DNA from: Gemmatimonadota bacterium
GTDB lineage: Bacteria; Gemmatimonadota; Gemmatimonadetes; Longimicrobiales; Gaopeijiaceae
Assembly (NCBI GenBank): GCA_030428885.1
Contig: JAUIEJ010000005.1
Coordinates: 124,001 to 188,000 of the forward strand
Reading direction: 5' to 3'
DNA: 64,000 bases
Numbering within the stretch: position 1 is the first letter of the stretch; each line of letters opens with the position of its first letter. The translations under genes were made by a program, and so were the position numbers. This document shows, one piece after another, positions 1 to 64,000 of this stretch. Under the pieces are notes generated by a model. That model saw only the letters and a program-made list of their open reading frames with translations, was not told the origin of the DNA and searched no databases.

Positions 1-2
1 TG

Positions 3-410
3 CTGGGCTCTGCGTACCAGAATCTCTGGACCATTGATCCGATCGGCCTGAAGGTTACTGAGTCGAATCATCAGGTGGACTATTCCTATCACCCGGACCT
101 GTGTGTCAACTGGCTGGGGAGTCAACTTGAGTCTAGGTGGCTCAGCGCCTCCGGATGGTATATGTACACATGGGAGCATCAGCATTTTACGCCGTACTGG
201 CAGTTAAACTACGAAGCGTTGGCAGGTGAGGGCATCCAGACGATGCACAACAACACGTTTTGTGTACCGGTTCCGACCACGAAGTCGAAGTATGGGAACA
301 AGATCGTGGCATGGGATGATGGATGGCCTTCCTACTCATGGGGAATCACGAATAGCGGGGGATGCAGCTCCCTCCTGTTCGGCATGAGGGCGTTTGGAAG
401 GTACTACTAG
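3..410 (+). CDS. Hypothetical protein, 5' end outside window
   Basis: The frame is open from the left edge to the TAG at 408-410, so the gene begins before the window; the first in-window start-like codon is the GTG at 75. The visible C-terminal ~135 residues are rich in Trp, Tyr and Ser, with spaced Cys residues and no obvious membrane segment, which is compatible with an exported protein. No family was recognised. It is followed at once by a small membrane-protein gene on the same strand. Confidence 0.5.
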   Translation: MGSAYQNLWTIDPIGLKVTESNHQVDYSYHPDLCVNWLGSQLESRWLSASGWYMYTWEHQHFTPYWQLNYEALAGEGIQTMHNNTFCVPVPTTKSKYGNKIVAWDDGWPSYSWGITNSGGCSSLLFGMRAFGRYY

Positions 411-435
411 TGTAAGGCCGCAACCGATCAACGGG

Positions 436-693
436 ATGTTTGCACCCCGACTGACACTCGCATTCCTCGGCTCTTTCGCGGCGCTTTGGTTGTCGAGTGT
501 CCATTGGATTGGAGCCCTGGGCCCGATTATGGCTCTTGTCGGCGTGCCTGCGTATTACATCACGGGCCTGCTGGCCGTGATCTTGCCGACGACGATCTCG
601 TTTCTGGCCCCGGTCATCGTAGCGGCTGTACTGCTCTGGATCGATTGGAAGGTCGGGGCGATGGGAATGGTGGGCCGTCGGGATTCTCCGTAG
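436..693 (+). CDS. Small hydrophobic membrane protein
   Basis: An 85-aa product starting at ATG 436 (MFAPRLTLAFLG). Two to three hydrophobic helices cover most of the length: about residues 5-25, 28-50 and 50-70. The C-terminus is short and basic. The frame is also open upstream to 394, but the hydrophobic segment begins right after ATG 436. No family recognised. It converges with the Fic gene that ends at 733. Confidence 0.5.
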   Translation: MFAPRLTLAFLGSFAALWLSSVHWIGALGPIMALVGVPAYYITGLLAVILPTTISFLAPVIVAAVLLWIDWKVGAMGMVGRRDSP

Positions 694-732
694 GCTCGAC
701 GGTTCACCTCCCATTGCCACGCCGGACAGCGG

Positions 733-2274
733 TTATCGGTCCTCGCGCACAAGACCATTCGATCGAGTGCGCCACCACCCTGCGAAGACCTCGATCCGCT
801 GCTCCACGCTCGCGGCCTCGAGGGCCGCCATGTACTCGGCCCGGTCCTCCACGCGGATCACCGTCCACGGATAGCCGCCCGAGGCCAGCATCGCGTTCAT
901 GAGGAATCGGGCGACCCGCCCGTTGCCGTCCGGGAAGGGGTGGATGTAGCCGAACATCCAGTGGCCCAGCACCGCTCGCGCCCCCGCGTGGCGTTCCCCT
1001 TCGAGGAGATCGAACAGGGCGGGCATCGCATCGCGGACGCTCTCCGACCGCGGCGGGACGTGGCGCGAGTTCTGGATGTAGACCGGATTCGTGCGGTAGC
1101 CGGCGAGTTGGGCCGGCTGGATCAGGCCGGCGGCCACGGCGGGCTGGAAGAGGTCGCGATACCAGGCCCGGTGCTGCTCCCTCACGAGGCCGGGGGCGGA
1201 CTCCGGATCGGCCAGGATTCGCTCGATGGTGTCTCTCACTCCCTGAAACGCGAGCCAGTACCCGCGGGCCGCGAGTGCGTCGCGGCTTTCGCGGTCGGTC
1301 GGGTTCTCCCGAGGATCCCAGGCCCCGGCGCGGACCCGCTCCACGAGGTCGGGCGTGACCCGGTAGCCTTCGATGGAGAGGGAGTGGTAGGCGTCCTGGT
1401 CGTACAGGGCGGCCACCCGCTCCAGATACGCCGTCGGGGCGACCGGGCGGGTGGGGGGCTCGGGGAAGGCCTCCTCCACCGGCCCGCGCATCGCCTGCCA
1501 CAGGCCCTGCAGACGGGCGACGATCGCGGGTGTGCGCGGGCCGATCTCCGGGAGGGGTCGATCGGGCTGGAAGGGGTCGCTCTCCCGCACCCGATAACCC
1601 GCTCGAGACATAGTGCCGGCGATCTCGTCGGCCATGTCCGGACGGCCCAGGCGCCGAAGGGCGCCGGCCAGCCGTCCGGCCGCAGCGACGTGATCGCCCT
1701 CGAGCAGCACGGCCAGCAGATCGGACGCGTCGCGGATCCGGGACAGCGCGACCTGCGCCTCCACGGGCCGTTGCTCGAAGAAGCTAGGCTGTGCCCGAAC
1801 GAGCGAAGCCGGCAGGGTGAGCAGCCGCACGCCGTCTCGTTCGTCGCGCTGGGCGTCGGCGGGGAGGGAGTCCACCCCGTAGTCGAACACGCTCGTACCG
1901 AACGGAAGGTCGATCGTGTTGTTCGATCCGCCGGGCGTGTGCACGACGACCTGGCGGGGCACGTCCGTGGCCTCGGCGTGGAGCAGGATCGATAGCTCAG
2001 GCGAGAGGTGCCAGTCCCCTCCGAACCGCGCCTCGCAGTACCGACCGCAGAACTCCCAGAAGCAGGCGTGCCAGGCGGTCGTGTCTCCCGGGAGGGCCGC
2101 AGGGTCGGTGGCCATCCACCAGCCCTTGATGACGGGCCGCAGGAAGCCCGCTGCCTTGAGTCGATCCCGGTGCGTCCGGGAGAGCTCGGACGAGGCGAAG
2201 ACGCGACGTCCGGTGCTCTGCAGCGACGCCAGGACCTCGAGGGATTCGGCGAGATTCGCGTTGGGCTGGGGCAT
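733..2274 (-). CDS. Fic-domain protein with N-terminal AbiEi-like regulatory region
   Basis: A 513-aa protein from ATG 2274. The C-terminal half carries the Fic core HPFPDGNGRVAR around residue 444, the catalytic motif of AMP (or other NMP) transferases. Upstream near residue 295 is SLSIEG, which fits the S/TxxxE(G/N) inhibitory helix of class II Fic proteins, so the enzyme is probably autoinhibited. The first ~200 residues look like an AbiEi-type winged helix: a short HTH, then a basic turn ending RPVIKGWW, then a beta-rich part. The frame is open to 2352, but those extra codons run through an AT-rich direct repeat that is more likely promoter or operator, so 2274 is preferred. I infer a self-regulated modifier or toxin-like enzyme; the target is unknown. 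Confidence 0.85.
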   Translation of the reverse strand: MPQPNANLAESLEVLASLQSTGRRVFASSELSRTHRDRLKAAGFLRPVIKGWWMATDPAALPGDTTAWHACFWEFCGRYCEARFGGDWHLSPELSILLHAEATDVPRQVVVHTPGGSNNTIDLPFGTSVFDYGVDSLPADAQRDERDGVRLLTLPASLVRAQPSFFEQRPVEAQVALSRIRDASDLLAVLLEGDHVAAAGRLAGALRRLGRPDMADEIAGTMSRAGYRVRESDPFQPDRPLPEIGPRTPAIVARLQGLWQAMRGPVEEAFPEPPTRPVAPTAYLERVAALYDQDAYHSLSIEGYRVTPDLVERVRAGAWDPRENPTDRESRDALAARGYWLAFQGVRDTIERILADPESAPGLVREQHRAWYRDLFQPAVAAGLIQPAQLAGYRTNPVYIQNSRHVPPRSESVRDAMPALFDLLEGERHAGARAVLGHWMFGYIHPFPDGNGRVARFLMNAMLASGGYPWTVIRVEDRAEYMAALEAASVEQRIEVFAGWWRTRSNGLVREDR

Positions 2275-2291
2275 GGGCCGTGGTCGTGTGT

Positions 2292-2339
2292 GATTACACG
2301 TATATTGTGTTGCGCGATTACAAGTATATTCTGCGCCGT
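2292..2339 (-). promoter_or_regulatory. AT-rich direct repeat upstream of the Fic gene (operator candidate)
   Basis: Two 24-bp direct copies start at 2292 and 2316. Each opens with GATTACA, then (c/a)GTATATT. They lie 18-65 bp ahead of ATG 2274 in otherwise GC-rich DNA. Direct repeats of this spacing suit binding by the Fic protein's own winged-helix head. No SD is visible before 2274. The regulatory role is inferred from position and composition only. Confidence 0.5.
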
Positions 2340-2425
2340 TGTCGTTCTGCAATCCCTCGGGGGCCCAGGGGGTCCTCTCCGTCGCCTTTTGAAACTCGCC
2401 GGGCCACCCCCTCGTCAGACCCTAT

Positions 2426-2446
2426 GCGGTCCACATTGTAGACCGC
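2426..2446. promoter_or_regulatory. Inverted repeat ahead of padR (operator candidate)
   Basis: Arms GCGGTC and GACCGC flank a 9-bp AT-richer centre, 26 bp before the PadR start at 2473. Position and symmetry suit PadR autoregulation. Confidence 0.4.
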
Positions 2447-2472
2447 GCTGACCCCTGCGTTCTGGAGAGGCC

Positions 2473-2805
2473 ATGGCCCCGGGCGGATACATCGGTGAGT
2501 TCGAACAGATGGTGCTGTTGGCGATCCTGCAGGCCGGCGACGAGGCCAACGGCTATCGGGTGCGCCAGGAGTTGGAGCAGGCCGCCGACCGCACGGTCTC
2601 CAAGGGGGCCTTCTACACGACCCTCGACCGCATGGAGTCCAAGGGGCTCGTGACGTGGGACACCCGCCCGCCCACCGAAGGCGCATCGTCCCTGCCCCAA
2701 CGGCACTTCGTGGTCACACCGGCGGGACTCCACGAGCTGCATCGGTCCCGCAACGCCCTCCTGAACCTCTGGCGCGGCCTCGAGGAATTCGGGGGCGTGG
2801 GATGA
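2473..2805 (+). CDS. PadR-family transcriptional regulator
   Basis: A 110-aa protein with the PadR winged-helix layout: helix FEQMVLLAILQAG, the recognition region GYRVRQELEQ, then the wing KGAFYTTLDRMESKGLV and the RHFVVTPAGLHEL strand-helix. Length fits the short PadR subfamily. A GGAGAGG Shine-Dalgarno precedes ATG 2473. The stop overlaps the start of the next gene (ATGA), so PadR and the ADOP permease are translationally coupled. It probably represses this operon in response to an unknown ligand. Confidence 0.92.
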   Translation: MAPGGYIGEFEQMVLLAILQAGDEANGYRVRQELEQAADRTVSKGAFYTTLDRMESKGLVTWDTRPPTEGASSLPQRHFVVTPAGLHELHRSRNALLNLWRGLEEFGGVG

Positions 2806-5477
2806 GAGCCGGCGACGGTCCGCCCCCGGGCGCGGACCGGCTCCTCGCCCGCTTCCTGCCGCCTGGCATGCGAGGATCGGGCATCGTCGCCGACCTGCAC
2901 CTGGAGTACCGGGACGTGGTGCGGCGGCGAGGGCGGGGATGGGCGCGGGTGTGGTACTGGAAGGAGGCCGTGGCGCTGGCGGCGCGCTACGTCTGGGTCG
3001 GAACGGGGGTTCACGCTTCACACGACGGGAGGGCGGAGATGGGGACGTTTCTGGCGGATCTGCGGTACGGACTGCGCATCCTGGCCAAGACGCCGGGGCT
3101 GTCGCTGGTGGCGGTGCTCACCATCGCCCTGGGCGTGGGGCTGACGACCCAGACCTACAGCTATCTCGACGGCACGGTACTCCGGGGACTCCCGGTGCCC
3201 GACGCCGACCGCTTCATGTTCGTGACCGAGCGCATCGATCGCCTGGGCATCGATCAGAACTCGGTCCCTCTCCACGATCTCATCGACCTGGAGGAACGCC
3301 AGACGACGTTCGAGGACCTGGCGGCCTACCAGTGGAGCACCTTCGATCTCGCCGACGACGCTTCGCCCCCGGAACGGGTGCAGGGTGCAGTCGTCTCGGG
3401 CGACGCGCTGGAGGTCGTGGGCGTGCCCCCGCTGCTGGGCCGCGTGTTCCGCCCCGGAGAGGACGGGCCCGACACGCCGCCCCGCATGGTCCTGTCGTAC
3501 CGCCTCTGGCAGAATCGCTTCGCGGGTGATCCGGGCATCGTGGGCCGAGTGATCCGGGTCGACGGCGAGGCCACCGAGATCGTGGGCGTCATGCCCGAGG
3601 GCTTCCGCTGGCCCTTCGATCATTCGGCGTGGATGCCCCTGCGGTACGACCCGGCGGTGTTGGGACGCCGGAGCGGCCACGTCGAGGTGTTCGGTCGGCG
3701 TCTGCCGGGGGTGAGCGAGGCCGACGTGAACGCCGACCTCGAGCGGGTGTCCCTCGACCTCGAGAGGATCTACCCCGAGGAAAACGACGACGTCCGCATC
3801 TACGCCGCGCCCTTCGCCGAGCGCTACATGCCCAAGGAGATCACGGCGGTCATGTTCCTCATGCTGGCGGCGACCCTGGGCGTGCTGCTCATCGCCTGCG
3901 CCAACGTGGCCAACCTGCTCCTGGCCCGGTCCGCCTCCCGGGGGAGGGAAGTGGCCGTTCGCTCCGCGCTGGGGGCCAGCCGGGGACGGGTGATTCGGCA
4001 GCTCCTCATCGAGACGCTGGTCATCGCGGCCCTGGGCGGGCTCCTGGGCGTCGGGCTGGCGTGGGGGAGCATCGAGCTCTTCGAGCGGGCCATCGTGGAC
4101 ATCGAGAAGCCGTACTGGATCGTCAACCGACTCGATCTGCCGGCCCTGGCCTTCGCCCTGGGGGCCGTCCTGGTGTCGACGCTGGCGGCGGGGGTGATTC
4201 CCGCGGTGCGGGCGTCGGGCCTCGGCGTGGGGCGGGTTCTGGGCGACGCGGCCCGGGGCTCGTCGTCACGGCGGCTGGGGCGATTGACGTCGGCCCTGGT
4301 GGTGACGGAGATCGCCGTGTCGTGCGGCCTGCTGGTGGCTTCGGGGCTCATGATCCGAAGCGTCATCAACCTGAGGAACACCGACCTGGGGTTCGCCCCG
4401 GATCAGGTGGTGGCCGGCCGCGTGACGCTTTCCCGGAATGCCTACCCGACGCGCGATGATCGCCGGGCCTTCTTCCAGACGGTGGAAGACCGACTCCGGG
4501 CCGAGCCCGGGGCGGCGGCCGTCGGGTTGGCCTCGGACCTGCCGGGTCTGGGTGGCGGCTCGTGGTGGGTGCGGGTCGACGGCCAGGATTACGCACGGGA
4601 AGGCGACGTGCCCCTGGTCGCGGCCACCGTGGCCACCGAGGGGATCTACGACGCCCTGGGCATTCCCCTGCGGCAGGGCCGGGCCCCCACCCCCGCCGAG
4701 GTCTGGTCGGCCGACGAGCAAGTGGTGGTGGTGAGCCAGACCTTCGTGGATCGGTATCTGAGAGACCGCGACCCCCTGGGAGTCCGCATCTTCCTGAGCC
4801 GGGATCCCACCGCCGACGTCCCCGGCATTCGCATCGTGGGCGTGGCCGGCGACGTGCATGTCGGTGGAGGTGTAGGGGGCCTGGGAGACGATCAGCGGTC
4901 CCGGGCGTTCGTGTACCTGACGCCCGGCTCCATCGACGTTACCTCCATGGCCGCGGCGGTGCGGACCCGGGGTGCCCCTGCGGCCTTCGGGCCCACGCTG
5001 CGTCGCCAGGTCAACGAACTGGATCCCGATCTACCCGTCTCCGAACTCGCGCCCCTCTCGGAGGCGATTCGCGACGCCACCTGGGCCTTCGGCCTCTTCG
5101 GGTCGCTGTTCACGATCTTCGGCCTCGCCGCGCTCTTCATGGCCTCGGTGGGCCTGTACGGCGTGATGGCTCACTCGGTGACCCAGCGCCGCCTGGAGAT
5201 CGGCGTGCGGATGGCCCTGGGGGCTGCGCCTGCGCGGATCCTGCGCATGGTGCTGAACGAGGGCACGGCCCAGTTGGTTCTGGGCATGGTTCTGGGACTG
5301 GGACTCGGCTGGGCCCTGTCCCGGCCCCTCAGCTTCATCACCTACGGCGTGCGCTTGAGCGACCCGTTCCTGTATCTGTTCATCGTGGCGACCCTGGGCA
5401 GCGTCGGTCTGGCCGCCTGCATCGTTCCCGCCCGGGCGGCGACCCGGGCCGACCCGGCCAAGGCCATGCGACCGTAG
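2802..5477 (+). CDS. ADOP-type ABC transporter permease (MacB/FtsX-like)
   Basis: An 891-aa protein whose ATG overlaps the padR stop. Residues ~1-80 form a helical permease-prefix region (ADRLLARFLPPGMRG). There follow TM1, a large periplasmic MacB_PCD domain, an FtsX domain with three TM helices (around 345-500), a second periplasmic domain and a second FtsX domain ending at ARAATRADPAKAMRP. This duplicated FtsX architecture marks the acidobacterial/gemmatimonad ADOP permeases, which are usually next to a PadR gene. No ATPase gene is adjacent. The substrate is unknown; MacB relatives act mechanically on periplasmic export or lipoproteins. Confidence 0.9.
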   Translation: MRAGDGPPPGADRLLARFLPPGMRGSGIVADLHLEYRDVVRRRGRGWARVWYWKEAVALAARYVWVGTGVHASHDGRAEMGTFLADLRYGLRILAKTPGLSLVAVLTIALGVGLTTQTYSYLDGTVLRGLPVPDADRFMFVTERIDRLGIDQNSVPLHDLIDLEERQTTFEDLAAYQWSTFDLADDASPPERVQGAVVSGDALEVVGVPPLLGRVFRPGEDGPDTPPRMVLSYRLWQNRFAGDPGIVGRVIRVDGEATEIVGVMPEGFRWPFDHSAWMPLRYDPAVLGRRSGHVEVFGRRLPGVSEADVNADLERVSLDLERIYPEENDDVRIYAAPFAERYMPKEITAVMFLMLAATLGVLLIACANVANLLLARSASRGREVAVRSALGASRGRVIRQLLIETLVIAALGGLLGVGLAWGSIELFERAIVDIEKPYWIVNRLDLPALAFALGAVLVSTLAAGVIPAVRASGLGVGRVLGDAARGSSSRRLGRLTSALVVTEIAVSCGLLVASGLMIRSVINLRNTDLGFAPDQVVAGRVTLSRNAYPTRDDRRAFFQTVEDRLRAEPGAAAVGLASDLPGLGGGSWWVRVDGQDYAREGDVPLVAATVATEGIYDALGIPLRQGRAPTPAEVWSADEQVVVVSQTFVDRYLRDRDPLGVRIFLSRDPTADVPGIRIVGVAGDVHVGGGVGGLGDDQRSRAFVYLTPGSIDVTSMAAAVRTRGAPAAFGPTLRRQVNELDPDLPVSELAPLSEAIRDATWAFGLFGSLFTIFGLAALFMASVGLYGVMAHSVTQRRLEIGVRMALGAAPARILRMVLNEGTAQLVLGMVLGLGLGWALSRPLSFITYGVRLSDPFLYLFIVATLGSVGLAACIVPARAATRADPAKAMRP

Positions 5478-5561
5478 GCGGGATCGGCCCCGAACGGTCC
5501 CGCTCTCCCGGCCGCGCTACTACATTTCGGGTGTCGGGCGACCGACGTTGTGCATGGGGCC

Positions 5562-6044
5562 ATGGCTCAGTCGACGACGGAGGTCCCGGTGATCCCAATC
5601 CATGCTAGGCGAGCGCTGGGGCTATCGGCCCTCGTCGCAGCATCTGCGGTAAGTTGTACCCCGACGACCGAGCCGCTGGTGCTAGATAGCCGGGCGGTTG
5701 AAGTGGTCGGGACGGTCGAGAGCGGCCAGCTCTCTGCGCTTGGTGGCGAGATCATCCTGCTCCCGGACCCGACGGGTAGCTGCCCGGCAAGCGAGACCCA
5801 GACGATGACGGGTGCTCCGCCTGCGAGCGGGGTGATTGCGGCAGACGGCTCCTTTTCTGTGACCATGTTGTTGGACTACAGGGCTGGGGCGGTCGTACCG
5901 CCAGAGATCTGCGTGCGAGTCACCGTATTCTTGGAACGAGACCAGGAGCTGCCTGATTCGGCATTCAATGCCGGGCCGTGGGCGCTTGGATCGTGGCAGA
6001 ATCCGCCCACCGAGAGTATCTCGATCGTGTTTGGAGCTGGTTGA
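5562..6044 (+). CDS. Putative lipoprotein, unknown function
   Basis: A 160-aa product from ATG 5562. After a short basic start there is a hydrophobic segment ending LVAASAVSC, a plausible lipobox with Cys near residue 32. The mature part is beta-rich, with two further Cys residues (TGSCPAS and PEICVR) that could pair. No family recognised. A GTG at 5550 in the same frame is an alternative start. It is the last chromosomal gene before the tRNA. Confidence 0.55.
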   Translation: MAQSTTEVPVIPIHARRALGLSALVAASAVSCTPTTEPLVLDSRAVEVVGTVESGQLSALGGEIILLPDPTGSCPASETQTMTGAPPASGVIAADGSFSVTMLLDYRAGAVVPPEICVRVTVFLERDQELPDSAFNAGPWALGSWQNPPTESISIVFGAG

Positions 6045-6408
6045 GCCCGACGCCTATGCTGCACCGGAGAAGGGAAGGGCCGGTCAGCCGATCCGGCTGA
6101 CCGGCTCCTAGCCGTCGACGGTTACTGCACACGGGCGACTTCGGCGGCTTGGTCCAAGCGGGCCTCCCCCTCGACACCAGGAGGGGGGAGGTCCGGCCCG
6201 TCCGACCCTGGTCCCACCGGGTGACAGCCCAACCCACGGGGTGCTACGTTGGTCGCGACGGCGATGCGGGGGGCGGCGGTTCGAGGACGCGATCGATGGA
6301 GAGAATCGACGATCCTCCCTCTTTCCTCCCGACGCGCGTTACGAGACGCACAACGCGACATCATGGAACACCTGAAGTCGTTGGAAGGTAGGAACTTAGG
6401 AAATACAT
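6045..6408. other. Intergenic region between lipoprotein gene and tRNA-Ala
   Basis: No convincing gene. Two hairpins are visible: the 11-bp stem at 6079-6105, and a looser one with CCTCCCCCTC at 6163-6172 facing GAGGGGGGAGG at 6181-6191. The remainder presumably holds the tRNA promoter. Confidence 0.5.
6079..6105 (+). terminator. Hairpin downstream of the lipoprotein gene
   Basis: A perfect 11-bp stem (arm GCCGGTCAGCC) around a 5-nt loop, 35 bp after the stop at 6044. There is no T-run, so it is a weak intrinsic terminator or an mRNA 3'-end stabiliser. Confidence 0.5.
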
Positions 6409-6481
6409 GGGGCCATAGCTCAGTTGGGAGAGCACCTGCTTTGCAAGCAGGGGGTCGCCGGTTCGAGCCCGGCTGGCTCCA
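6409..6481 (+). tRNA. tRNA-Ala (anticodon TGC)
   Basis: A complete 73-nt cloverleaf. The acceptor arm GGGGCCA pairs with TGGCTCC, including the G3-U70 wobble that specifies alanine. The D arm is TAGCTCAGTTGGGAGAGCA, the anticodon loop TTTGCAA gives TGC, the T loop is GTTCGAGCC, and the discriminator is A. The CCA end is not encoded. Its 3' half is the integration site of the element that follows. Confidence 0.97.
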
Positions 6482-6483
6482 CT
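6435..6483 (+). repeat. Attachment site copy next to the integrase (attL)
   Basis: This is the tRNA 3' part from the anticodon stem through ACT after the discriminator. It is repeated at 25780-25828 with one mismatch (T at 6441, C at 25786), leaving 42 bp identical. The copy here keeps the tRNA intact, as expected when an element brings its own 3' half. Confidence 0.9.
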
Positions 6484-6495
6484 GATCAGATGATC

Positions 6496-6538
6496 AAGCC
6501 CCGCTTGAGGTTACGGCCTCGGGCGGGGCTTTGTGTTT
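6496..6538 (+). terminator. Intrinsic terminator after tRNA-Ala
   Basis: Stem arms AAGCCCCGC (6496-6504) and GCGGGGCTT (6523-6531) are followed by TGTGTTTT. It sits 15 bp past the tRNA, and just inside the element, so the element supplies the tRNA with a terminator. It may also insulate the convergent integrase transcript. Confidence 0.75.
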
Positions 6539-6587
6539 TCGGACCTCGCCGACGTTGTGTCCATTCGTTGTGTCCATTCGGACCCGA

Positions 6588-7760
6588 TCAGGTGCCCAAA
6601 CGGCGCTTCTCGAGGGCTTCCCGCATCTCGTTTTCGTCCACGCTCTGGTAGCACGTGAGGACCGTCACGTGCGTCTTCCAGCCGCCGAGTTTGCACAGCG
6701 TCTTGAGCGGGATTCCCTTTAGATCCGAGGCAAACTTGCGCCTCAGGGAGTGCCAGCCTCGCCCCTTCTTGGGCTCCAGGCCGGCGAGCTTCTCGGCCTT
6801 ATTCCACCAGTCTCGGGCCAGGTAGCGGGACATGTGTCCGTTTGGGCCTCTTCCCGGAGAAGGGAGGATGGGCGCATCACCGATTCCGGGGTTCCGATCG
6901 CGGGCGCGGGAGAGCGCCGCACGGGCCGCCGGCGTCATGGGCGTGACGTGTTCGTAGCCCGTCTTCTCGGTCTCCGCTCGCCACCGAATCATGTTGTCCT
7001 CGAGATCGACGTCGGACCACCGGAGCTTCCGAATCGCCCCGATGCGATGCCCGGTCTCATGGGCGAGGACCAGGGCGACGTGGAATCGCCAATCGATGTG
7101 TTCGGCCGCTGCGAGGAGGGCCTTGTACTCGTCATCGGTGATGGTCACGCGGCGCGGGTTCTTCTCCTTGGGCACCTTGAATCCCTTGAAGGGGTTTCGG
7201 TCCAAGAGGACGCCTCCGCGGCCATCACCGGCCACGGTCGCCCAGTTGAACACCGCGAGGATGAACCGGAGGTCGGCTTCAACCGTCCGGTCGGATACCG
7301 CTCGCCACGGTGGCTCGCCAGGACCGACCCTTCCGGCCCTTCGATCGCGGATGAAGCGCTCCCTGTCTCGGACGCTGAGAGTCTTGATCGTCCGCCCGGA
7401 GCCGAAGAACAGCGTGAACATCTCGGCGACCTCCCTGTCGCGCTTCCGTGTGCGTGCGCCCTTCGTCGGGGTCACCTCCGCACCGTAGATGTCAAACAGC
7501 TTCTCGAGCGTGAGGTCGGCCCGCTCGGCTTCTTCGATGGGGACGTGGATCTGGATCCCCCCGAGCCGTGCCGCTGCCCGATCCGCTTCCTGCTTCGCGC
7601 GCTCCCGGTCCCGATGCCCGAGCGAGATCCTCTTGCGACGCCCGCGGTCCCTGACCTCCAGCATCAGGGCACCCGAGGCGTGCTCGTAGACCCGGACTCG
7701 ATTCCGTCCGCGCTCGCCGGCGGAGTAGCTCCACCGGACCTTGTTCGTGCCTGCCATCAT
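6588..7760 (-). CDS. int: Tyrosine recombinase / integrase
   Basis: A 390-aa phage-type integrase. The N-terminal part (to ~residue 170) holds the arm-binding and core-binding regions (LTLEKLFDIYG). The catalytic domain shows Arg in HETGHRIGAIRKLRW (~240), HSLRR with the second catalytic Arg (~340), LGGWKT (~358) and the nucleophile Tyr in TCYQ (~370). The C-terminus lies 105 bp from the attachment site in the tRNA, the usual place for site-specific integration and excision. Its start overlaps the stop of the excisionase-like frame (GAATGATG), so the two are coupled. Confidence 0.95.
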   Translation of the reverse strand: MMAGTNKVRWSYSAGERGRNRVRVYEHASGALMLEVRDRGRRKRISLGHRDRERAKQEADRAAARLGGIQIHVPIEEAERADLTLEKLFDIYGAEVTPTKGARTRKRDREVAEMFTLFFGSGRTIKTLSVRDRERFIRDRRAGRVGPGEPPWRAVSDRTVEADLRFILAVFNWATVAGDGRGGVLLDRNPFKGFKVPKEKNPRRVTITDDEYKALLAAAEHIDWRFHVALVLAHETGHRIGAIRKLRWSDVDLEDNMIRWRAETEKTGYEHVTPMTPAARAALSRARDRNPGIGDAPILPSPGRGPNGHMSRYLARDWWNKAEKLAGLEPKKGRGWHSLRRKFASDLKGIPLKTLCKLGGWKTHVTVLTCYQSVDENEMREALEKRRLGT

Positions 7761-8166
7761 TCAGCTCCTGCGTTGATGGCAGAGCGCACGATCTGCTTAC
7801 GGGAATAACGCGAGAGGGTCTCGTCGGTGCCACCCAGTCCGGTCTTGCCTGAACGTCACGCCGGGCGATTCGCGGGGCTCCGGGACACCCGGCGTTCCGC
7901 AGCTTCCCGGTCCGGACCAGGCGGGCCAGGTGGTCGACCGAGTACCCGCCGAGGTCCGATGCCTGCTTCAGCGTCAGAGGAGAGTCAGCGTGTTCGGATA
8001 TACTACGCTCAAGCTCCTCGGCGCACCGCTCGTACGTGAGCGCGACGGGGTGATTGGCGTGGCAGCGGAAGACCTCGGCGCGGTCGCGCCAGCGGTCCGG
8101 GAGTTCTCGGCACGCCCCCTCCCAGCCCCACAAGCGGCCCCGAGCCCTCCGAACCCACCCTACCAC
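7757..8166 (-). pseudogene. Excisionase/HTH-like protein, frameshifted
   Basis: The first ~100 codons from GTG 8166 give a helical N-terminus (CRELPDRWRDRAEVFRCHAN) and then a MerR/Xis-like helix-turn-helix: LTLKQASDLGGYSVDHLARL followed by VRTGKLRNAG and PRIARRDV. In this frame the protein then runs on implausibly through the integrase start to 7492. The adjacent frame instead gives GKTGLGGTDETLSRYSRKQ and IVRSAINAGAE, then a TGA that overlaps the integrase ATG. I infer one base lost near 7850-7857. It probably regulates integrase direction. It could also be a -1 frameshift product or an assembly indel. Confidence 0.6.
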
Positions 8167-8347
8167 ACTATCCTTGCCCCCCTCAATTCCCTCCTCCTAC
8201 ATTCGCCTCGACCGGCCCGACCCCGTTCCAATTTCCTATCAGTATGTCTTGCGTTATAGCAGACCGGTTTCTCCGAGACCGTGACCGACTTAGCCACAGC
8301 GAGTCCATTTCTCGTTCTGACCCACTCCCCCGGGCTCCCTTAGCGCG
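8167..8347 (+). promoter_or_regulatory. Divergent intergenic region, promoter of the large cargo operon
   Basis: This 181-bp region separates the leftward xis/int genes from the rightward four-gene block. It is AT-richer than the genes and includes TTGCGTTATAGC near 8252, so a -10-like TATAGC is present. I see no clear palindrome. It is presumed to hold the start of the cargo transcript. Confidence 0.35.
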
Positions 8348-11300
8348 ATGATGCGGACGGCAACCATCTGGACAGAGACCGGGGCCCAGACGAGGGTGAC
8401 TTTCGAACCCGGGGAGGGCTTCACTTTCGACCCAAAACCAGGCGTCGACCTGAGAGTGGAGGAGGTGTTCCGCGTCGTCCTCCATGATTCGCGGGGGCGC
8501 GTGCAACTCTCGATTGACCTCGAGCCCTCTCGCTCATCAGTCACCCTGATAGACAAGTATGGCGCTGGGTTCCAACGACTGGTTGTTGTCGGAGCCCTTC
8601 GAAGTGCCCTAGGGACCCAGTCAACCCACCCGGGCTTGTGCCTGGTCTTGAGGGCCTGGAGCGATGACCCCTATGAGCGCGGGGTCCCAGAGGTGCGGGT
8701 CTTCCGGATCAACGGGACAGACACCGTCGACGAGGGTCCGAGAGCATACCGGCACCGGGACGACGAAGACTTCGTGCTCGAGCGCTTCCGCCCTGTGGCG
8801 ATCACCGACCCCGGTGATGAGGGCACCCCACCCAGCGGGATCGGAAAGGAGTTGGAGCTCCGGAACAAGAAGATCGCTTCGCTGGCCGAGGGGCTGAGCG
8901 ACGTCGAAAAGGCGCTCGGCATCAAGTTCGATGGGAGGGCGGAGGTCACCGCACGTTTGGCGAGCGTTCGTCTAGAGGACGGGGGTCCGAACGAGCCGGT
9001 TTGGCACCTCACGACGAAGAGGGAGTTTCGCTTCGTAGCGGCGGCTGGACTCCCGGAACTCCCCGATAAGGGATGTCTCGTACAACGGCCGCCGATGAGA
9101 TCGGATTCCTCGGCGCCTGGGGGCATGGTACTCGATGACTACCGGGCCGGTCACGTGGTACTCATCGCTGAAGATGTGGCACCCATTGCCGACTTCGCCG
9201 ACGTGTGGTCAAGGCTCGTACAGAGGCCGTATGCAGCGGCGTTGGCGGCCGTGGCGGCGGGGCGTCCGGTTTCGATGGTGCCGAAATGGTCATTCGAGGT
9301 CCCACAGAACCCCGGGGGCGTGGCGCTGGTCGGCGACGCAGTAGTCCCCCCACCCGGTGGCGGGAGGCCCCTCGCCGGTTCCTGGAGGGCTCTAGAAGCA
9401 ACGCGGCCGGAGGATGTCACCGGATCGTTTCCCAACCTGCTGCGGCACGACGGCCAACCGGTACAGTGGCTCGGGCGACTCGCCCCCCGATCGGACCCAA
9501 GACCCGACTTGAATGGGCCTGGGAATCCAGAAGACAATCAGTGTTCGGCTATCGCCGACCCACTCCACATCTACCTAGGCATCGGATCCCGAGGGACCAA
9601 GGCTCCGTCTGGCCTCGACGAGGTTGCGGCTACTGCAAAGAAGGTCCGACTCGGCGCGCTCGACCTCGCGCTACCCGGAGCACCGATAAGGGGACTGAGT
9701 TGCCGCGCGGTACTGAGGGCCGATCCAGTCCAGCCCGAGTCCAGTGTCCCGGTCGTCGATATTGAGGCGGACCTGGATCTGACAACGTTCGCGCCTGCTG
9801 GACAGGACCCGCTTCCGGCGGAAGAGCGGGTCTCCGAAGGTGAGTCGGAATTGCGTCCAGACGGAGTCGACCGGTTCTTCCGGCGAGCCGAGCCGCTCGT
9901 CTATCTCTTCCCTTCGGCCGCCGCGTCCCACGCGACGAAAGCCGGAGCGCCAACGCCGTTTCACATCGTGGCGACGGAGAAGACGATGCGGGATCGCTCC
10001 CAGACCCTCCGGCTCCGGCTGCGCCAGCGGGGTCAATGGCCCTCGACCTACACCCGCCTCTTGGTCGTGGACACCGAGCCCATGTTTGTGGGTCGGATCG
10101 ACCTCAGAGATCTATACGGCGGCGAGGGTGCTCGCGACAACCAGGAACTGGGGAATTGGAGTAACGTCGGTTCCGAAGGTGCCCGGTGGGAGATCTTCGC
10201 CGGCGCCGACGGTTTCTCGGTGGTGTTGCCACCGCAGGCCGTCGGCGAGGCCATGGAGAAGGGTCGATCCGCGCAGGACATCGACGACGTCGAGGAAGGT
10301 GAGCTCGTCGACTACCGCTTCTCGACAGCTGCAAGACTGGAACTGCTCTCGAGCTACTACGACCAAGCCTTCGCGGAGGCACCGTGGAACCTGCGGCGGA
10401 TCCTAGGCTACCCCGGCCAGCGCGCGCCGGGCAGCCGCGTCCTGAGTCTCCACTTCGAGGTGTTCTATGGCCTCTGTGGATCCATCGACGCTCCGAACTT
10501 GATGCTATCGGAGATCGGCGCGCGCTCGGGGGCTTGGCCACCGCGACTCGGTCAGGATCTCCGTAGCGATCTCGCGGACATGGAGGAGGCTCTCGAGGCG
10601 CAGCTCGTTGAGCGATACAACGCGCATCGTTGTGCCTGGGGCAAGGTGTATCGACGGCTCATGCGTCGCCTCGCCGTGCTCGAGCCCTGGTCCGCGGCTC
10701 AGCCGTCCGCGCTGAAGCTGGAGGAAGGAGTCCGTTTCGAGCTACGGCCGGAGGCCGAACCCAGGTTCCCCGTACCCGATGGGGTCGCTGCCGAAGGCGT
10801 GCCAGCGCATGGACTTGGTGGCAAGAAGGACGGCTTCGCCGGCGGGGCCACATGGGGCTTCGAGAGTTCGAGTATCTACAATGCGGTCTGGCGGGACCCC
10901 ACGTCGACCAGAGCAGCGATCGCGAAGCCGATGTTCTCAGCGTTGGGGGGGTGGGCACAACAACGGGCAAGCTTCGACAACGACCGGACGACCATCTTCG
11001 CCAGCACCGCGATGGGCCGGACGCATTACGTGGCACTGGAGCGGATCGGCCGAATCGCAGCTTGGTGGACACCTGCTAAACACGTCATCATCTACGAGCG
11101 TACGGTACGGCGGGCACGTCAGTTCGACGACCAACAGGATGAGCACCTCGGCCGAGGCGTCTTGCGGAAAGTCCGCGAGTACGTGGAGATCCTCGAGCCC
11201 GAACGGAGCTATCCGGAGTTCGGGGCCGACCCAATGACGCGTGGCTTCGTTGAGAAACTCGTCTGGCGACAGAAGATCATCAACGTCGATGGGCGCTGGG

Positions 11301-14300
11301 GACGCGACATCGGTCAGGAGGGATGGGCGGTACCACTCTGGCGGACTGATCTGCCCGACGACTTGGCCGACATATATCCGAGACCGGACGTTGCGGTGGC
11401 CGTATCCACCGATCCCGAATCCGGCGCCGAATTGGACTCGCTTAGGATAGGCAACCCTGAGAATCTGTACTTCTACACTTCGGTGCGGCCCGACCTGGAC
11501 AGCCGTACGGACCTATGGCCTTCCGTCTGGGGCGTCGACTTCGCCGACGTTGTGCCACCGAGGGAGAATCCCGATCTCACGAACCGTCAGCTTAGGCGAC
11601 CCCGTGCGCCGAGTGCCCCAAGCCGCCGCACAGGGAGCGACCGTTTCACGTTCCTGACCGAGCCCGGGACTCGACCGACCAACCTGAACGCGACTCGGTC
11701 CGAGTCACCCATAGGCGCGCGGCTCAGGTCGATTTCATTCATGAGAGCACCGGGCAGTGGAGTGGCCGCCGCATCGCTTCGACCGGTGCAGAAGGCAGTC
11801 CTGGCGGCAGCGCGCATCCGCGGTTCCTCAGGTCGGGCCCTAGAGGAAGTGCTGGAGGTTCTCCGAGACGCGGAGGAACTATCTGACGTCCAGAAACCGG
11901 TGACGGAAGCCATCGAGCGGGCGGCGAGAGACCTGGACCAAGTGCAGGATTGGCTGTCGGCGCTGAAGACCGCCGAGTTCGACGTATTCGAGAAGATCGA
12001 CCCCTGCGCGGAAGCCGACCGACGAGTGCGTATGCTCGTGAGGAACGAGGGGCGCAGGTCCTTCGGCGAGCTGGCGGACTTGCGGCGCAGCATCGCGACC
12101 CTCGTGGAACCTCTAGAGGGAAAGGCAACGTGGGACGAGGTCGGTGACACCCGGAATATCTTCCGAGCCAGGGTAAACGACCTATTTGGCGAGCTAGGCT
12201 TCCCGGAGCGGATCGCCGGAGCCGACGCCAATCTCGACCAGCTTTCGAAGAGACTAGAGGGCGTCCCGGAGAAGCTCGAGGGAGCCGCCGACGCCTTCGT
12301 CGCCGTCCTGGAGAGCACAAAGCAGACGATCGTCGACGCGCCCGAATGCGAAGCGAAGGAATTCGCCCTCGAAGAACTAGGCTACTGTCGAGACAGGGCC
12401 GATGAACTCTTCAACGAAGTGCAATCGCTCGTACAGCCACTGGACACTTGGTCCAACGGGCGAATGGATGGACCGCGCCGAGTTATTGAGAGTGCCCAGA
12501 GTTCTCTGAGGGCTGGCTTCGTCGACCTCGCCAAAGCAATCCAAGAAGCGAACGACGCGAGCACGCTCAAGGCCGACGCGGCTGTTATCTTGGACCAACT
12601 TGTCAAGACTGTTGAAGGCGTGCACCGTGACGCCAATGGGACGACAGGCGGTTTGGCAAAGGCCGTTGAGGACTTTCGGGGCACCCTGGCGGACGTCCCG
12701 AAGACGACTACCCGGTTCTTCTGGGACGCGATATCAGCCGGGGCCAACGAACTCCTGAAGGATGTCGGAGGACAGCAACCGACACCGGACGCAGTCTACG
12801 AAGGACTCACGGCGCTAATCCGCGCCCGTCTCTCCGAGGCGGCCATCGAAGCGCAACTCGCAGAGGCTGAGGAAGTTGCAGCCGAGCGGGCGCGGGCGGT
12901 GTGCGAAGCCCTGCTCGAAACGCCCCAGAAGGTCTTCCAGCACCTGAAACAGTTGAAGCTCGGGGAGCAGCTCAGGAGGCTCTTCGCGGCACTCGAGGGG
13001 AGAGCGGACGCAGCGGCCAAAGTTCTGGCGCGCTTCGCAAAGGACATCGATGCCGAGCTAGAGCGGTTCCTTGAGTCCGTGGGTGAGGAACTGGGTCAAG
13101 CAAGACGCGCGGTCGAAGAGTCCATCGGGCTCGGAGACCGTACGGCGAGGCTGTTCCGAGCATTCGGCGAACCACCCCGGATTCCGGGAATGGGCTTCAA
13201 TCGCAAGTTCGTGGAGTTCGGGTTTGATGAGTTCGTGTCCGGTATCGAGATGACGCCGGTCGCCGCACTGGTTCGCACGGGTGAGGCAGCGGTCGACGAC
13301 GCCATCAACGCGTTAGGCATTCGCCTGCCGACTCGGCAGCTCCTCGACAGGTTGGTGCCATCGGATCTTCCGAGTTTCGACCTGGCCAGCGTCTTCCCGA
13401 ACTTCGCCGGGCTCGAGCTCGAGAAGATGTTCCGCGGTGTGAAGCTCCCCGCACTCGCTAACGACGGGATCAAGGTCACCCATGGGATTGAAGAGCAGAC
13501 CCTTCGCGCTTGGGTCCAAGCCGACGTCGATGTGGACCTCGGCGGCCAGCAAGCCATTCTCTTCTCCCTCGGCCCCGTAACGGTCCGAGCGAACGGCGCC
13601 CGGTTCCAAGCGAAAGCTCGGACGGAGACCGTGAAGGGCCGAGTCGGCAAACAGAGTGTGACCGGGGTCCTTACCGCCGATTGGGAAGTGGCCGTCGGCG
13701 GCTTGACCCTAGTGGTGTTTCGCCGCACGTCACTTACCTACGATGAAAGCGGCGACTTCGAGTTCGATTTGTCACCGGACCGCGTCGAATTGCAGGCAGG
13801 GCTACAGTTCATCTCGACGCTATTGGATTCGATCGGATACTCAGAGGGCGGGTTCAGCCTCGGAATGCTCCCTCTGCCTCGAATCGGCGTACAATCCACG
13901 CTGGCGCTGCCACTCCCCGATCTCCAGGGAGGAGGGTTTGCGATCTCGAACCTGGACTTGTTCAGCGCGTTCCGCCTCGAGGTGACACCGAAGGGCGTCT
14001 TCGAGGTCATGTTCTCCCTCGACTTGGCTCGTAAGAGCAACCCATTCGTCCTGACGGTTTCGATGCTCGGCGGAGGCGGGTGGGTCAACCTCGAGGCCTC
14101 GTACCGAACAACTACCGGTGCGATCACGACGTGTGTCCAGATCGGGATCGTTGCGGCTGCTGCTGTTGGGATCAACCTTGGGCCGATCCGGGGCGGGGTG
14201 ATGGTGGCCTTTGGAGTCTACGGTGAGTTCTTCGGGAACTCACGCGCAGGCTCTTCATTCTCAGTCGCCTTCGTTGTCGTAATCGACGGCCACGTGAGCC

Positions 14301-14536
14301 TGAAGGGCATTGTGTCAGTACACATGAACGTGACACTCGAGGCGCGTTACGACTCCAACGGTGGGGTCACGGGCCGAGGCACCTATTCGGTCAAGATCAA
14401 GATCTGCCGGTTCTTCACCTTGAAGGTGCGTCGCTCAATCCGCTACCAGATCGCAAAGGGGTCATCAACCCGTTCGACCCGAACGGATGTCGATTACGAC
14501 AGTGCGGCATCGCGTTACCTTCGAGCCCTCGACTAG
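8348..14536 (+). CDS. Giant (2062-aa) protein of unknown family
   Basis: An uninterrupted 2062-aa frame from ATG 8348 (a second ATG at 8351). No signal peptide is seen. Residues 1 to ~1130 are mixed alpha/beta and Trp-rich; a conspicuous stretch is GRTHYVALERIGRIAAW near 895. Residues ~1140-1620 are strongly helical and charged with long heptad-like runs, so probably coiled coil. Residues ~1650-2062 are beta-rich with alternating hydrophobics and a Gly/Ala-rich patch (~1925-1965), ending with a basic tail. No enzyme motif was recognised. It is the first gene of a tight operon, with 8 bp to the next. Ideas to test: a large structural or shell-like protein, or an effector. Function is not assigned. 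Confidence 0.8.
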   Translation: MMRTATIWTETGAQTRVTFEPGEGFTFDPKPGVDLRVEEVFRVVLHDSRGRVQLSIDLEPSRSSVTLIDKYGAGFQRLVVVGALRSALGTQSTHPGLCLVLRAWSDDPYERGVPEVRVFRINGTDTVDEGPRAYRHRDDEDFVLERFRPVAITDPGDEGTPPSGIGKELELRNKKIASLAEGLSDVEKALGIKFDGRAEVTARLASVRLEDGGPNEPVWHLTTKREFRFVAAAGLPELPDKGCLVQRPPMRSDSSAPGGMVLDDYRAGHVVLIAEDVAPIADFADVWSRLVQRPYAAALAAVAAGRPVSMVPKWSFEVPQNPGGVALVGDAVVPPPGGGRPLAGSWRALEATRPEDVTGSFPNLLRHDGQPVQWLGRLAPRSDPRPDLNGPGNPEDNQCSAIADPLHIYLGIGSRGTKAPSGLDEVAATAKKVRLGALDLALPGAPIRGLSCRAVLRADPVQPESSVPVVDIEADLDLTTFAPAGQDPLPAEERVSEGESELRPDGVDRFFRRAEPLVYLFPSAAASHATKAGAPTPFHIVATEKTMRDRSQTLRLRLRQRGQWPSTYTRLLVVDTEPMFVGRIDLRDLYGGEGARDNQELGNWSNVGSEGARWEIFAGADGFSVVLPPQAVGEAMEKGRSAQDIDDVEEGELVDYRFSTAARLELLSSYYDQAFAEAPWNLRRILGYPGQRAPGSRVLSLHFEVFYGLCGSIDAPNLMLSEIGARSGAWPPRLGQDLRSDLADMEEALEAQLVERYNAHRCAWGKVYRRLMRRLAVLEPWSAAQPSALKLEEGVRFELRPEAEPRFPVPDGVAAEGVPAHGLGGKKDGFAGGATWGFESSSIYNAVWRDPTSTRAAIAKPMFSALGGWAQQRASFDNDRTTIFASTAMGRTHYVALERIGRIAAWWTPAKHVIIYERTVRRARQFDDQQDEHLGRGVLRKVREYVEILEPERSYPEFGADPMTRGFVEKLVWRQKIINVDGRWGRDIGQEGWAVPLWRTDLPDDLADIYPRPDVAVAVSTDPESGAELDSLRIGNPENLYFYTSVRPDLDSRTDLWPSVWGVDFADVVPPRENPDLTNRQLRRPRAPSAPSRRTGSDRFTFLTEPGTRPTNLNATRSESPIGARLRSISFMRAPGSGVAAASLRPVQKAVLAAARIRGSSGRALEEVLEVLRDAEELSDVQKPVTEAIERAARDLDQVQDWLSALKTAEFDVFEKIDPCAEADRRVRMLVRNEGRRSFGELADLRRSIATLVEPLEGKATWDEVGDTRNIFRARVNDLFGELGFPERIAGADANLDQLSKRLEGVPEKLEGAADAFVAVLESTKQTIVDAPECEAKEFALEELGYCRDRADELFNEVQSLVQPLDTWSNGRMDGPRRVIESAQSSLRAGFVDLAKAIQEANDASTLKADAAVILDQLVKTVEGVHRDANGTTGGLAKAVEDFRGTLADVPKTTTRFFWDAISAGANELLKDVGGQQPTPDAVYEGLTALIRARLSEAAIEAQLAEAEEVAAERARAVCEALLETPQKVFQHLKQLKLGEQLRRLFAALEGRADAAAKVLARFAKDIDAELERFLESVGEELGQARRAVEESIGLGDRTARLFRAFGEPPRIPGMGFNRKFVEFGFDEFVSGIEMTPVAALVRTGEAAVDDAINALGIRLPTRQLLDRLVPSDLPSFDLASVFPNFAGLELEKMFRGVKLPALANDGIKVTHGIEEQTLRAWVQADVDVDLGGQQAILFSLGPVTVRANGARFQAKARTETVKGRVGKQSVTGVLTADWEVAVGGLTLVVFRRTSLTYDESGDFEFDLSPDRVELQAGLQFISTLLDSIGYSEGGFSLGMLPLPRIGVQSTLALPLPDLQGGGFAISNLDLFSAFRLEVTPKGVFEVMFSLDLARKSNPFVLTVSMLGGGGWVNLEASYRTTTGAITTCVQIGIVAAAAVGINLGPIRGGVMVAFGVYGEFFGNSRAGSSFSVAFVVVIDGHVSLKGIVSVHMNVTLEARYDSNGGVTGRGTYSVKIKICRFFTLKVRRSIRYQIAKGSSTRSTRTDVDYDSAASRYLRALD

Positions 14537-14544
14537 AGAATCTT

Positions 14545-17500
14545 GTGTCCTTGACCTTCGCTGCAATCGTCCACCTTGAGCGCCTCCCGAACTACGAGGT
14601 GGGGCACACTTACTTCGGTCTGAACGTGCAATATGGCCTGCGGGGTAAGCCGGACGCTGACGACGAGTGGGAGACGGCCTGGGACAGCTTCTTGAGACCC
14701 TGGGTTCGAGCCAAGAATGAAGCCGATCCTACGAACGCTCTCATTCGCAAGGTCGCGTTATGGGTCGAAGGTTCGGGACTTGAGATCGTCGACGTGCTGC
14801 CCGCACCGAAGGTCAACCCGGGAGCGAGATGGACCGAGCTCTTCGGCCGGTATGATCGAGAATATGAAGCATTGATCTGGCCTGAGGGTCGCACCGCCAA
14901 GCCCAACCACGGACCGGCTCGTCTGGCCTCCGATCTAGACACGGCTCAGGAGCTAGATCTCGACGCGCCATCCTGGCCGATACTGCTTGCCCAAGCCTCC
15001 AGGTACCCTGCACCGGTTGCCGCGGTGATGGGCCTCAGCTGCGTCTTCCGCGTTCCTCAGGATCTCGCTGGGAAGGTCATTCTCGGCGCAGCGCCCGTGT
15101 TCGAATGCTGGGTGCCAGTTGATACCGACCCGGTTGACGGGGTGTGGGAGCACAAGTTCGTGCCAGACGACTGCGGTGAAGCGAAGAATGACGGCATCGA
15201 TCAGCCGTCGGCTCTCGTCTCTGTGCTACCGGCCTTTGTTGTTCCGGCAAGCCCGCGGCCGCCCGATGCAGACTCACTCCTGGACCTGGATCGCTACCTA
15301 GTATTCGACCCCGGGGGGAAGTGGAACTCCCGGGCAGGGGAGGACTGGGTCAGCCGCGCGAGAGGAGGTTTGGCACTTCAGTTCGATCTGGGGCAGCGAC
15401 TAATCGACTTTCTAAGGTCCCACAGTGGCGTGTTGGCTGAGTACACGCCGGGGCGCGGCCTGGATGAGAAGGAATGGGAGGCCCGGCGGTGGGGATTGGT
15501 CGACGCAGTGCTGGCGGCTCTTCGCGACTTGGCGGACTGCGGATTGCGCGGGGCCGGGTCTGTTGCTCGCCCGGCCTTCGCTGCTGGTAGTGAAGCACCG
15601 CTGTTCGGACAGGCCCTCGACCTCCTCGGGCCGGTGGTTTCTCCGGATGCGCGAGACTTGATCCACACAGCGGTTGAGGCCTACGAAGCGAGCCTCGATC
15701 TCGGCGCCTGGCGGGTACTGATTCGCGAGACCGTCGACGAAGGGCGGGGCCTTAGGGTGTTGGCCGACCGTCGAGAACCCGGCTCCTACTCCGACGACGT
15801 GGCCGACGAGATCCTGGGCGAGCTCGAGTCGATTCAGTCGGCGCTCTCGCAGGACCACGTTCTGAGGAAAGTGGTCTTACGCCAGTGGTCCGAAGCCGTC
15901 AAGGCATGGGACGTGGGCGCTCCCAAGCGAGGAAAGCCGCTCGTGGGGTCAGACTGGGCGCGCCTCGCCGGGCCAGTGGAACGGGACGCCCTCCCCGCGC
16001 TGGATGTACGCTCGATTCTCGAGCGAACGAACTTCGACCCTCTATGGCCCGTCATACTTGACATCCCTCTGAGGGAACACAACGAGTTCGAAGCCTTTCG
16101 AGGATTGGCGCGGGATGCCATGGCGGACTATGTGCGCGCTCGTTTTGGGGGTGTCCCACGAATCAAACCGCATCCCCACTCAGACCTCCAACCGAAAGCG
16201 GCGCCCCTCGGCACCCCCTTGGTTGAGCGATTGGCGAAGGTACTGTCTCGCTACACATACCGATTCATCGAGGCTCGTTATGGCGTGGGAAGATCCGTGC
16301 TTGCGGAGCGGCCACAGTCGATTGCCGTGCAGGTAGATCGACTGAGCTCGGCGATGACGGACGTAGGTGATGCGCAGCGAAGCCTATCGGGCGTTGGCTT
16401 ACTGCTCCGCCGTTCCGGCGGGATGTGGCGCATGCCCAACGTGGCCGACTTGATCATTCTGGATGGATCCGGTGGAGAGGAACCTGCGTTCGAATACGCC
16501 GCGGCCCCGGTCCGCACGGAATACCAAGAGGAGCTGCGCCAGTCCTTCATCCGGTACGACAATCACCCGCTCGTCGCTGATTCCCCGGCGTCAGAGCTCG
16601 TCGCAGAGACGATTGAGCCGATCGAGACTCAGAACGAAACGGACGGGCTCCTTGATGCGGAGCTATTGCGATTCGCACTCCCCGACCCTGGAGTCCGCGG
16701 CAACCCGTCTCAGAGAGACGTCACTCACGGCGCGTGGGCGAAACTGCCAACCCTCGTCTACGGCGCCTCCTACGAGGCGCTACCGTACCTGATTGGCAAC
16801 AGTGGGGCGCTACCTCCACTTCTGGCCGACGCTGCGAGTCCTACCGATGCCAAAGCACACGACGACTTCATAAAGGCCTTCGACACCTGGGTTGCGGGTG
16901 GAGACCAGTGGAAGCAATACGTGCAGACCGTTGAATACAGGCGTCAGGTCGGAGTTGCCGCACCGGCCTGGAGTTCGGGCGAGCGTGATGGTACGAAGAA
17001 GGCCCCGGTGCTCCCCGCCGTACCAGACGGCGTTCGCCCATTGGTTAGAGACCTCGGAACGAATACAGATCCCCTGGTCGATTGGCCCCGCATCGTCGGG
17101 ATGAGCGACGACGTGAGCAAGGCACCGCTGCTTCTGCTTTGGGACGCGGGGGCGACGCCTCGCCGGACGGCGGAGTACTGGGTAGGAGCACCGCGTACAG
17201 ATCTGGAGAATTGGCATCGCTGGATCTCCAAGGACATCATGGAAGCTCGCAACCCCACCAGCCTTGAGGCTCTACGAAAGAGAGTCTGGGTGGAGGTCTT
17301 CAAGAGACGAGGTCAGGATTCCGGAACGAAACCTGACGACTCCGTAGATGACCCGTGTGTGGACGGCTTGGTCTTCGTCCTCGATCCGGTCTTCTTACGG
17401 AGTCAGCAACCCCACCCTGCCCCGTTAGAGGTTGACTTCGTGGCGGCGACGCCTGGTCCGGGGCTTGAAGAAGTCCGACGGAACCCGATCAGCGTCCAGT

Positions 17501-19323
17501 GCTCCATATCAAACGGCGCCCCCACTCTCGCGCTCGTTGAGGGAGCCGTGCACGCGTCCGTGCCAGTCGGCGAAGTGTGGACTCTCACAGCTTACGCTCG
17601 GGTGCCGCGAGCGAAAGCTGACGGTCGTTTCCACAAGAAGCTCCTACAGGCGGGGCCGACCGTTGCCGGTTCGATCCTCGAGCAGCTCGCGGCCGCGCGA
17701 GGCGAGGAGGCGGAGCCCCCCTACCTTCTGTCGGCGCATCGTATCGTAGTCGAGGTCGCGCACGATCAGATGCCGACCCCGGCGGCGCTTTGGGACGCTA
17801 CGTACGCCGCAATCAACGAAGCGGATCGAACCGTTTCGGTCGGGATCGACCCCATGCAGATCGCCGAGTCCGCCTACCTCCTGAAGGAAATTGAAGTTCG
17901 TCGCCAGGTCTGGCGATGGAATGGGATCCCGCCCACCACGCGCCCTCCAAGCCCCGGTGAAGTGATGGACCCCCCACCTCCGCCGGCCGCCGCCGCGACG
18001 CCAGCCTTGATCTGGGAGGCCGAGGGATTCGGGCACCGACGAGATCTGGACCACCTTCGCCTCGACCGTCAGGCGCGGTATGGCGATCCGCCGGGTTATC
18101 CCGGGGGGATCGCTGGCCACAGTCCTCTATACACGGAGCAGCTTTCGGGAGACCCGCGAGCGCTGTACTACCGTTTCGGCATTCTCGCGCACTCGCGGTA
18201 TCGGAAACTATTCGGGACACCAGCGGTCGAGGCGAAGGAGGCGCGCACCAAGACGAAGTGGCGGCGGGCACTGATGCCGGCTCGCCTCCCGGAGGACGGG
18301 CGTCTGGACGCGCCGGGGCTCAGGGTCGTCCTCCCCACGACGGTGGGGCCGGAAGGAGACCAAAGTACCGGCGCCGCAAGCCTGCTGGTACTTCTCGAAG
18401 AGCCATGGTACGACCGCTTCGGCCTACACGAGGAGCTACAGGGCGAGATCGTCCTATACCGAGACCCGGCAACGAACAAGCCCGGAGAGCAAGCAGAGGC
18501 AGCTCTCGACCCGATCCTATTCACGGCTCCCTTCCCAGGTTCGACAAGTGCCCAGGGAGGAAAGCGTTGGGCAAACCAAACAGACCGGCTCAAGATCACG
18601 GGCCCCATTGGCCTGAGCTTCGACACCGACACGGACGCACGCCTGTTCACAGGTACGGCCTTCCTCGTCGACGTCATCCCACCCGAAGAAGACGCGGACA
18701 TGGACCTGGGCTGGTTGTTCGCGAGGCTACGCTTCCGGCGTCACCTCCCCGGGTATGCTTCGGTGGAGGCCGATTGGACACCATCGGAGTGGGTCCAACT
18801 GCTTCCGGACTCAAGTCGTTGGCACGTAGGCTGGGGAGATGGGAGCGTGACGAAGCACGCCCCCGTTTCCAAGCTGAGCTTCCGAAAGGGGGGCACCGGC
18901 GCGAGCTACCGGTTCTGTGATCCGGACGGGCAGGCGCTAAGCTGGATTCGCGCCGATGCCAGTGATGCACCGGACGATCATGCCTTTTCGCTCTGGGTCA
19001 TGGGGGTTCGCACCATCTTCGACGCCGGCGGGCAGGAGCGGTTGGAACTCGGTGGATTTGTCCCGGTCGAGGCGAACGCTAAGTTCGAGTTTCCGTCGGG
19101 CCTGGATCGCGTCCGACTCGTGTCGGTGCAGCACGCTCCCGACCGTCGAACCGAGGCTGGAGACCTGGTCTATCGCGACACCACCGACGAGGCGTCCCTT
19201 CTTGAGGCCATGTTCCCCAGTGAGGCCGATGACCGGACCGGCCCGGTCAGTCTGAGGAAGAACGCGGGCGCCCGTTGGGTGCGGGTTTCTCCATTCATAG
19301 ACCGGCTGGCATCGGACCTCTAG
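14545..19323 (+). CDS. Large (1592-aa) protein of unknown family
   Basis: An uninterrupted 1592-aa frame from GTG 14545, 8 bp after the previous stop, with AGAG just upstream as a weak SD. No signal peptide, TM segment or known motif was recognised. Mixed alpha/beta, with many short Trp/Pro-rich segments. A proline/alanine linker (DPPPPPAAAATP, ~residue 1140) separates an N-terminal part of ~1130 residues from a C-terminal beta-rich part of ~450. The tight spacing implies it is made with the 2062-aa protein, perhaps as a partner. Other family members would probably be found as adjacent pairs. Confidence 0.8.
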   Translation: MSLTFAAIVHLERLPNYEVGHTYFGLNVQYGLRGKPDADDEWETAWDSFLRPWVRAKNEADPTNALIRKVALWVEGSGLEIVDVLPAPKVNPGARWTELFGRYDREYEALIWPEGRTAKPNHGPARLASDLDTAQELDLDAPSWPILLAQASRYPAPVAAVMGLSCVFRVPQDLAGKVILGAAPVFECWVPVDTDPVDGVWEHKFVPDDCGEAKNDGIDQPSALVSVLPAFVVPASPRPPDADSLLDLDRYLVFDPGGKWNSRAGEDWVSRARGGLALQFDLGQRLIDFLRSHSGVLAEYTPGRGLDEKEWEARRWGLVDAVLAALRDLADCGLRGAGSVARPAFAAGSEAPLFGQALDLLGPVVSPDARDLIHTAVEAYEASLDLGAWRVLIRETVDEGRGLRVLADRREPGSYSDDVADEILGELESIQSALSQDHVLRKVVLRQWSEAVKAWDVGAPKRGKPLVGSDWARLAGPVERDALPALDVRSILERTNFDPLWPVILDIPLREHNEFEAFRGLARDAMADYVRARFGGVPRIKPHPHSDLQPKAAPLGTPLVERLAKVLSRYTYRFIEARYGVGRSVLAERPQSIAVQVDRLSSAMTDVGDAQRSLSGVGLLLRRSGGMWRMPNVADLIILDGSGGEEPAFEYAAAPVRTEYQEELRQSFIRYDNHPLVADSPASELVAETIEPIETQNETDGLLDAELLRFALPDPGVRGNPSQRDVTHGAWAKLPTLVYGASYEALPYLIGNSGALPPLLADAASPTDAKAHDDFIKAFDTWVAGGDQWKQYVQTVEYRRQVGVAAPAWSSGERDGTKKAPVLPAVPDGVRPLVRDLGTNTDPLVDWPRIVGMSDDVSKAPLLLLWDAGATPRRTAEYWVGAPRTDLENWHRWISKDIMEARNPTSLEALRKRVWVEVFKRRGQDSGTKPDDSVDDPCVDGLVFVLDPVFLRSQQPHPAPLEVDFVAATPGPGLEEVRRNPISVQCSISNGAPTLALVEGAVHASVPVGEVWTLTAYARVPRAKADGRFHKKLLQAGPTVAGSILEQLAAARGEEAEPPYLLSAHRIVVEVAHDQMPTPAALWDATYAAINEADRTVSVGIDPMQIAESAYLLKEIEVRRQVWRWNGIPPTTRPPSPGEVMDPPPPPAAAATPALIWEAEGFGHRRDLDHLRLDRQARYGDPPGYPGGIAGHSPLYTEQLSGDPRALYYRFGILAHSRYRKLFGTPAVEAKEARTKTKWRRALMPARLPEDGRLDAPGLRVVLPTTVGPEGDQSTGAASLLVLLEEPWYDRFGLHEELQGEIVLYRDPATNKPGEQAEAALDPILFTAPFPGSTSAQGGKRWANQTDRLKITGPIGLSFDTDTDARLFTGTAFLVDVIPPEEDADMDLGWLFARLRFRRHLPGYASVEADWTPSEWVQLLPDSSRWHVGWGDGSVTKHAPVSKLSFRKGGTGASYRFCDPDGQALSWIRADASDAPDDHAFSLWVMGVRTIFDAGGQERLELGGFVPVEANAKFEFPSGLDRVRLVSVQHAPDRRTEAGDLVYRDTTDEASLLEAMFPSEADDRTGPVSLRKNAGARWVRVSPFIDRLASDL

Positions 19324-19377
19324 CCCGGTGAGTCAAGACTCGCCTCTCTTGTGGAGCCCTACGGTGAGGACGACTAC

Positions 19378-20454
19378 ATGATCGTTTCCTTTTGGATCAA
19401 CGCCTTTATCCCGGTCAACATTCCGAACCTGTCGACCGAGGTTCCGGAGGGGGACTACGCTGGAAAGACGATGATTCCGGGACCGGTTCCGCATATCAGC
19501 GACTGTTTCCTAACCGACAACCGCAGCTTCTCTGACAAGACGAACGCCAGCTCTCGCATGCACTCGGCCTGCACAATCGACACCGAGACACTCGATTTTA
19601 TCCCGAGCCATCGCTGCGACTCCACGCATGAGTTGGATTGTGAGGATGGCGAAGTGGAGTGCACCAAGAGCGGCGACACTACACGAATGACTTGGAGGGT
19701 GTCACAGAAGGCTCACCCGAAGCTCGTCTTGGAATTACGGGGCGCCAGCAACAATCCCTGCTTCACAGCTTCCCCGGACATCGACTACGAGGGGAAGCTC
19801 TGGTTCGATGCCGATGAGCTGTCGATCTTCTTCTCGGGCAAGGTCGACGTCTTCCCAGCCTTCGAGGCCTACGCTCAGCTGGACAACGGTCCGATCCACC
19901 GCGTGTTTTCGATCGGACCGCAGCGCGGCGCCACGCCATGGAACCTACCGGGCGGCGCCACGCGCGAGGTCTACGGCCTAGTCGATCTAACACCAGTAAG
20001 GCCAGCCCCGAAAGTGACCGGCCCGAAGGATCAGTTGCACCCTGATCTCATCGCGATGCTTGAATCCCTCTCTAGCCGGCTCGGCCGAGAGGTGATGATC
20101 ACGCAGGAGGGCGGCAAGCGAACTGGTCCTCCGAGCAAGAGCGCGCACCATAGCGGAATTGCCGCGGATGTCGCGATCGTCTTCATCGACGAAGGGGGCG
20201 ACCGGCGATTCATGCGTTCCGCTGAGGTAGCCGACGAACTGATCGCGGAGGGCTTTCGCGGTGTGGGGGAGTATTGGAAGGACGAAGATGTGCAGTCCGT
20301 CTTTGCCCACGGTGATCTGCGTGGCACGCCAGCAGCCGTGGACTCTGGGGAGTATGCCTCAGGAGGGGAGAAGGAGGGGCCCGCTGTCTGGAGCCGCGTA
20401 AATGGCAAGTACCGCAAGGGGCGGAAGTCTGGAAGGCCGGGGCATCTCCTCTAG
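19378..20454 (+). CDS. Two-domain protein with C-terminal peptidase M15-like domain
   Basis: The start is set at ATG 19378 because GGTGAGGA ends 7 bp upstream; a GTG at 19351 has no such site. Product 358 aa. The N-terminal ~210 residues begin SFWINAFIPVNIP and contain TDNRSFSD, with several Cys, which weakly resembles DUF3238-type beta domains. The C-terminal domain has SAHHSGIAADV (~254-264) and VFAHGDLRG (~308), matching the SxHxxGxAxD and HxD zinc-ligand pattern of the M15/hedgehog-like DD-carboxypeptidases. It probably cleaves peptidoglycan peptides. It may be the cell-wall-acting component of the operon. No signal peptide is evident, so the export route is unclear. Confidence 0.75.
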   Translation: MIVSFWINAFIPVNIPNLSTEVPEGDYAGKTMIPGPVPHISDCFLTDNRSFSDKTNASSRMHSACTIDTETLDFIPSHRCDSTHELDCEDGEVECTKSGDTTRMTWRVSQKAHPKLVLELRGASNNPCFTASPDIDYEGKLWFDADELSIFFSGKVDVFPAFEAYAQLDNGPIHRVFSIGPQRGATPWNLPGGATREVYGLVDLTPVRPAPKVTGPKDQLHPDLIAMLESLSSRLGREVMITQEGGKRTGPPSKSAHHSGIAADVAIVFIDEGGDRRFMRSAEVADELIAEGFRGVGEYWKDEDVQSVFAHGDLRGTPAAVDSGEYASGGEKEGPAVWSRVNGKYRKGRKSGRPGHLL

Positions 20455-20524
20455 CATGTCCCCCCCCGGTCGAGCTATCCCGAACCGAATCCCACAGCTG
20501 AGTCCACACCCGGAGGCCTGCTGA

Positions 20525-21856
20525 ATGCCGAGGACCTGGCGGTCTTTCGCCGTCGCCGGGGGCGGAATAGGCGCCGCAATTCTCCTGTTCTTCGCCCTTA
20601 TGCTCCGCAAGGTACCTGACGATCTACTCAGGACGGCGGAACGTCAGGTGATCAAGTCGGTCGAGGAGCTCGACGCGGACTGCGGCGACGGATGCGCGGG
20701 CCTGGCCATTCTGGAGAACGACTGGCCGTTTGCTCTTGGCGTCGTTGAACTGTCAGACCGGGGCGAGTTCCGAGACCCACGACAACTCCAAATGATCCTG
20801 GCTCAGGCGGACAGTGTACCAACCAGGGAAGACATTCTCCTCGTCGTATATGTCCACGGATGGAATCATGACGCTCGACCGGGCGACACCGACCTGGCTT
20901 GCTTCACAGAGACACTCAGTGCGGTATCTCGACTGCAAACCTACCAAGGCATCGAACGAAGACCCATAGGAATCTTCGTTTCTTGGCGAGGTGCGCTTTA
21001 CCGCTCATTGTGGACCAATAGGGCACTGTCGTTCTGGGACCGGCGCGATGCGGCCGACCGGATCGGCGAGGGCAACGCCCTCCGCACCATCGGGGAAGAA
21101 CTAGTCAGTGTCGCCCGACGACTGCGAAGTGCCCGTCCCAACAGCGGGCTCCGCGTTGTCCTCGTGGGCCACAGCTTCGGCGCTCGCATGCTCTGGAGTG
21201 CGCTCGAGGCGTCGCAGGAAAGGAGCCTCATCTCCGAACTCGCGGACGCCGTTGTCCTCCTGAACCCAGCAATGGATGCGTCCCTTGTGGATCGAATCCT
21301 GGCGCAGCCGGACCATCTTCTTCCCCCGACGCTAATCATGGCATCGGAGGCCGACCGCGCTGTCGCGGATCTCTACCCGGCAGCTGGTGCAGTGGAAAGC
21401 GTGTTGCGAAGGGGTCGCCTCACGAGTGCCATCGGGGCAGGCCACCGCGCATCCAACGTGACGCATTCTCTCCAACTCTCCAATGAAGACTCCGTGCCCA
21501 AACCGCGGCGCTTCGACCAAGGATGTCCGTATTCGCGCGCGGACGAGCTAGGCCTCCTGACTCTTGCTCGCGACGGAACCGCCACCGGGTCCGACCTAGC
21601 GAACTATACCGAGTTCCAGGCCCCTCGACTTGGCACCGCGGCATTGGTCCGGCTTGAACAACTCCCTTCAAAGACCGCTCCCAGTGGCGCGCCCTTCCAC
21701 GTGGCCCTCGTGGAAGAGGCACTTATCGCCGATCACAACGACTTCTGGACGCCGGAGATCCTAGACCTGGTGGTCCGCTTCGTGAACGCGATCGCTCTTT
21801 CGGGCCCGACCACTCGAGCGGTACCCACGAGCGCGAGGGATTCGCTTCAGCCCTAA
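20525..21856 (+). CDS. Membrane-anchored alpha/beta hydrolase
   Basis: A 443-aa protein from ATG 20525 with GGAGG about 8 bp upstream. One N-terminal TM helix (about residues 8-26) is followed by an alpha/beta hydrolase fold. The oxyanion-side motif is VVYVHGWNHDA (~108). The nucleophile elbow is GHSFGA (Ser ~216). An acidic residue in MASEADRA and a late His in EEALIADHNDFW are candidate triad members. It resembles DUF900-like or lipase/esterase proteins. The substrate is unknown; a lipid ester would suit the membrane anchor. Last gene of the co-directional block. Confidence 0.78.
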   Translation: MPRTWRSFAVAGGGIGAAILLFFALMLRKVPDDLLRTAERQVIKSVEELDADCGDGCAGLAILENDWPFALGVVELSDRGEFRDPRQLQMILAQADSVPTREDILLVVYVHGWNHDARPGDTDLACFTETLSAVSRLQTYQGIERRPIGIFVSWRGALYRSLWTNRALSFWDRRDAADRIGEGNALRTIGEELVSVARRLRSARPNSGLRVVLVGHSFGARMLWSALEASQERSLISELADAVVLLNPAMDASLVDRILAQPDHLLPPTLIMASEADRAVADLYPAAGAVESVLRRGRLTSAIGAGHRASNVTHSLQLSNEDSVPKPRRFDQGCPYSRADELGLLTLARDGTATGSDLANYTEFQAPRLGTAALVRLEQLPSKTAPSGAPFHVALVEEALIADHNDFWTPEILDLVVRFVNAIALSGPTTRAVPTSARDSLQP

Positions 21857-22044
21857 CCCATGGCAGCCCCGCCACGATTCCAGTCGAAAGCTACTGGTCG
21901 CTGGCAGCTCCAGGGAGAACTGGGATGCGGCGCGAGACGCCTCCCCGTCCGCGTATCGTTGTGGTGGCGGTCGCGGCGTCCCCTGCCTTGGCCCGTAGCG
22001 GGCAGCCGTTTCCGGCCTCCGGGACTCCGCCCGCCTGCACCCCT

Positions 22045-22684
22045 TCGGTTAGTTGTTGGTGAAAAGGACGTTGTTCACAGCAGGGCCTCGAGTCGGCTGA
22101 AGGGCGTGGTGTTGCCGATGCCGCGGTGTCGGCGTCGGCGGTTGTATCGGTTCAGGAATCCGGGGAGCATGAGGGTGCGGGCGGCCGAGTTCCGGTAGGC
22201 GCGCACGTAGGCCCACTCCCGCTTCGCCGTCTGGATGAAGCGTTCGGCCTTGCCGTTGGTCTGGGGCCGGTAGGGGCGGGGGTAGATGTGACGGACCCCC
22301 TCGGCGGCCAGCGTTCGCCTGAAACGATGGGCGCGATAGCAGGAGCCGTTGTCGGTCATGACCCGCTCGACCTGGACGTCGTGCTCACGGAACCAGGCAA
22401 TGGCACGCTGGACGAAGCCCGTTGCCGGCGCGGCCTGCTCGTCGGGCAGGACCTCGGCGTACGCGACCCGCGTCGCGTCGTCGATGCACACGTGGAGGAA
22501 CTCCCATCCGACACCTCGGGCGCAGCGACGACGGTCGCCGTGGATGCGGTGCCCGACGCCCTGGGTTCGGCCCAGCTTCTTGGTATCCAGGTGTAGCAGC
22601 TCGCCGGGCCGCTTCCGCTCGTAGCGTACCACCGTGGGCTTCGGCTCGAGAATGCGGAGCCGCCCGAGCCCCAGCTCAAGAATT
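22045..22684 (-). mobile_element. IS481-family insertion sequence remnant
   Basis: The transposase C-terminal two thirds and an apparent right end (GTTGGTGAAAAGGACGTTG near 22052-22070) remain. The left part with the HTH and left terminal repeat is missing; the IS-like sequence stops around 22684. It is nested in the integrative element and probably came with, or caused, a deletion. Confidence 0.7.
22075..22684 (-). pseudogene. Truncated IS481-family transposase
   Basis: The DDE core is present: Asp in LLHLDTKKLG, Asp in RVMTDNGSCYR and Glu in TNGKAERFIQT, ending FSRLEALL. The homologous part starts about ELGLGRLRILEPKP, so the N-terminal helix-turn-helix domains and start codon are absent. 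The open frame extends to 22737 only through unrelated sequence. It cannot make a full transposase. Confidence 0.85.
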
Positions 22685-22993
22685 GAACTACGAGCCGCAC
22701 GGCGAGGAGTGCGAACTGAACCTGGCCGAAGGTTCAATCACGTTTCGGCCCTACGAGATACGCATCCGCCCTCGCCGGGGCGGCGCGGCTCAGGGGTTCT
22801 TGGAGGGGCTCGCGGACACCCTCGCCGCGCTCGCGGCACTTGGCCCAGTTCAACCGGTGCTCACTGGCGAGGCTGAGGAGGACTTCCCGCGATTGGCGGT
22901 TGAGGACGGAGGGGGTGAGAGATGATGCGTGGGAAGCCCACCGCAACTGCAGTCCGACCGCAGTCCTAGGGACACGCACCGGAGGATCTAGGC
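22685..22993. other. Junction region with a possible interrupted gene tail
   Basis: On the plus strand a frame continues from the IS junction to a stop at 22925, reading ELNYEPHGEECELNLAEG and then TFRPYEIRIRPRR. It could be the 3' end of a gene cut by the IS481 event, but no family is recognised and it could be chance. No other gene is seen. Confidence 0.3.
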
Positions 22994-23909
22994 TTGCCGG
23001 ATGATCCGACTGCGGATACGACCCCCGATACGAGGGCCTACCTAGAGAGCCGAAGCGCGTTGGAGGAGTGGCTTCGGACCAACCGGGCTGACTCGCTGAA
23101 CGCCACAGGCTTCAATTTCTCGCAGAACTTCACGTTCTCGGGCTTGATCCTCGACGGGGCGAAGCTGGCACAGGCCGGGTTGGCGGGGGCCAGTTTCTCC
23201 GAGGCCAGCCTGCCAGCTTTCATGGCGCCCGACTCGAACGGGTGGATTTCAGGGGGGCCGACCTCCGCGGCTGCGATCTCCGGGACGCCCGCCTCGGAGG
23301 AACGTATTGGGAGGGGACGCGCATCGACGCCTCGACCGATTTCGGGGGATCTGACTGGTCTGGCCACGACCCGTTTCAGGACGGGTCGGAGCGCCTTGGA
23401 GTTCCTCGGTGGCGACGGCTCCTCTCGTGGGAGACCCTCCGGTTCGTGGGTGACCTCCCTCTCTCTTGGGGCGCCTCCCTCCTCCTCGTCGGTTCCCTCT
23501 CGGTTGTTTCGGTCGTCGAATGGGCCAATGCTCACCGCCTGTTCGGTGCGGTGGACTACCCGATCCCGTTGCCGGGGCACACCCGAACCCTCCTGCTCGG
23601 CAGCCTCCTAGTGACGCTGGGCTCAGCCGTCTACCGGATCGCGTGTCCTGCCACCGTCCAGGAGTACTCCAGAACTCGATGGGTGGATGGGATGCGGTTG
23701 CCCGGCGTTCGGTATGTTTCGGCGGCACTTCGATCGGCAGGCGCAGGCGATCCAGGAGCGCTGTCGGCCTACGCCCCGGCGTTCGCGCCGCCCTTCAGCG
23801 GCCGCTGCTTGCTGCAGTCTCCGCCGGGGGGACGTTCCTCGGTGGAGCCCTGCTGCTTTGGTTGTTCGCCAGTAGAGTCCTACGAGCTTTGGCCTTCCTC
23901 GCCCGGTGA
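22994..23909 (+). pseudogene. Pentapeptide-repeat membrane protein, broken by frameshifts
   Basis: The start frame (TTG/ATG-like, 22994) gives FNFSQNFTFSGLILDGAKLA, then AGLAGASFSEASL. Pentapeptide coding then continues one frame over as FHGARLERVDFRGADLRGCD, so a base is missing around 23205-23220. Two TM helices follow (LSWGASLLLVGSLSVVSVV and LLLGSLLVTLGSAVYRIA). After the segment EYSRTRWVDG the frame changes again, and a last hydrophobic helix (GGALLLWLFASRVLRAL) is read in a third frame to 23909. Ancestrally this was a pentapeptide-repeat protein with a C-terminal membrane anchor. Decay or assembly indels are both possible. Confidence 0.65.
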
Positions 23910-24128
23910 TCATTCGGCGCCGATGCCCGGTACATCGGTCGGTTTTCGACGAGGCGCGGCTCATAGGGCCGAGGTTTTCCGCTCTCGTCTCTAGCCTTGC
24001 TCCGTGTGTTCTCCCCCCCCACCCCCGCCCTTTTCGGAGGAGTGTCGTGCGGCGCGAAGCCAGCCGCCTGGTCCACGGGCTGGGACCCCAGGGTTTGAGC
24101 GCGGGCGCCGGCTTCATAGCTTGGCACC

Positions 24129-25238
24129 ATGATCGCGCAGAGGCTTTCAGGGGTCCGTGTCGGCGCCGTGGCAACGGTTGCCGCAGTATCGGCTTATGGG
24201 GCTGTTGTCTCGGCGTTGCCCATATGGGCGGCGGCGGGACTTGGCGCAGTTGCGTTGGTGGTGGCCGCGGCACTACCGCGCGCCCAACCCTCAATGAAGA
24301 TCATGCCCGTGATGTCGATGGGCCCGGCGAACGGGGCCTTGTGCCTCGTCATCCCGGTCAGGATCTCTAACCCTGGAGGGGCGGGTGTCCTTCGGCTCAG
24401 CGACTTCGAGGCGTGGTTCTGCCCGGATCCATTGGATGCGGAGATTCATGCCGAGCCGCTCCCTTCAGAGAACGACAGCTTCATCATCCGTTTCAGGCGT
24501 GGGAAGGAGCTTTGTAGCCTCCGATTCGACAAGTCGGAGTTGATCTCCACGCGGGCAGCCCGGATCGGCCCTGACGAGATCGTGCAAGGATGGCTCCCGG
24601 TCAGGGTTCGTTCCCCGAAGCCTCTTTCGAGTGGCTTCGTTCTCCGCGTGACCGCGATCGTGGACAGCGGCCCGGGTCAGCTGTCCGCCTCCTTCAGCCC
24701 GAATCATGCGTCCAAGGAGCTGGGCGCCACCTCCGAGATTCGGACGCTCTCCACACCGAAATGCGGGGACGATGCAGAACCAGAGCCCCAGATCGATCTT
24801 GCGGGCTTCTCCGAGTTCACCCTGTCGCAATCCCGTAGCGGCGATTCAGTCATTCTCATTCTAAGAGTGCGGATTCGAAATCACGGAGCGCCCACCGTTC
24901 TGTCGGGATGGGAACTGAGGTTGGCGGCGCCCGACTCCTCGCCACAGGTCGCGCACATCCTGGAGAAGGACGAATGGGCGAATGATGTTGACGAGCAGTT
25001 GAAGACTGGCGTTCAGAACCGCGTGTTTAAGGACTCCCGGATTTCGATTGGGAGGGATGGTCTGATCGACATCGCGATCGCTGGGGCGATCCACGGATGG
25101 AGCCTGTCGAGGATTGGAAAAGGGGTCGCCGGCGTGTCGCTGAACCTGTTCGATTCTGACGGGAAACGGTGGGGAACTGACATTGAAATCGTGGTTGGCG
25201 GGCCGGTCCCGCTGTCGGAAAAGCCAGGGCCTTCGTAG
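24129..25238 (+). CDS. Membrane-anchored protein with two beta-sandwich-like regions
   Basis: A 369-aa product from ATG 24129. Two adjacent hydrophobic helices (about residues 11-30 and 32-50) anchor a large soluble part. This holds two beta-rich segments of ~140 residues: one begins LCLVIPVRISNPGG, the other SVILILRVRIRNHGAP. The similar openings suggest duplicated Ig/CARDB-like folds. No catalytic motif. It is the last intact gene of the element, 540 bp from the far attachment site. Function unknown. Confidence 0.7.
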   Translation: MIAQRLSGVRVGAVATVAAVSAYGAVVSALPIWAAAGLGAVALVVAAALPRAQPSMKIMPVMSMGPANGALCLVIPVRISNPGGAGVLRLSDFEAWFCPDPLDAEIHAEPLPSENDSFIIRFRRGKELCSLRFDKSELISTRAARIGPDEIVQGWLPVRVRSPKPLSSGFVLRVTAIVDSGPGQLSASFSPNHASKELGATSEIRTLSTPKCGDDAEPEPQIDLAGFSEFTLSQSRSGDSVILILRVRIRNHGAPTVLSGWELRLAAPDSSPQVAHILEKDEWANDVDEQLKTGVQNRVFKDSRISIGRDGLIDIAIAGAIHGWSLSRIGKGVAGVSLNLFDSDGKRWGTDIEIVVGGPVPLSEKPGPS

Positions 25239-25679
25239 GTCTTGACGGCCTCACCCTGCTCTCGTGGTGTAGTGACATGAGCGGAGCAGGCGTCGTTACC
25301 TCGGTGAAGTTGATTCTCTCGCCGGTCGCGCGCCTGGGCTGATTCTGGGAGGAATCCCCGAGACTCCGGCGGGTGGCAAGCGACGATTCGGCCCGGCCCT
25401 GAAGATCGCAGGGGAACCGTACAAGAACAGTCCGCCCTCGGACGTCGTTCCGGCCGGTCGGGAGAGCAGAATCGCCGTCCTTTCCTCGGAGATCTACCTA
25501 GCGAGTTCGGCCGGGCCTGATCGGCCGTGGGGCGCGGGGGGCGTTTTAGACCCAGCTGAGCTCGTCGTAGTCAGGAGTGGCGGCACGGGCCGTGGCGTAC
25601 GGCCATGCAATCTGCGCCGGGGGCCACCCGACCCGCCACCAGACGACCGACCGCGAGTGCATGTTCGTGAGCACGTTCG
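25239..25679. other. No gene seen at the right end of the element
   Basis: Frames here are short and lack start signals or recognisable motifs. A plus-strand stretch around 25340-25560 is open but has no usable start and no known family. Confidence 0.4.
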
Positions 25680-25734
25680 AACCCCCAGACCACGAGAAGT
25701 GGCGCTTCGGCCGACCTCGAGATCTGGGGGTTTT
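25680..25734 (+). terminator. Large hairpin followed by TTTT near attR
   Basis: A perfect 10-bp inverted repeat (AACCCCCAGA at 25680-25689, TCTGGGGGTT at 25723-25732) is followed by T residues to 25734, with a 33-nt interior that can itself pair in part. It probably ends element transcription before the attachment site. Confidence 0.5.
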
Positions 25735-25779
25735 GCCTTGTGTTAGGCGGTTGAACGATGACTTGATGGAGTCTCGAAT

Positions 25780-25828
25780 CCTGCTCTGCAAGCAGGGGGT
25801 CGCCGGTTCGAGCCCGGCTGGCTCCACT
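25780..25828 (+). repeat. Displaced tRNA-Ala 3' half (attR)
   Basis: 49 bp matching 6435-6483 with one mismatch, C at 25786, which falls on the normally invariant U33 of the anticodon loop. There is no 5' tRNA half here, so it is not a tRNA gene. It marks the far border of the element. Confidence 0.9.
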
Positions 25829-25998
25829 ACGTCGAGGACGGCTGATCTGGAGGCGATCGGGGGGAATCCGGAGGATGGCGGGCTTGCGAGGTGAGCCCGC
25901 ACTCGTCCGCGCGAGCCTGGTCTCACATGGAATCCAGTGTGTCGCGAGGTACGCCCCGAGACACTCGCGTCGCGAGTTCGACGAGGGGGGGACGGTTC

Positions 25999-26613
25999 TC
26001 AGGTCAGCGTGGCCAGAACCTCCGCCACCAGGCCCGCCGAGGCCTGAGAGAAGTCGCCGAGACCCGCCCGCATTTCGCCCAGCTGTCGTTTCCGACGCTT
26101 CAGCTCCTCCAGCATCTCGTCGCGGAGTCTGGCGAAGCCGTCCCGCTTGCGTTCCAGGGTGTCCGCGGCCTTCTCGGCCTCCGACGGATCGTTCAAGCCC
26201 AGGGTCTCCGTCTTCGTGATCAGATGCCCCACGCCGCTCCGACTGGTCCGCGAGTATTCGACCTCTGTCGGATAGCCCGCGTCGGGATCGGTGGCCAGCT
26301 TGCGCAGGACCTTCACGATCTTCTCGAGTTCCTTGATTTCGGCCCTCTTCGACGTCAGCTCCGCGGCGAGGTCTTCTTCAAGCGCCCTTGCGCCGGTCTC
26401 GGCCAGCTGAGCCATGCGGTCGACAACGGCCGCGACCCGGGCCGAGGGGCCTCCGGGAATCCGGTCCCAGCCGAGCGTGGCAGCGGCGGTGGCCAGAGCT
26501 CTTCGCAGTTGCTCTCGTTGACGAACCCGGAGGCCTCCCTCCTGGCGACGGTTGTCCAGGGCCAGGGCGGCGATCCTCCGGGAGGTCTGTTCCAGCTCGG
26601 GTATTTCGGTCAT
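25999..26613 (-). CDS. Coiled-coil protein, unknown function
   Basis: A 204-aa product starting MTEIPELEQTSRR at ATG 26613, with GGAGAAG 5-7 bp upstream. Almost entirely helical and charged. The segment LTSKRAEIKELEKIVKVLR and the C-terminal AADTLERKRDGFARLRDEML have clear heptad character. No TM or enzyme motif. The open frame runs on to 27084 through the neighbouring IS110 region, but that part has no coding character. Family not recognised. Confidence 0.65.
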   Translation of the reverse strand: MTEIPELEQTSRRIAALALDNRRQEGGLRVRQREQLRRALATAAATLGWDRIPGGPSARVAAVVDRMAQLAETGARALEEDLAAELTSKRAEIKELEKIVKVLRKLATDPDAGYPTEVEYSRTSRSGVGHLITKTETLGLNDPSEAEKAADTLERKRDGFARLRDEMLEELKRRKRQLGEMRAGLGDFSQASAGLVAEVLATLT

Positions 26614-27871
<1,258 letters not shown>

Positions 27872-27982
27872 CGGCCAACACGGATGCTCAGCCCTGCAGG
27901 GACGCGGGTGGCCAGGCCAGGCTCGCCCAGTTCGACGAAGCCCGCGCGCACGGCGGGCGACCAACCCGAGCGCTGGTGCGGC

Positions 27983-28651
27983 CTACTGAGGAGCGCCCAG
28001 AGCCTTGTGGCTCGCCAGAACCAGGTCGTGATCGGCGGATCCGCGTTCGACTCGTTCTTCGGGACGGACGGCCCGGAGCCCGGTCAGGTCGAACCCGCAC
28101 GGCTTGCGCAATCTTCCGCTCGGGTAGTTGGGACAAGTCAGTGCGCCGTCCGGAACGCGATACCCACATCGGGGGCAGCCGCCAGGGCCGACCGACTTCG
28201 GTATGCGCGGTGCACTCGGACCCCGAGCGAGAAGAATCGAACCGGCGGCGGTAACCGTTCCGAGGCCGCCGAAGATGAAGAGGAGTGAACCAACGAGTTC
28301 CGCACTCAGCGGCCACGCACCCGTCACCACTCGGGCTCCCACGACGACGGAGGGGATCAGGAGCCCTGCCGCCGCGCCCCAGAGCGCCATGACTCCCGGC
28401 TTCAACTCCTTCAACGTGCGACGCCGGTGGAATGCAGCGAGCGCGCCCGAGAACAACGCTCCGCTGACGAATCCCCACACCCCGGCACGGAAGACCAGCA
28501 CCGGCGCGATCTCCCAGAACGGAAGACCATCCAGTCCGGGGCCCACCACGTAGATGAAGGTCGCCAGGCCGAGTCCTCCAAGTGCCCACGCGCCGGCCCA
28601 CGTGAGTGCGTTCCCGAAGGCACCCCTCAGTTTCCGTAGCCAGGACTTCAT
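27983..28651 (-). CDS. Membrane protein with C-terminal zinc-ribbon-like motif
   Basis: A 222-aa product from ATG 28651 (MKSWLRKLRG), preceded by a GGAGG-like SD. Four hydrophobic helices occupy residues ~15-160. The C-terminal tail has CPRCGYRVP and, after a spacer, CP and KPCGFDLTG, which looks like a four-Cys zinc ribbon on the cytoplasmic side. No specific family recognised. Co-directional with the small lipoprotein gene upstream. Confidence 0.65.
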   Translation of the reverse strand: MKSWLRKLRGAFGNALTWAGAWALGGLGLATFIYVVGPGLDGLPFWEIAPVLVFRAGVWGFVSGALFSGALAAFHRRRTLKELKPGVMALWGAAAGLLIPSVVVGARVVTGAWPLSAELVGSLLFIFGGLGTVTAAGSILLARGPSAPRIPKSVGPGGCPRCGYRVPDGALTCPNYPSGRLRKPCGFDLTGLRAVRPEERVERGSADHDLVLASHKALGAPQ

Positions 28652-28735
28652 TCTCGCATCCCCCTCCGCCCCGTGGATGATCCGGGCCCGTAGAGGACCT
28701 CGAACCCGATCCAAGGTAGGGTTCGTGTAGGCCGA

Positions 28736-29050
28736 CTAACAGGGGACCTCGTCGAAGCCCAGGGGCGATTCGTCGTTCCGCCCGACCACGAGGCCGGCCG
28801 TGCCCGGGGCCCCCCTGGCGGGAATCAGGATTGAGAACCCCGGGTCGGCATCCCAGGTCACCATGTGCTGTAGCGGAACCGTGCCGCGCAGGCAGGCCGA
28901 AGGGGTCCCGAGCCGATTCCTCAGCCGGCCTATCTCTTCCGTCCAGATCTGCTCGTCGACGCCAGAGGTTACTCGTCGGACTCGATCGGCGCTCTGGGTG
29001 CAGCAACCAACTCCGGCCAACAAGAAGATCAGAGCCACCCGGGCTAGCAT
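28736..29050 (-). CDS. Small putative lipoprotein
   Basis: A 104-aa product from ATG 29050: MLARVALIFLLAGVGCC is a short signal peptide with lipobox LAGVGC. The mature part is soluble and mixed, with no known domain. The open frame extends to 29191, but the signal peptide fixes the start. It is 84 bp upstream of the membrane/zinc-ribbon gene and probably co-transcribed. Confidence 0.6.
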   Translation of the reverse strand: MLARVALIFLLAGVGCCTQSADRVRRVTSGVDEQIWTEEIGRLRNRLGTPSACLRGTVPLQHMVTWDADPGFSILIPARGAPGTAGLVVGRNDESPLGFDEVPC

Positions 29051-29322
29051 GAGATCGTCCAGGTCCCGGTCAACATCAGCCGGTTCGTGCACAAGAAGTT
29101 CATCCTCCCCGCCATGTCGGCACTCCAGTAGGCGTGACGGAGTGCATCTTGGGGACCGTTCACGGGGTTTCGCTATTGCCACCGCCTCCACCCCGTCCCC
29201 TCCATCGCACTGCGCTTGGCACCTCCGTTGCGCGTTCGGATCCGCTAGCCTAGGATGCGCAATCTACGACACATGTAAAAGTACGGAGGGGCGTTGACGG
29301 TCAACTCGAATTCAGCGGAGCG

Positions 29323-30543
29323 GTGGGCGACGTGACCGCCTGCAGCGGCTTCGGCAGAGCCTGCTCGTCCTCGCTGGTCGCGCTGGTCCTCTGCACCGCG
29401 TGCGACTCATCGGGTAGAAGCTCCGACGACTTCTGGACCATCGAGGGAGAAGGCGAGCTGACCGTCACGTTCGCCGGGTCTCTCACCGACCTCTCCGCGA
29501 TCGAGGCTCGACCCGTTGCGACCATCGGAGACCCTGACGGCCCGGAATGGGCGGCCCTCGGCCGCATCGGGTCCGGTGAGATCCTGCCGGACGGCGGGTT
29601 CGCGATCACGGACATGCAGACGCGGCGCGTTCACGTGTACGAGACCGACGGCAGCCACCGCCACTCGCTGGGGCGCCGGGGCGGCGGGCCCGGGGAGTTC
29701 GAGTCCATCAACGGCCTCGCCGTCGTCGGAGATCACCTCGAGGTCTGGGACTCCCGGCAGCAGCGCCTCACCTCCTTCGACTCGGACGGTGCGTTGCTGG
29801 GCACCACCCCGGCTCCGGATGGACCCTACGTGATCCACATGGAGACGTGGGACGAAGTCGACGGGTACGTCACCCTCTCGTTGAGCGACGAGGATCGCAG
29901 TTCGCCCGGCGGTTCGGACTTCATCGTGACCCTGGTCCACGCAGAGGTGTCCAGGGTCGACGAGTCGGGCACGACGAGGCTGCTGCGAATCCCCTACCTC
30001 CAGTCCGGTGTGGCGTTTCGTGACGGGACACAGATGGTGACCACGCTTCCGTTCCCTCATCGGGGCCGCACCGCCTTGGCGAGCGAAGGTCTGGCCGTCG
30101 TCTTCAGCGGCGAGCCCGAAGTGCTCCAGCACGACCACTCGGGCGCCCTCCTGCGGCGAATCCGGTTCCCCGCCTTCGACCTCCCCTTGGAGGAAGCCGT
30201 CGTCGACTCGGCGCGGCAGGCGGCCCTCGCGGAGGCCGCGACGCCGGAACTCCGGGAGATCATCCAGACCAGCTATTCGCTGCCTGCTCCCGAGCGCAGG
30301 CCGACCTTCGAGGAGGTCCGCGCGGACGGCGATCACCTCGTCCTGGGACTGCATCGGGTCTGGGCGTCGGGAGGTCGGCAGCCCTGGCTGTTCGTCTCGC
30401 CGGGCGAACGACGGGCCGGAGTTCTCCGGCTCGCCGAGGGTGAGCGCATTCTCGATGTCGAAGGGGACCGCGTGCTGGTGGCCGGCACCACACCTGCCGG
30501 GGTTCCCCGGGTCACGTTGCTCGAGATCGAGGACTGGAGGTAG
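29323..30543 (+). CDS. 6-bladed beta-propeller lipoprotein
   Basis: A 406-aa product from GTG 29323 (GTG 29332 also possible). The signal peptide ends LVALVLCTAC, a lipobox. The body shows the repeated blades typical of gemmatimonad 6-bladed propellers: GFAITDMQTRRVHVYETDG, then SLGRRGGGPGEFESINGLAV (the GxGPGEF signature), then LEVWDSRQQRLTSFDSDG. It is anchored in the envelope, probably binding a ligand or protein. A paralogue is at 40885-42108. Confidence 0.82.
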   Translation: MGDVTACSGFGRACSSSLVALVLCTACDSSGRSSDDFWTIEGEGELTVTFAGSLTDLSAIEARPVATIGDPDGPEWAALGRIGSGEILPDGGFAITDMQTRRVHVYETDGSHRHSLGRRGGGPGEFESINGLAVVGDHLEVWDSRQQRLTSFDSDGALLGTTPAPDGPYVIHMETWDEVDGYVTLSLSDEDRSSPGGSDFIVTLVHAEVSRVDESGTTRLLRIPYLQSGVAFRDGTQMVTTLPFPHRGRTALASEGLAVVFSGEPEVLQHDHSGALLRRIRFPAFDLPLEEAVVDSARQAALAEAATPELREIIQTSYSLPAPERRPTFEEVRADGDHLVLGLHRVWASGGRQPWLFVSPGERRAGVLRLAEGERILDVEGDRVLVAGTTPAGVPRVTLLEIEDWR

Positions 30544-30556
30544 GGAGGAGGTGGTG

Positions 30557-30586
30557 TTGCACCGATTGTAAATCGCGTTTACAATC
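30557..30586 (+). promoter_or_regulatory. Promoter overlapped by a perfect palindrome, leaderless start
   Basis: TTGCAC (30557-30562), a 17-bp spacer and TACAAT (30580-30585) form a good sigma-70 promoter. The start point expected ~7 bp downstream is the A of ATG 30592, so the mRNA is probably leaderless. Arms GATTGTAAA (30564-30572) and TTTACAATC (30578-30586) form a perfect 9-bp inverted repeat over spacer and -10, a classic repressor site. Confidence 0.7.
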
Positions 30587-30591
30587 CGTGC

Positions 30592-31767
30592 ATGATCGAT
30601 CGAGTCCTCAAGCCTGCCCTGCTGGAGGCCGCGGGCGAGTCCCCGGCCGTGGCGCTGACCGGCCCTCGCCAGTCCGGCAAGACCACGCTCGCTCGAGCCG
30701 CGTTTCCGGATCACGCCTACGTCAGCCTCGAACCTCTCGACACCCGGGAGTTCGCCGCGTCCGATCCCAGGGGGTTTCTGCGCACACACGCGTCACCGGT
30801 GATCTTCGACGAGGTGCAGCGGGCCCCCGGGCTGTTTCCGTATCTGCAGGAGGAGATCGACCGTCAGCCGGATCCGGGGCGGTTCGTCCTCACGGGGTCG
30901 CAGCACTTCGGCCTCTCGGAAGCGATCAGCCAGTCTCTGGCGGGTCGAATCGCGCTCCTGAATCTCCTGCCGCTGAGCCTCGATGAACTCGTCCGGTTCG
31001 GCGCCCGCGAGGACCTCTGGCGTGTGGTCTGGGAGGGCGGCTACCCCCGGATCCACGACCGGGACCTCGCTGCCGGCGCCTGGCTCGGCGACTATTTGGC
31101 AACCTACGTACAGCGCGACGTGCGACAGGTCCTCGAGGTCTCCAACCTGGATGCCTTCACGACGTTCGTCCGTCTGGCGGCGGGGCGAACGGCCCAGGAG
31201 CTCAATCTCTCCGGCCTCGGTGGCGACGCCGGTGTCAGCCACAATACGGCCCGCTCCTGGCTCTCCGTTCTGGAGGCGAGCTTTCTGATCTTCAGGCTGC
31301 CCCCATGGGTCCGGAACCCCAGAAAGCGGGTGATCAAGGCCCCGAAGCTGCATTTCGTGGACTCCGGACTCGCCTGCAACCTCCTCGGGATCCGGTCCCC
31401 GGATCAGCTCGAGGTCCACCCCCTCCGCGGCGCCCTCTTCGAGTCGTGGGTCGCTTCGGAGATCCTGAAGGCCCGGCTCCACCGGCGCCTCCCGGCCGAC
31501 CTGTTCCATCTTCGGGAGAATCGAGGCGCCGAGTTGGACCTCCTGGTCGAGGCGCAGGAGCGAATCGTCGGAGTTGAAGTGAAGTCGGGCGCTACCCTCT
31601 CGGGAGACTTCTTCACCACATTGCGCCAGCTCCCTGACCTGGCCAAGGCGGCGGGGGAGGGTCGACGCCCCGTCCCGCGCCTGGTCTACGGGGGCGATGC
31701 CCGGCAGGACCGGGCCGGCGCCGAAGTGGTTCCGTGGTCGTCGATTCAGGATGTGCCCTGGACGTAG
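30592..31767 (+). CDS. AAA-type ATPase with DUF4143 domain
   Basis: A 391-aa protein. Walker A is GPRQSGKT (~residues 24-31), Walker B VIFDEVQ (~69), then sensor region FVLTGSQHF. A winged-helix region (AQELNLSGLGGDAGVSHNTA) precedes the DUF4143 C-terminal part. This has a PD-(D/E)XK-like pattern: RENRGAELDLLVE and VGVEVKSG. Full length for the family. These ATPases are widespread, variable between strains and of unclear role; some are proposed defence or mobile-element factors. Expression is likely governed by the palindromic promoter just upstream. Confidence 0.92.
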   Translation: MIDRVLKPALLEAAGESPAVALTGPRQSGKTTLARAAFPDHAYVSLEPLDTREFAASDPRGFLRTHASPVIFDEVQRAPGLFPYLQEEIDRQPDPGRFVLTGSQHFGLSEAISQSLAGRIALLNLLPLSLDELVRFGAREDLWRVVWEGGYPRIHDRDLAAGAWLGDYLATYVQRDVRQVLEVSNLDAFTTFVRLAAGRTAQELNLSGLGGDAGVSHNTARSWLSVLEASFLIFRLPPWVRNPRKRVIKAPKLHFVDSGLACNLLGIRSPDQLEVHPLRGALFESWVASEILKARLHRRLPADLFHLRENRGAELDLLVEAQERIVGVEVKSGATLSGDFFTTLRQLPDLAKAAGEGRRPVPRLVYGGDARQDRAGAEVVPWSSIQDVPWT

Positions 31768-31842
31768 GGGGGGACCCCGCACCGTCCCTCCGCTGTACTC
31801 CCGAAAGACGACAGCACCACGGGTTGAACGGGGGAGGCGGGG

Positions 31843-32763
31843 ATGCGGGGGATGAGAGCGGTGATGGTGATGGTGGCGGGGATTGCGGGTAACGCCATGG
31901 GCGCGGCCGCCCAGGATCCGCCCCCGGTGGTGTCGATGGAGGTCTCTCCCGGGGTGCATCTGCTGCGGAGCAACACCCCCATCGGCAATTCCAGCAGCCT
32001 CGTCGTGTCGGGGCCGCGGGGCACGCTGGTCGTCGACCCCAACGTACTCGGCGTCGAGGCCGAGATGCGGGAGTTTCTCGGGGGACTGGGCCCGGGCTCG
32101 CTCCCCCTCTTCGTCGCCGCATCCCACGCCCACGGTGATCACGCCGAGGGCCTGACCTGGATCGCCGGCGAGGGCACGGTCGTGGCTTCCCGAGCCAATG
32201 CCGAGTCCCTGAGACGGCAGAACGTCGTGCGGGGCTCGGAGCGACTGCCGAGGTCGGCCCTTCCCACGCTCGAGTTCACCGACTCGCTGCGCCTCCATCT
32301 CGGCGAAGGCCTCGACGTGGTGCTCTTCGCCGGCCCGCCGTCGGGCCACACGGGGGGCGACCTGTTCGCCTGGGTGCCGGCGGCGTCGCTCCTCTACGTC
32401 GGCGACTACTTGTTCCTGGATCGCCTTCCCATCGTCGACGTCGACAACGGCGGAGGGCTGGAGGGTTATCTGGCCACCATCCACCGGTTGGCGACCGCCC
32501 TCCCGCCGGGGACGAGGGTCTACGGCGGCCACGGCACCTTCGACGCCGACCCCATCCGCACCGTTTCGCTGGCGGAGTGGGAAACCTGGGCTCGCCAGGT
32601 CAGGCGCGCCGCCGACGCGGTGCTGGAGGCGGCCGACGGGGGCGCCACGGGCGATTCCATCGCGGCCGGCGGGCCCCCCGCCGGTCTGGAGCCCCTGTTG
32701 CAGCGGCCTCGCTTCGTCAGTTGGGAGCGCTGGGTCCACCAGGTGCTCGCGGAACGCAGGTAG
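31843..32763 (+). CDS. Secreted metallo-beta-lactamase-fold hydrolase
   Basis: A 306-aa protein from ATG 31843 with a GGGGGAGG SD. The signal peptide ends AMGAAAQ. The MBL zinc motif ASHAHGDHAEG is at ~residue 95, GPPSGHTGGD (third ligand His) at ~168, metal-bridging Asp in LYVGDYLF, and the final His in VYGGHGTF. The family includes lactamases, lactonases and thioesterases; the substrate cannot be told from sequence. It acts in the periplasm or outside the cell. Confidence 0.88.
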   Translation: MRGMRAVMVMVAGIAGNAMGAAAQDPPPVVSMEVSPGVHLLRSNTPIGNSSSLVVSGPRGTLVVDPNVLGVEAEMREFLGGLGPGSLPLFVAASHAHGDHAEGLTWIAGEGTVVASRANAESLRRQNVVRGSERLPRSALPTLEFTDSLRLHLGEGLDVVLFAGPPSGHTGGDLFAWVPAASLLYVGDYLFLDRLPIVDVDNGGGLEGYLATIHRLATALPPGTRVYGGHGTFDADPIRTVSLAEWETWARQVRRAADAVLEAADGGATGDSIAAGGPPAGLEPLLQRPRFVSWERWVHQVLAERR

Positions 32764-32845
32764 CCGGCGCAGACCACCGTTGCCCCGCGGGGCACTCCTC
32801 GGGCACAATGGGCCTGAGCGGCGACCCCGACCCTGGAGCGAACCC

Positions 32846-33247
32846 GTGGCCGACCCCCTTTCCGAAGGCTTCTACAACCTACCCGGCTCGAAAGACGTGC
32901 CCCGTACCCCCAGCGACAAGGTGGCGTACGAGATGGGCCAGCGGATGCGCGGTCCGCGAACACCGCGTGCGGTCACCCCCGAGGACATCGAAGAGGCGAA
33001 GGGATGGCTCCGGTGGAGCCTGATCCTCGGCGCGGTGGGTGCGGTAGCGGGGTGCGGCTACGGCATCTGGCTGACCCTCTCGTCGGGGTTCGGCTTCCAG
33101 GCCGCGGAGGTCCTCAAATGGACGGGGATTGGTGCGGCGGCGGGGGCGCTTCTTCCCGTGGGCCTGGTGGTGGCCCTGGGGGTCGGCATCATCGCCGCCA
33201 TACTCTGGGGGCTGGGGCAGTTGCTCAACCTGCTGACGAGTCTCTAG
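32846..33247 (+). CDS. Small two-TM membrane protein
   Basis: A 133-aa product from GTG 32846, chosen because GGAG lies 7 bp upstream; the frame is open to 32780. The soluble N-terminal ~60 residues (SEGFYNLPGSKDVPRTPSDK) precede two long hydrophobic helices (about 68-92 and 100-130). No family recognised. Its 3' end overlaps by 23 bp the convergent catalase-like gene. Confidence 0.6.
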   Translation: MADPLSEGFYNLPGSKDVPRTPSDKVAYEMGQRMRGPRTPRAVTPEDIEEAKGWLRWSLILGAVGAVAGCGYGIWLTLSSGFGFQAAEVLKWTGIGAAAGALLPVGLVVALGVGIIAAILWGLGQLLNLLTSL

Positions 33248-34247
33248 GGCCGCCTCTGCGACCGCCTCGGCTGGCCGCGTAGGCCGCCTGTCGAAGCAGG
33301 TTCAGATCGCCCAGGGGCGCCAGCACCGGGCCGCCCTCGTCGGGCCAGGCCGGCGTGGCCCGGAAGGCCTCGCGGTCGATGGGTCCGGGCGCAGTCCCCC
33401 GTGGGACGCTCAACCGCCCGACGGTGATCCAGGGGGAGTCCCAGCGAATGCGGTGATCGTCCATGGGGGTGCGGGCCGGGTCGAGAAACCCCTGGAACTC
33501 CAGGTCCCACGACGCTGGCGCCTCCCCCAGGCGAGCCGCGAGGTCATGGGTGAGGCATCGGTCTCCGGCGCCGCGCACGCCGGCATGCGGCGCGACGCCC
33601 CGCAGGCGATACCGCACCGCGAAGTCGCCGAGTTGGAAGGGTGCCCGACTGTAGAAGGCCAGGGCCGCCAGGCTCACGCCCGACTCGGCCGCCCCCAGGA
33701 GTGTGCGGGTCATGCGTACCCCGTCTCTGATCCCCAGGCGTCGGACGAGGGTGATCAGGGCCCCCACCTTGCCCCGGACGCCGCCGGTCGTGGCGGCGGC
33801 CGCCGCCTCCATGGAGGCGATCATGGCGCCTCCGTCCCGGGCGTGGTGCGCCTCGCCCGTGGTGGCCAGGAGGTCGAGTCGCCGGTCTCCGTCGACGATC
33901 CGGATCCCCACGCCCCTTTGGTCCGGGACCGTGTCGGGGCGGGACCCGGGGAAGGCGCTGGAGAACCGAACTGCGGCCTGCCACGTCGCTCCCCGCCGGA
34001 ACGGCCCGAGTGCGATCTCGGCGGGGAGATCGTCGCCGATCCGCACCTCGGCGTCGGGGGTCGCGAAGATCGCGTGACGGTGCAGGGCGTGTCCGGGGGC
34101 TCCTCCCCCTCGCGCCTTCTCCTGCAGCCGCACCACGGTCGTCCGGGCTCGCTCCACCAGGGCCGCCTCCTCGGCCGGGCTGCGCCGGGGCAACGCCTGG
34201 GGCCAGTCCCGGCTCCAGGCGGCGACGATGCTTCCCGGCGTGCTCAC
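33225..34247 (-). CDS. Catalase-related heme protein
   Basis: A 340-aa protein from GTG 34247, overlapping the dioxygenase stop (GTGA), so translation is coupled. Catalase-fold signatures: ALHRHAIFATPDAEVRIGDD with the distal His, WQAAVRFSSAFP, then DQRGVGIRIVDGDRRLDLL. The C-terminus GDLNLLRQAAYAAS has an RxxxY arrangement for the proximal Tyr ligand. It is shorter than true catalases, like the catalase-related allene-oxide-synthase or hydroperoxidase group. Coupling to a fatty-acid dioxygenase suggests it converts the hydroperoxide product, but this is inferred. Confidence 0.75.
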   Translation of the reverse strand: MSTPGSIVAAWSRDWPQALPRRSPAEEAALVERARTTVVRLQEKARGGGAPGHALHRHAIFATPDAEVRIGDDLPAEIALGPFRRGATWQAAVRFSSAFPGSRPDTVPDQRGVGIRIVDGDRRLDLLATTGEAHHARDGGAMIASMEAAAAATTGGVRGKVGALITLVRRLGIRDGVRMTRTLLGAAESGVSLAALAFYSRAPFQLGDFAVRYRLRGVAPHAGVRGAGDRCLTHDLAARLGEAPASWDLEFQGFLDPARTPMDDHRIRWDSPWITVGRLSVPRGTAPGPIDREAFRATPAWPDEGGPVLAPLGDLNLLRQAAYAASRGGRRGGPRDSSAG

Positions 34248-36682
34248 CGGCCGTTCATGGCGCGATCTCCCGCCCAGGGGTTCTTGGCCAGGGCGGCGTC
34301 GAAGGCCCGGGTGGGATGGCGGGCCGGGTCCAGGGGCCCCTCGTCCCACGGTTCGAAGGCGTTGCGGACGTTGCCGAGTCCCGTCTCCTCCAGCTCGGGG
34401 AAGTGCCGCAGGAGAACGTCCTTGAACGACGTGCCGTCGACCCAGGCGATGCCCTCGGGCGTGTAGACCTCGGGCCGGTAGTCGCTGGTGTAGAACCGGT
34501 CGCCCAACAGCCGCCAGCTCGCGTTGAGAATGAAGACCTGGAACAGCGTCTCGCCGAAGCCGAAGCCCTCGGGGCGATTGCCCTCGCACAGGGTTCCGAT
34601 GAGGAGGTCCACGTCGTCGACGTTGTCGTGCCCGTCGTCGTCCGTGCCGTAGAGGCTTCGGAGCGTCTCGGCCACGGCCGGATCGTCGGTGAGTTCGTCG
34701 AACGTGGGCACGCGCTGGAGACCCAGCCCGGTGCGAAGCGCGTTGTAGGTCGGCACACCGCGCTCCCGGTCCCGCAGCAGATCGAGGGCGCCCAGGTCCA
34801 GGAGCGGCATGTCCGGCGTCGAGATGTCGAGGAGCGCCGCCGGGTAGTTGTTTGCGACGAGGGCGCAGCAGTTCTGGGCGCCCATGGAGGCGGCCAGTGT
34901 CGTGAGTCCGTGGGTACGCAGGAGGGACTTCACGGCGGCGTTCCTCGTGCGCATGAGGGGGATCGAGGTGTCGTCCACCTCGAGGGCGTCGGGAAGCAGC
35001 GAGTGCAGCCGGTACACCGCCGTGAACTCCTCGGAGAGGCCGTACCGGGCGAAGTCGCCCTCGGGGCCTCCCACCAGACCGCCGAGCGTGGAGCTCGCGA
35101 TGGGGATGTGCTCCAGCGTCTTCGGCGTGGATCCGCCGAACCACGCGGCCAGGAGGCCGTACCAGTTCGCCCGCATGGCGGAGTGGAGCGTCTTGTTGGG
35201 AAGAATGCCCGGCGTCCACTCCACGGTGTGGATCTTGGCCATGAGGGCGGCGTTGATCAGCCGGGCCGTCTGGAAGAGGCGCTCGTCGTCCCAGGTGGGG
35301 TACGCCGCCGCCAGGTGATCGCAGATCGCGTTGTGCTCCCGGGCGAAGAGGGTGTGGAGCATGGCCAGGCCGAGCCACCAGTTCCGGGTGAATCCGGTCC
35401 GCTCCATGCCCGTGTCCGGGTCGATGGGAAGGAAGCCGTCGTCGGAGAGTTCGAGCTTGCCGCCGTCCCCCGACCGCACCGCGCGCTGGGTCGCCTCGTC
35501 GCTTCCGTAGAGCTGGGACCCGTCCCACCAATGGGTCACCTCGTTGACGAACGTCGGCGGGCGGTCCGACTCGCCGTCGCCGCGGGTGGGGTCGGGGGCC
35601 GTGGCGGGGAGCGACATGGCCTCGACGCCGTAGCGTCGCATGGGGTCGTCGGCCGCCAGGGGCACCGTCACCATGGTCGTGGTGTCGGGATTTCCGTGGC
35701 TCACCCAGTCGTGGATCATGAACTGGATCCAGGCCGCCCCCCACACGTTGAAGAAGGGCACCTCGGCGCGCCCGCCCTTCGGTGCGAGCAGGGCTCGGGA
35801 CAGCTCGCGCACGTTCACCGGGTCGGTGGCCGGGTTGGCGCGTCGGCGCGCCGACCCGTGGACGACCTCGTCGTCGACGTTGCGGAAGAACCGGGTCCAG
35901 GCCGCCCCCACCATGGGGTCGTGCCGCCCGTCGGCGTCCCGGCGCAGATCGTTCCAACTGCCGTCGGCCGTGCGCCACACCCGGGCCCACGGCGGGGGTT
36001 CGGCGACGTCTTCCAACAGCCCGGTCTTCGCCCCGTCTGCGTAGGGGCGCACCAGGTTGTTGGCGAAGAGGGCGTCGCGCATGAACGCCAGCTTCAGGAG
36101 CTGAAACGAAGGTTGGAGCGGCTTGGGTGCGCCCTCTCCGGCCGTGTGCCAGTTGGTCCACACGCCGTCGTGGACCCCCGAGCGGCCCGCTCGGGCCGTC
36201 AGCCCGTGGAAGATCGCGTTGGCCACCACGCTGATGGCCGAGCCGGCCACGCCCCGGACGACGCCGCGGAACTGATCCATGGCGCCCGGCGCGGGGATCG
36301 TGACGGGCGAATCGGGCGACGGGCCGGGATGGGGTCCCCCCAGGAGCCATTCCCGGGTGAAGTACCGGCGGAAGACCGCCATCTGGGGCTCCTCGCCCCC
36401 CATGCCCGTGGCCACGTTGATGGCGGCCCGCTCCAGCTTCTGGCGAAGGGTGTCGTCGTCGGGCACGCGGGACAGCGCCGAGCGCCACGCCGCTTCGGCC
36501 TCCTCGTACCGCCCGCCCAGGAAGTACACGTCGCCCAGCAGCACCGCGTGCTCCGCATCGTTCCCCGCCGGGTGGGCCTCGAGCACGTCGAGGGCACGGG
36601 CGTGGTCTCCGGCGGCCAGCAACCGCCGCGCGGCATCGAGGTGGGGGGCGTTGGGCTCCTGATCCGGGGGGCTCGCTCTCAT
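34244..36682 (-). CDS. Animal-type heme peroxidase / fatty-acid dioxygenase (PGHS-like)
   Basis: An 812-aa protein. The N-terminal ~100 residues are TPR-like (LLAAGDHARALDVLEAHPAG, then YEEAEAAWRSAL). The peroxidase domain has distal His in QFMIHDWVSHG (~320), REHNAICDHL (~449) and proximal His in AKIHTVEWTPG (~484). FTAVYRLHSLLPD (~555) corresponds to the Tyr385 site of prostaglandin synthases and alpha-dioxygenases, which points to fatty-acid oxygenation, not halide oxidation. No signal peptide. Head gene of a two-gene operon with the catalase-like protein, and divergent from a flavin monooxygenase. Confidence 0.87.
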   Translation of the reverse strand: MRASPPDQEPNAPHLDAARRLLAAGDHARALDVLEAHPAGNDAEHAVLLGDVYFLGGRYEEAEAAWRSALSRVPDDDTLRQKLERAAINVATGMGGEEPQMAVFRRYFTREWLLGGPHPGPSPDSPVTIPAPGAMDQFRGVVRGVAGSAISVVANAIFHGLTARAGRSGVHDGVWTNWHTAGEGAPKPLQPSFQLLKLAFMRDALFANNLVRPYADGAKTGLLEDVAEPPPWARVWRTADGSWNDLRRDADGRHDPMVGAAWTRFFRNVDDEVVHGSARRRANPATDPVNVRELSRALLAPKGGRAEVPFFNVWGAAWIQFMIHDWVSHGNPDTTTMVTVPLAADDPMRRYGVEAMSLPATAPDPTRGDGESDRPPTFVNEVTHWWDGSQLYGSDEATQRAVRSGDGGKLELSDDGFLPIDPDTGMERTGFTRNWWLGLAMLHTLFAREHNAICDHLAAAYPTWDDERLFQTARLINAALMAKIHTVEWTPGILPNKTLHSAMRANWYGLLAAWFGGSTPKTLEHIPIASSTLGGLVGGPEGDFARYGLSEEFTAVYRLHSLLPDALEVDDTSIPLMRTRNAAVKSLLRTHGLTTLAASMGAQNCCALVANNYPAALLDISTPDMPLLDLGALDLLRDRERGVPTYNALRTGLGLQRVPTFDELTDDPAVAETLRSLYGTDDDGHDNVDDVDLLIGTLCEGNRPEGFGFGETLFQVFILNASWRLLGDRFYTSDYRPEVYTPEGIAWVDGTSFKDVLLRHFPELEETGLGNVRNAFEPWDEGPLDPARHPTRAFDAALAKNPWAGDRAMNGR

Positions 36683-36726
36683 GTGCAGGGGCTCCGGCTT
36701 CGATGGGGGTGATCCGGCACGTCATG

Positions 36727-36742
36727 GATTCACGCGTGAATC
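36727..36742. promoter_or_regulatory. 16-bp perfect palindrome in the divergent promoter region
   Basis: GATTCACGCGTGAATC lies between the oppositely oriented dioxygenase and monooxygenase starts (36683-36778). A TetR/MarR-type regulator could control both operons from it. No regulator gene is adjacent. Confidence 0.55.
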
Positions 36743-36778
36743 GACGGGAAACGAGATCACCCGCGTCAGGAGCCACCC

Positions 36779-38248
36779 ATGGGGTCCCAGGAAAGCCCGA
36801 AACAGGTCGACGTCCTCGTCATCGGTGCCGGGTTTTCGGGCATCGGGATGGGCATCAAGCTTCTGCGCGCCGGGATCGACTCCTTCGTGATCCTCGAGCG
36901 GGGCGTTGACGTGGGGGGCACATGGCGCAGCAATACCTATCCGGGCTGCGCCTGCGACGTGCCGTCCCATCTCTACTCGTTTTCGTTCGAGAAGAACCCG
37001 GCGTGGAGCCGGATGTATCCGACGCAGCCGGAACTGCGCGATTACCTGGGACGGCTGGCCGACAAGCACGACCTCCGTCCCCACATGCGCTTCGAAAGCG
37101 AGGTCGTGGAGGCCGTGTTCCAGGCCGGCGCCGGCCGCTGGAACGTGGAGACGCGGGACGGCGCGCGATTTTCGGCCCGGACCGTCGTGTCGTGCATGGG
37201 CGGGCTGAGTCGTCCGAAGATCCCCGCGTTTCCCGGGCTCGATCGGTTCGGGGGACGGGCCTTCCATTCGGCGAACTGGGACCACTCGTTCGACATGACG
37301 GGCAAGCGGGTCGCCGTGGTGGGAACCGGTGCCAGCGCCATCCAGTTCGTGCCGCAGATCGCACCGAAAGTGGCGCGGCTCGACCTGTACCAGCGCACGC
37401 CACCGTGGATCCTGCCGAAGCCCGATCGCCCGATCCGCGAATGGGAGCAGCGACTGTTTCGGTGGCTGCCGGGCTACATGTTCGGGCTCCGCAACTATCT
37501 GTACTGGCGCCAGGAGATCCTGGGCGTCGGCTACACCCTGAAGCCGAAGATCCTGAAGCTCGCCGAGAAGCTCGCCCTCAAGTACCTGCGGGAGGCGGTG
37601 CCCGATCCCGAGGTCCGGGCGAAGTTGACGCCCGACTATCGCATCGGCTGCAAGCGGGTGCTCCTCACCAACGACTATCTCCAGACCATGTGTCGCCCCA
37701 ACCTCGAGGTGATCACCGACAGTGTGGCGTCCATTACCGAGAGCGGGGTGGTGGCGTCCGACGGACGGGAACGGGAGGTCGACGCCATAATCTTCGGCAC
37801 CGGGTTCAAGACCCTCGACTTCACGTCGCCGGTCCACTTCGTGGGCGCCGACGGACGGGAACTGAATGAGGTGTGGAAGGACAAACCCCGGGCGTACTTC
37901 GGCGTGGCCACCGCCGGCTTCCCCAACCTGTTCTTCATCACCGGACCCAACAGTCGGGTGGCCAACAACTCCATCGTGTTCATGATCGAGGTCCAGATCC
38001 GCTACGTCGTCCAGTGCCTGCGGCGGCTGTTGGGCAACGCCGCGGGGACGATGGAGGTTCGCCCGAAGGCCCAGCAGGAATACAACGCGGCCCTGACCCG
38101 ACGGGCCCAGGGAACCGTGTTCGCCAGCGGGTGCCAGAGCTGGTATCTGGACGCCAACGGGGAGAGCCCCGTGCTCTGGCCGGGCTTCTCGTCGGAGTTC
38201 TGGTGGAAGGCCCGCTCGGTGCGCTGGGGCGACTTCGCCACGGGGTGA
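36779..38248 (+). CDS. Flavin-containing monooxygenase (Baeyer-Villiger type)
   Basis: A 489-aa protein. FAD-binding VLVIGAGFSGIGMG (~12-25), GGTWRSNTYPGCACDVPS (typical BVMO ligand-binding region), fingerprint FGGRAFHSANWDHS (~158-171), NADPH-binding VAVVGTGASAIQF (~179) and the late ATG-like motif DAIIFGTGFK (~337). It oxidises ketones or other soft nucleophiles using NADPH and O2. Normal length for class B enzymes. It shares a 97-bp divergent promoter region with the dioxygenase operon, which suggests a common lipid or oxylipin pathway. Confidence 0.92.
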   Translation: MGSQESPKQVDVLVIGAGFSGIGMGIKLLRAGIDSFVILERGVDVGGTWRSNTYPGCACDVPSHLYSFSFEKNPAWSRMYPTQPELRDYLGRLADKHDLRPHMRFESEVVEAVFQAGAGRWNVETRDGARFSARTVVSCMGGLSRPKIPAFPGLDRFGGRAFHSANWDHSFDMTGKRVAVVGTGASAIQFVPQIAPKVARLDLYQRTPPWILPKPDRPIREWEQRLFRWLPGYMFGLRNYLYWRQEILGVGYTLKPKILKLAEKLALKYLREAVPDPEVRAKLTPDYRIGCKRVLLTNDYLQTMCRPNLEVITDSVASITESGVVASDGREREVDAIIFGTGFKTLDFTSPVHFVGADGRELNEVWKDKPRAYFGVATAGFPNLFFITGPNSRVANNSIVFMIEVQIRYVVQCLRRLLGNAAGTMEVRPKAQQEYNAALTRRAQGTVFASGCQSWYLDANGESPVLWPGFSSEFWWKARSVRWGDFATG

Positions 38249-38249
38249 G

Positions 38250-39191
38250 CTACCGCGCGAGCCCCACCACGCGCCCGTCCAGCCCCCACGCCGGATCGGC
38301 CTGGATGCCCAGGTGGGCCAGGGCGGTCACCGGCAGGTCGACGATGTAGGTCGTGTCGGGAGCCGGGCCCCGGGCCGCCGACGGCCCGCTGGCGATGTAG
38401 AAGATCGTGCGCTCCTCGGAGGTGTCGCCGCCGTGGCCCCCGTCGGCCCGACGCCCGTGGTCGGTGCTCACCAGCACGAGCCAGTCCTCGCCCCCGGCGG
38501 TGGGGCGGGCGGCGAGGGCATGGAGGAGCCGGCCCACGTGCTGGTCGGCCAGAGCGATGGCCTGCCGGTATTCGGCGCCGATGGAGCCGGCCTGATGACT
38601 CGTCTCGTCGGGGTTGCCCAGGTAGACGAACATGGCGTCGGGGTCGGACGAGCGCAGTGCGTCGACGGCGAGCTCCACCGAGGCGGAGTCGGCTTCGGCC
38701 CACCCCAGCTCGTATCCGTCCAGCACGTGTTTGGTGTCGACCTGCTCGGAGATCACGGGCCCGTTGTGGTCGTCGGCCACCAGGGGCAGCCAATCGGCCA
38801 CGACCCAGGTCTCGAGTTCGGGCCGCACGGTCTCGATCCGGGTGAAGAGGTCCGGGTACTCGTCGTACCGCTTGCCCTGGAACTCGTTGTCCGTGACCCC
38901 GTGCTTCTCGGGCCAGACCCCGATGAGGAAGCTCGACCACCCGGGCCCGCTCACCGACGGGAATCCGGTTCGGGCCCGGTCCGTGAACGTCCCCTCGGCC
39001 ACGAGCCGGTCGAGGTTCGGCGTCTCGACCTCCGCGAGCACGTCGGGGCGCACGCCGTCGATGCCGATGACGAGAACCTTGGGTCGTACGTCGGGGTCCG
39101 CCGTGTCCGCAGCCTCGGGCGGGGCCTCGCCGCCGCCGCAGGCCAGGGTGAGGGTCGCCAGGGCCAGGGTCCAGCCGATGCGCGTGGTCAA
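38250..39191 (-). CDS. Alkaline phosphatase-superfamily lipoprotein (phosphodiesterase type)
   Basis: A 313-aa protein from TTG 39191, which overlaps the preceding stop (TTGA). Signal peptide ends LATLTLACGG (lipobox). Type I phosphodiesterase/nucleotide pyrophosphatase signatures: VIGIDGVRPDVL (metal Asp ~43), FPSVSGPGWSSFLIG with the nucleophile region, YLGNPDETSHQAG, and LVSTDHGRRADGGHGG holding the metal-binding Asp-His pair and final His. It acts in the envelope on phosphate mono- or diesters. Coupling to a nucleotidyltransferase gene may be incidental. Confidence 0.85.
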   Translation of the reverse strand: MTTRIGWTLALATLTLACGGGEAPPEAADTADPDVRPKVLVIGIDGVRPDVLAEVETPNLDRLVAEGTFTDRARTGFPSVSGPGWSSFLIGVWPEKHGVTDNEFQGKRYDEYPDLFTRIETVRPELETWVVADWLPLVADDHNGPVISEQVDTKHVLDGYELGWAEADSASVELAVDALRSSDPDAMFVYLGNPDETSHQAGSIGAEYRQAIALADQHVGRLLHALAARPTAGGEDWLVLVSTDHGRRADGGHGGDTSEERTIFYIASGPSAARGPAPDTTYIVDLPVTALAHLGIQADPAWGLDGRVVGLAR

Positions 39192-39715
39192 ACCGTCTCT
39201 CCTTCGGTGGAGTTCGCGCCGGGCTCCCGCTGCAGCATCGCCCGGATCACGGCGGCGTCCTGCCGATCCTGGGGGCGATCGGCGGCCACCTTGGAGCGCA
39301 GAATGTCGTCGAGGGAGGCCGCCAGGATCTCGGTGCCCGACACCTCGAATCGCACTGCCCCCGGAGCCAGGTCTTCGAACCCGTCGGTGCCCGCCGGACG
39401 GAACACCAGATCGATGCGTCCGGCGTCGGTGGTCAGATTCCAGAACTCACCGCGCTCCAGCGTTCGGGCGGTGCAGTCGAATGGAAGTCCCTCGGGCACT
39501 GCGTCGGTGAAGACCCTCGCATCCAGGGATCGGAGGGCCGCGGCGAGTCGGTCGAGATTGTCCGGATCCCTGGCCGGGGTGAGATCGGCGTCGGCCGTCA
39601 GCCGGGGAAACCCCTGGAGCCGCGCGGCGAGGGCTCCGACGAGCACGTAGCGCACTTCGTGTTCGCCCAGCACCTGGACGATGCGCTCCGGGTCGAACGG
39701 CGCAACTTCAGACAC
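39188..39715 (-). CDS. Nucleotidyltransferase-fold protein (MNT/AbiEii-like)
   Basis: A 175-aa protein. YVLVGALAARLQGFPRLTAD and the following ADL give the Gly-rich turn and DxD (ADAD) metal site of minimal nucleotidyltransferases. The C-terminal SLDDILRSKVAADRPQDRQD is typical of DUF6036-like or AbiEii-like proteins. It overlaps the HTH gene by 8 bp. Pairing of an Xre-type HTH and a nucleotidyltransferase is characteristic of toxin-antitoxin or defence modules in which the enzyme modifies RNA or a partner protein. Activity not proven. Confidence 0.8.
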   Translation of the reverse strand: MSEVAPFDPERIVQVLGEHEVRYVLVGALAARLQGFPRLTADADLTPARDPDNLDRLAAALRSLDARVFTDAVPEGLPFDCTARTLERGEFWNLTTDAGRIDLVFRPAGTDGFEDLAPGAVRFEVSGTEILAASLDDILRSKVAADRPQDRQDAAVIRAMLQREPGANSTEGETV

Positions 39716-40037
39716 GACGGGCCGCCTTCGTGAACCGGTCGACGCGGGCGGTCTCCCGGAGCCGCTCGGCAGGAGTCAGGGCGAGGATCCGGTCCACGTC
39801 ATCCAGCATGTGGGACTCCACCACGGGCCGGTCCACGAGGCGGCAGCGGAGTTCAACACCCGCGGCGTGCAGCAGCCGAACGAGCGTCTCGCTCGATGGA
39901 TCGGTGTGCCCCCCCTCGATGCGAGCAACAACGGACTGGGCGGTGCCGGCGCGCTCCGCGAGGGCGCGCTGCGTGAGTCCCGCCCGGTACCGGGCCGCGC
40001 GCACGAGATCGGCGGGTCGGAGCGCTCGGTCGTTCAT
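39708..40037 (-). CDS. Xre-family HTH regulator, likely antitoxin
   Basis: A 109-aa protein from ATG 40037. The HTH_3 fold is clear: LVRAARYRAGLTQRALAERA followed by AQSVVARIEGGHTDPSSETL. The C-terminal helical part (DDVDRILALTPAERLRE) probably contacts the co-encoded nucleotidyltransferase. It likely represses its own promoter through the inverted repeat 9 bp upstream. Confidence 0.88.
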   Translation of the reverse strand: MNDRALRPADLVRAARYRAGLTQRALAERAGTAQSVVARIEGGHTDPSSETLVRLLHAAGVELRCRLVDRPVVESHMLDDVDRILALTPAERLRETARVDRFTKAARRV

Positions 40038-40045
40038 GCCATGAT

Positions 40046-40063
40046 GATAGCGGATCGGCTATC
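40046..40063. promoter_or_regulatory. Near-palindrome ahead of the HTH-nucleotidyltransferase pair
   Basis: Arms GATAGC and GCTATC around a 6-bp centre (GGATCG) that is itself near-symmetric, 9 bp before ATG 40037 and touching the stop of the upstream gene. An autoregulatory operator for the Xre protein is likely. Confidence 0.5.
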
Positions 40064-40802
40064 ACCGGGACAGGGTCTCCCCCCGACCGTCCGGCAGCCG
40101 GGCCAGGATCGCCTCGATGTGGCCGCGGAGGCGCTCCAACTCGACGAGGTAATACGCGGCGTTGATCTGATTCATGAGGGCGCCCCCTCGCACGAGGGGG
40201 TCGGTCCAGAGGCGCCTCAGATCGTCGGGGGTGGCCGACGCGATGTAGTCGATCCCGCCGAGGGGGCCCTGACTGGATTCCTCCACCGCCCCGTTGAACC
40301 AGGGTCCTCCGAGACGGAACTCCTGCTGCCACACGTATTCGGCGCCGGAGCGGACGTAGGCGGCGTCTTCATCGGCGTCGTCCACGAAATTCATGAACGT
40401 GGTGAGCATCTCGGTGAGTTGCCGGTCGCGGATGAGGGCGATCTGCCCCGAATTGATGAGGGTCTCGGTCGTGCCCAGCGCGGGATCGAACGTCCATGGA
40501 TTCGCGAACGAAAGCACGAGGCGCGCCGCCGTCTCGACCGACATCGTGTCGTAGTCCGCGGGGGTGAGGCGGGACGTGATCTCCGTGTCGGCCACGTAGC
40601 TGGCGTGCCCGTCGATGACCTCCTGGACGAGGTCGAGGTTGGTCTCGTATTCGACGCGGAGAGCCTCGAGCAGTTCGGCTTCGCTCTCCCGGTCCTGCCA
40701 CTCGTCCCAGCCCGCGTCGATGGCGAAGGCGGCGAGGATCGAGAAGACGATGGCCGCCGCCTCTCCCGCCCGGGACTTGAACCAGCCGCCATCCTGCGCC
40801 AT
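40062..40802 (-). CDS. Single-TM membrane protein, DUF6090-like
   Basis: A 246-aa product from ATG 40802 with GGGAG ~6 bp upstream; the frame is open to 40871. A helix EAAAIVFSILAAFAIDAGWD followed by EW and charged residues resembles the start of DUF6090-type proteins (one TM, then a helical extracytoplasmic domain). The rest is helical. No enzyme motif. Function unknown. Confidence 0.65.
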   Translation of the reverse strand: MAQDGGWFKSRAGEAAAIVFSILAAFAIDAGWDEWQDRESEAELLEALRVEYETNLDLVQEVIDGHASYVADTEITSRLTPADYDTMSVETAARLVLSFANPWTFDPALGTTETLINSGQIALIRDRQLTEMLTTFMNFVDDADEDAAYVRSGAEYVWQQEFRLGGPWFNGAVEESSQGPLGGIDYIASATPDDLRRLWTDPLVRGGALMNQINAAYYLVELERLRGHIEAILARLPDGRGETLSR

Positions 40803-40884
40803 GCGCGGACTCCCAACGAAGGCATCGAATCGACCAGGGCCACCATGCCGGGAACAGGTCTCGGTGGTCAAGCCGTGCCGATCT

Positions 40885-42108
40885 TCAGCGGCCGTACCCC
40901 ACCACCGACTCGACGTCGAAGGCGTCCCGCTCGACGCCCAACAGGCGGTCGGGGGTGATGCGCCTCAACGTGAACCCCGCCGGGAGCGCCACCACCTGGA
41001 GCTCGCCGGTCTCCAGATCCACGACGGCCCAGCGGGGTTCGGTGGGGCCGCCCGCCGCCGCGTCGTCCGGGAGCGCCACCCACACCCGGGTCTCGCCGTC
41101 GGGAAGCAGGCGCCCGAAGGCCGGAAGTGTCGCGGGGCGGGGACCCTCGGCCAGGTCCCGCACGATCTGACGCGCGCCGGGGGTTTCGGCGTCGGCCATG
41201 CGCGCGTCCACCAGGGCCTGCCAGGCGACGTCGGTGGAGGGGCGCTCCAGAGCGGGGATTCGGATCTGCCGCACCAGAGTGCCGTCCGTGCGGCGCACGT
41301 CGAGGTGCGCCGCAGCGGTGTGGGCCGTGACCAGCCACCGCCCGGTGAACGCCTCCCGGTCCCGGTGCGACACGATGGGCGACACCATGGTCATGACGGC
41401 CCCCTGGTCGGTCTCGATCCCCTGGAACCAGACCTCCATGCCGGGCAGATCGGCGATGACGCCTTCGTGACGTCCCTCGGCGCTCCAGCGAGAGACTTCG
41501 GCGCGCCGCTGGGCGCTCCGGAGTTCCTCCGACACCTCGCCCACCGTCGTGGGACCCACCGAGAGGTACCCGCCCTCCACGGGCCACAGCTCCAGGGGGC
41601 GTACGCCGGCGGCCTCCAGGGTCACGGTCCGCACGAGGGCCCCGTCGGGCCCGAAGACCGCCACGCGGCGGGGCAGGAAGTCCAGGGCGTGCAGCGTGTC
41701 GCCCCGGGGTTCCACGCCGAAGAGTGCGGTGAATTCGCCCGGCCCCTCACCCAGGCCGCCGCTCCGCCCGCGCAGGGAGCCGTCGGCCTCGAACCGGAGC
41801 AGGAACCCGTCGCCCCGGTTGGCCACCACCACCGAACCGTCTTCCCCAGCCGCGATCCCGGTCACGCCGTCCAACGCCCATCCCGGGCCCGTGGGGGCGA
41901 TCCGCAGGCGTTCGGTCCCGTCGGTGCCGGGGACGGGGTCCGGGAGGGTCTCGGCGGTCCAGGTGAGAAGCTCCACCCCGCCGCTGTCGGTGCGCTCCAC
42001 CCGATCCGGCCCGGAGGCCTCACCTTCGGCCGAGTCTCCGCCGGCTCCACACGCCGCTCCCGCCAACGCGCCCCACAGCAGGAGCGCGACCCGATTCCGG
42101 GCCTTCAT
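40885..42108 (-). CDS. 6-bladed beta-propeller lipoprotein
   Basis: A 407-aa product from ATG 42108, behind a very strong SD (AAGGAGGAGTCC). Signal peptide VALLLWGALAGAACGAG with lipobox. Blade motifs: SVVVANRGDGFLLRFEADG, then GGLGEGPGEFTALFGVEPRG (GPGEF), and DFLPRRVAVFGPDGALVRTV. Similar in design to the protein at 29323-30543. The promoter region is shared with the divergent padR at 42252, so it may be under PadR control. Confidence 0.82.
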   Translation of the reverse strand: MKARNRVALLLWGALAGAACGAGGDSAEGEASGPDRVERTDSGGVELLTWTAETLPDPVPGTDGTERLRIAPTGPGWALDGVTGIAAGEDGSVVVANRGDGFLLRFEADGSLRGRSGGLGEGPGEFTALFGVEPRGDTLHALDFLPRRVAVFGPDGALVRTVTLEAAGVRPLELWPVEGGYLSVGPTTVGEVSEELRSAQRRAEVSRWSAEGRHEGVIADLPGMEVWFQGIETDQGAVMTMVSPIVSHRDREAFTGRWLVTAHTAAAHLDVRRTDGTLVRQIRIPALERPSTDVAWQALVDARMADAETPGARQIVRDLAEGPRPATLPAFGRLLPDGETRVWVALPDDAAAGGPTEPRWAVVDLETGELQVVALPAGFTLRRITPDRLLGVERDAFDVESVVGYGR

Positions 42109-42192
42109 GGACTCCTCCTTCCCGAATCGTCGTCCCATGCGTTCGACACCGGGGCGGTGGCCGGGCGTTGCCCGCCGACCCGCCCTCTTGCC

Positions 42193-42235
42193 GTATTCCA
42201 AGATTTGGACCATTGTATTCCAGAATTTGGAATAC
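42193..42235. promoter_or_regulatory. Two PadR-type operator candidates
   Basis: Site 1 (42193-42210) is GTATTCC-AAGATTT-GGAC, an imperfect inverted repeat. Site 2 (42215-42235) has perfect arms GTATTCC and GGAATAC around 7 bp. They lie between divergent genes. TTGGAC at 42205-42210, 17 bp, then TGGAAT at 42228-42233 is a possible promoter for padR. Confidence 0.65.
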
Positions 42236-42251
42236 GCCACTCCGGAGTCCC

Positions 42252-42599
42252 ATGGCCTCGCTCAAAGCCACGCCCCCGATCCTCTACACGCTGCTGGCCC
42301 TCACCGAGGGCACGAGCCACGGCTACGCCATTCTCGCCGACATCGAGGCGCGCTCGGGGGGCGCGGTCACCCTGGGGCCGAGTTCGCTCTACTACACCCT
42401 GGGGCGACTGGCCGACCGGGGCCTCATCGAGGAGCGCGACGAGCCGGCGGATCCCGATGACGCTCGCGATCCCCATGCGGAGCAGCGGCGGTACTTCGCC
42501 CTCACCCGCGCCGGTCGGGCGTGGCTCGAGTCGGAACTGGGACTCCTCACGGGCCTGGTCGATCAGGCTCGGGCCCTGGGGCTGAACGTCGGGGGGTGA
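42252..42599 (+). CDS. PadR-family transcriptional regulator
   Basis: A 115-aa protein from ATG 42252. The PadR core is ILYTLLALTEGTSHGYAILA, then LGPSSLYYTLGRLADRGLIE and RRYFALTRAGRAWLESELG. The palindromes at 42193-42235 directly upstream are the likely self-operator. It is followed 10 bp later by its ADOP permease, giving the standard module. Confidence 0.93.
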   Translation: MASLKATPPILYTLLALTEGTSHGYAILADIEARSGGAVTLGPSSLYYTLGRLADRGLIEERDEPADPDDARDPHAEQRRYFALTRAGRAWLESELGLLTGLVDQARALGLNVGG

Positions 42600-42609
42600 G
42601 GGGCCACCG

Positions 42610-45210
42610 ATGAACGATCGACGGCCGCTGGAGCGGCTCCACCGCTTCATCGTGGACCTTCAGGCTCCCGGCACCGACGAGGGGCAGGCCCACGCCCTCT
42701 TCCGGGAGTGGGTGGGGCGGGCCCCGGACGACGCCACGGCGCGGCGGCGGGCCCGAAAGGCGGTGGCCGATGCGGCGGCAATCGCCGTGCGGTCGTGGAC
42801 CATGTGGATCCGGGAACGGGGAGGGACGATGATGGGCACGCTGACGGCCGCACTGCGGCAGACGATGCGCGAGATCCGGGTGCGGCCGCTCCAGGCCGCG
42901 GTGGTGGTGGGCACCCTGGCCATCGCCGTGGGGGCCAACGCCGCCCTCTTCACGGCGGCCGAGACGCTCCTGGTGCGGACGCTGCCCTATGCCGACGCCG
43001 ACCGCATCGTCAAAGCCCGGGGCTACGGGGTCACGGGGTTCCGGGCCGACGGCTCGTTCGAGGTGAAGGACGAGTTCGCCGCGGCTCCGGGGGTGGCGGC
43101 CACGGCCTTCTACACCCCCGACGGCTCGGCCACCCTCACGGGCAGTCGGAACCGCCGGGTCCGCCTCGCCCACGTGGCGTCGAACTTCTTCGACGTCATG
43201 GGCGTGGACCTGGCCCTGGGCGGCGGTCTGGAAGGGCTGGACGACGGGGTGCGCGCGGCGGTGATCGGACACGGGCTGTGGCGGTCCGACTTCGGGGGTG
43301 ACCCCGGCGTCGTCGGGGGCGACGTGATGCTCAACGGCAAGGCGTACCGGGTGGTTGGGGTGGCCCCGCCCGAGGTCCGCTTTCCCGCCGACGCCGACCT
43401 GTGGATCAGCTACCCGGCGGAGTTCGAGTTCCTGGGAGGCTCGTACGGAGCCGAGGCCGTGGGGCGATTGGAGCCCGGAGTGGATCCACTCCACGTGGCT
43501 GCCGAGATGGCCGAAGTCACGGCCGAGGAGCGGGGCGAATTCGTGGAGATGGGCTACCCCGTGCCGCCGGGCACCCGCCTCGTGCCCCTCCGCGATGAAC
43601 TGGTGGGGTCGGTGCGGGGGCCGATCCTGGTGCTCTTCGGAGCCGCGGGCCTGGTGCTGCTCCTGGGGGTGTTGAACCTCACGTCGGTCTGGATCAACCG
43701 GGTGCTGGAGCGGGGCGACGAGTTTCGCACCCGCCGGGCCCTGGGCGCGTCCCGGGGCCGCCTCGTGGGTCAGCTCGTGGCCGAGGTCACGGTACTGTCG
43801 GCGCTGGGGGGCGGGGCGGCGCTGGCGGTGGCCGCCGGCGGCACGCGGCTCCTGGCGACCCGGCTTCCCGCGGGGATTCCGGGGGTCGGGGCTCTGGGCA
43901 TCTCGCCGTCCACGGTGGCGTTCGCCGGCCTGATCTCGCTCACGCTGGGGATCGTCGTGGGACTCCTGGCGGGCCTGCGGGGGGGCACGGCGGGGCTGGC
44001 GGGGTCGCGGACCGGGCGCACCCGGGGCCGGGCGTTCGTGGAACGGGGACTCGTGGTGGGGCAGGGGGCCTTGGCCCTGGTGCTGGTGGTGGGGGCGCTC
44101 CTGACCGCGCGGTCGCTGCAGCGGCTGGCGGCGGTGCCCCTGGGGTTCGACCCCGACGGGACCCTCACGTTGACCGTGCGGGTGCCCGAGGCGGAAGCCG
44201 ATGGGAGCGACGCGATTCTCGCGTATGCCCACGCCGTGCAGGCCCGTCTGTCGTCGGTGGGCGGGGTGGAGGCGGTGGGATGGACCAGCCGACTGCCCCT
44301 CTCCACGGGGATCGGCACCGGAGCGCGCTTCCGGGCCGTCGGGGCCGCCGAGGGAGACGTGACGTCGTCGTCGCTGTCGGCGGCCAGCCCGGCGTTCTTC
44401 GAGGCCGCCGGCATCGCCCTGGTGGCCGGGCGGGGGGTCGACCCGGACATGGGCGCCGACGAGATCGTGGTGAACCGGGCCCTGGCCGATTCGGTGTTCG
44501 GCGGCGCGGCCCAGGCCGTGGGGGCCACCCTGGAAGAGTACGTCCGGGAGGGCGAGAACTTCGTGTGGACGCCCCGGCGGGTCCGGGGGGTGGTGGGGTC
44601 GGTGCGGCCCGCGGGCCCGCGCAACGAAGCGGGGCCCGCCCACTACCTGCCGCCGGAGCGGTGGCCGACCCGGGAGTTGGGCTTCGCTCTGCGCGTTCCG
44701 GGCAACCCGTCGGAGTGGCGCGGGGCGGCGGAGGCGGCGGTGCTCGACGTGAACCCCCGGATCGTACCCTACGACGTGCGCACCCTCCGGGAGGCCACCG
44801 ATCGCCTGGTGGAGACCGACCGCACCCTGGCCCAGGTGATCTCGGGATTCTCGGCGGCGGGACTTCTCCTGGCGGCCCTGGGCCTCTACGGCGTCATCGG
44901 CCGCTACGTGGCCAGTCGTCGCCGGGAACTGGGCATTCGCCTAGCCGTGGGGGCTCGGCCCGGGACCCTGGTGGCGGGGCTCGTGCGGAGCGGGGCCGCG
45001 TTGGGAGCCCTGGCCGTGGCCGTGGGGATTCCCGTGTCGCTGCTGGCGGCTCCCGCCCTGGAGAGTCGCCTCTTCCAGGTGCCGGCATACGATCCCTGGA
45101 CGGTGGGCGTGGCGGCGGTGCTGGTGGTGGTGGTCACGGTGGTGGCGGCGTGGATCCCTGCTCGCCGGGTGCTCCGCGTCTCCCCCCGCGACGCGTTGAC
45201 GGCGGAGTAA
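42610..45210 (+). CDS. ADOP-type ABC transporter permease
   Basis: An 866-aa protein. The N-terminal ~75 residues are a soluble helical prefix (RPLERLHRFIVDLQAPG). TM1 is PLQAAVVVGTLAIAVGANAA. A MacB_PCD periplasmic domain follows, then FtsX domain 1 (ILVLFGAAGLVLLLGVLNL), a second periplasmic domain, then FtsX domain 2 (GLLLAALGLYGVIGRYVASR) and the terminal WIPARRVLRVSPRDALTAE. No ATPase gene is nearby. It converges with the third permease gene, ending 12 bp away. Confidence 0.9.
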   Translation: MNDRRPLERLHRFIVDLQAPGTDEGQAHALFREWVGRAPDDATARRRARKAVADAAAIAVRSWTMWIRERGGTMMGTLTAALRQTMREIRVRPLQAAVVVGTLAIAVGANAALFTAAETLLVRTLPYADADRIVKARGYGVTGFRADGSFEVKDEFAAAPGVAATAFYTPDGSATLTGSRNRRVRLAHVASNFFDVMGVDLALGGGLEGLDDGVRAAVIGHGLWRSDFGGDPGVVGGDVMLNGKAYRVVGVAPPEVRFPADADLWISYPAEFEFLGGSYGAEAVGRLEPGVDPLHVAAEMAEVTAEERGEFVEMGYPVPPGTRLVPLRDELVGSVRGPILVLFGAAGLVLLLGVLNLTSVWINRVLERGDEFRTRRALGASRGRLVGQLVAEVTVLSALGGGAALAVAAGGTRLLATRLPAGIPGVGALGISPSTVAFAGLISLTLGIVVGLLAGLRGGTAGLAGSRTGRTRGRAFVERGLVVGQGALALVLVVGALLTARSLQRLAAVPLGFDPDGTLTLTVRVPEAEADGSDAILAYAHAVQARLSSVGGVEAVGWTSRLPLSTGIGTGARFRAVGAAEGDVTSSSLSAASPAFFEAAGIALVAGRGVDPDMGADEIVVNRALADSVFGGAAQAVGATLEEYVREGENFVWTPRRVRGVVGSVRPAGPRNEAGPAHYLPPERWPTRELGFALRVPGNPSEWRGAAEAAVLDVNPRIVPYDVRTLREATDRLVETDRTLAQVISGFSAAGLLLAALGLYGVIGRYVASRRRELGIRLAVGARPGTLVAGLVRSGAALGALAVAVGIPVSLLAAPALESRLFQVPAYDPWTVGVAAVLVVVVTVVAAWIPARRVLRVSPRDALTAE

Positions 45211-45222
45211 CGGGGGTCGGGC

Positions 45223-47931
45223 CTACGCCTCCTTCAACACCGAGGTCAGGTCCGTTCGCCGGGCGCGGCGGGCGGGCAACCAGGCCGACACGGCCGCCAG
45301 GGCCGTGAGGACCACCACGGCCACGCCGAAGGACCACGGGTCGAAGGGCGGAACGTCGTAGAGCATGCCCTGGAGCACGGGAGCGAGGAGCAGGGAGAGG
45401 GCGAGGCCCGCCCCCGCCCCCAGAGCGACGATCCGGACCATGGAGTCGACCACCAGGCGCACCACCGACGACGGGGGGGCGCCGAGGGAGAGGCGGATCG
45501 CCATCTCGGGGGCCCGTCGGGACGCTGCGTAGCGGACCGAGCCGAAGACCCCCACCAGGGTGAGGAGCACCGCGGCCGCGGCCGAGCCGCCCAGGAGCCC
45601 CGCGGCGATGCGGGCGCCCAGGAGCTTCACCGCCAGATGGTCTTCCATGGTGGCGGCACTCCAGACCATGACCTCGGGGTCGACCACGTCCAGGGAGGCG
45701 CGGAGCGCTCGCAGCGCATCGCCGCTGGGCCCCGTGCCCAGTCCCACCGCCGACAGGAGGAAGGCGCCGGTCTGGGCCAGGGGGCGGTAGAGGTGGGGCG
45801 TGGGGCCTTCCCGCGGCTGGTCCACCCGCACGTCGTCCACGATCCCGACGATGAGGGCCGGCGTCCCGTCGATGTCCACGGTGCCGCCGACCCGGGCGCC
45901 CTGGAGGGCGAATCGTTCGGCGAAGGAGCGGCTGACCACGATGACGTCGGCGGCGTCGGGACCGTCGGCTGCGCCGAATACCCGCCCCTCGAGTAGCGCG
46001 ATCTCCATGGCGTCGAACCAACCGGGAGAGACGATGAAGTCCTGGACGGTGGCCCCCTCGTCGTCGCTCACGGAGAACCGGACCTCCACCGACGAGGTCA
46101 CCGACCCGAGAGGCACCCGGCTCGAGAAGACGAGCCCGGCGAGCTCCGGGTGTCCCGCCGCCTCGGCGCGGAGCCCGTCGAGGAGCTCGGGGAGTCGCTC
46201 CCCGGCGTATCCCCCCGAGGCGAGCTCCACCGTGAGAATGGCGGCATCGGCGGTGCGGAAGCCCGGTTCGATTCGGGACTCGGCCCAGAGGCTCCGGGCG
46301 AAGAGACCCCCGGTCACCATGAAGACCAGGGACACCGCCACCTGGACCACGAGGATGGCGGCCCGGACCCGGCTCGTGCCGGTGGAGCGGGCTCCGGTCC
46401 GGCCCACCGATCCCAATCCGTGCTTCCGGTCCGTCGACCGAAGGGCCGGGAACAGCCCGAAGAGCACGGCCGCCGCCAGGGTGGCGGCCACGGTGAATGC
46501 CAGCACCCGGCCGTCGATGCTGAAGTCGAAGTCCAGGGGGATGGGGATGGGCAGTTCCATGCGGGTGAAGGCCTGGAGGGCGAGCCAGCAGAGGGCGAGC
46601 CCCGCCGCGCCCCCGAGGAGCGCGAGGACCAGGGACTCGATGAAGAGCTGGCCCACCAACCGACCTCGGGAGGCGCCCAGGGCCCGCCGGACGTCCAACT
46701 CGGATCGGCGATCGGTGCCTCGGGCGAGAAGGAAACCCGCCACGTTCATGCTGGCCACCAGGAGGACCAGAGCCACCACCGCCAACACCCCGCCGGCCAG
46801 GGAATAGGCGATCCGGTCCATGGCGGGCGAGAGGGCCACGTCGTCGGTGGCCAGCACCCGGAACTGCACGTTCTCGTAGCTCTCGGGCCAGGCCGCGGCG
46901 AGGGCGGGCGCCCGCCGGACCAGCTCCCTCTCGGCCTGCTCGGCGGTGATTCCCGGACGCAGGCGCGCTTTGATCTGGGCCGACGAGCGATCCCGGTCGG
47001 CGTCGGGCCGGGTCGCCTCGTCCGACACCTCCCGGCCCAGGGGGAGAACCCATCGGGGCACCCAGAGGTGCTTGGCGATCCCCGCGATGGCGCCGCGGAA
47101 TCGCTCCGGCGCGACGCCGACGATGGTGAGGCGCTCCCCGTTGACCTCGATCTCGGTACCCAGGACGTCGGGCCGGCCCTGGAACCGGCTCTGCCAGGTG
47201 TCCCACGAGACGACCGTGACACCCCGTCCTGCACGGGCGTCTTCGTCGTCGAACGTCCGCCCCAGGGCGGGCGCGACCTCCAGGACCGCGAAGAAGTCGC
47301 GATCGACGATCTCGCCGAAGGCCGGAATGAACGTGTCGCCGATGCGCGCCCGGCCCAGGAGGGGTTCGTACCCCACGACGCCCTGGAAGACGTCCGCGAA
47401 TCCTTCCCGGAGGTCGTCCACCATGGGCCACGATGCCACGGGTTGGGTCGATGGGTCCGAGATGTCGCCGGTGTAGACCTCCACCAATCGATGGGAGTCC
47501 CCGAACCCCTGGTCCCGAAGGAGGAACGCGTTGACCACGCTGAACACCAGGGTGTTGGACGCGATGGCCACGGCGATGGAAGCCACGGCCACCATGCTGA
47601 ACACGGGGTGGGCCCGGAGTTGCCGAAGGGCGAAGCGGACGTCGAGGAGGGGCAGGCCGTGGCGGGGGCGGATCGGGCCGACCTTGCCGAACTCCCGGTC
47701 CACATCGTCGGGTTCGCCGAGGCGCCGGATGGCACGCTCCGCCGCTTCCGCCGGGTCGAGGCCCTCGGCGACGAACGCCTCGATGGACTCCCGGAGGTGC
47801 TCCGACAGCTCGTCGAGGTCGTCGGGCCCGAGCCGGGTACGGCGGCGCCACTCCGCCCGCCATGCGCGAATCCGTCGTGCCGTCTGATCGTCCAACGCCG
47901 GGCCCTCGTCTGGGGGAAGCTTGCCATACAT
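45223..47931 (-). CDS. ADOP-type ABC transporter permease
   Basis: A 902-aa protein if started at ATG 47931. That ATG lies in one arm of the operator palindrome, so translation may instead begin at TTG 47895, which has GAGGG ~8 bp upstream. The prefix domain has LDELSEHLRESIEAFVAEG and AIRRLGEPDDVDREFG, the permease-prefix-domain-1 pattern. Two MacB_PCD/FtsX halves follow, with FALRQLRAHPVFSMVAVASI at TM1 and the terminal SAWLPARRARRTDLTSVLKE. Divergent from its PadR gene. Confidence 0.9.
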   Translation of the reverse strand: MYGKLPPDEGPALDDQTARRIRAWRAEWRRRTRLGPDDLDELSEHLRESIEAFVAEGLDPAEAAERAIRRLGEPDDVDREFGKVGPIRPRHGLPLLDVRFALRQLRAHPVFSMVAVASIAVAIASNTLVFSVVNAFLLRDQGFGDSHRLVEVYTGDISDPSTQPVASWPMVDDLREGFADVFQGVVGYEPLLGRARIGDTFIPAFGEIVDRDFFAVLEVAPALGRTFDDEDARAGRGVTVVSWDTWQSRFQGRPDVLGTEIEVNGERLTIVGVAPERFRGAIAGIAKHLWVPRWVLPLGREVSDEATRPDADRDRSSAQIKARLRPGITAEQAERELVRRAPALAAAWPESYENVQFRVLATDDVALSPAMDRIAYSLAGGVLAVVALVLLVASMNVAGFLLARGTDRRSELDVRRALGASRGRLVGQLFIESLVLALLGGAAGLALCWLALQAFTRMELPIPIPLDFDFSIDGRVLAFTVAATLAAAVLFGLFPALRSTDRKHGLGSVGRTGARSTGTSRVRAAILVVQVAVSLVFMVTGGLFARSLWAESRIEPGFRTADAAILTVELASGGYAGERLPELLDGLRAEAAGHPELAGLVFSSRVPLGSVTSSVEVRFSVSDDEGATVQDFIVSPGWFDAMEIALLEGRVFGAADGPDAADVIVVSRSFAERFALQGARVGGTVDIDGTPALIVGIVDDVRVDQPREGPTPHLYRPLAQTGAFLLSAVGLGTGPSGDALRALRASLDVVDPEVMVWSAATMEDHLAVKLLGARIAAGLLGGSAAAAVLLTLVGVFGSVRYAASRRAPEMAIRLSLGAPPSSVVRLVVDSMVRIVALGAGAGLALSLLLAPVLQGMLYDVPPFDPWSFGVAVVVLTALAAVSAWLPARRARRTDLTSVLKEA

Positions 47932-47949
47932 TGCACTGCTATGTATGGT
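47921..47949 (+). promoter_or_regulatory. padR promoter with overlapping palindrome
   Basis: TTGCCA (47921-47926), 17 bp, TATGGT (47944-47949) is a good promoter for padR at 47978. A perfect 8-bp inverted repeat, CCATACAT (47924-47931) and ATGTATGG (47941-47948), overlaps both boxes and the ATG of the divergent permease. One bound PadR dimer could shut both directions. Confidence 0.65.
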
Positions 47950-47977
47950 CCGGCAAGTCACTCCCACCCGGTGCGCC

Positions 47978-48301
47978 ATGCCCAACAAGGAACTCGTCTC
48001 GGCGTCGACCCGGCCGTTGCTCCTGGCCCTCCTCCGGAGCGGCGAGAGCTACGGGTACGCCCTCATCGAGCGGGTGCGTGCCCTTTCCGGGGGAACCCTC
48101 GAGTGGAGCGACGGCATGCTCTATCCGGTGCTGCGGCGACTCGAGGGGGAGGGCCTGGTGGCCTCCAGGTGGGTGAAGGCCGAAAACGGCCGCCGCCGCC
48201 GCTACTACCGCCTCACCGACGAGGGCCGGGTGGCCGAGGAGGCCGGACGCGGCGAGTGGGACGAGGTGGATCGCGCCGTGCGGGCGGCCTGGAGCGGGTA
48301 G
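47978..48301 (+). CDS. PadR-family transcriptional regulator
   Basis: A 107-aa protein from ATG 47978 (MPNKELVSASTRPL). PadR signatures: LLLALLRSGESYGYALIERV, then WSDGMLYPVLRRLEGEGLVA and RRRYYRLTDEGRVAEEA. Divergent from an ADOP permease across 46 bp that hold the palindromic operator. Third PadR gene in the window. Confidence 0.93.
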   Translation: MPNKELVSASTRPLLLALLRSGESYGYALIERVRALSGGTLEWSDGMLYPVLRRLEGEGLVASRWVKAENGRRRRYYRLTDEGRVAEEAGRGEWDEVDRAVRAAWSG

Positions 48302-48388
48302 ACGAGCAGGAGCCGGAGGCCGACCCAGCCGTTCGGATCATGCGGCAGTCTTGAACCGGGTGCGGCGTTCGGCGTATCCTTCAAATCT

Positions 48389-48847
48389 ATGCGCCGTAGG
48401 CCTTCCACCCGCCTCGGAGCTCTGGGCCTCGGACTGCTGCTGCAGTTGTTCGTGGCGTCGTCGCTCCTGCATCCGTGCTGCCTGGGCATGGGCATGGAGG
48501 AGGGAGGTGCGCCCCACGCGGTCGCCGAGGCGTCCGTCCCGTCGGGCCACGACGCGCATCAGACTCCGGCCCACGGCGGCGGGCACCCCGACGCCGATCT
48601 CGGCGCCGGCACCCACGCGGGCCACGGCGGGCAGGACCACGACAACGGCTGTGACGGTGCCTGTGGTCTGTGCTGTCAGGTGGCGGGGGTCCTCGGGCTT
48701 CCGGCATCCCCTGCCGCGGTGGCGTCTCCGGGCCTCGCGTCCGTGGCCGCTCACGCCATCGCCCGGCCCGATCCGCTCCGGTCGGCCACGGCGTATCTGC
48801 TTCCCTGGGCCAACGCTCCGCCCGCTCCTCGTTCGGTCATCGCCTGA
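48389..48847 (+). CDS. His/Cys-rich exported protein, probable metal binding
   Basis: A 152-aa product. The signal peptide is LGALGLGLLLQLFVASSLLH, followed by HPCC. The middle is rich in His and Asp (GHDAHQTPAHGGGHPDADLG, then THAGHGGQDHD), and then CDGACGLCCQ. The arrangement resembles the copper-locus proteins of the DUF2946 type, but the match is by appearance only. First in a run with MbnP, MbnH and a TonB receptor, so a copper-handling role is likely. Confidence 0.65.
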   Translation: MRRRPSTRLGALGLGLLLQLFVASSLLHPCCLGMGMEEGGAPHAVAEASVPSGHDAHQTPAHGGGHPDADLGAGTHAGHGGQDHDNGCDGACGLCCQVAGVLGLPASPAAVASPGLASVAAHAIARPDPLRSATAYLLPWANAPPAPRSVIA

Positions 48848-48980
48848 TTCTCCGGCGTCTCCCCGATTCCGGCCCATCCGGGTCGGTCGGGGACGGCGTC
48901 GGGCCGTCCTCCGTCGCGACGTGTGATTCGGTGCGCCGGTTCGGACGGCGTGCATCGACTCCGAACCCAACGAGGATTTC

Positions 48981-49841
48981 ATGCTGGCCTTCAACCATGC
49001 GGGCCGTGGGCTCGCTCTGGCCGTGGCGGTCGCCGCCGTGGCCGCCTGCGGCGACGACACCACCGAGCCGCCGGCCCCCATCGCCGTGACCGTCGACTTC
49101 GCCGCCCTGGTGAACGGAGCCGCCTTCACCTGCGGCAACACCTATGCGTCCGTGGGGACTGCCGGTACGACCATCACCCCCGTGGACTACCGCTTCTACG
49201 TCCACGACGTGACCCTCATCGCCGCCGACGGATCGGAAGAGGTGATGGACCTCGACCAGGACGGCACCTGGCAGCGGGAGAACCTGGCGCTGCTGGACTT
49301 CGAGAACGGGTCGGGTCCCTGTGTGAACGGTACATCGGCCATGAACACCACGGTGCGGGGCAGCGTACCCGCCGGGACCTACACGGGCCTCCGATTCACC
49401 CTCGGAGTCCCCGAGGACATGAACCACGCCGACCAGACCACGGCGGCGGCCCCTCTCGATCTCACGGCGCTCTTCTGGTCGTGGAACGGCGGGTACAAGT
49501 TCCTGCGCATCGACCACACCTCCGACGCCCAACCGGAAGGGTGGTTCGTCCATCTGGGCAGCACCGGGTGCACGCCCTCGGGGGATCCCACGGTGCCGGC
49601 CACGTCGTGCTCCAATCCCCATCGGCCCACGTTCGAGTTCTCGTCTTTCGACTGGCGGACCGACGAGGTGGTGGCCGACTACGGAGCCCTCCTGGCCGAC
49701 AGCGACGTCACCCAGAACTCGGCCGCCAAGGGGTGCCAGTCGTTTCCGAACGACCCGGAGTGCCACGACGTGATGAACAACTTCGGCCTCGCGTACGAGG
49801 GCAGTCAGCCCAGCGGTCAGACCTTCTTCTCGGTTCGATAG
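48981..49841 (+). CDS. mbnP: MbnP-family copper-binding lipoprotein
   Basis: A 286-aa protein with a lipoprotein-type signal (AVAVAAVAACGDD). MbnP features: VDFAALVNGAAFTCG, then VDYRFYVHDVTLI and the conserved FWSWNGGYKFLRID with the Trp that MbnH-type enzymes convert to kynurenine in studied systems. Four Cys are present (FTCGN, GPCVN, TGCTP, TSCSN), the metallo-mystery-pair four-Cys motif. It is followed 10 bp later by its diheme partner. Periplasmic copper binding is the expected role. Confidence 0.9.
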   Translation: MLAFNHAGRGLALAVAVAAVAACGDDTTEPPAPIAVTVDFAALVNGAAFTCGNTYASVGTAGTTITPVDYRFYVHDVTLIAADGSEEVMDLDQDGTWQRENLALLDFENGSGPCVNGTSAMNTTVRGSVPAGTYTGLRFTLGVPEDMNHADQTTAAAPLDLTALFWSWNGGYKFLRIDHTSDAQPEGWFVHLGSTGCTPSGDPTVPATSCSNPHRPTFEFSSFDWRTDEVVADYGALLADSDVTQNSAAKGCQSFPNDPECHDVMNNFGLAYEGSQPSGQTFFSVR

Positions 49842-49851
49842 GAGGGGTCTC

Positions 49852-51078
49852 GTGAAGGACGGCGCGCGGCGCCGGTCCGGTCCGGTTCAGGCGGGGCTCG
49901 CGGCGGTGGCTGCGGGCCTCGTCCTGGCCGGATCCGGGTGCGGCGGAGACGAGATGCTGGGACCCGATCAGATTCCGGGCGGGGCCGACGGCCCTTTCGA
50001 CTGGATCTTGCCCGATGGCTTCCCCGCACCCCGGGTGCCCGAGGGGGAGAGCATGACGGCGGCCAAGGTGGAGCTGGGCCGTCATCTCTTCTACGACGTG
50101 CGGTTGTCCGGAAACCGGTCCCAGAGTTGTGCGTCGTGCCACCAGCAGGACCGGGCCTTCACCGACGGCCTCGACGTCGCCGTGGGGTCCACGGGGCAGC
50201 ACCACCCTCGCAACAGCATGAGCCTGACCAACGTGGGGTTCCAGCCCGCGTTGAACTGGGCCAATCCCAACGAGCTCAACCTCGCCCACCAGGCCCTGAC
50301 GCCGCTCTTCGGCGAGGATCCGGTGGAATTGGGGCTGGCCTCCATGGAAGACGTCCTCGTGGCCCGGCTCGAGGGCGACACCACCTACCAGCGCCTCTTC
50401 GCCGAGGCGTGGGCCGATCGCCCCATCGCACCGGTGTCCATCGAGACCCTCACTCGCTCCATCGCGGCGTTCCAGCGGACCCTGATTTCGGGGGACTCCC
50501 CGGTGGATCGCTACCGCCGCGGAGATCGGGAGGCCCTCACCGAGTCGGCCCGCCTCGGGCAGTCGCTCTTCTTCAGCGAACGGTTGGAGTGCTTCCACTG
50601 CCACGGAGGGCTCGGCTTCACCGGCACGTTCGACTTCGAGGGCAAGAGTGCGCCGGAGATCGAGTACCACAACAACGGCCTGTACAACATCGACGGCAAC
50701 GGCGCGTATCCGCCCCACAACACGGGTCTCCACGAGTTCACCCAACGCCCCGAGGACATGGGGCGCTTCAAGGCGCCGACCCTGCGCAACATCGCCCTCA
50801 CGGCGCCCTACATGCACGACGGCAGCATCGCCTCCCTCGACGAGGTGATCGACCACTACGCCGCCGGGGGCCGGACCCTCGCCGACGGACCGTTCGCCGG
50901 CGACGGCAGCGCCAACCCCCACAAGAGCGGATTCGTGCAGGGCTTCCAGCTCACGACCGCCGAGCGTCTGGGCCTCCTGGACTTCCTCCTGGCCCTCACC
51001 GATTCGTCGTTCATCGCCGAGCCCCGCTTCGCCAACCCATGGCCCGTGGGCAGCGTGGCCCGGGGAGGTGGATCGTGA
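49852..51078 (+). CDS. mbnH: MbnH-family diheme cytochrome c peroxidase-like enzyme
   Basis: A 408-aa protein from GTG 49852 with TAGGAGGGG upstream. Signal peptide with a Cys (VLAGSGCGGD). Two heme-attachment motifs are present: CASCH (~residue 92) and CFHCH (~246). Other family regions: RNSMSLTNVGFQPALNWANP and MGRFKAPTLRNIALTAPYMH. MbnH oxidises MbnP Trp through a bis-Fe(IV) state in methanotroph work. Its TGA overlaps the GTG of the TonB receptor. Confidence 0.92.
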   Translation: MKDGARRRSGPVQAGLAAVAAGLVLAGSGCGGDEMLGPDQIPGGADGPFDWILPDGFPAPRVPEGESMTAAKVELGRHLFYDVRLSGNRSQSCASCHQQDRAFTDGLDVAVGSTGQHHPRNSMSLTNVGFQPALNWANPNELNLAHQALTPLFGEDPVELGLASMEDVLVARLEGDTTYQRLFAEAWADRPIAPVSIETLTRSIAAFQRTLISGDSPVDRYRRGDREALTESARLGQSLFFSERLECFHCHGGLGFTGTFDFEGKSAPEIEYHNNGLYNIDGNGAYPPHNTGLHEFTQRPEDMGRFKAPTLRNIALTAPYMHDGSIASLDEVIDHYAAGGRTLADGPFAGDGSANPHKSGFVQGFQLTTAERLGLLDFLLALTDSSFIAEPRFANPWPVGSVARGGGS

Positions 51079-53141
51079 GGGCCCGGGCGGAGTGGGCGCT
51101 GGCGCCGTTCGTCGCCGTCGGTCTCGCGGCGCCCGCGGGGGCCCAGGAGCCGCCGGACAGCACCGCACGGGACACCGTGGCCTACGTGCTGCCGCCCCTG
51201 GAGGTGGCCGTGGAGCGGGAGCGCTCGGCGCCGCCCCCGGTGGGGGCGCTCACCATCGATCCGGCGGCCATTCGGGCCACCCAAGCGCCCGATGCCTATC
51301 GCCTGCTCCGGCGGGTGGCCGGACTGGAGGTCCACGACCAGGGGCAGGGCCCGGGCTACGCCTCCAACGTGGTCATGCGGGGCTTCACGTCCGACCACTC
51401 CTCCGACGTGCTCCTGGTGGTGGACGGCGTGCCCGTGAACCTCCCGGCCCATGGCCACGTGGAGGGCTACGCCGATTGGAACGTCCTCATGGCGTCGTCG
51501 GTGAGTTCGCTGAGGGTGCTGCACGGCAACGCGAGCCCCCTGTACGGCGACTTCGCCCTGGCGGGCGCCGTGGAGGTGTTCACCCGGGCCGACGCCGACG
51601 GGGCCGAGGCGTCGTTCGGGGGCACCCACTTCGGCGACGTCAACGGGGCGCTCTCCACGGGGCGCCGCTTCGACGACGGCGGCTTCTTCGTGGCGGCCGA
51701 GGGTCGACGCGACGAGGGGTGGCGGGAGGGGGCGGGCTATTGGTTGGCCAACGGACTGGTGCGGGGCTGGCGCCGTGTGGCCGGCGGGCGGCTCGAGGGT
51801 GGCGTGGGGCTCTACCAGACCGAGTGGGATTCTCCCGGGTTCGTGTCGGTGCCCGACTTCAATGCGTCGCTCTTCCAGACGCCGGTGGACGGCACGGACG
51901 GCGGTCGTTCGCGCCGGGCCGTGGTGCACGGCCGCTTCGCCGCGCCCCTGTCGTCCAGCGCCCACCTCCAGGCCACGGCGTGGGGCATGGCGTCGGACTA
52001 CGCCCTCTTTCTCCACGTGCCCGGCCACTCCCACGACGGGACCTCGGGCAGCATCCAGCAGTCGGGGGAATGGGACGACCGGACCGGGTTCGGCGGACAG
52101 GTGGAGGCGGGCTTCGCCACGGGCTCGGGGGACGTGGTGGTGGGGGCCAGCGGCCGCAGCGACGACGTGACCTACCGCCACGCCGCCACCCTGGACCGGC
52201 AGGTGGTGAACCCCGAGGTGTCGCTCGACGCCCGGCATCGGGCCGGGGCCGTCTACGGCCGGTGGCGTTGGTCTCCCACCGACCGCCTGGGCCTCGACCT
52301 GGGGGCCCGCCTCGACGTCCTGACCCACGAGAGCCGCTCCGACTTCGACGAGACCGGCACCTGGGAGTCGGCCACCAACACGGTCTTCGCCCCCAAGCTC
52401 GGCGTGCGGTATCGGCTCGGGGGGCCGTGGAGCCTGAACGCCACCACCGCCCGGGGCTTCCGGAGCCCGGTGGGCATCATCGGTGATCCGACCCGGGAGC
52501 CGTACCTTGCGTGGTCCCACGAGCTGGGCCTGGTCTGGGACGGTCCGGCGGGCGAGGTGGAGGTCACGGCCTTTCGCGCCGATGTGGACCACGAGCGGGT
52601 GTTCGATCCCATCACCCTGACCAGCACCGGGGCAGGGGAGAGCACCCGCCAGGGCGTGGACGCCCACGTGGAGTGGACCCTGCCCGGCGACATCCGGGCC
52701 GAGGTGGGCGGCACCTGGACCCACGCCCGCCTGAGCGGCGCCTACGTCGACGCCCACGACGACCACCCCCACGAGGTGTTCGAAGGCGGAGCCGCCCCGA
52801 CCACCGCCACCGATGAGGACGCCCGTCGGGTGCCGGGGCTGGCGGACTGGCGCGGCCGAGTCCGCTTCACGGCGCCGGTCACCGACCGCCTCGAGGCTCG
52901 CCTCGACTACGACCTGGCGGGGCCCCACGTTCCCATCGGCGAGCCCACGGTGGAGACCCAGAGCTACTCGGTGATGGACCTGGGCGTGTCGTGGGCGGTG
53001 GGCGACGGGCAGATGCTGGACGTCGAGGTGGGCAACCTCTTCGACGTGCGGTACGTGGAACTCCGCTCGGCGGGCTACGTGACGCCGGGGGCCCCGCGCT
53101 CGCTCCGGGCCCGGATCCGGCTGACGCGGTTGCCGTTCTGA
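51075..53141 (+). CDS. TonB-dependent outer-membrane receptor
   Basis: A 688-aa protein from GTG 51075, which overlaps the mbnH stop; GGGGAGG is ~6 bp upstream. Signal peptide to PAGAQEPP. Plug domain: DAYRLLRRVAGLEVHDQGQG, then NVVMRGFTSDHSSDVLLVVD and LYGDFALAGAVEVFTR. A 22-strand-type barrel follows, ending with VGNLFDVRYVELRSAGYV and a terminal Phe (RLTRLPF). A His/Asp-rich loop (YVDAHDDHPHEVFEGG) fits metal-ligand uptake. Co-translation with MbnP/MbnH suggests import of copper or a copper chelate. Confidence 0.9.
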   Translation: MRARAEWALAPFVAVGLAAPAGAQEPPDSTARDTVAYVLPPLEVAVERERSAPPPVGALTIDPAAIRATQAPDAYRLLRRVAGLEVHDQGQGPGYASNVVMRGFTSDHSSDVLLVVDGVPVNLPAHGHVEGYADWNVLMASSVSSLRVLHGNASPLYGDFALAGAVEVFTRADADGAEASFGGTHFGDVNGALSTGRRFDDGGFFVAAEGRRDEGWREGAGYWLANGLVRGWRRVAGGRLEGGVGLYQTEWDSPGFVSVPDFNASLFQTPVDGTDGGRSRRAVVHGRFAAPLSSSAHLQATAWGMASDYALFLHVPGHSHDGTSGSIQQSGEWDDRTGFGGQVEAGFATGSGDVVVGASGRSDDVTYRHAATLDRQVVNPEVSLDARHRAGAVYGRWRWSPTDRLGLDLGARLDVLTHESRSDFDETGTWESATNTVFAPKLGVRYRLGGPWSLNATTARGFRSPVGIIGDPTREPYLAWSHELGLVWDGPAGEVEVTAFRADVDHERVFDPITLTSTGAGESTRQGVDAHVEWTLPGDIRAEVGGTWTHARLSGAYVDAHDDHPHEVFEGGAAPTTATDEDARRVPGLADWRGRVRFTAPVTDRLEARLDYDLAGPHVPIGEPTVETQSYSVMDLGVSWAVGDGQMLDVEVGNLFDVRYVELRSAGYVTPGAPRSLRARIRLTRLPF

Positions 53142-53180
53142 GGACTGGGTCGGTCCGCGCCGGGCGGCGACCCGGGCCGG

Positions 53181-53820
53181 ACGCCCCCAAACCGACACTT
53201 GCCTGGCGGTGGGGGCGGGTTGGGAAGGTTGGGGGCGCCATGCCGCATGAGCCCACCCAGGCCGCCAGGGCCACCGCACGGAGTGGATGATTGGGGGCGT
53301 GTCCACGCCCCCAAACCGACACTTCCCGTGCGATGAGGGTGGGCTGGGAAGGTTGAGGGCGCCATGCCGCATGAACCCACCCGGGCCGCCAGGGCCACCG
53401 CACGGGGTGGATGATTGGGGGCGTGTCCACGCCCCCAAACCGACACTTCCCTTGCGGTGGGGGTGGGCTGGGAAGGTTGGGGGCGCCACGCCGCATGAAC
53501 CCACCCAGGCCGCCAGGGCCACCGCAAGTGGATCATTGGGGGCGTGTCCACGCCCCCAAACCGACACTTCCTGTGCGGTGGGGGTGGGCTGGGAAGGTTG
53601 GGGGCGCCATGCCGCATGAACCCACCCGGGCCGCCAGGGCCACCGCACGGGGTGGATGATTGGGGGCGTGTCCACGCCCCCAAACCGACACTTCCCTGGC
53701 GGTGGGGGTGGGCTGGGACGGTTGGGGGCGCCATGCCGCATGAACCCACCCGGGCCTCCAGGGCCTCCGCACGGGGTGGATGATTGGGGGCGTGTCCACG
53801 CCCCCAAACCGACATTTCGT
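53181..53820. repeat. 124-bp tandem repeat array with strong hairpins
   Basis: The marker AAACCGACAC recurs at 53189, 53313, 53437, 53558 and 53682, with a last copy (ending AT) at 53806; spacing is 124, 124, 121, 124 and 124 bp. Each junction carries the near-perfect hairpin TGGGGGCGTG-TC-CACGCCCCCA. The unit is not a multiple of three, so open frames crossing it are artefacts. It lies between the TonB receptor and a lipoprotein gene. Confidence 0.9.
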
Positions 53821-53925
53821 GTGCGATTGGAGAGGGCTTGGAAGGTCTGGGGGCTGTGCGATTGGAGAGGGCATGGAAGGTTTGGGGGCTGTGCGTTGGG
53901 GTGCGTGGGAAGGTCGGGGGGCCGG
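53821..53925. repeat. 35-bp tandem repeat, 2-3 copies
   Basis: Copies starting GTGCGATTGG at 53821 and 53856, then a degenerate copy GTGCGTTGGG at 53891, all directly after the 124-bp array. No coding content seen. Confidence 0.75.
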
Positions 53926-54059
53926 GGGTTGGGAGTGCCCCAGGCGGTCCGGGGTCCCGAGCGTGAAAACGGCGGGGCGTTTCCTCGCTCTTCTGGACAG
54001 AGGGCCGCCCGGGCCTTCATGGTAGAGCACGGACCCTCCCCGTCCGGACGGAGTCCCCC

Positions 54060-54494
54060 ATGATGTCACGCGTCGTCCCCACCCTTTTCGCCCTCACCCT
54101 CCTCGCCGGCTGCGAGTCCGGGACCGAGCCGCCGATGAACGTGCCCGAGGGCCTGGCCGTGACCCTCAACGACGTCATCGTGGCGAGGGTGTTGGACGGC
54201 GCGGTGGAGGGGGCGATTCACGTCCATTTCGGCGAGTACTCCGGGCTGTTCCTCGTGGACATCCTCAACGGACGAGGCGAGCCCATGGCGCTGGACGCGG
54301 ACCACCGCCTCGAGGCCACGGTGGGGGATCTCGGGCTCGTCACCTTCCTCCCCACTTCGCCCGGGGCCTTCCAGGGCGAGTTCGAGATGTTCGGGGAGGG
54401 GGAGACCACCATCACCTTCCGACTCGTGCGGCAGGGATCGGCCCAGGCCGAGTGGACGAGCCCACCCCTGGAACTCGTCGTCATCGCCTGCTGA
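54060..54494 (+). CDS. Small lipoprotein, unknown function
   Basis: A 144-aa product from ATG 54060 (ATG 54063 also possible). Signal peptide VVPTLFALTLLAGCESG with lipobox LAGC. The mature part is beta-rich, starting LAVTLNDVIVARVLDG, with HVHFGEYSGLFLVDIL in the middle, and ends in Cys. No named family recognised; HVHFGEY could be a metal site. Downstream of the repeat array. Confidence 0.65.
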   Translation: MMSRVVPTLFALTLLAGCESGTEPPMNVPEGLAVTLNDVIVARVLDGAVEGAIHVHFGEYSGLFLVDILNGRGEPMALDADHRLEATVGDLGLVTFLPTSPGAFQGEFEMFGEGETTITFRLVRQGSAQAEWTSPPLELVVIAC

Positions 54495-54833
54495 AGGGTC
54501 ATGGTCACCGGTCCATCCGACGCCCGGGGGCCGAGGTTGCACGAATCGGGGATCTGGGCGTGGAGCGCTTGAGTGAGTCCGGGTCGCCCACCCGGTGGCA
54601 GCCCCTCGCCCACGCCCTTCACCAGGCGGTGGAGGGCGATCCGAAGACCGCGACGCCGATGAATCACCGCCCTCCGGGCGGCCGTCCTTCCAGGGTTGCG
54701 CCGGTTCGGAGGCGAGGACCCGGATGGCTCGGTGCCGCAACGCGCCCGCCAGGACTCGACCCCAGGGCCCTCCGCGTTCAAGGCGATGAACAAGCACCCG
54801 TGCCCCAGTCGTCGACTCGGGCTCGACCCCCCT
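54495..54833. other. Intergenic region, no gene seen
   Basis: Between convergent lipoprotein genes. Open frames are antisense or compositional and have no recognisable domain or SD. Confidence 0.5.
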
Positions 54834-57800
54834 TCATGGGCTGCTCACGAGGATGTCGTACGATCCCGTGGTCACGCCGTTGGCGGCCTTGACCTGCACG
54901 ACGAACGTGCCCGTCGCTCCGAGCGTCACCTGTTGTGAGCCCGTGGCGTCGAATTCCAGCACCTGAGCGCCGGCCGGGCTGAAGAGGGTGACGCGGGCGC
55001 GAGCGCCGGCCGTGAAGCCACCCGTATGGGTGAGCGTGATGGTCACCGAACTCCCCGACGTGCCGGCGAAGGTCAGGACGTCGACATCGGCCGGCGCGTC
55101 GATCGTGCCCGAATGGGTTGCGCCGAGGGTGAGGGCAGTGGCGCCGGGAGTGACGGGTGAGACGCCTTCGAGGCCTAGGGCGTAGGTGCCGGTGCGATGG
55201 ACGTTCTCGGCCTGGATCTGAATGAGATAGGTGCCGGTGGAGGGGAGGGTGTATTCGGGCTGCGCGTTGGCGAGCCAGTTCTGGATCTCGGTGCCGTTGG
55301 GATCGAAGAGGACGGCACGGGCCTGGATGCCGGCGTCGAAACCGGTGATCTGGGCGAGGGCGATGGAGACGATGTCGCCGGCGCTGGCGGTGAAGGTGTA
55401 CTCGTCGACATCGGCGGGAGCGTCGATCGCGTCTGTGACCAGGCTTCCGAGGCTCAGGGCGGTGGCGCCGGGGGTGACGGGTGAGACCCCTTCGAGACCG
55501 AGGGCGTAGGTGCCGGCCCGGTGCACGTCTTCGGCCTGGACCTGAATGAGGTAGGTGCCGGTGGAGGGGAGGGCGTATTCGGGCTGCGCGTTGGCGAGCC
55601 AGTTCTGGATCTCGGTGCCGTTGGGATCGAAGAGGACGGCGCGGGCCTGGATGCCGGCGTCGAAGCCAGTGATCTGGGCGAGAGCGATGGAGACGACGTC
55701 ACCGGCGCTGGCGGAGAAGGTGTACTCGTCGACGTCGGCGGGAGCGTCGATGGCGTCTGTGACCAGGCTTCCGAGGCTCAGGGCGGTGGCGCCGGGGGTG
55801 ACGGGCGAGACCCCTTCGAGACCGAGGGCGTACGTGCCCGCACGATGGACGTTCTCGGCCTGGACCTGGATGAGGTAGGTGCCGGTGGAGGGGAGGGTGT
55901 ATTCGGGCTGCGCGTTGGCGAGCCAGTTCTGGATCTCGGTGCCGTTGGGGTCGAAGAGGACGGCGCGGGCCTGGATGCCGGCGTCGAAGCCGGTGATCTG
56001 GGCGAGGCCGATGGAGACGATGTCACCGGCGCTGGCGGAGAAGGTGTACTCGTCGACGTCGGCGGGAGCGTCGATGGCGTCGGTGACACGGTCGCCGAGG
56101 GTCAGGGCCGTGGCGTCGGCACACGCCGGAAGTACTCCCTCGAGACCGATGCTGTAGTCGCCGATCCGGAGGCCGTCTTCGGCGTCGACCTGCACGGTGT
56201 ACGTTCCGGTCTCGGTCAGGGTGAATTCGGGCTGGCTGTTCGCCAGCCAGGCGCCGACGACGCTGGTCGACGGAGCGAGGAGGGTTGCACGGGCCTGGAT
56301 GCCGGCGTCGAAGCCGGCCGTCTGCGCCAGCGCGATGGAGACGATGTCGCCAGCGTTGGCGGTGAACGTGTAGCTGTCGATCTCTGCTGCCGCCGAGATG
56401 GATCCCGTGGCGACCGTGCAGTAGATCGCTCCAGACGGCGGAGGGACGGCGGTGACCAAGACGATGGCGTCGTCGGCGACACCTTCGACGGTGGCGGTGA
56501 CGGTGGTCGCACCGAGGGCGACGCCCGTGACGGTGCCGGTGGGACCGACGGTGGCGACGGCGCCGTTGGCCGTGGTCCAGGTGGTGGCCCGGCCGAAGAG
56601 CTCGGTGCCGCTCGCGTCGAAAGCACGCACTGTGTAGGCGGTGGCGGCGCCGACGGTCATGGCGGCCGAATCCGGTTGGACGTGGACCGAGTCGACGGGT
56701 GCGGGGGGTGTGGCGGTCACCACGACGATGGCGTCGTCGGCGACACCTTCGACGGTGGCGGTGACGGTGGTCGCACCGACGGCGACGCCCGTGACGGTGC
56801 CGGTGGGGCCGACGGTGGCGACGGCGCCGTTGGCCGTCGTCCACGTGGTGGCCCGGCCGAAGAGTTCGGTGCCGTTCGCGTCGAAGGCTCGGACCGTGTA
56901 TGCGGTGGCGGCGCCGACGGTCATGGCGGCCGAATCCGGTTGGACGTGGACCGAGTCGACGGGTGCGGGCGGGGTGGCGGTCACCGCGACGATGGCGTCG
57001 TCGGCGACACCTTCGACGGTGGCGGTGACGGTGGTGGCACCGAGGGCGACGCCCGTGACGGTGCCGGTGGGACCGACGGTGGCGACGGCGCCGTTGGCCG
57101 TGGTCCAGGTGGTGGCCCGGCCGAAGAGCTCGGTGCCGCTCGCGTCGAAGGCACGCACCGTGTAGGCGGTGGCGGCGCCGACGGTCATGGCGCCCGAGTC
57201 GGGTTGGACGTGGACCGAGTCGACCTCGACCGGCCGTACGATCACCACGGACGTGCCCTGCCTGCCTCCGGACCGTGCCGACACCGTGGCGGTGCCGGCC
57301 CCAAGCGCCGTGACCCGGCCGGTGCCGTCGACCGTCGCGACCGACGCGTCGGACGAGGTCCATTCGAAGACGGGCCCGGTGATCACGGCGCCCCCCGCGT
57401 CGGTCGCCACGGCGCTGAGAACGCCGACGCCACCGATCACGAGTTCCAGGGGGTTCGGCGCGACGGCGATCTGCTCGATCGAGAAGGACACCGTGACGAC
57501 CGCGTCGCCACTGGTGGACCCGAGGGAGGCGGTGATGGTGGCCGTTCCCGCGCCGGTCGCGGTCACCGTGGCCGTGCGACCCGAACCCGAGACGGTGGCC
57601 ACGTTGTGGTTCGAGGACGTCCACCCGAAGCCGGAGGCGTTCGTGGGGGTGCCGCTGGCGTCGAGCGCCCGTGCCTCCAGCGTGGCCGTCGCCCCGCGTG
57701 ACGAAAGCGAGACGGACCCGGGGGTGACGACCACCCGGGTCGTGCCCGGCTCCGGTTCGGTCGTCGTCTCACAGCGCGCGAAGAGGGGAATGAGTGCCAG

Positions 57801-57878
57801 GGCGCACGCCAGCCGGCGTACGGTACGTGCCCGGGAGCCTGCCGATACTACGCTCTCCGATGCGATCCTCGTCCTCAT
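54834..57878 (-). CDS. Large Ig-like/PPC-repeat surface lipoprotein
   Basis: A 1014-aa protein from ATG 57878 with GGAG ~8 bp upstream. Signal peptide ends LALIPLFARCET (lipobox-like). Two diverged BIG2-like Ig domains come first (FGWTSSNHNVATVSGSG; FEWTSSDASVATVDGTG). Then there are three nearly identical 88-aa BIG2 repeats beginning VDSVHVQPDS, one diverged and three nearly identical 108-aa repeats of the bacterial pre-peptidase C-terminal (PPC) type (DEYTFSASAGDIVSIGLAQ), and a final diverged PPC unit ending GSYDILVSSP. It is surface-displayed and likely binds ligands or carbohydrates; no enzyme domain is seen. Confidence 0.85.
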   Translation of the reverse strand: MRTRIASESVVSAGSRARTVRRLACALALIPLFARCETTTEPEPGTTRVVVTPGSVSLSSRGATATLEARALDASGTPTNASGFGWTSSNHNVATVSGSGRTATVTATGAGTATITASLGSTSGDAVVTVSFSIEQIAVAPNPLELVIGGVGVLSAVATDAGGAVITGPVFEWTSSDASVATVDGTGRVTALGAGTATVSARSGGRQGTSVVIVRPVEVDSVHVQPDSGAMTVGAATAYTVRAFDASGTELFGRATTWTTANGAVATVGPTGTVTGVALGATTVTATVEGVADDAIVAVTATPPAPVDSVHVQPDSAAMTVGAATAYTVRAFDANGTELFGRATTWTTANGAVATVGPTGTVTGVAVGATTVTATVEGVADDAIVVVTATPPAPVDSVHVQPDSAAMTVGAATAYTVRAFDASGTELFGRATTWTTANGAVATVGPTGTVTGVALGATTVTATVEGVADDAIVLVTAVPPPSGAIYCTVATGSISAAAEIDSYTFTANAGDIVSIALAQTAGFDAGIQARATLLAPSTSVVGAWLANSQPEFTLTETGTYTVQVDAEDGLRIGDYSIGLEGVLPACADATALTLGDRVTDAIDAPADVDEYTFSASAGDIVSIGLAQITGFDAGIQARAVLFDPNGTEIQNWLANAQPEYTLPSTGTYLIQVQAENVHRAGTYALGLEGVSPVTPGATALSLGSLVTDAIDAPADVDEYTFSASAGDVVSIALAQITGFDAGIQARAVLFDPNGTEIQNWLANAQPEYALPSTGTYLIQVQAEDVHRAGTYALGLEGVSPVTPGATALSLGSLVTDAIDAPADVDEYTFTASAGDIVSIALAQITGFDAGIQARAVLFDPNGTEIQNWLANAQPEYTLPSTGTYLIQIQAENVHRTGTYALGLEGVSPVTPGATALTLGATHSGTIDAPADVDVLTFAGTSGSSVTITLTHTGGFTAGARARVTLFSPAGAQVLEFDATGSQQVTLGATGTFVVQVKAANGVTTGSYDILVSSP
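55137..56108 (-). repeat. Three 324-bp tandem coding repeats
   Basis: Near-identical units with a marker (GTTCTGG) at 55278, 55602 and 55926, exactly 324 bp apart, encoding 108-aa PPC-like domains. High DNA identity points to recent amplification or gene conversion. Confidence 0.9.
56433..57224 (-). repeat. Three 264-bp tandem coding repeats
   Basis: Near-identical units with a marker (GGTCAT) at 56655, 56919 and 57183, exactly 264 bp apart, encoding 88-aa Ig-like domains. Confidence 0.9.
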
Positions 57879-58005
57879 GACCGTCTCCTCTCGATGGGGC
57901 CGCTCAGGTGTCCTCATGAAAGGAGTGCGCGACGGCGTTCGATTCTCACATCCGCGTTCCGCGCCGGCCGAGTGGGGTGACGAACGGGGGCCGATCCATG
58001 CGGCC

Positions 58006-60534
58006 TCACGGCAGCGGTACGGGGACCGAGATCAGGGCATAGGCGCCGGTCCCGGTCCCTAGTTGGCCGTAGGTGTTGTCGCCCCAGCAATAGGCCAGGC
58101 CGGCCGGGGTCAGGCCGCATGTGTGGCTGGCGAGTGCGACGACGACCGAGAAGGTGAGTCCACCCGCCACGGGGGCCGGCGTGAGGCTCGAGCCGGATCC
58201 GCCGATTCCGAGCTGTCCCAGGGAGTTGTCGCCCCAGCAGTACGCCGCACCGGCGGCGGTCGATCCGCAGGTGTGGCTGCTGCCCGCACTGATCTGCGCG
58301 TAGACGATCCCTCCCGAAACGGGGCTGGCCACGAGGCGGCTCGCCACGGTGCCGTCGCCGAGTTGCCCCCAGACGTTGAAGCCCCAGCAGTGCGCCTCTC
58401 CTACGGCGTCGAGGGCGCACGTGTGCCACATGCCCGCCTGCACACCCATCAGGGACGCTCCGTTCGCCACCGGCGTCGGTCCGGTGCGAAGGCTCGTCGT
58501 CCCGTCGCCGAGTTGACCGTCCTGATTCCATCCCCAGCAGACCGGACTGCCCGCGACGAGTTCGCCACAGAAGTGGCCGGCCCCTCCAGACAGGGCCGAG
58601 TAGCCGAGCCCGCCGGCAACCGGCACGGGCGTCCCCCGCGCCGACGTCGTGCCGTCGCCGAGCTGGCCATACTGGTTCCAGCCCCAGCAGTAGGCGCTCC
58701 CGGAGGGTGTCACGCCGCAGGTCGACGACAACCCCGTGGCGAGGTGAGTGAAGGTCAGGCCGCCCGCGACGGGGGTCGGACTCACTCGGCGGGCGAAGGA
58801 GCCGTCGCCGACGCCGAGCCCCTCCCCCCAGCAGAGTGCGGCTCCGGAGGCGTCGAGGCCGCAGGTGTGACGGAAGTGTGCCGCCACCTGGCTGAACGAC
58901 GAAGCGGTCACGATGCGGGTGGGCGCGGCCCGGGGCGACAGGCTCCCGTCGCCGAGCTGACCCTCCTCGTTCCAGCCCCAGCACCAGATCGCACCTCCCG
59001 TCTCGACGGCGCACGTGTGTTTGCTTCCCACGGCAATCGAGACGAACTGGCGTCCGCCCAGGACGGCGGTCGGCGCGTCGGACGAGGTCGGGATGTCGCG
59101 ACCGAAGTGGCCGAGTCCCCAGCAGAACACCCCGCCGGTCTGCCCCCGGCCGCAGGCCGAGCGCTCGCCGACGCTGATGTCGTCGAGGGCGGTGGCTCCT
59201 GCCACGGCGCCGGGCACGGAGCGACTGGCGAGGGTGCCGTCACCGAGTTGGCCTTCGAGGTTCCGGCCCCAGCAGAGCGCCGCGCCCCCCGTGGTGGTGC
59301 CGCACGCCTGGTTGTTGCCTGCGCTGATCGTCGCGAAGGCGTTCCCTCCGGCCACGGGCGACGGGACGGGGCTGTGATTGGTCGTGCCGTTGCCGAGTTC
59401 GCCCGAGAGCCCCCACCCCCAGCAGAACGCCGTGTCGTCGGTGGCGATCCCACAACTGAAGCCCGAGCCGGCGGTGACGGTGCGGAAGGTGATGCCGCCG
59501 GCGACCCGGGTGGGAGTGGTGGCGCCGGTCGTCGACCCGTCGCCAAGGAGGCCGGTCGACGCCCCGACCTCACCCCAGCACCAGGCCTCTCCGGTCGACG
59601 TCACTCCACAGGTGCGCTGCAGACCCGCGGCGACGACGACGAAGCTGTGCCCCCCGGACACCGGGACGGGTGCCGCGGATGGTTCGGTGGTGCCGTCGCC
59701 CAGCTGCCCCGCCTCGTTCGCACCCCAGCAGTGGGCGGCTCCTGTCGGCGTGAGTCCGCACACGTGCCGCCGCCCCGCCGACAGTTTCGCGAAGCGGAAC
59801 CCTCCCGGCACGGCGACCGGGAGGGGCGACACGGTGGCCCCGGGGCGATCGCCCCAGCAGTGGGCGGCTCCAGCGGGGGTGAGGCCGCACGAAAAGAGCG
59901 AGCCCACAGTCACCGTCACGAGGTCGAGGTCACCTCCGACGGCGACCGGCACCGTGCGCTCCTGGACCGTACCGTCACCGAGCTGTCCGCGTTCGTTCGC
60001 TCCCCAGCAATAGGTCGTCCGGTTCCGGATGGCACAGCCGTGCGCCCCGCCGCGAGCGACGGTACCACCCGTCACGTCGATCTTCTCGAGGGTCACCGAT
60101 TCGGCCGTGGTCGTCGTGCCGCCGACGAGCGTGAGAGGGCCCAACGACGCCTGGTCGAGGAGCACTCCCGACTCGTCGAGGAAGCGAACGTCCAGGTCGA
60201 CCGTGCACGCCCGCGGCCCCCCGGCATGTCCCGCGTCGGCCAGACACGGATCGAGATCGAGCTCGATCTCCACGGTCTGGTCGCCGGTCGGCACGTCGTG
60301 CCGGGAGTCGTGCATGGGCACACTCCCCCCCACCAGTCGTCGGTACGCCACACGGACCATGACGGTGCCCGAAGCGCCCTGGGCGGCACTCGCCATGGAG
60401 AAGTGGACGACCGCACGCAGGTCGGGTGCGGCCGGGGGGAGGTCGGCACAGCCGAACACGCCGACCAGGAGGGCTGCCAAGGCGCCACGGAAGCGGCGCA
60501 GGGCCGGGTCGATCGACCTGAGTGAGCTGTTCAC
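58006..60534 (-). CDS. RCC1-repeat lipoprotein with 14 repeats
   Basis: An 842-aa protein from GTG 60534, chosen for the AAGGGGG SD just upstream; the frame is open to 60681. Signal peptide ALAALLVGVFGCADLP (lipobox). After a ~150-residue beta domain come 14 RCC1-like units, each with a CWG box, as in YCWGANERGQLGDGT and YCWGDNTYGQLGTGT. Most have a second Cys about 10 residues before CWG (HTCGLTPAGAAHCWG), suggesting one disulfide per blade. Fourteen units fit two seven-bladed propellers. Extracellular binding protein of unknown ligand. Confidence 0.88.
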   Translation of the reverse strand: MNSSLRSIDPALRRFRGALAALLVGVFGCADLPPAAPDLRAVVHFSMASAAQGASGTVMVRVAYRRLVGGSVPMHDSRHDVPTGDQTVEIELDLDPCLADAGHAGGPRACTVDLDVRFLDESGVLLDQASLGPLTLVGGTTTTAESVTLEKIDVTGGTVARGGAHGCAIRNRTTYCWGANERGQLGDGTVQERTVPVAVGGDLDLVTVTVGSLFSCGLTPAGAAHCWGDRPGATVSPLPVAVPGGFRFAKLSAGRRHVCGLTPTGAAHCWGANEAGQLGDGTTEPSAAPVPVSGGHSFVVVAAGLQRTCGVTSTGEAWCWGEVGASTGLLGDGSTTGATTPTRVAGGITFRTVTAGSGFSCGIATDDTAFCWGWGLSGELGNGTTNHSPVPSPVAGGNAFATISAGNNQACGTTTGGAALCWGRNLEGQLGDGTLASRSVPGAVAGATALDDISVGERSACGRGQTGGVFCWGLGHFGRDIPTSSDAPTAVLGGRQFVSIAVGSKHTCAVETGGAIWCWGWNEEGQLGDGSLSPRAAPTRIVTASSFSQVAAHFRHTCGLDASGAALCWGEGLGVGDGSFARRVSPTPVAGGLTFTHLATGLSSTCGVTPSGSAYCWGWNQYGQLGDGTTSARGTPVPVAGGLGYSALSGGAGHFCGELVAGSPVCWGWNQDGQLGDGTTSLRTGPTPVANGASLMGVQAGMWHTCALDAVGEAHCWGFNVWGQLGDGTVASRLVASPVSGGIVYAQISAGSSHTCGSTAAGAAYCWGDNSLGQLGIGGSGSSLTPAPVAGGLTFSVVVALASHTCGLTPAGLAYCWGDNTYGQLGTGTGAYALISVPVPLP

Positions 60535-60758
60535 ATGCCCCCTTGGGTCATCGACGGGGAGTCCAGACGTCCCTTGGTGCCTCGACGCGAGGGTAGGCCT
60601 GCCCATCGTGGAGACGCAAGCTTCGCGCGTGAGCGTAGGCCCCGCATGCGGCCACCACCGCCGGTCGAGCCGATGAGGCATTGCTTGACAGGCAGCCGGG
60701 GCCCGACGAAGGGTGAGCGTTGCCGCATCGTCCGACGTCGGCCCTTCCCGGAGTGTCC

Positions 60759-61670
60759 GTGCATCCGTCCCTCAAGCTGGGCCTGCTCGCGTCGCACATC
60801 CTGCTCATCATGGGATGCGGCTCCACCGGGGGGTTCGAGGCGACGCCGACGACCTTGGCCGCGGACTCCGCGGTACGCAGGGCACTCGCGGTAGAAACGT
60901 CGCTCGACCCCGCGACCTTTCCCCCACGGTCGGTCGCCGTCCTTCCCCTGAGAGTGGACGGCCTGGACCCGTCGCTCGCGCCCCTGGGATTCGGGCTCGC
61001 CGAACTCCTGATGAGCGATCTCGCCCGGAGTCGGCAGGTCCAGGTGGTGGATCGCCTGCGGATCCATGCGGTCTTGAGGGAGCTCGCCCTGGTCAACGAC
61101 GGGATCGTCGAGGTCGGGGCCGGTCCGCGACCGGGACGCCTGCTGGGCGCCCGGCACCTGGTGCTCGGCTCCGTGGCGCCCTCTGCTCCGGGGTCGGTGC
61201 TGGTCGATCTCGATCTGGTGCGTACCGACGATGCGACGGTGCAGCCGGTCGTGTCGGGGGCGACGACCCTGGACGACGTTCTCGATGCCGAGACCGAGCT
61301 GGCGCTCGCCGTGTTCGAGGCCCTCGGGGTCACGCTCACACCGGCCGAGCGCGCCGAGGTGGTTCGGCGCCCCACCCGTGAGCTCGGTGCGCTGCTCGCC
61401 TTCGGGCAGGCGGCCCACGCCGAGGCCGAAGGACGTCTTCCCGCGGCGATTCAGGGGTACCGGTCCGCGATTCGGGCGGACCCCTCCTTTCGGGAGCCGC
61501 GCGAACGCCTAAATGCCCTGGAGGCGTACTTTCCGGACGTCGACGGGCTCGCCTATCTGATGATCGACGGGTTGAACCCTCCAGGGCGGCCCGAGGGAAG
61601 CGACATCGCCGACCCTGCGTTCCAATCGGGTCGGACGGCCCTTCTCGTGATCCCCATCACGATCCGATGA
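60759..61670 (+). CDS. CsgG/TolB-like lipoprotein
   Basis: A 303-aa product from GTG 60759, with GGAG ~6 bp upstream; the frame is open to TTG 60720. Signal peptide LKLGLLASHILLIMGCGS (lipobox). The CsgG-like core is RSVAVLPLRVDGLDPSLAPL, then GLAELLMSDLARSRQVQVVD and LLGARHLVLGSV. The C-terminal third is TPR-like (LAFGQAAHAEAEGRLPAAIQ). Such proteins assemble at the outer membrane or act as envelope scaffolds. Overlaps the barrel gene (ATGA), so probably a functional pair. Confidence 0.78.
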   Translation: MHPSLKLGLLASHILLIMGCGSTGGFEATPTTLAADSAVRRALAVETSLDPATFPPRSVAVLPLRVDGLDPSLAPLGFGLAELLMSDLARSRQVQVVDRLRIHAVLRELALVNDGIVEVGAGPRPGRLLGARHLVLGSVAPSAPGSVLVDLDLVRTDDATVQPVVSGATTLDDVLDAETELALAVFEALGVTLTPAERAEVVRRPTRELGALLAFGQAAHAEAEGRLPAAIQGYRSAIRADPSFREPRERLNALEAYFPDVDGLAYLMIDGLNPPGRPEGSDIADPAFQSGRTALLVIPITIR

Positions 61671-62872
61671 GGATGGGCCGGGGACTCGCTTGCGCCGTAC
61701 TGTCGCTGCTGGTCGGCGGGGCATCCGGCGGCCTCGTCGCCCAGTCGTCGCTCATCGACCCGGGGCGGGTGTCGCTCTCGCCCTCGGCCCTGCAGTGGAC
61801 CTTCTCCGAACCGCTCGCCGTCGACACGCTCCACGTTGCCGAGGCGAGCCAACTATCGGCACCGATCGCCGTCAGCTTCACGCCACTCCGCGACTGGCGG
61901 GTGGAGTTCACCGGCGCCTACACCCTTGGGAGGGTCATCGCGAGGGATCCGGCCACCGGTGAGGACTATTCATTGGTGCTCCACGGGCTGACGGACGCCC
62001 GACTGCGTACCGTGGGGCGACTGATCCGGGATCGCTTCTGGCTCACCGCCGGCGTCAACGTTCCGGCGGGACGCACCGGGCTCGACAGCGACCAGACGGC
62101 GGCGATCCGGGTGCTGGGAGCGCCGGCCCTGCGCATGCCGACCCCGGCTCTCGGGAGCGGAGCCGGATTCATCGTGGGGCCCGTCGTGACCGCGCGCTGG
62201 GCGGGGTGGGCGGTGGGGCTCGGCGCTTCGTTCGAGTTGCGAAGTGCGTACACCCCGGTCGAAGCCACTCTCGGAGCGGCGCAGAACACCGTGGTCGACC
62301 TCGATCCCGGCGAAGCGATCCACGTTTCGCTCGGCCTCGATCGGATCGTGGGGCAGGGCAAGCTGTCGGTCGTGTTCGCTGCCGACCGGTACACGCAGGA
62401 TCGGATCACCGTCACCACGGGGGGCGGCCCGACCGTGGAGGCCGCGTATCGGCTGGGCCCGACCGTCGAGGCGCGGGGCCAGTATCGGGTCACCACCCCT
62501 GCGCTTCGGGATTTCCGGATCGACGCGCGGGTGCGCCGTCGGTCGGAGTTCTTCGATGGGTCCGGCTCCCGCGTTCGGGGTTCGGGGGGCAGCTATGTCG
62601 ACCTGGGGGTCGCCGCGGCATTCGGCGCCGCCGGGTCGACGAGCGTGGTCGTCGAGGGGGTCTTCAGTCGGGACTCGGGGATCGGGGTCGACGACACGTT
62701 GGCGACGGCGGCAATGACGGGCGCGTCGGTGCTCGTGGGGGTCGAAGTCCCGTTCGGTCGGGTTCGGCTGGTACCACACGTGCGCGCGGGCGCCGCCTCG
62801 ATCGACACCGGGCCGGAGACGGCCTCGGGTCGGCTCCTCGGTGTCGGCCTGACCGTTCGGAGCTCCTGGTAG
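61667..62872 (+). CDS. Outer-membrane beta-barrel protein
   Basis: A 401-aa protein whose ATG overlaps the previous stop. Signal peptide LACAVLSLLVGGASGGLVAQ. Repeated amphipathic strands such as DWRVEFTGAYTLGRVIA, RFWLTAGVNVPAGRTG and AGWAVGLGASFELRSAY; it ends GRLLGVGLTVRSSW with a terminal aromatic, typical of BamA-dependent barrels. No plug domain. Likely works with the CsgG-like lipoprotein. Confidence 0.75.
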   Translation: MRMGRGLACAVLSLLVGGASGGLVAQSSLIDPGRVSLSPSALQWTFSEPLAVDTLHVAEASQLSAPIAVSFTPLRDWRVEFTGAYTLGRVIARDPATGEDYSLVLHGLTDARLRTVGRLIRDRFWLTAGVNVPAGRTGLDSDQTAAIRVLGAPALRMPTPALGSGAGFIVGPVVTARWAGWAVGLGASFELRSAYTPVEATLGAAQNTVVDLDPGEAIHVSLGLDRIVGQGKLSVVFAADRYTQDRITVTTGGGPTVEAAYRLGPTVEARGQYRVTTPALRDFRIDARVRRRSEFFDGSGSRVRGSGGSYVDLGVAAAFGAAGSTSVVVEGVFSRDSGIGVDDTLATAAMTGASVLVGVEVPFGRVRLVPHVRAGAASIDTGPETASGRLLGVGLTVRSSW

Positions 62873-62903
62873 GCCGTGTTCCGGACGTGAGCGGCCCGTC
62901 GGG

Positions 62904-63662
62904 TCACCCCGCCGAGTCGTCCGGATGGGCGGACAATTGCGCGATGCGTGTCCGCGCCCGGGCCTGGAGCTCGGGAGCGTAGTCGTCGGGACACGCCTCC
63001 AGGAAGGCCCGGTACATGATCAGCGCACCCACCGGATCGCGACGGTCCTCGCGTTGAAGCGCGCGTGCGTAGCTCAGGTCCGCCCTTCGGCGGCGGGCGA
63101 CCGACTCCATCGTGTCGGACGGCGTGGGGCGAGGCGTACCGGCGTGAAGCGCCAGGCCGAGGTCCAGTCTCGCGCCGAGCCGTGTCACGGCGTCGATCAG
63201 GTCGTCGGCTTCGCCGACGACGGTTTCGGTGTGCGCCACGGCGGCGGTCTCGACCTCGACCGCCCGGGCATCGATTCGAAGGGTCCCGCCCGGATCGATC
63301 AGGATCACGCCGGTGATCACGTAGCGGGCGCCGAGGAGCCGGCCCGCGCGGGCCGCACCGGCGGCGCCGATCCGGCCCGACCGGGCGAGGTCGAGTTCAT
63401 CGAGAACTTCGTCGAGACGTTCGCGCTCGACCAGCTGGATGCCGGGCTGGCCGTGGAGTTCACCGATCAGCAGGGCGGCGACGCCCGCCTGGGCCGGACC
63501 GAAGGCCGCGTGATCCACGAGCGACGCGTTCGTGAAGTCGATCACGGCGACGACGATCGGCTGGGGGCTGTCCGGATCGGGGGGAACCTGGGCCGCGGCG
63601 GACGCGGCCGGCACGCAAAGCGACAGGACGAGCGCGATCAACGACGAATCGGGGCGTGGCAT
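62904..63662 (-). CDS. CsgG-like exported protein with TPR tail
   Basis: A 252-aa product. Signal peptide LIALVLSLCVPAASAAAQ. Core IVVAVIDFTNASLVDH, then GVAALLIGELHGQPGIQLVE and LLGARYVITGVILIDPGG match the CsgG/TolB-type nucleotide-independent fold. C-terminal helices (ADLSYARALQREDRRDPVGA and LIMYRAFLEACPDDYAP) resemble one TPR. Convergent with the barrel gene, followed upstream by a partial paralogue. Confidence 0.78.
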   Translation of the reverse strand: MPRPDSSLIALVLSLCVPAASAAAQVPPDPDSPQPIVVAVIDFTNASLVDHAAFGPAQAGVAALLIGELHGQPGIQLVERERLDEVLDELDLARSGRIGAAGAARAGRLLGARYVITGVILIDPGGTLRIDARAVEVETAAVAHTETVVGEADDLIDAVTRLGARLDLGLALHAGTPRPTPSDTMESVARRRRADLSYARALQREDRRDPVGALIMYRAFLEACPDDYAPELQARARTRIAQLSAHPDDSAG

Positions 63663-63755
63663 GGTACGACTCCTGGCCGCGGCGCGGGGACGGCGAAACG
63701 CGACCGGTGGGTGGGCAATCCCTTCGATGAGGGAGTGCCGCCCCGGGGGCCGTCC

Positions 63756-63998
63756 TTACATCCGCGGGGGGTTCCTCAACTCCCGCACCCGGTCCTCGAC
63801 GGCCCTGCGGAGGTTGGGAGCGTACGCCACGGGCAACTCCGAAAGGAACTCTTCGTAGAGGGCCAGCGCCCGGGCGAAGTCCCCCCGATCCTCCTCGAGC
63901 ATCGCTCGGGCGTACTTCAGGTTGATCTGCGCCTGACCCGGGACGGCTCCGGGTTCGCCTCCGTCGGCTGGAGGGGCGGCGCCGGGCAGGTCCAGCCC
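63756..63998 (-). CDS. C-terminal part of a paralogous CsgG-like/TPR protein
   Basis: The 3' end of a gene that runs off the right edge (stop TAA at 63758-63756). The visible ~80 residues include INLKYARAMLEEDRGDFARA and LALYEEFLSELPVAYAPNLR, parallel to the end of the gene at 62904-63662. A tandem duplicate is likely. Confidence 0.65.
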   Translation of the reverse strand, partial: GLDLPGAAPPADGGEPGAVPGQAQINLKYARAMLEEDRGDFARALALYEEFLSELPVAYAPNLRRAVEDRVRELRNPPRM

Positions 63999-64000
63999 TT

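Follow-up and report, generated by a model that had tools for sequence, protein, structure and literature searches.

The pairing of a fatty-acid dioxygenase with a catalase-related protein has been described before. In corals, catalase-related domains acting as allene oxide synthase or hydroperoxide lyase (AOS/HPL) are fused to lipoxygenases (PMC5617202), and in Nostoc punctiforme a cyclooxygenase-type haem enzyme, the linoleate 10S-dioxygenase, acts with a catalase-related 10S-hydroperoxide lyase encoded by a separate gene (Brash 2014, as cited in PMC13049297). The alpha-dioxygenases (alpha-DOX) form another group of haem enzymes, known from plants (rice, Arabidopsis) and already characterised in cyanobacteria (CalDOX and LepDOX; PMC8720084).

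Here we describe a locus, in a 64-kb stretch of DNA (hereafter the window), which joins these themes. Like the Nostoc tandem, it places a haem dioxygenase gene beside a separate gene for a catalase-related, candidate hydroperoxide converter, but the Nostoc enzyme is nearer COX (about 31% identity, according to PMC13049297) and attacks C10 of linoleate, while the window enzyme is of the alpha-DOX type and its expected intermediate is a 2-hydroperoxide. As in corals, a catalase-fold protein is associated with a fatty-acid dioxygenase, but this dioxygenase is not a lipoxygenase, and the distal Asn and the aromatic pair are replaced in its partner. The tandem is known in its Nostoc 10S form; no report of an alpha-DOX/catalase-related pair or fusion was found in the open-licence literature, within which the alpha-DOX version is apparently new. 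Our main reading, which we hold on sequence grounds at a probability of roughly 0.6, is that the pair would form a two-haem-enzyme unit for peroxide-type alpha-oxidation of fatty acids.

The locus, its divergent spacer and the monooxygenase

Gene calls and positions were re-checked, and all three genes are real and correctly placed (Table 1). A sequence-only reading of the window had reported translationally coupled peroxidase and catalase-related genes, a divergent monooxygenase gene and a perfect palindrome, all of which we could confirm. The dioxygenase stop and the catalase-related start share 4 bases (GTGA), an overlap that is also present in the corresponding locus of a congener (L014) and in an Acidobacteria MAG (L031), and the centre of the palindrome is at distances of 53 and 44 bp from the two ATG codons.

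Table 1. Features of the three-gene locus (positions in the window)
Feature	Position	Strand	Basis
Alpha-dioxygenase-like haem enzyme, 812 aa	34244-36682	-	An_peroxidase family match, plant alpha-DOX alignment
Catalase-related protein, GTG start at 34247, end 33225	33225-34247	-	Family profile, residue columns, predicted fold
Type I Baeyer-Villiger-type FAD/NADPH monooxygenase, 489 aa	36779-38248	+	Motifs and equivalent of phenylacetone monooxygenase R337
Divergent spacer, 96 bp, common to dioxygenase and monooxygenase genes	36683-36778		Sequence
Perfect 16-bp palindrome GATTCACGCGTGAATC, candidate operator, inside the divergent spacer	36727-36742		Sequence

Perfect palindromes of at least 16 bp are not rare window-wide (there are six), and a simulated spacer of equal size and make-up holds one with p of about 0.004. 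The congener spacer aligns, and keeps a 12-bp core of the palindrome (CTCACGCGTGAG) with one compensated pair, the two outer pairs being lost. Genome-wide, the palindrome is the sole site at 0-1 mismatch, with one further site at 2 mismatches, at a contig start; with a single site within 1 mismatch there is therefore no regulon. Elsewhere in the window, two adjacent, very long ORFs (2062 and 1592 aa; 8348-19323, + strand) have no Pfam match; DUF3238 and DUF900-like genes come after them, and a phage-integrase-family gene lies upstream (6588-7760). At 39188-40037 (- strand) an HTH_3 regulator precedes a nucleotidyltransferase-like gene (AbiEii/DUF6036, near cut-off), an arrangement resembling a toxin-antitoxin-type pair.

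Conservation of the trio, proposed as a check by the sequence-only reading, gave a divided answer. In the congener (G001), order and orientation are kept, with identities of 74, 82 and 85% for the catalase-related protein, dioxygenase and monooxygenase, respectively, and none of eleven further window genes has a match in the congener's 18-kb stretch. Among the near relatives searched, only this congener has both a full-length close dioxygenase relative and a close catalase-related relative; given such occurrence and the different flanks, the trio is therefore sporadic, kept or moved as a block. The monooxygenase, however, is missing from all other dioxygenase/catalase-related pairs read (L031, L034 and L026-L029).

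The monooxygenase itself looks like a type I Baeyer-Villiger enzyme, a kind that adds oxygen beside a carbonyl. It carries the motifs FGGRAFHSANWD and GGTWRSNTYPGCACD and the equivalent of R337 of phenylacetone monooxygenase, that is, both type I Baeyer-Villiger fingerprints (FxGxxxHxxxW(P/D) and GGxWxxxxYPGxxxD) and the active-site Arg, although it is shorter (489 aa) than type I enzymes. Whether it belongs with the pair is another matter, and there is close to an even chance that it serves a separate process and is simply a conserved divergent neighbour. Its absence from the other pairs speaks for this, as does the commonness of the family, relatives of which occur in 754 plasmid records, whereas the retention of the trio in the congener despite different flanks, together with the conserved spacer core, speaks for a link. 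A relative (49% identity) that lies one gene from a dioxygenase in another locus (L041), in convergent orientation, is a doubtful link, its identity being no better than that of random plasmid relatives. A separate monooxygenase would concern the third gene only and is compatible with the reading of the pair as an alpha-oxidation unit.

An alpha-dioxygenase-type haem enzyme

The dioxygenase, which is the sole An_peroxidase-family member found in a search of the genome, consists of an N-terminal TPR region (aa 15-84), a linker and an An_peroxidase domain (aa 237-765, E 1.4e-99). Plant alpha-dioxygenases are its closest solved structures (E 9e-93 and 1e-89); lactoperoxidase (3e-34) and COX-2 (5e-17) score far worse. 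Residues H157, H311, F375, Y379, H382, F552 and R559 of the rice enzyme correspond to H324, H485, F553, Y557, H560, F717 and R724 here (the plant alignment being read with a construct offset of 3), H324 being the distal His, Y557 the catalytic Tyr, H560 the proximal His and R724 the carboxylate-binding residue, and all seven are invariant across ten bacterial relatives. The roles follow PMC8720084 and its reference list, according to which His311 and Arg559 are needed for oxygenation in the plant enzyme. The haem enzyme of the window is, on these comparisons, probably an alpha-DOX-type dioxygenase, with the corresponding predicted activity. The broader label of PGHS/alpha-dioxygenase-like, given earlier from the sequence, can be narrowed to alpha-DOX-like and not PGHS-like, since the scores (9e-93 against 5e-17) rule out a prostaglandin-type cyclooxygenase and the alpha-DOX catalytic residues are kept.

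It might be argued that this enzyme belongs to the general peroxidases, or that it oxygenates fatty acids in some other way, for example as a 10S-type dioxygenase, because identity to cyanobacterial and Streptomyces alpha-DOX-type proteins is only 42-44% (about 42% for that of Calothrix PCC 6303) and no assay of the TPR-bearing clade was found in the open-licence literature. We consider this quite improbable, given that the equivalents of His311, Arg559 and Tyr379 are all kept. The locus matches the Nostoc-type tandem in having a dioxygenase gene beside a catalase-related gene, and it is set apart from the 10S type on two grounds, its nearness to alpha-DOX and the alpha-DOX residues that it keeps. 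Compared with the plant and cyanobacterial enzymes, with which it shares the haem domain and catalytic residues, the window enzyme is longer at its N terminus by a TPR and linker of about 190 aa, and it has a co-translated catalase-related partner. In Pseudomonas/Moraxellaceae loci (e.g. L047:9911-12676), alpha-DOX is extended at the C terminus by about 300 aa, for which Pfam gives no match.

The catalase-related partner and its haem pocket

Taken alone, the catalase-related protein has no Pfam or NCBIfam match, PF00199 being matched by 5 of 7 members of its family. The family profile matches the Mycobacterium avium protein MAP2744c best (PDB 3e4w; about 20% identity to the partner; 3e-22), with catalases (about 1e-9) and coral allene oxide synthase (4e-7) behind it, and a structure predicted with AlphaFold at modest confidence (mean pLDDT 62.8, pTM 0.67) gives the same best match (MAP2744c, Z 21.4), then coral allene oxide synthase (Z 20.5) and catalases (about 18-19). 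The catalase-related identity first suggested from the sequence was thus borne out by both profile and model, which place the fold close to that of coral allene oxide synthase.

Numbered from the GTG, the protein keeps distal H56, R94, S96 and the proximal R319-x-x-x-Y323, but the distal Asn is T129 and the haem-side Phe pair is H134-H135. It shares with coral AOS/HPL a catalase fold without full catalase length, a distal His and a proximal Tyr in RxxxY, but has Thr for the distal Asn (Asn137 in coral AOS, Asn148 in human catalase), and we therefore call it catalase-related and do not class it as an allene oxide synthase or hydroperoxide lyase. Nor does it qualify as a true monofunctional catalase (PF00199), having neither the Pfam match, the distal Asn nor the Phe pair.

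The same changes run through the subfamily. In human catalase numbering, the columns of which agree with the PDB catalase alignment, all strongly linked copies compared have His for haem-side Phe154 and Thr or Ser for Asn148, and retain the distal His, Arg112, Ser114, Arg354 and Tyr358; the distal Asn and both haem-side Phe are substituted in every linked copy, and the pocket His is also found in a gammaproteobacterial fusion. Phe-Phe is intact in the unlinked small catalases of related genomes, and neither Phe-to-His nor Asn-to-Thr/Ser was seen among those compared. The pocket signature is tied to dioxygenase linkage across the sequences compared, with one exception, a Caballeronia protein (L030) that bears the signature with no dioxygenase within its 12.7-kb stretch, and the changes argue against ordinary catalase function. 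Arg72 is replaced by His solely in the window genus, and the window protein has also lost the second Asn; haem binding or activity of this copy could therefore differ.

Linkage of the two proteins extends far beyond the window, and the pair's absence elsewhere, which the sequence-only reading had named as grounds for giving up its proposal, is not what we found, since it co-occurs and is often fused. In the plasmid collection, a catalase-related relative occurs in 17 records, adjoining or fused to alpha-DOX in 16, and a complete reading of four loci (Phyllobacterium, Nonomuraea, R. jaguaris and R. phaseoli) showed a single ORF of 950-984 aa in each, with the catalase-related part first. Acidobacteria MAG SJ725 (L031) has a split arrangement like that of the window; an FAD oxidase lies upstream of the pair, and downstream follow a patatin and a relative of cyclopropane-fatty-acid synthase. 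In Schlesneria (L034), about 3.4 kb separates the two genes, and this interval holds a class 3 lipase. So that loci would not be chosen by their dioxygenase, a search was run with the catalase profile alone, which includes four fusion-derived domains and thus favours that subfamily; at E<1e-60 it matched 5 of 395 Nocardioides-class (actinomycete) and 1 of 274 Pseudomonas-class (gammaproteobacterial) genomes, and all six matches in these 669 genomes were fused to a dioxygenase. As far as sequence goes, this shows a catalase-related subfamily tied to the dioxygenase, and is not a claim about all small catalases. A phage search found no relatives.

The scan for dioxygenase relatives covered the nearest 80 of at least 545. 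In a dioxygenase tree of 60 rows, linkage calls for four or more changes, of which one depends on a weak case (L110). The window clade is sister to the L031 protein; next come proteins from Humibacillus and Nocardioides, which lack a linked partner. L110 is treated as no more than weak linkage, its catalase-related protein being without the signature and an FMN enzyme intervening. Among the loci read, many alpha-DOX loci, cyanobacterial type included, have no linked catalase-related protein, which is therefore not required for alpha-DOX chemistry.

Could the partner be a guard only, clearing H2O2 or organic peroxides to save the dioxygenase from inactivation, and take no step in a pathway? Its catalase fold, its distal His and proximal RxxxY and the M. 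avium catalase-related protein as its closest solved match would all suit such a role. We nevertheless think it unlikely, because every linked copy has lost the distal Asn and both haem-side Phe, a loss shared, among the other proteins compared, by Caballeronia only, and because 1:1 fusion suggests a shared intermediate. Moreover, alpha-DOX needs some peroxide for activation, so that fusing a strong scavenger to it would defeat the purpose.

A possible route of alpha-oxidation

The alpha-oxidation unit that we favour would work in two steps. The dioxygenase would use a tyrosyl radical to add O2 onto C2 of a free fatty acid, yielding a 2-hydroperoxy acid, a product we infer because the alpha-DOX catalytic residues are conserved. 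The catalase-related protein would then convert this 2-hydroperoxide, before spontaneous decay, into one defined product, most likely a 2-oxo acid (by dehydration) or a chain-shortened Cn-1 aldehyde (by C1-C2 cleavage), a step suggested by the gene overlap, the natural fusions and the rewritten haem pocket. In the alpha-DOX product, the hydroperoxide sits beside the carboxylate with no neighbouring double bond, and coral-type allene oxide or vinylic lyase chemistry is therefore not expected; both allene oxide and hydroperoxide-lyase chemistry were set aside for the partner as unlikely on these chemical grounds. The earlier proposal of a chain from dioxygenase through hydroperoxide converter to monooxygenase finds some support in its first part, the pair linkage being recurrent, whereas the last step, a further oxidation of the aldehyde or ketone in the window genus, is conjecture, because the other pairs are without a monooxygenase, linked in one genus only, and its family is common.

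Neighbouring genes in related loci bear on both ends of this route. Lipid enzymes recur beside the dioxygenase, namely patatin (L024, L026, L031 and L032), lipase (L034) and lipoxygenase (L039), which supports free fatty acids as the substrate. An enzyme of the TPP-dependent 2-oxo-acid type (acetolactate-synthase/benzoylformate-decarboxylase-like) lies near alpha-DOX in eight loci (L023, L026, L028, L097, L098, L106, L108 and L174), three of them fusions, and favours a 2-oxo acid product in those lineages; no TPP gene was seen beside the window's unit.

Other neighbours are worth recording in their own right. In Nocardioides agariphilus (L039:8355-9893), the lipoxygenase-family gene is divergent from alpha-DOX, so that two different fatty-acid dioxygenases adjoin. 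A gene of about 400-500 aa lies downstream of or near catalase-related/alpha-DOX fusions (L026, L027, L028, L029, L174 and L177); it has no Pfam match in the copies scanned (e.g. L028:10485-12029) and is a possible further component. In a Verrucomicrobia MAG, a RoxA-like cytochrome c gene is directly downstream of alpha-DOX (L033:12410-14086), and related cytochrome c genes are also near the L025 and L029 dioxygenases.

A broader proposal, which we put forward tentatively and at rather less than even odds, is that the linked catalase-related proteins could be a new class of haem enzymes, with His for the haem-side Phe, acting specifically on 2-hydroperoxy fatty acids to give 2-oxo acids or Cn-1 aldehydes. 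Together with the dioxygenase, these proteins would form a CoA-independent bacterial alpha-oxidation across several phyla, which might feed a TPP-dependent 2-oxo-acid enzyme in some lineages and a Baeyer-Villiger monooxygenase in the window genus.

The natural fusions are ready-made enzymes to try for odd-chain aldehydes or 2-oxo acids. If the pairing is what it appears to be, it would add a further haem-dioxygenase/catalase-related partnership to those of Nostoc and corals. The products of alpha-DOX are usually described as decaying spontaneously to aldehydes, and if a dedicated partner is co-translated or fused in several phyla, bacteria would be steering the 2-hydroperoxide to a product of choice.
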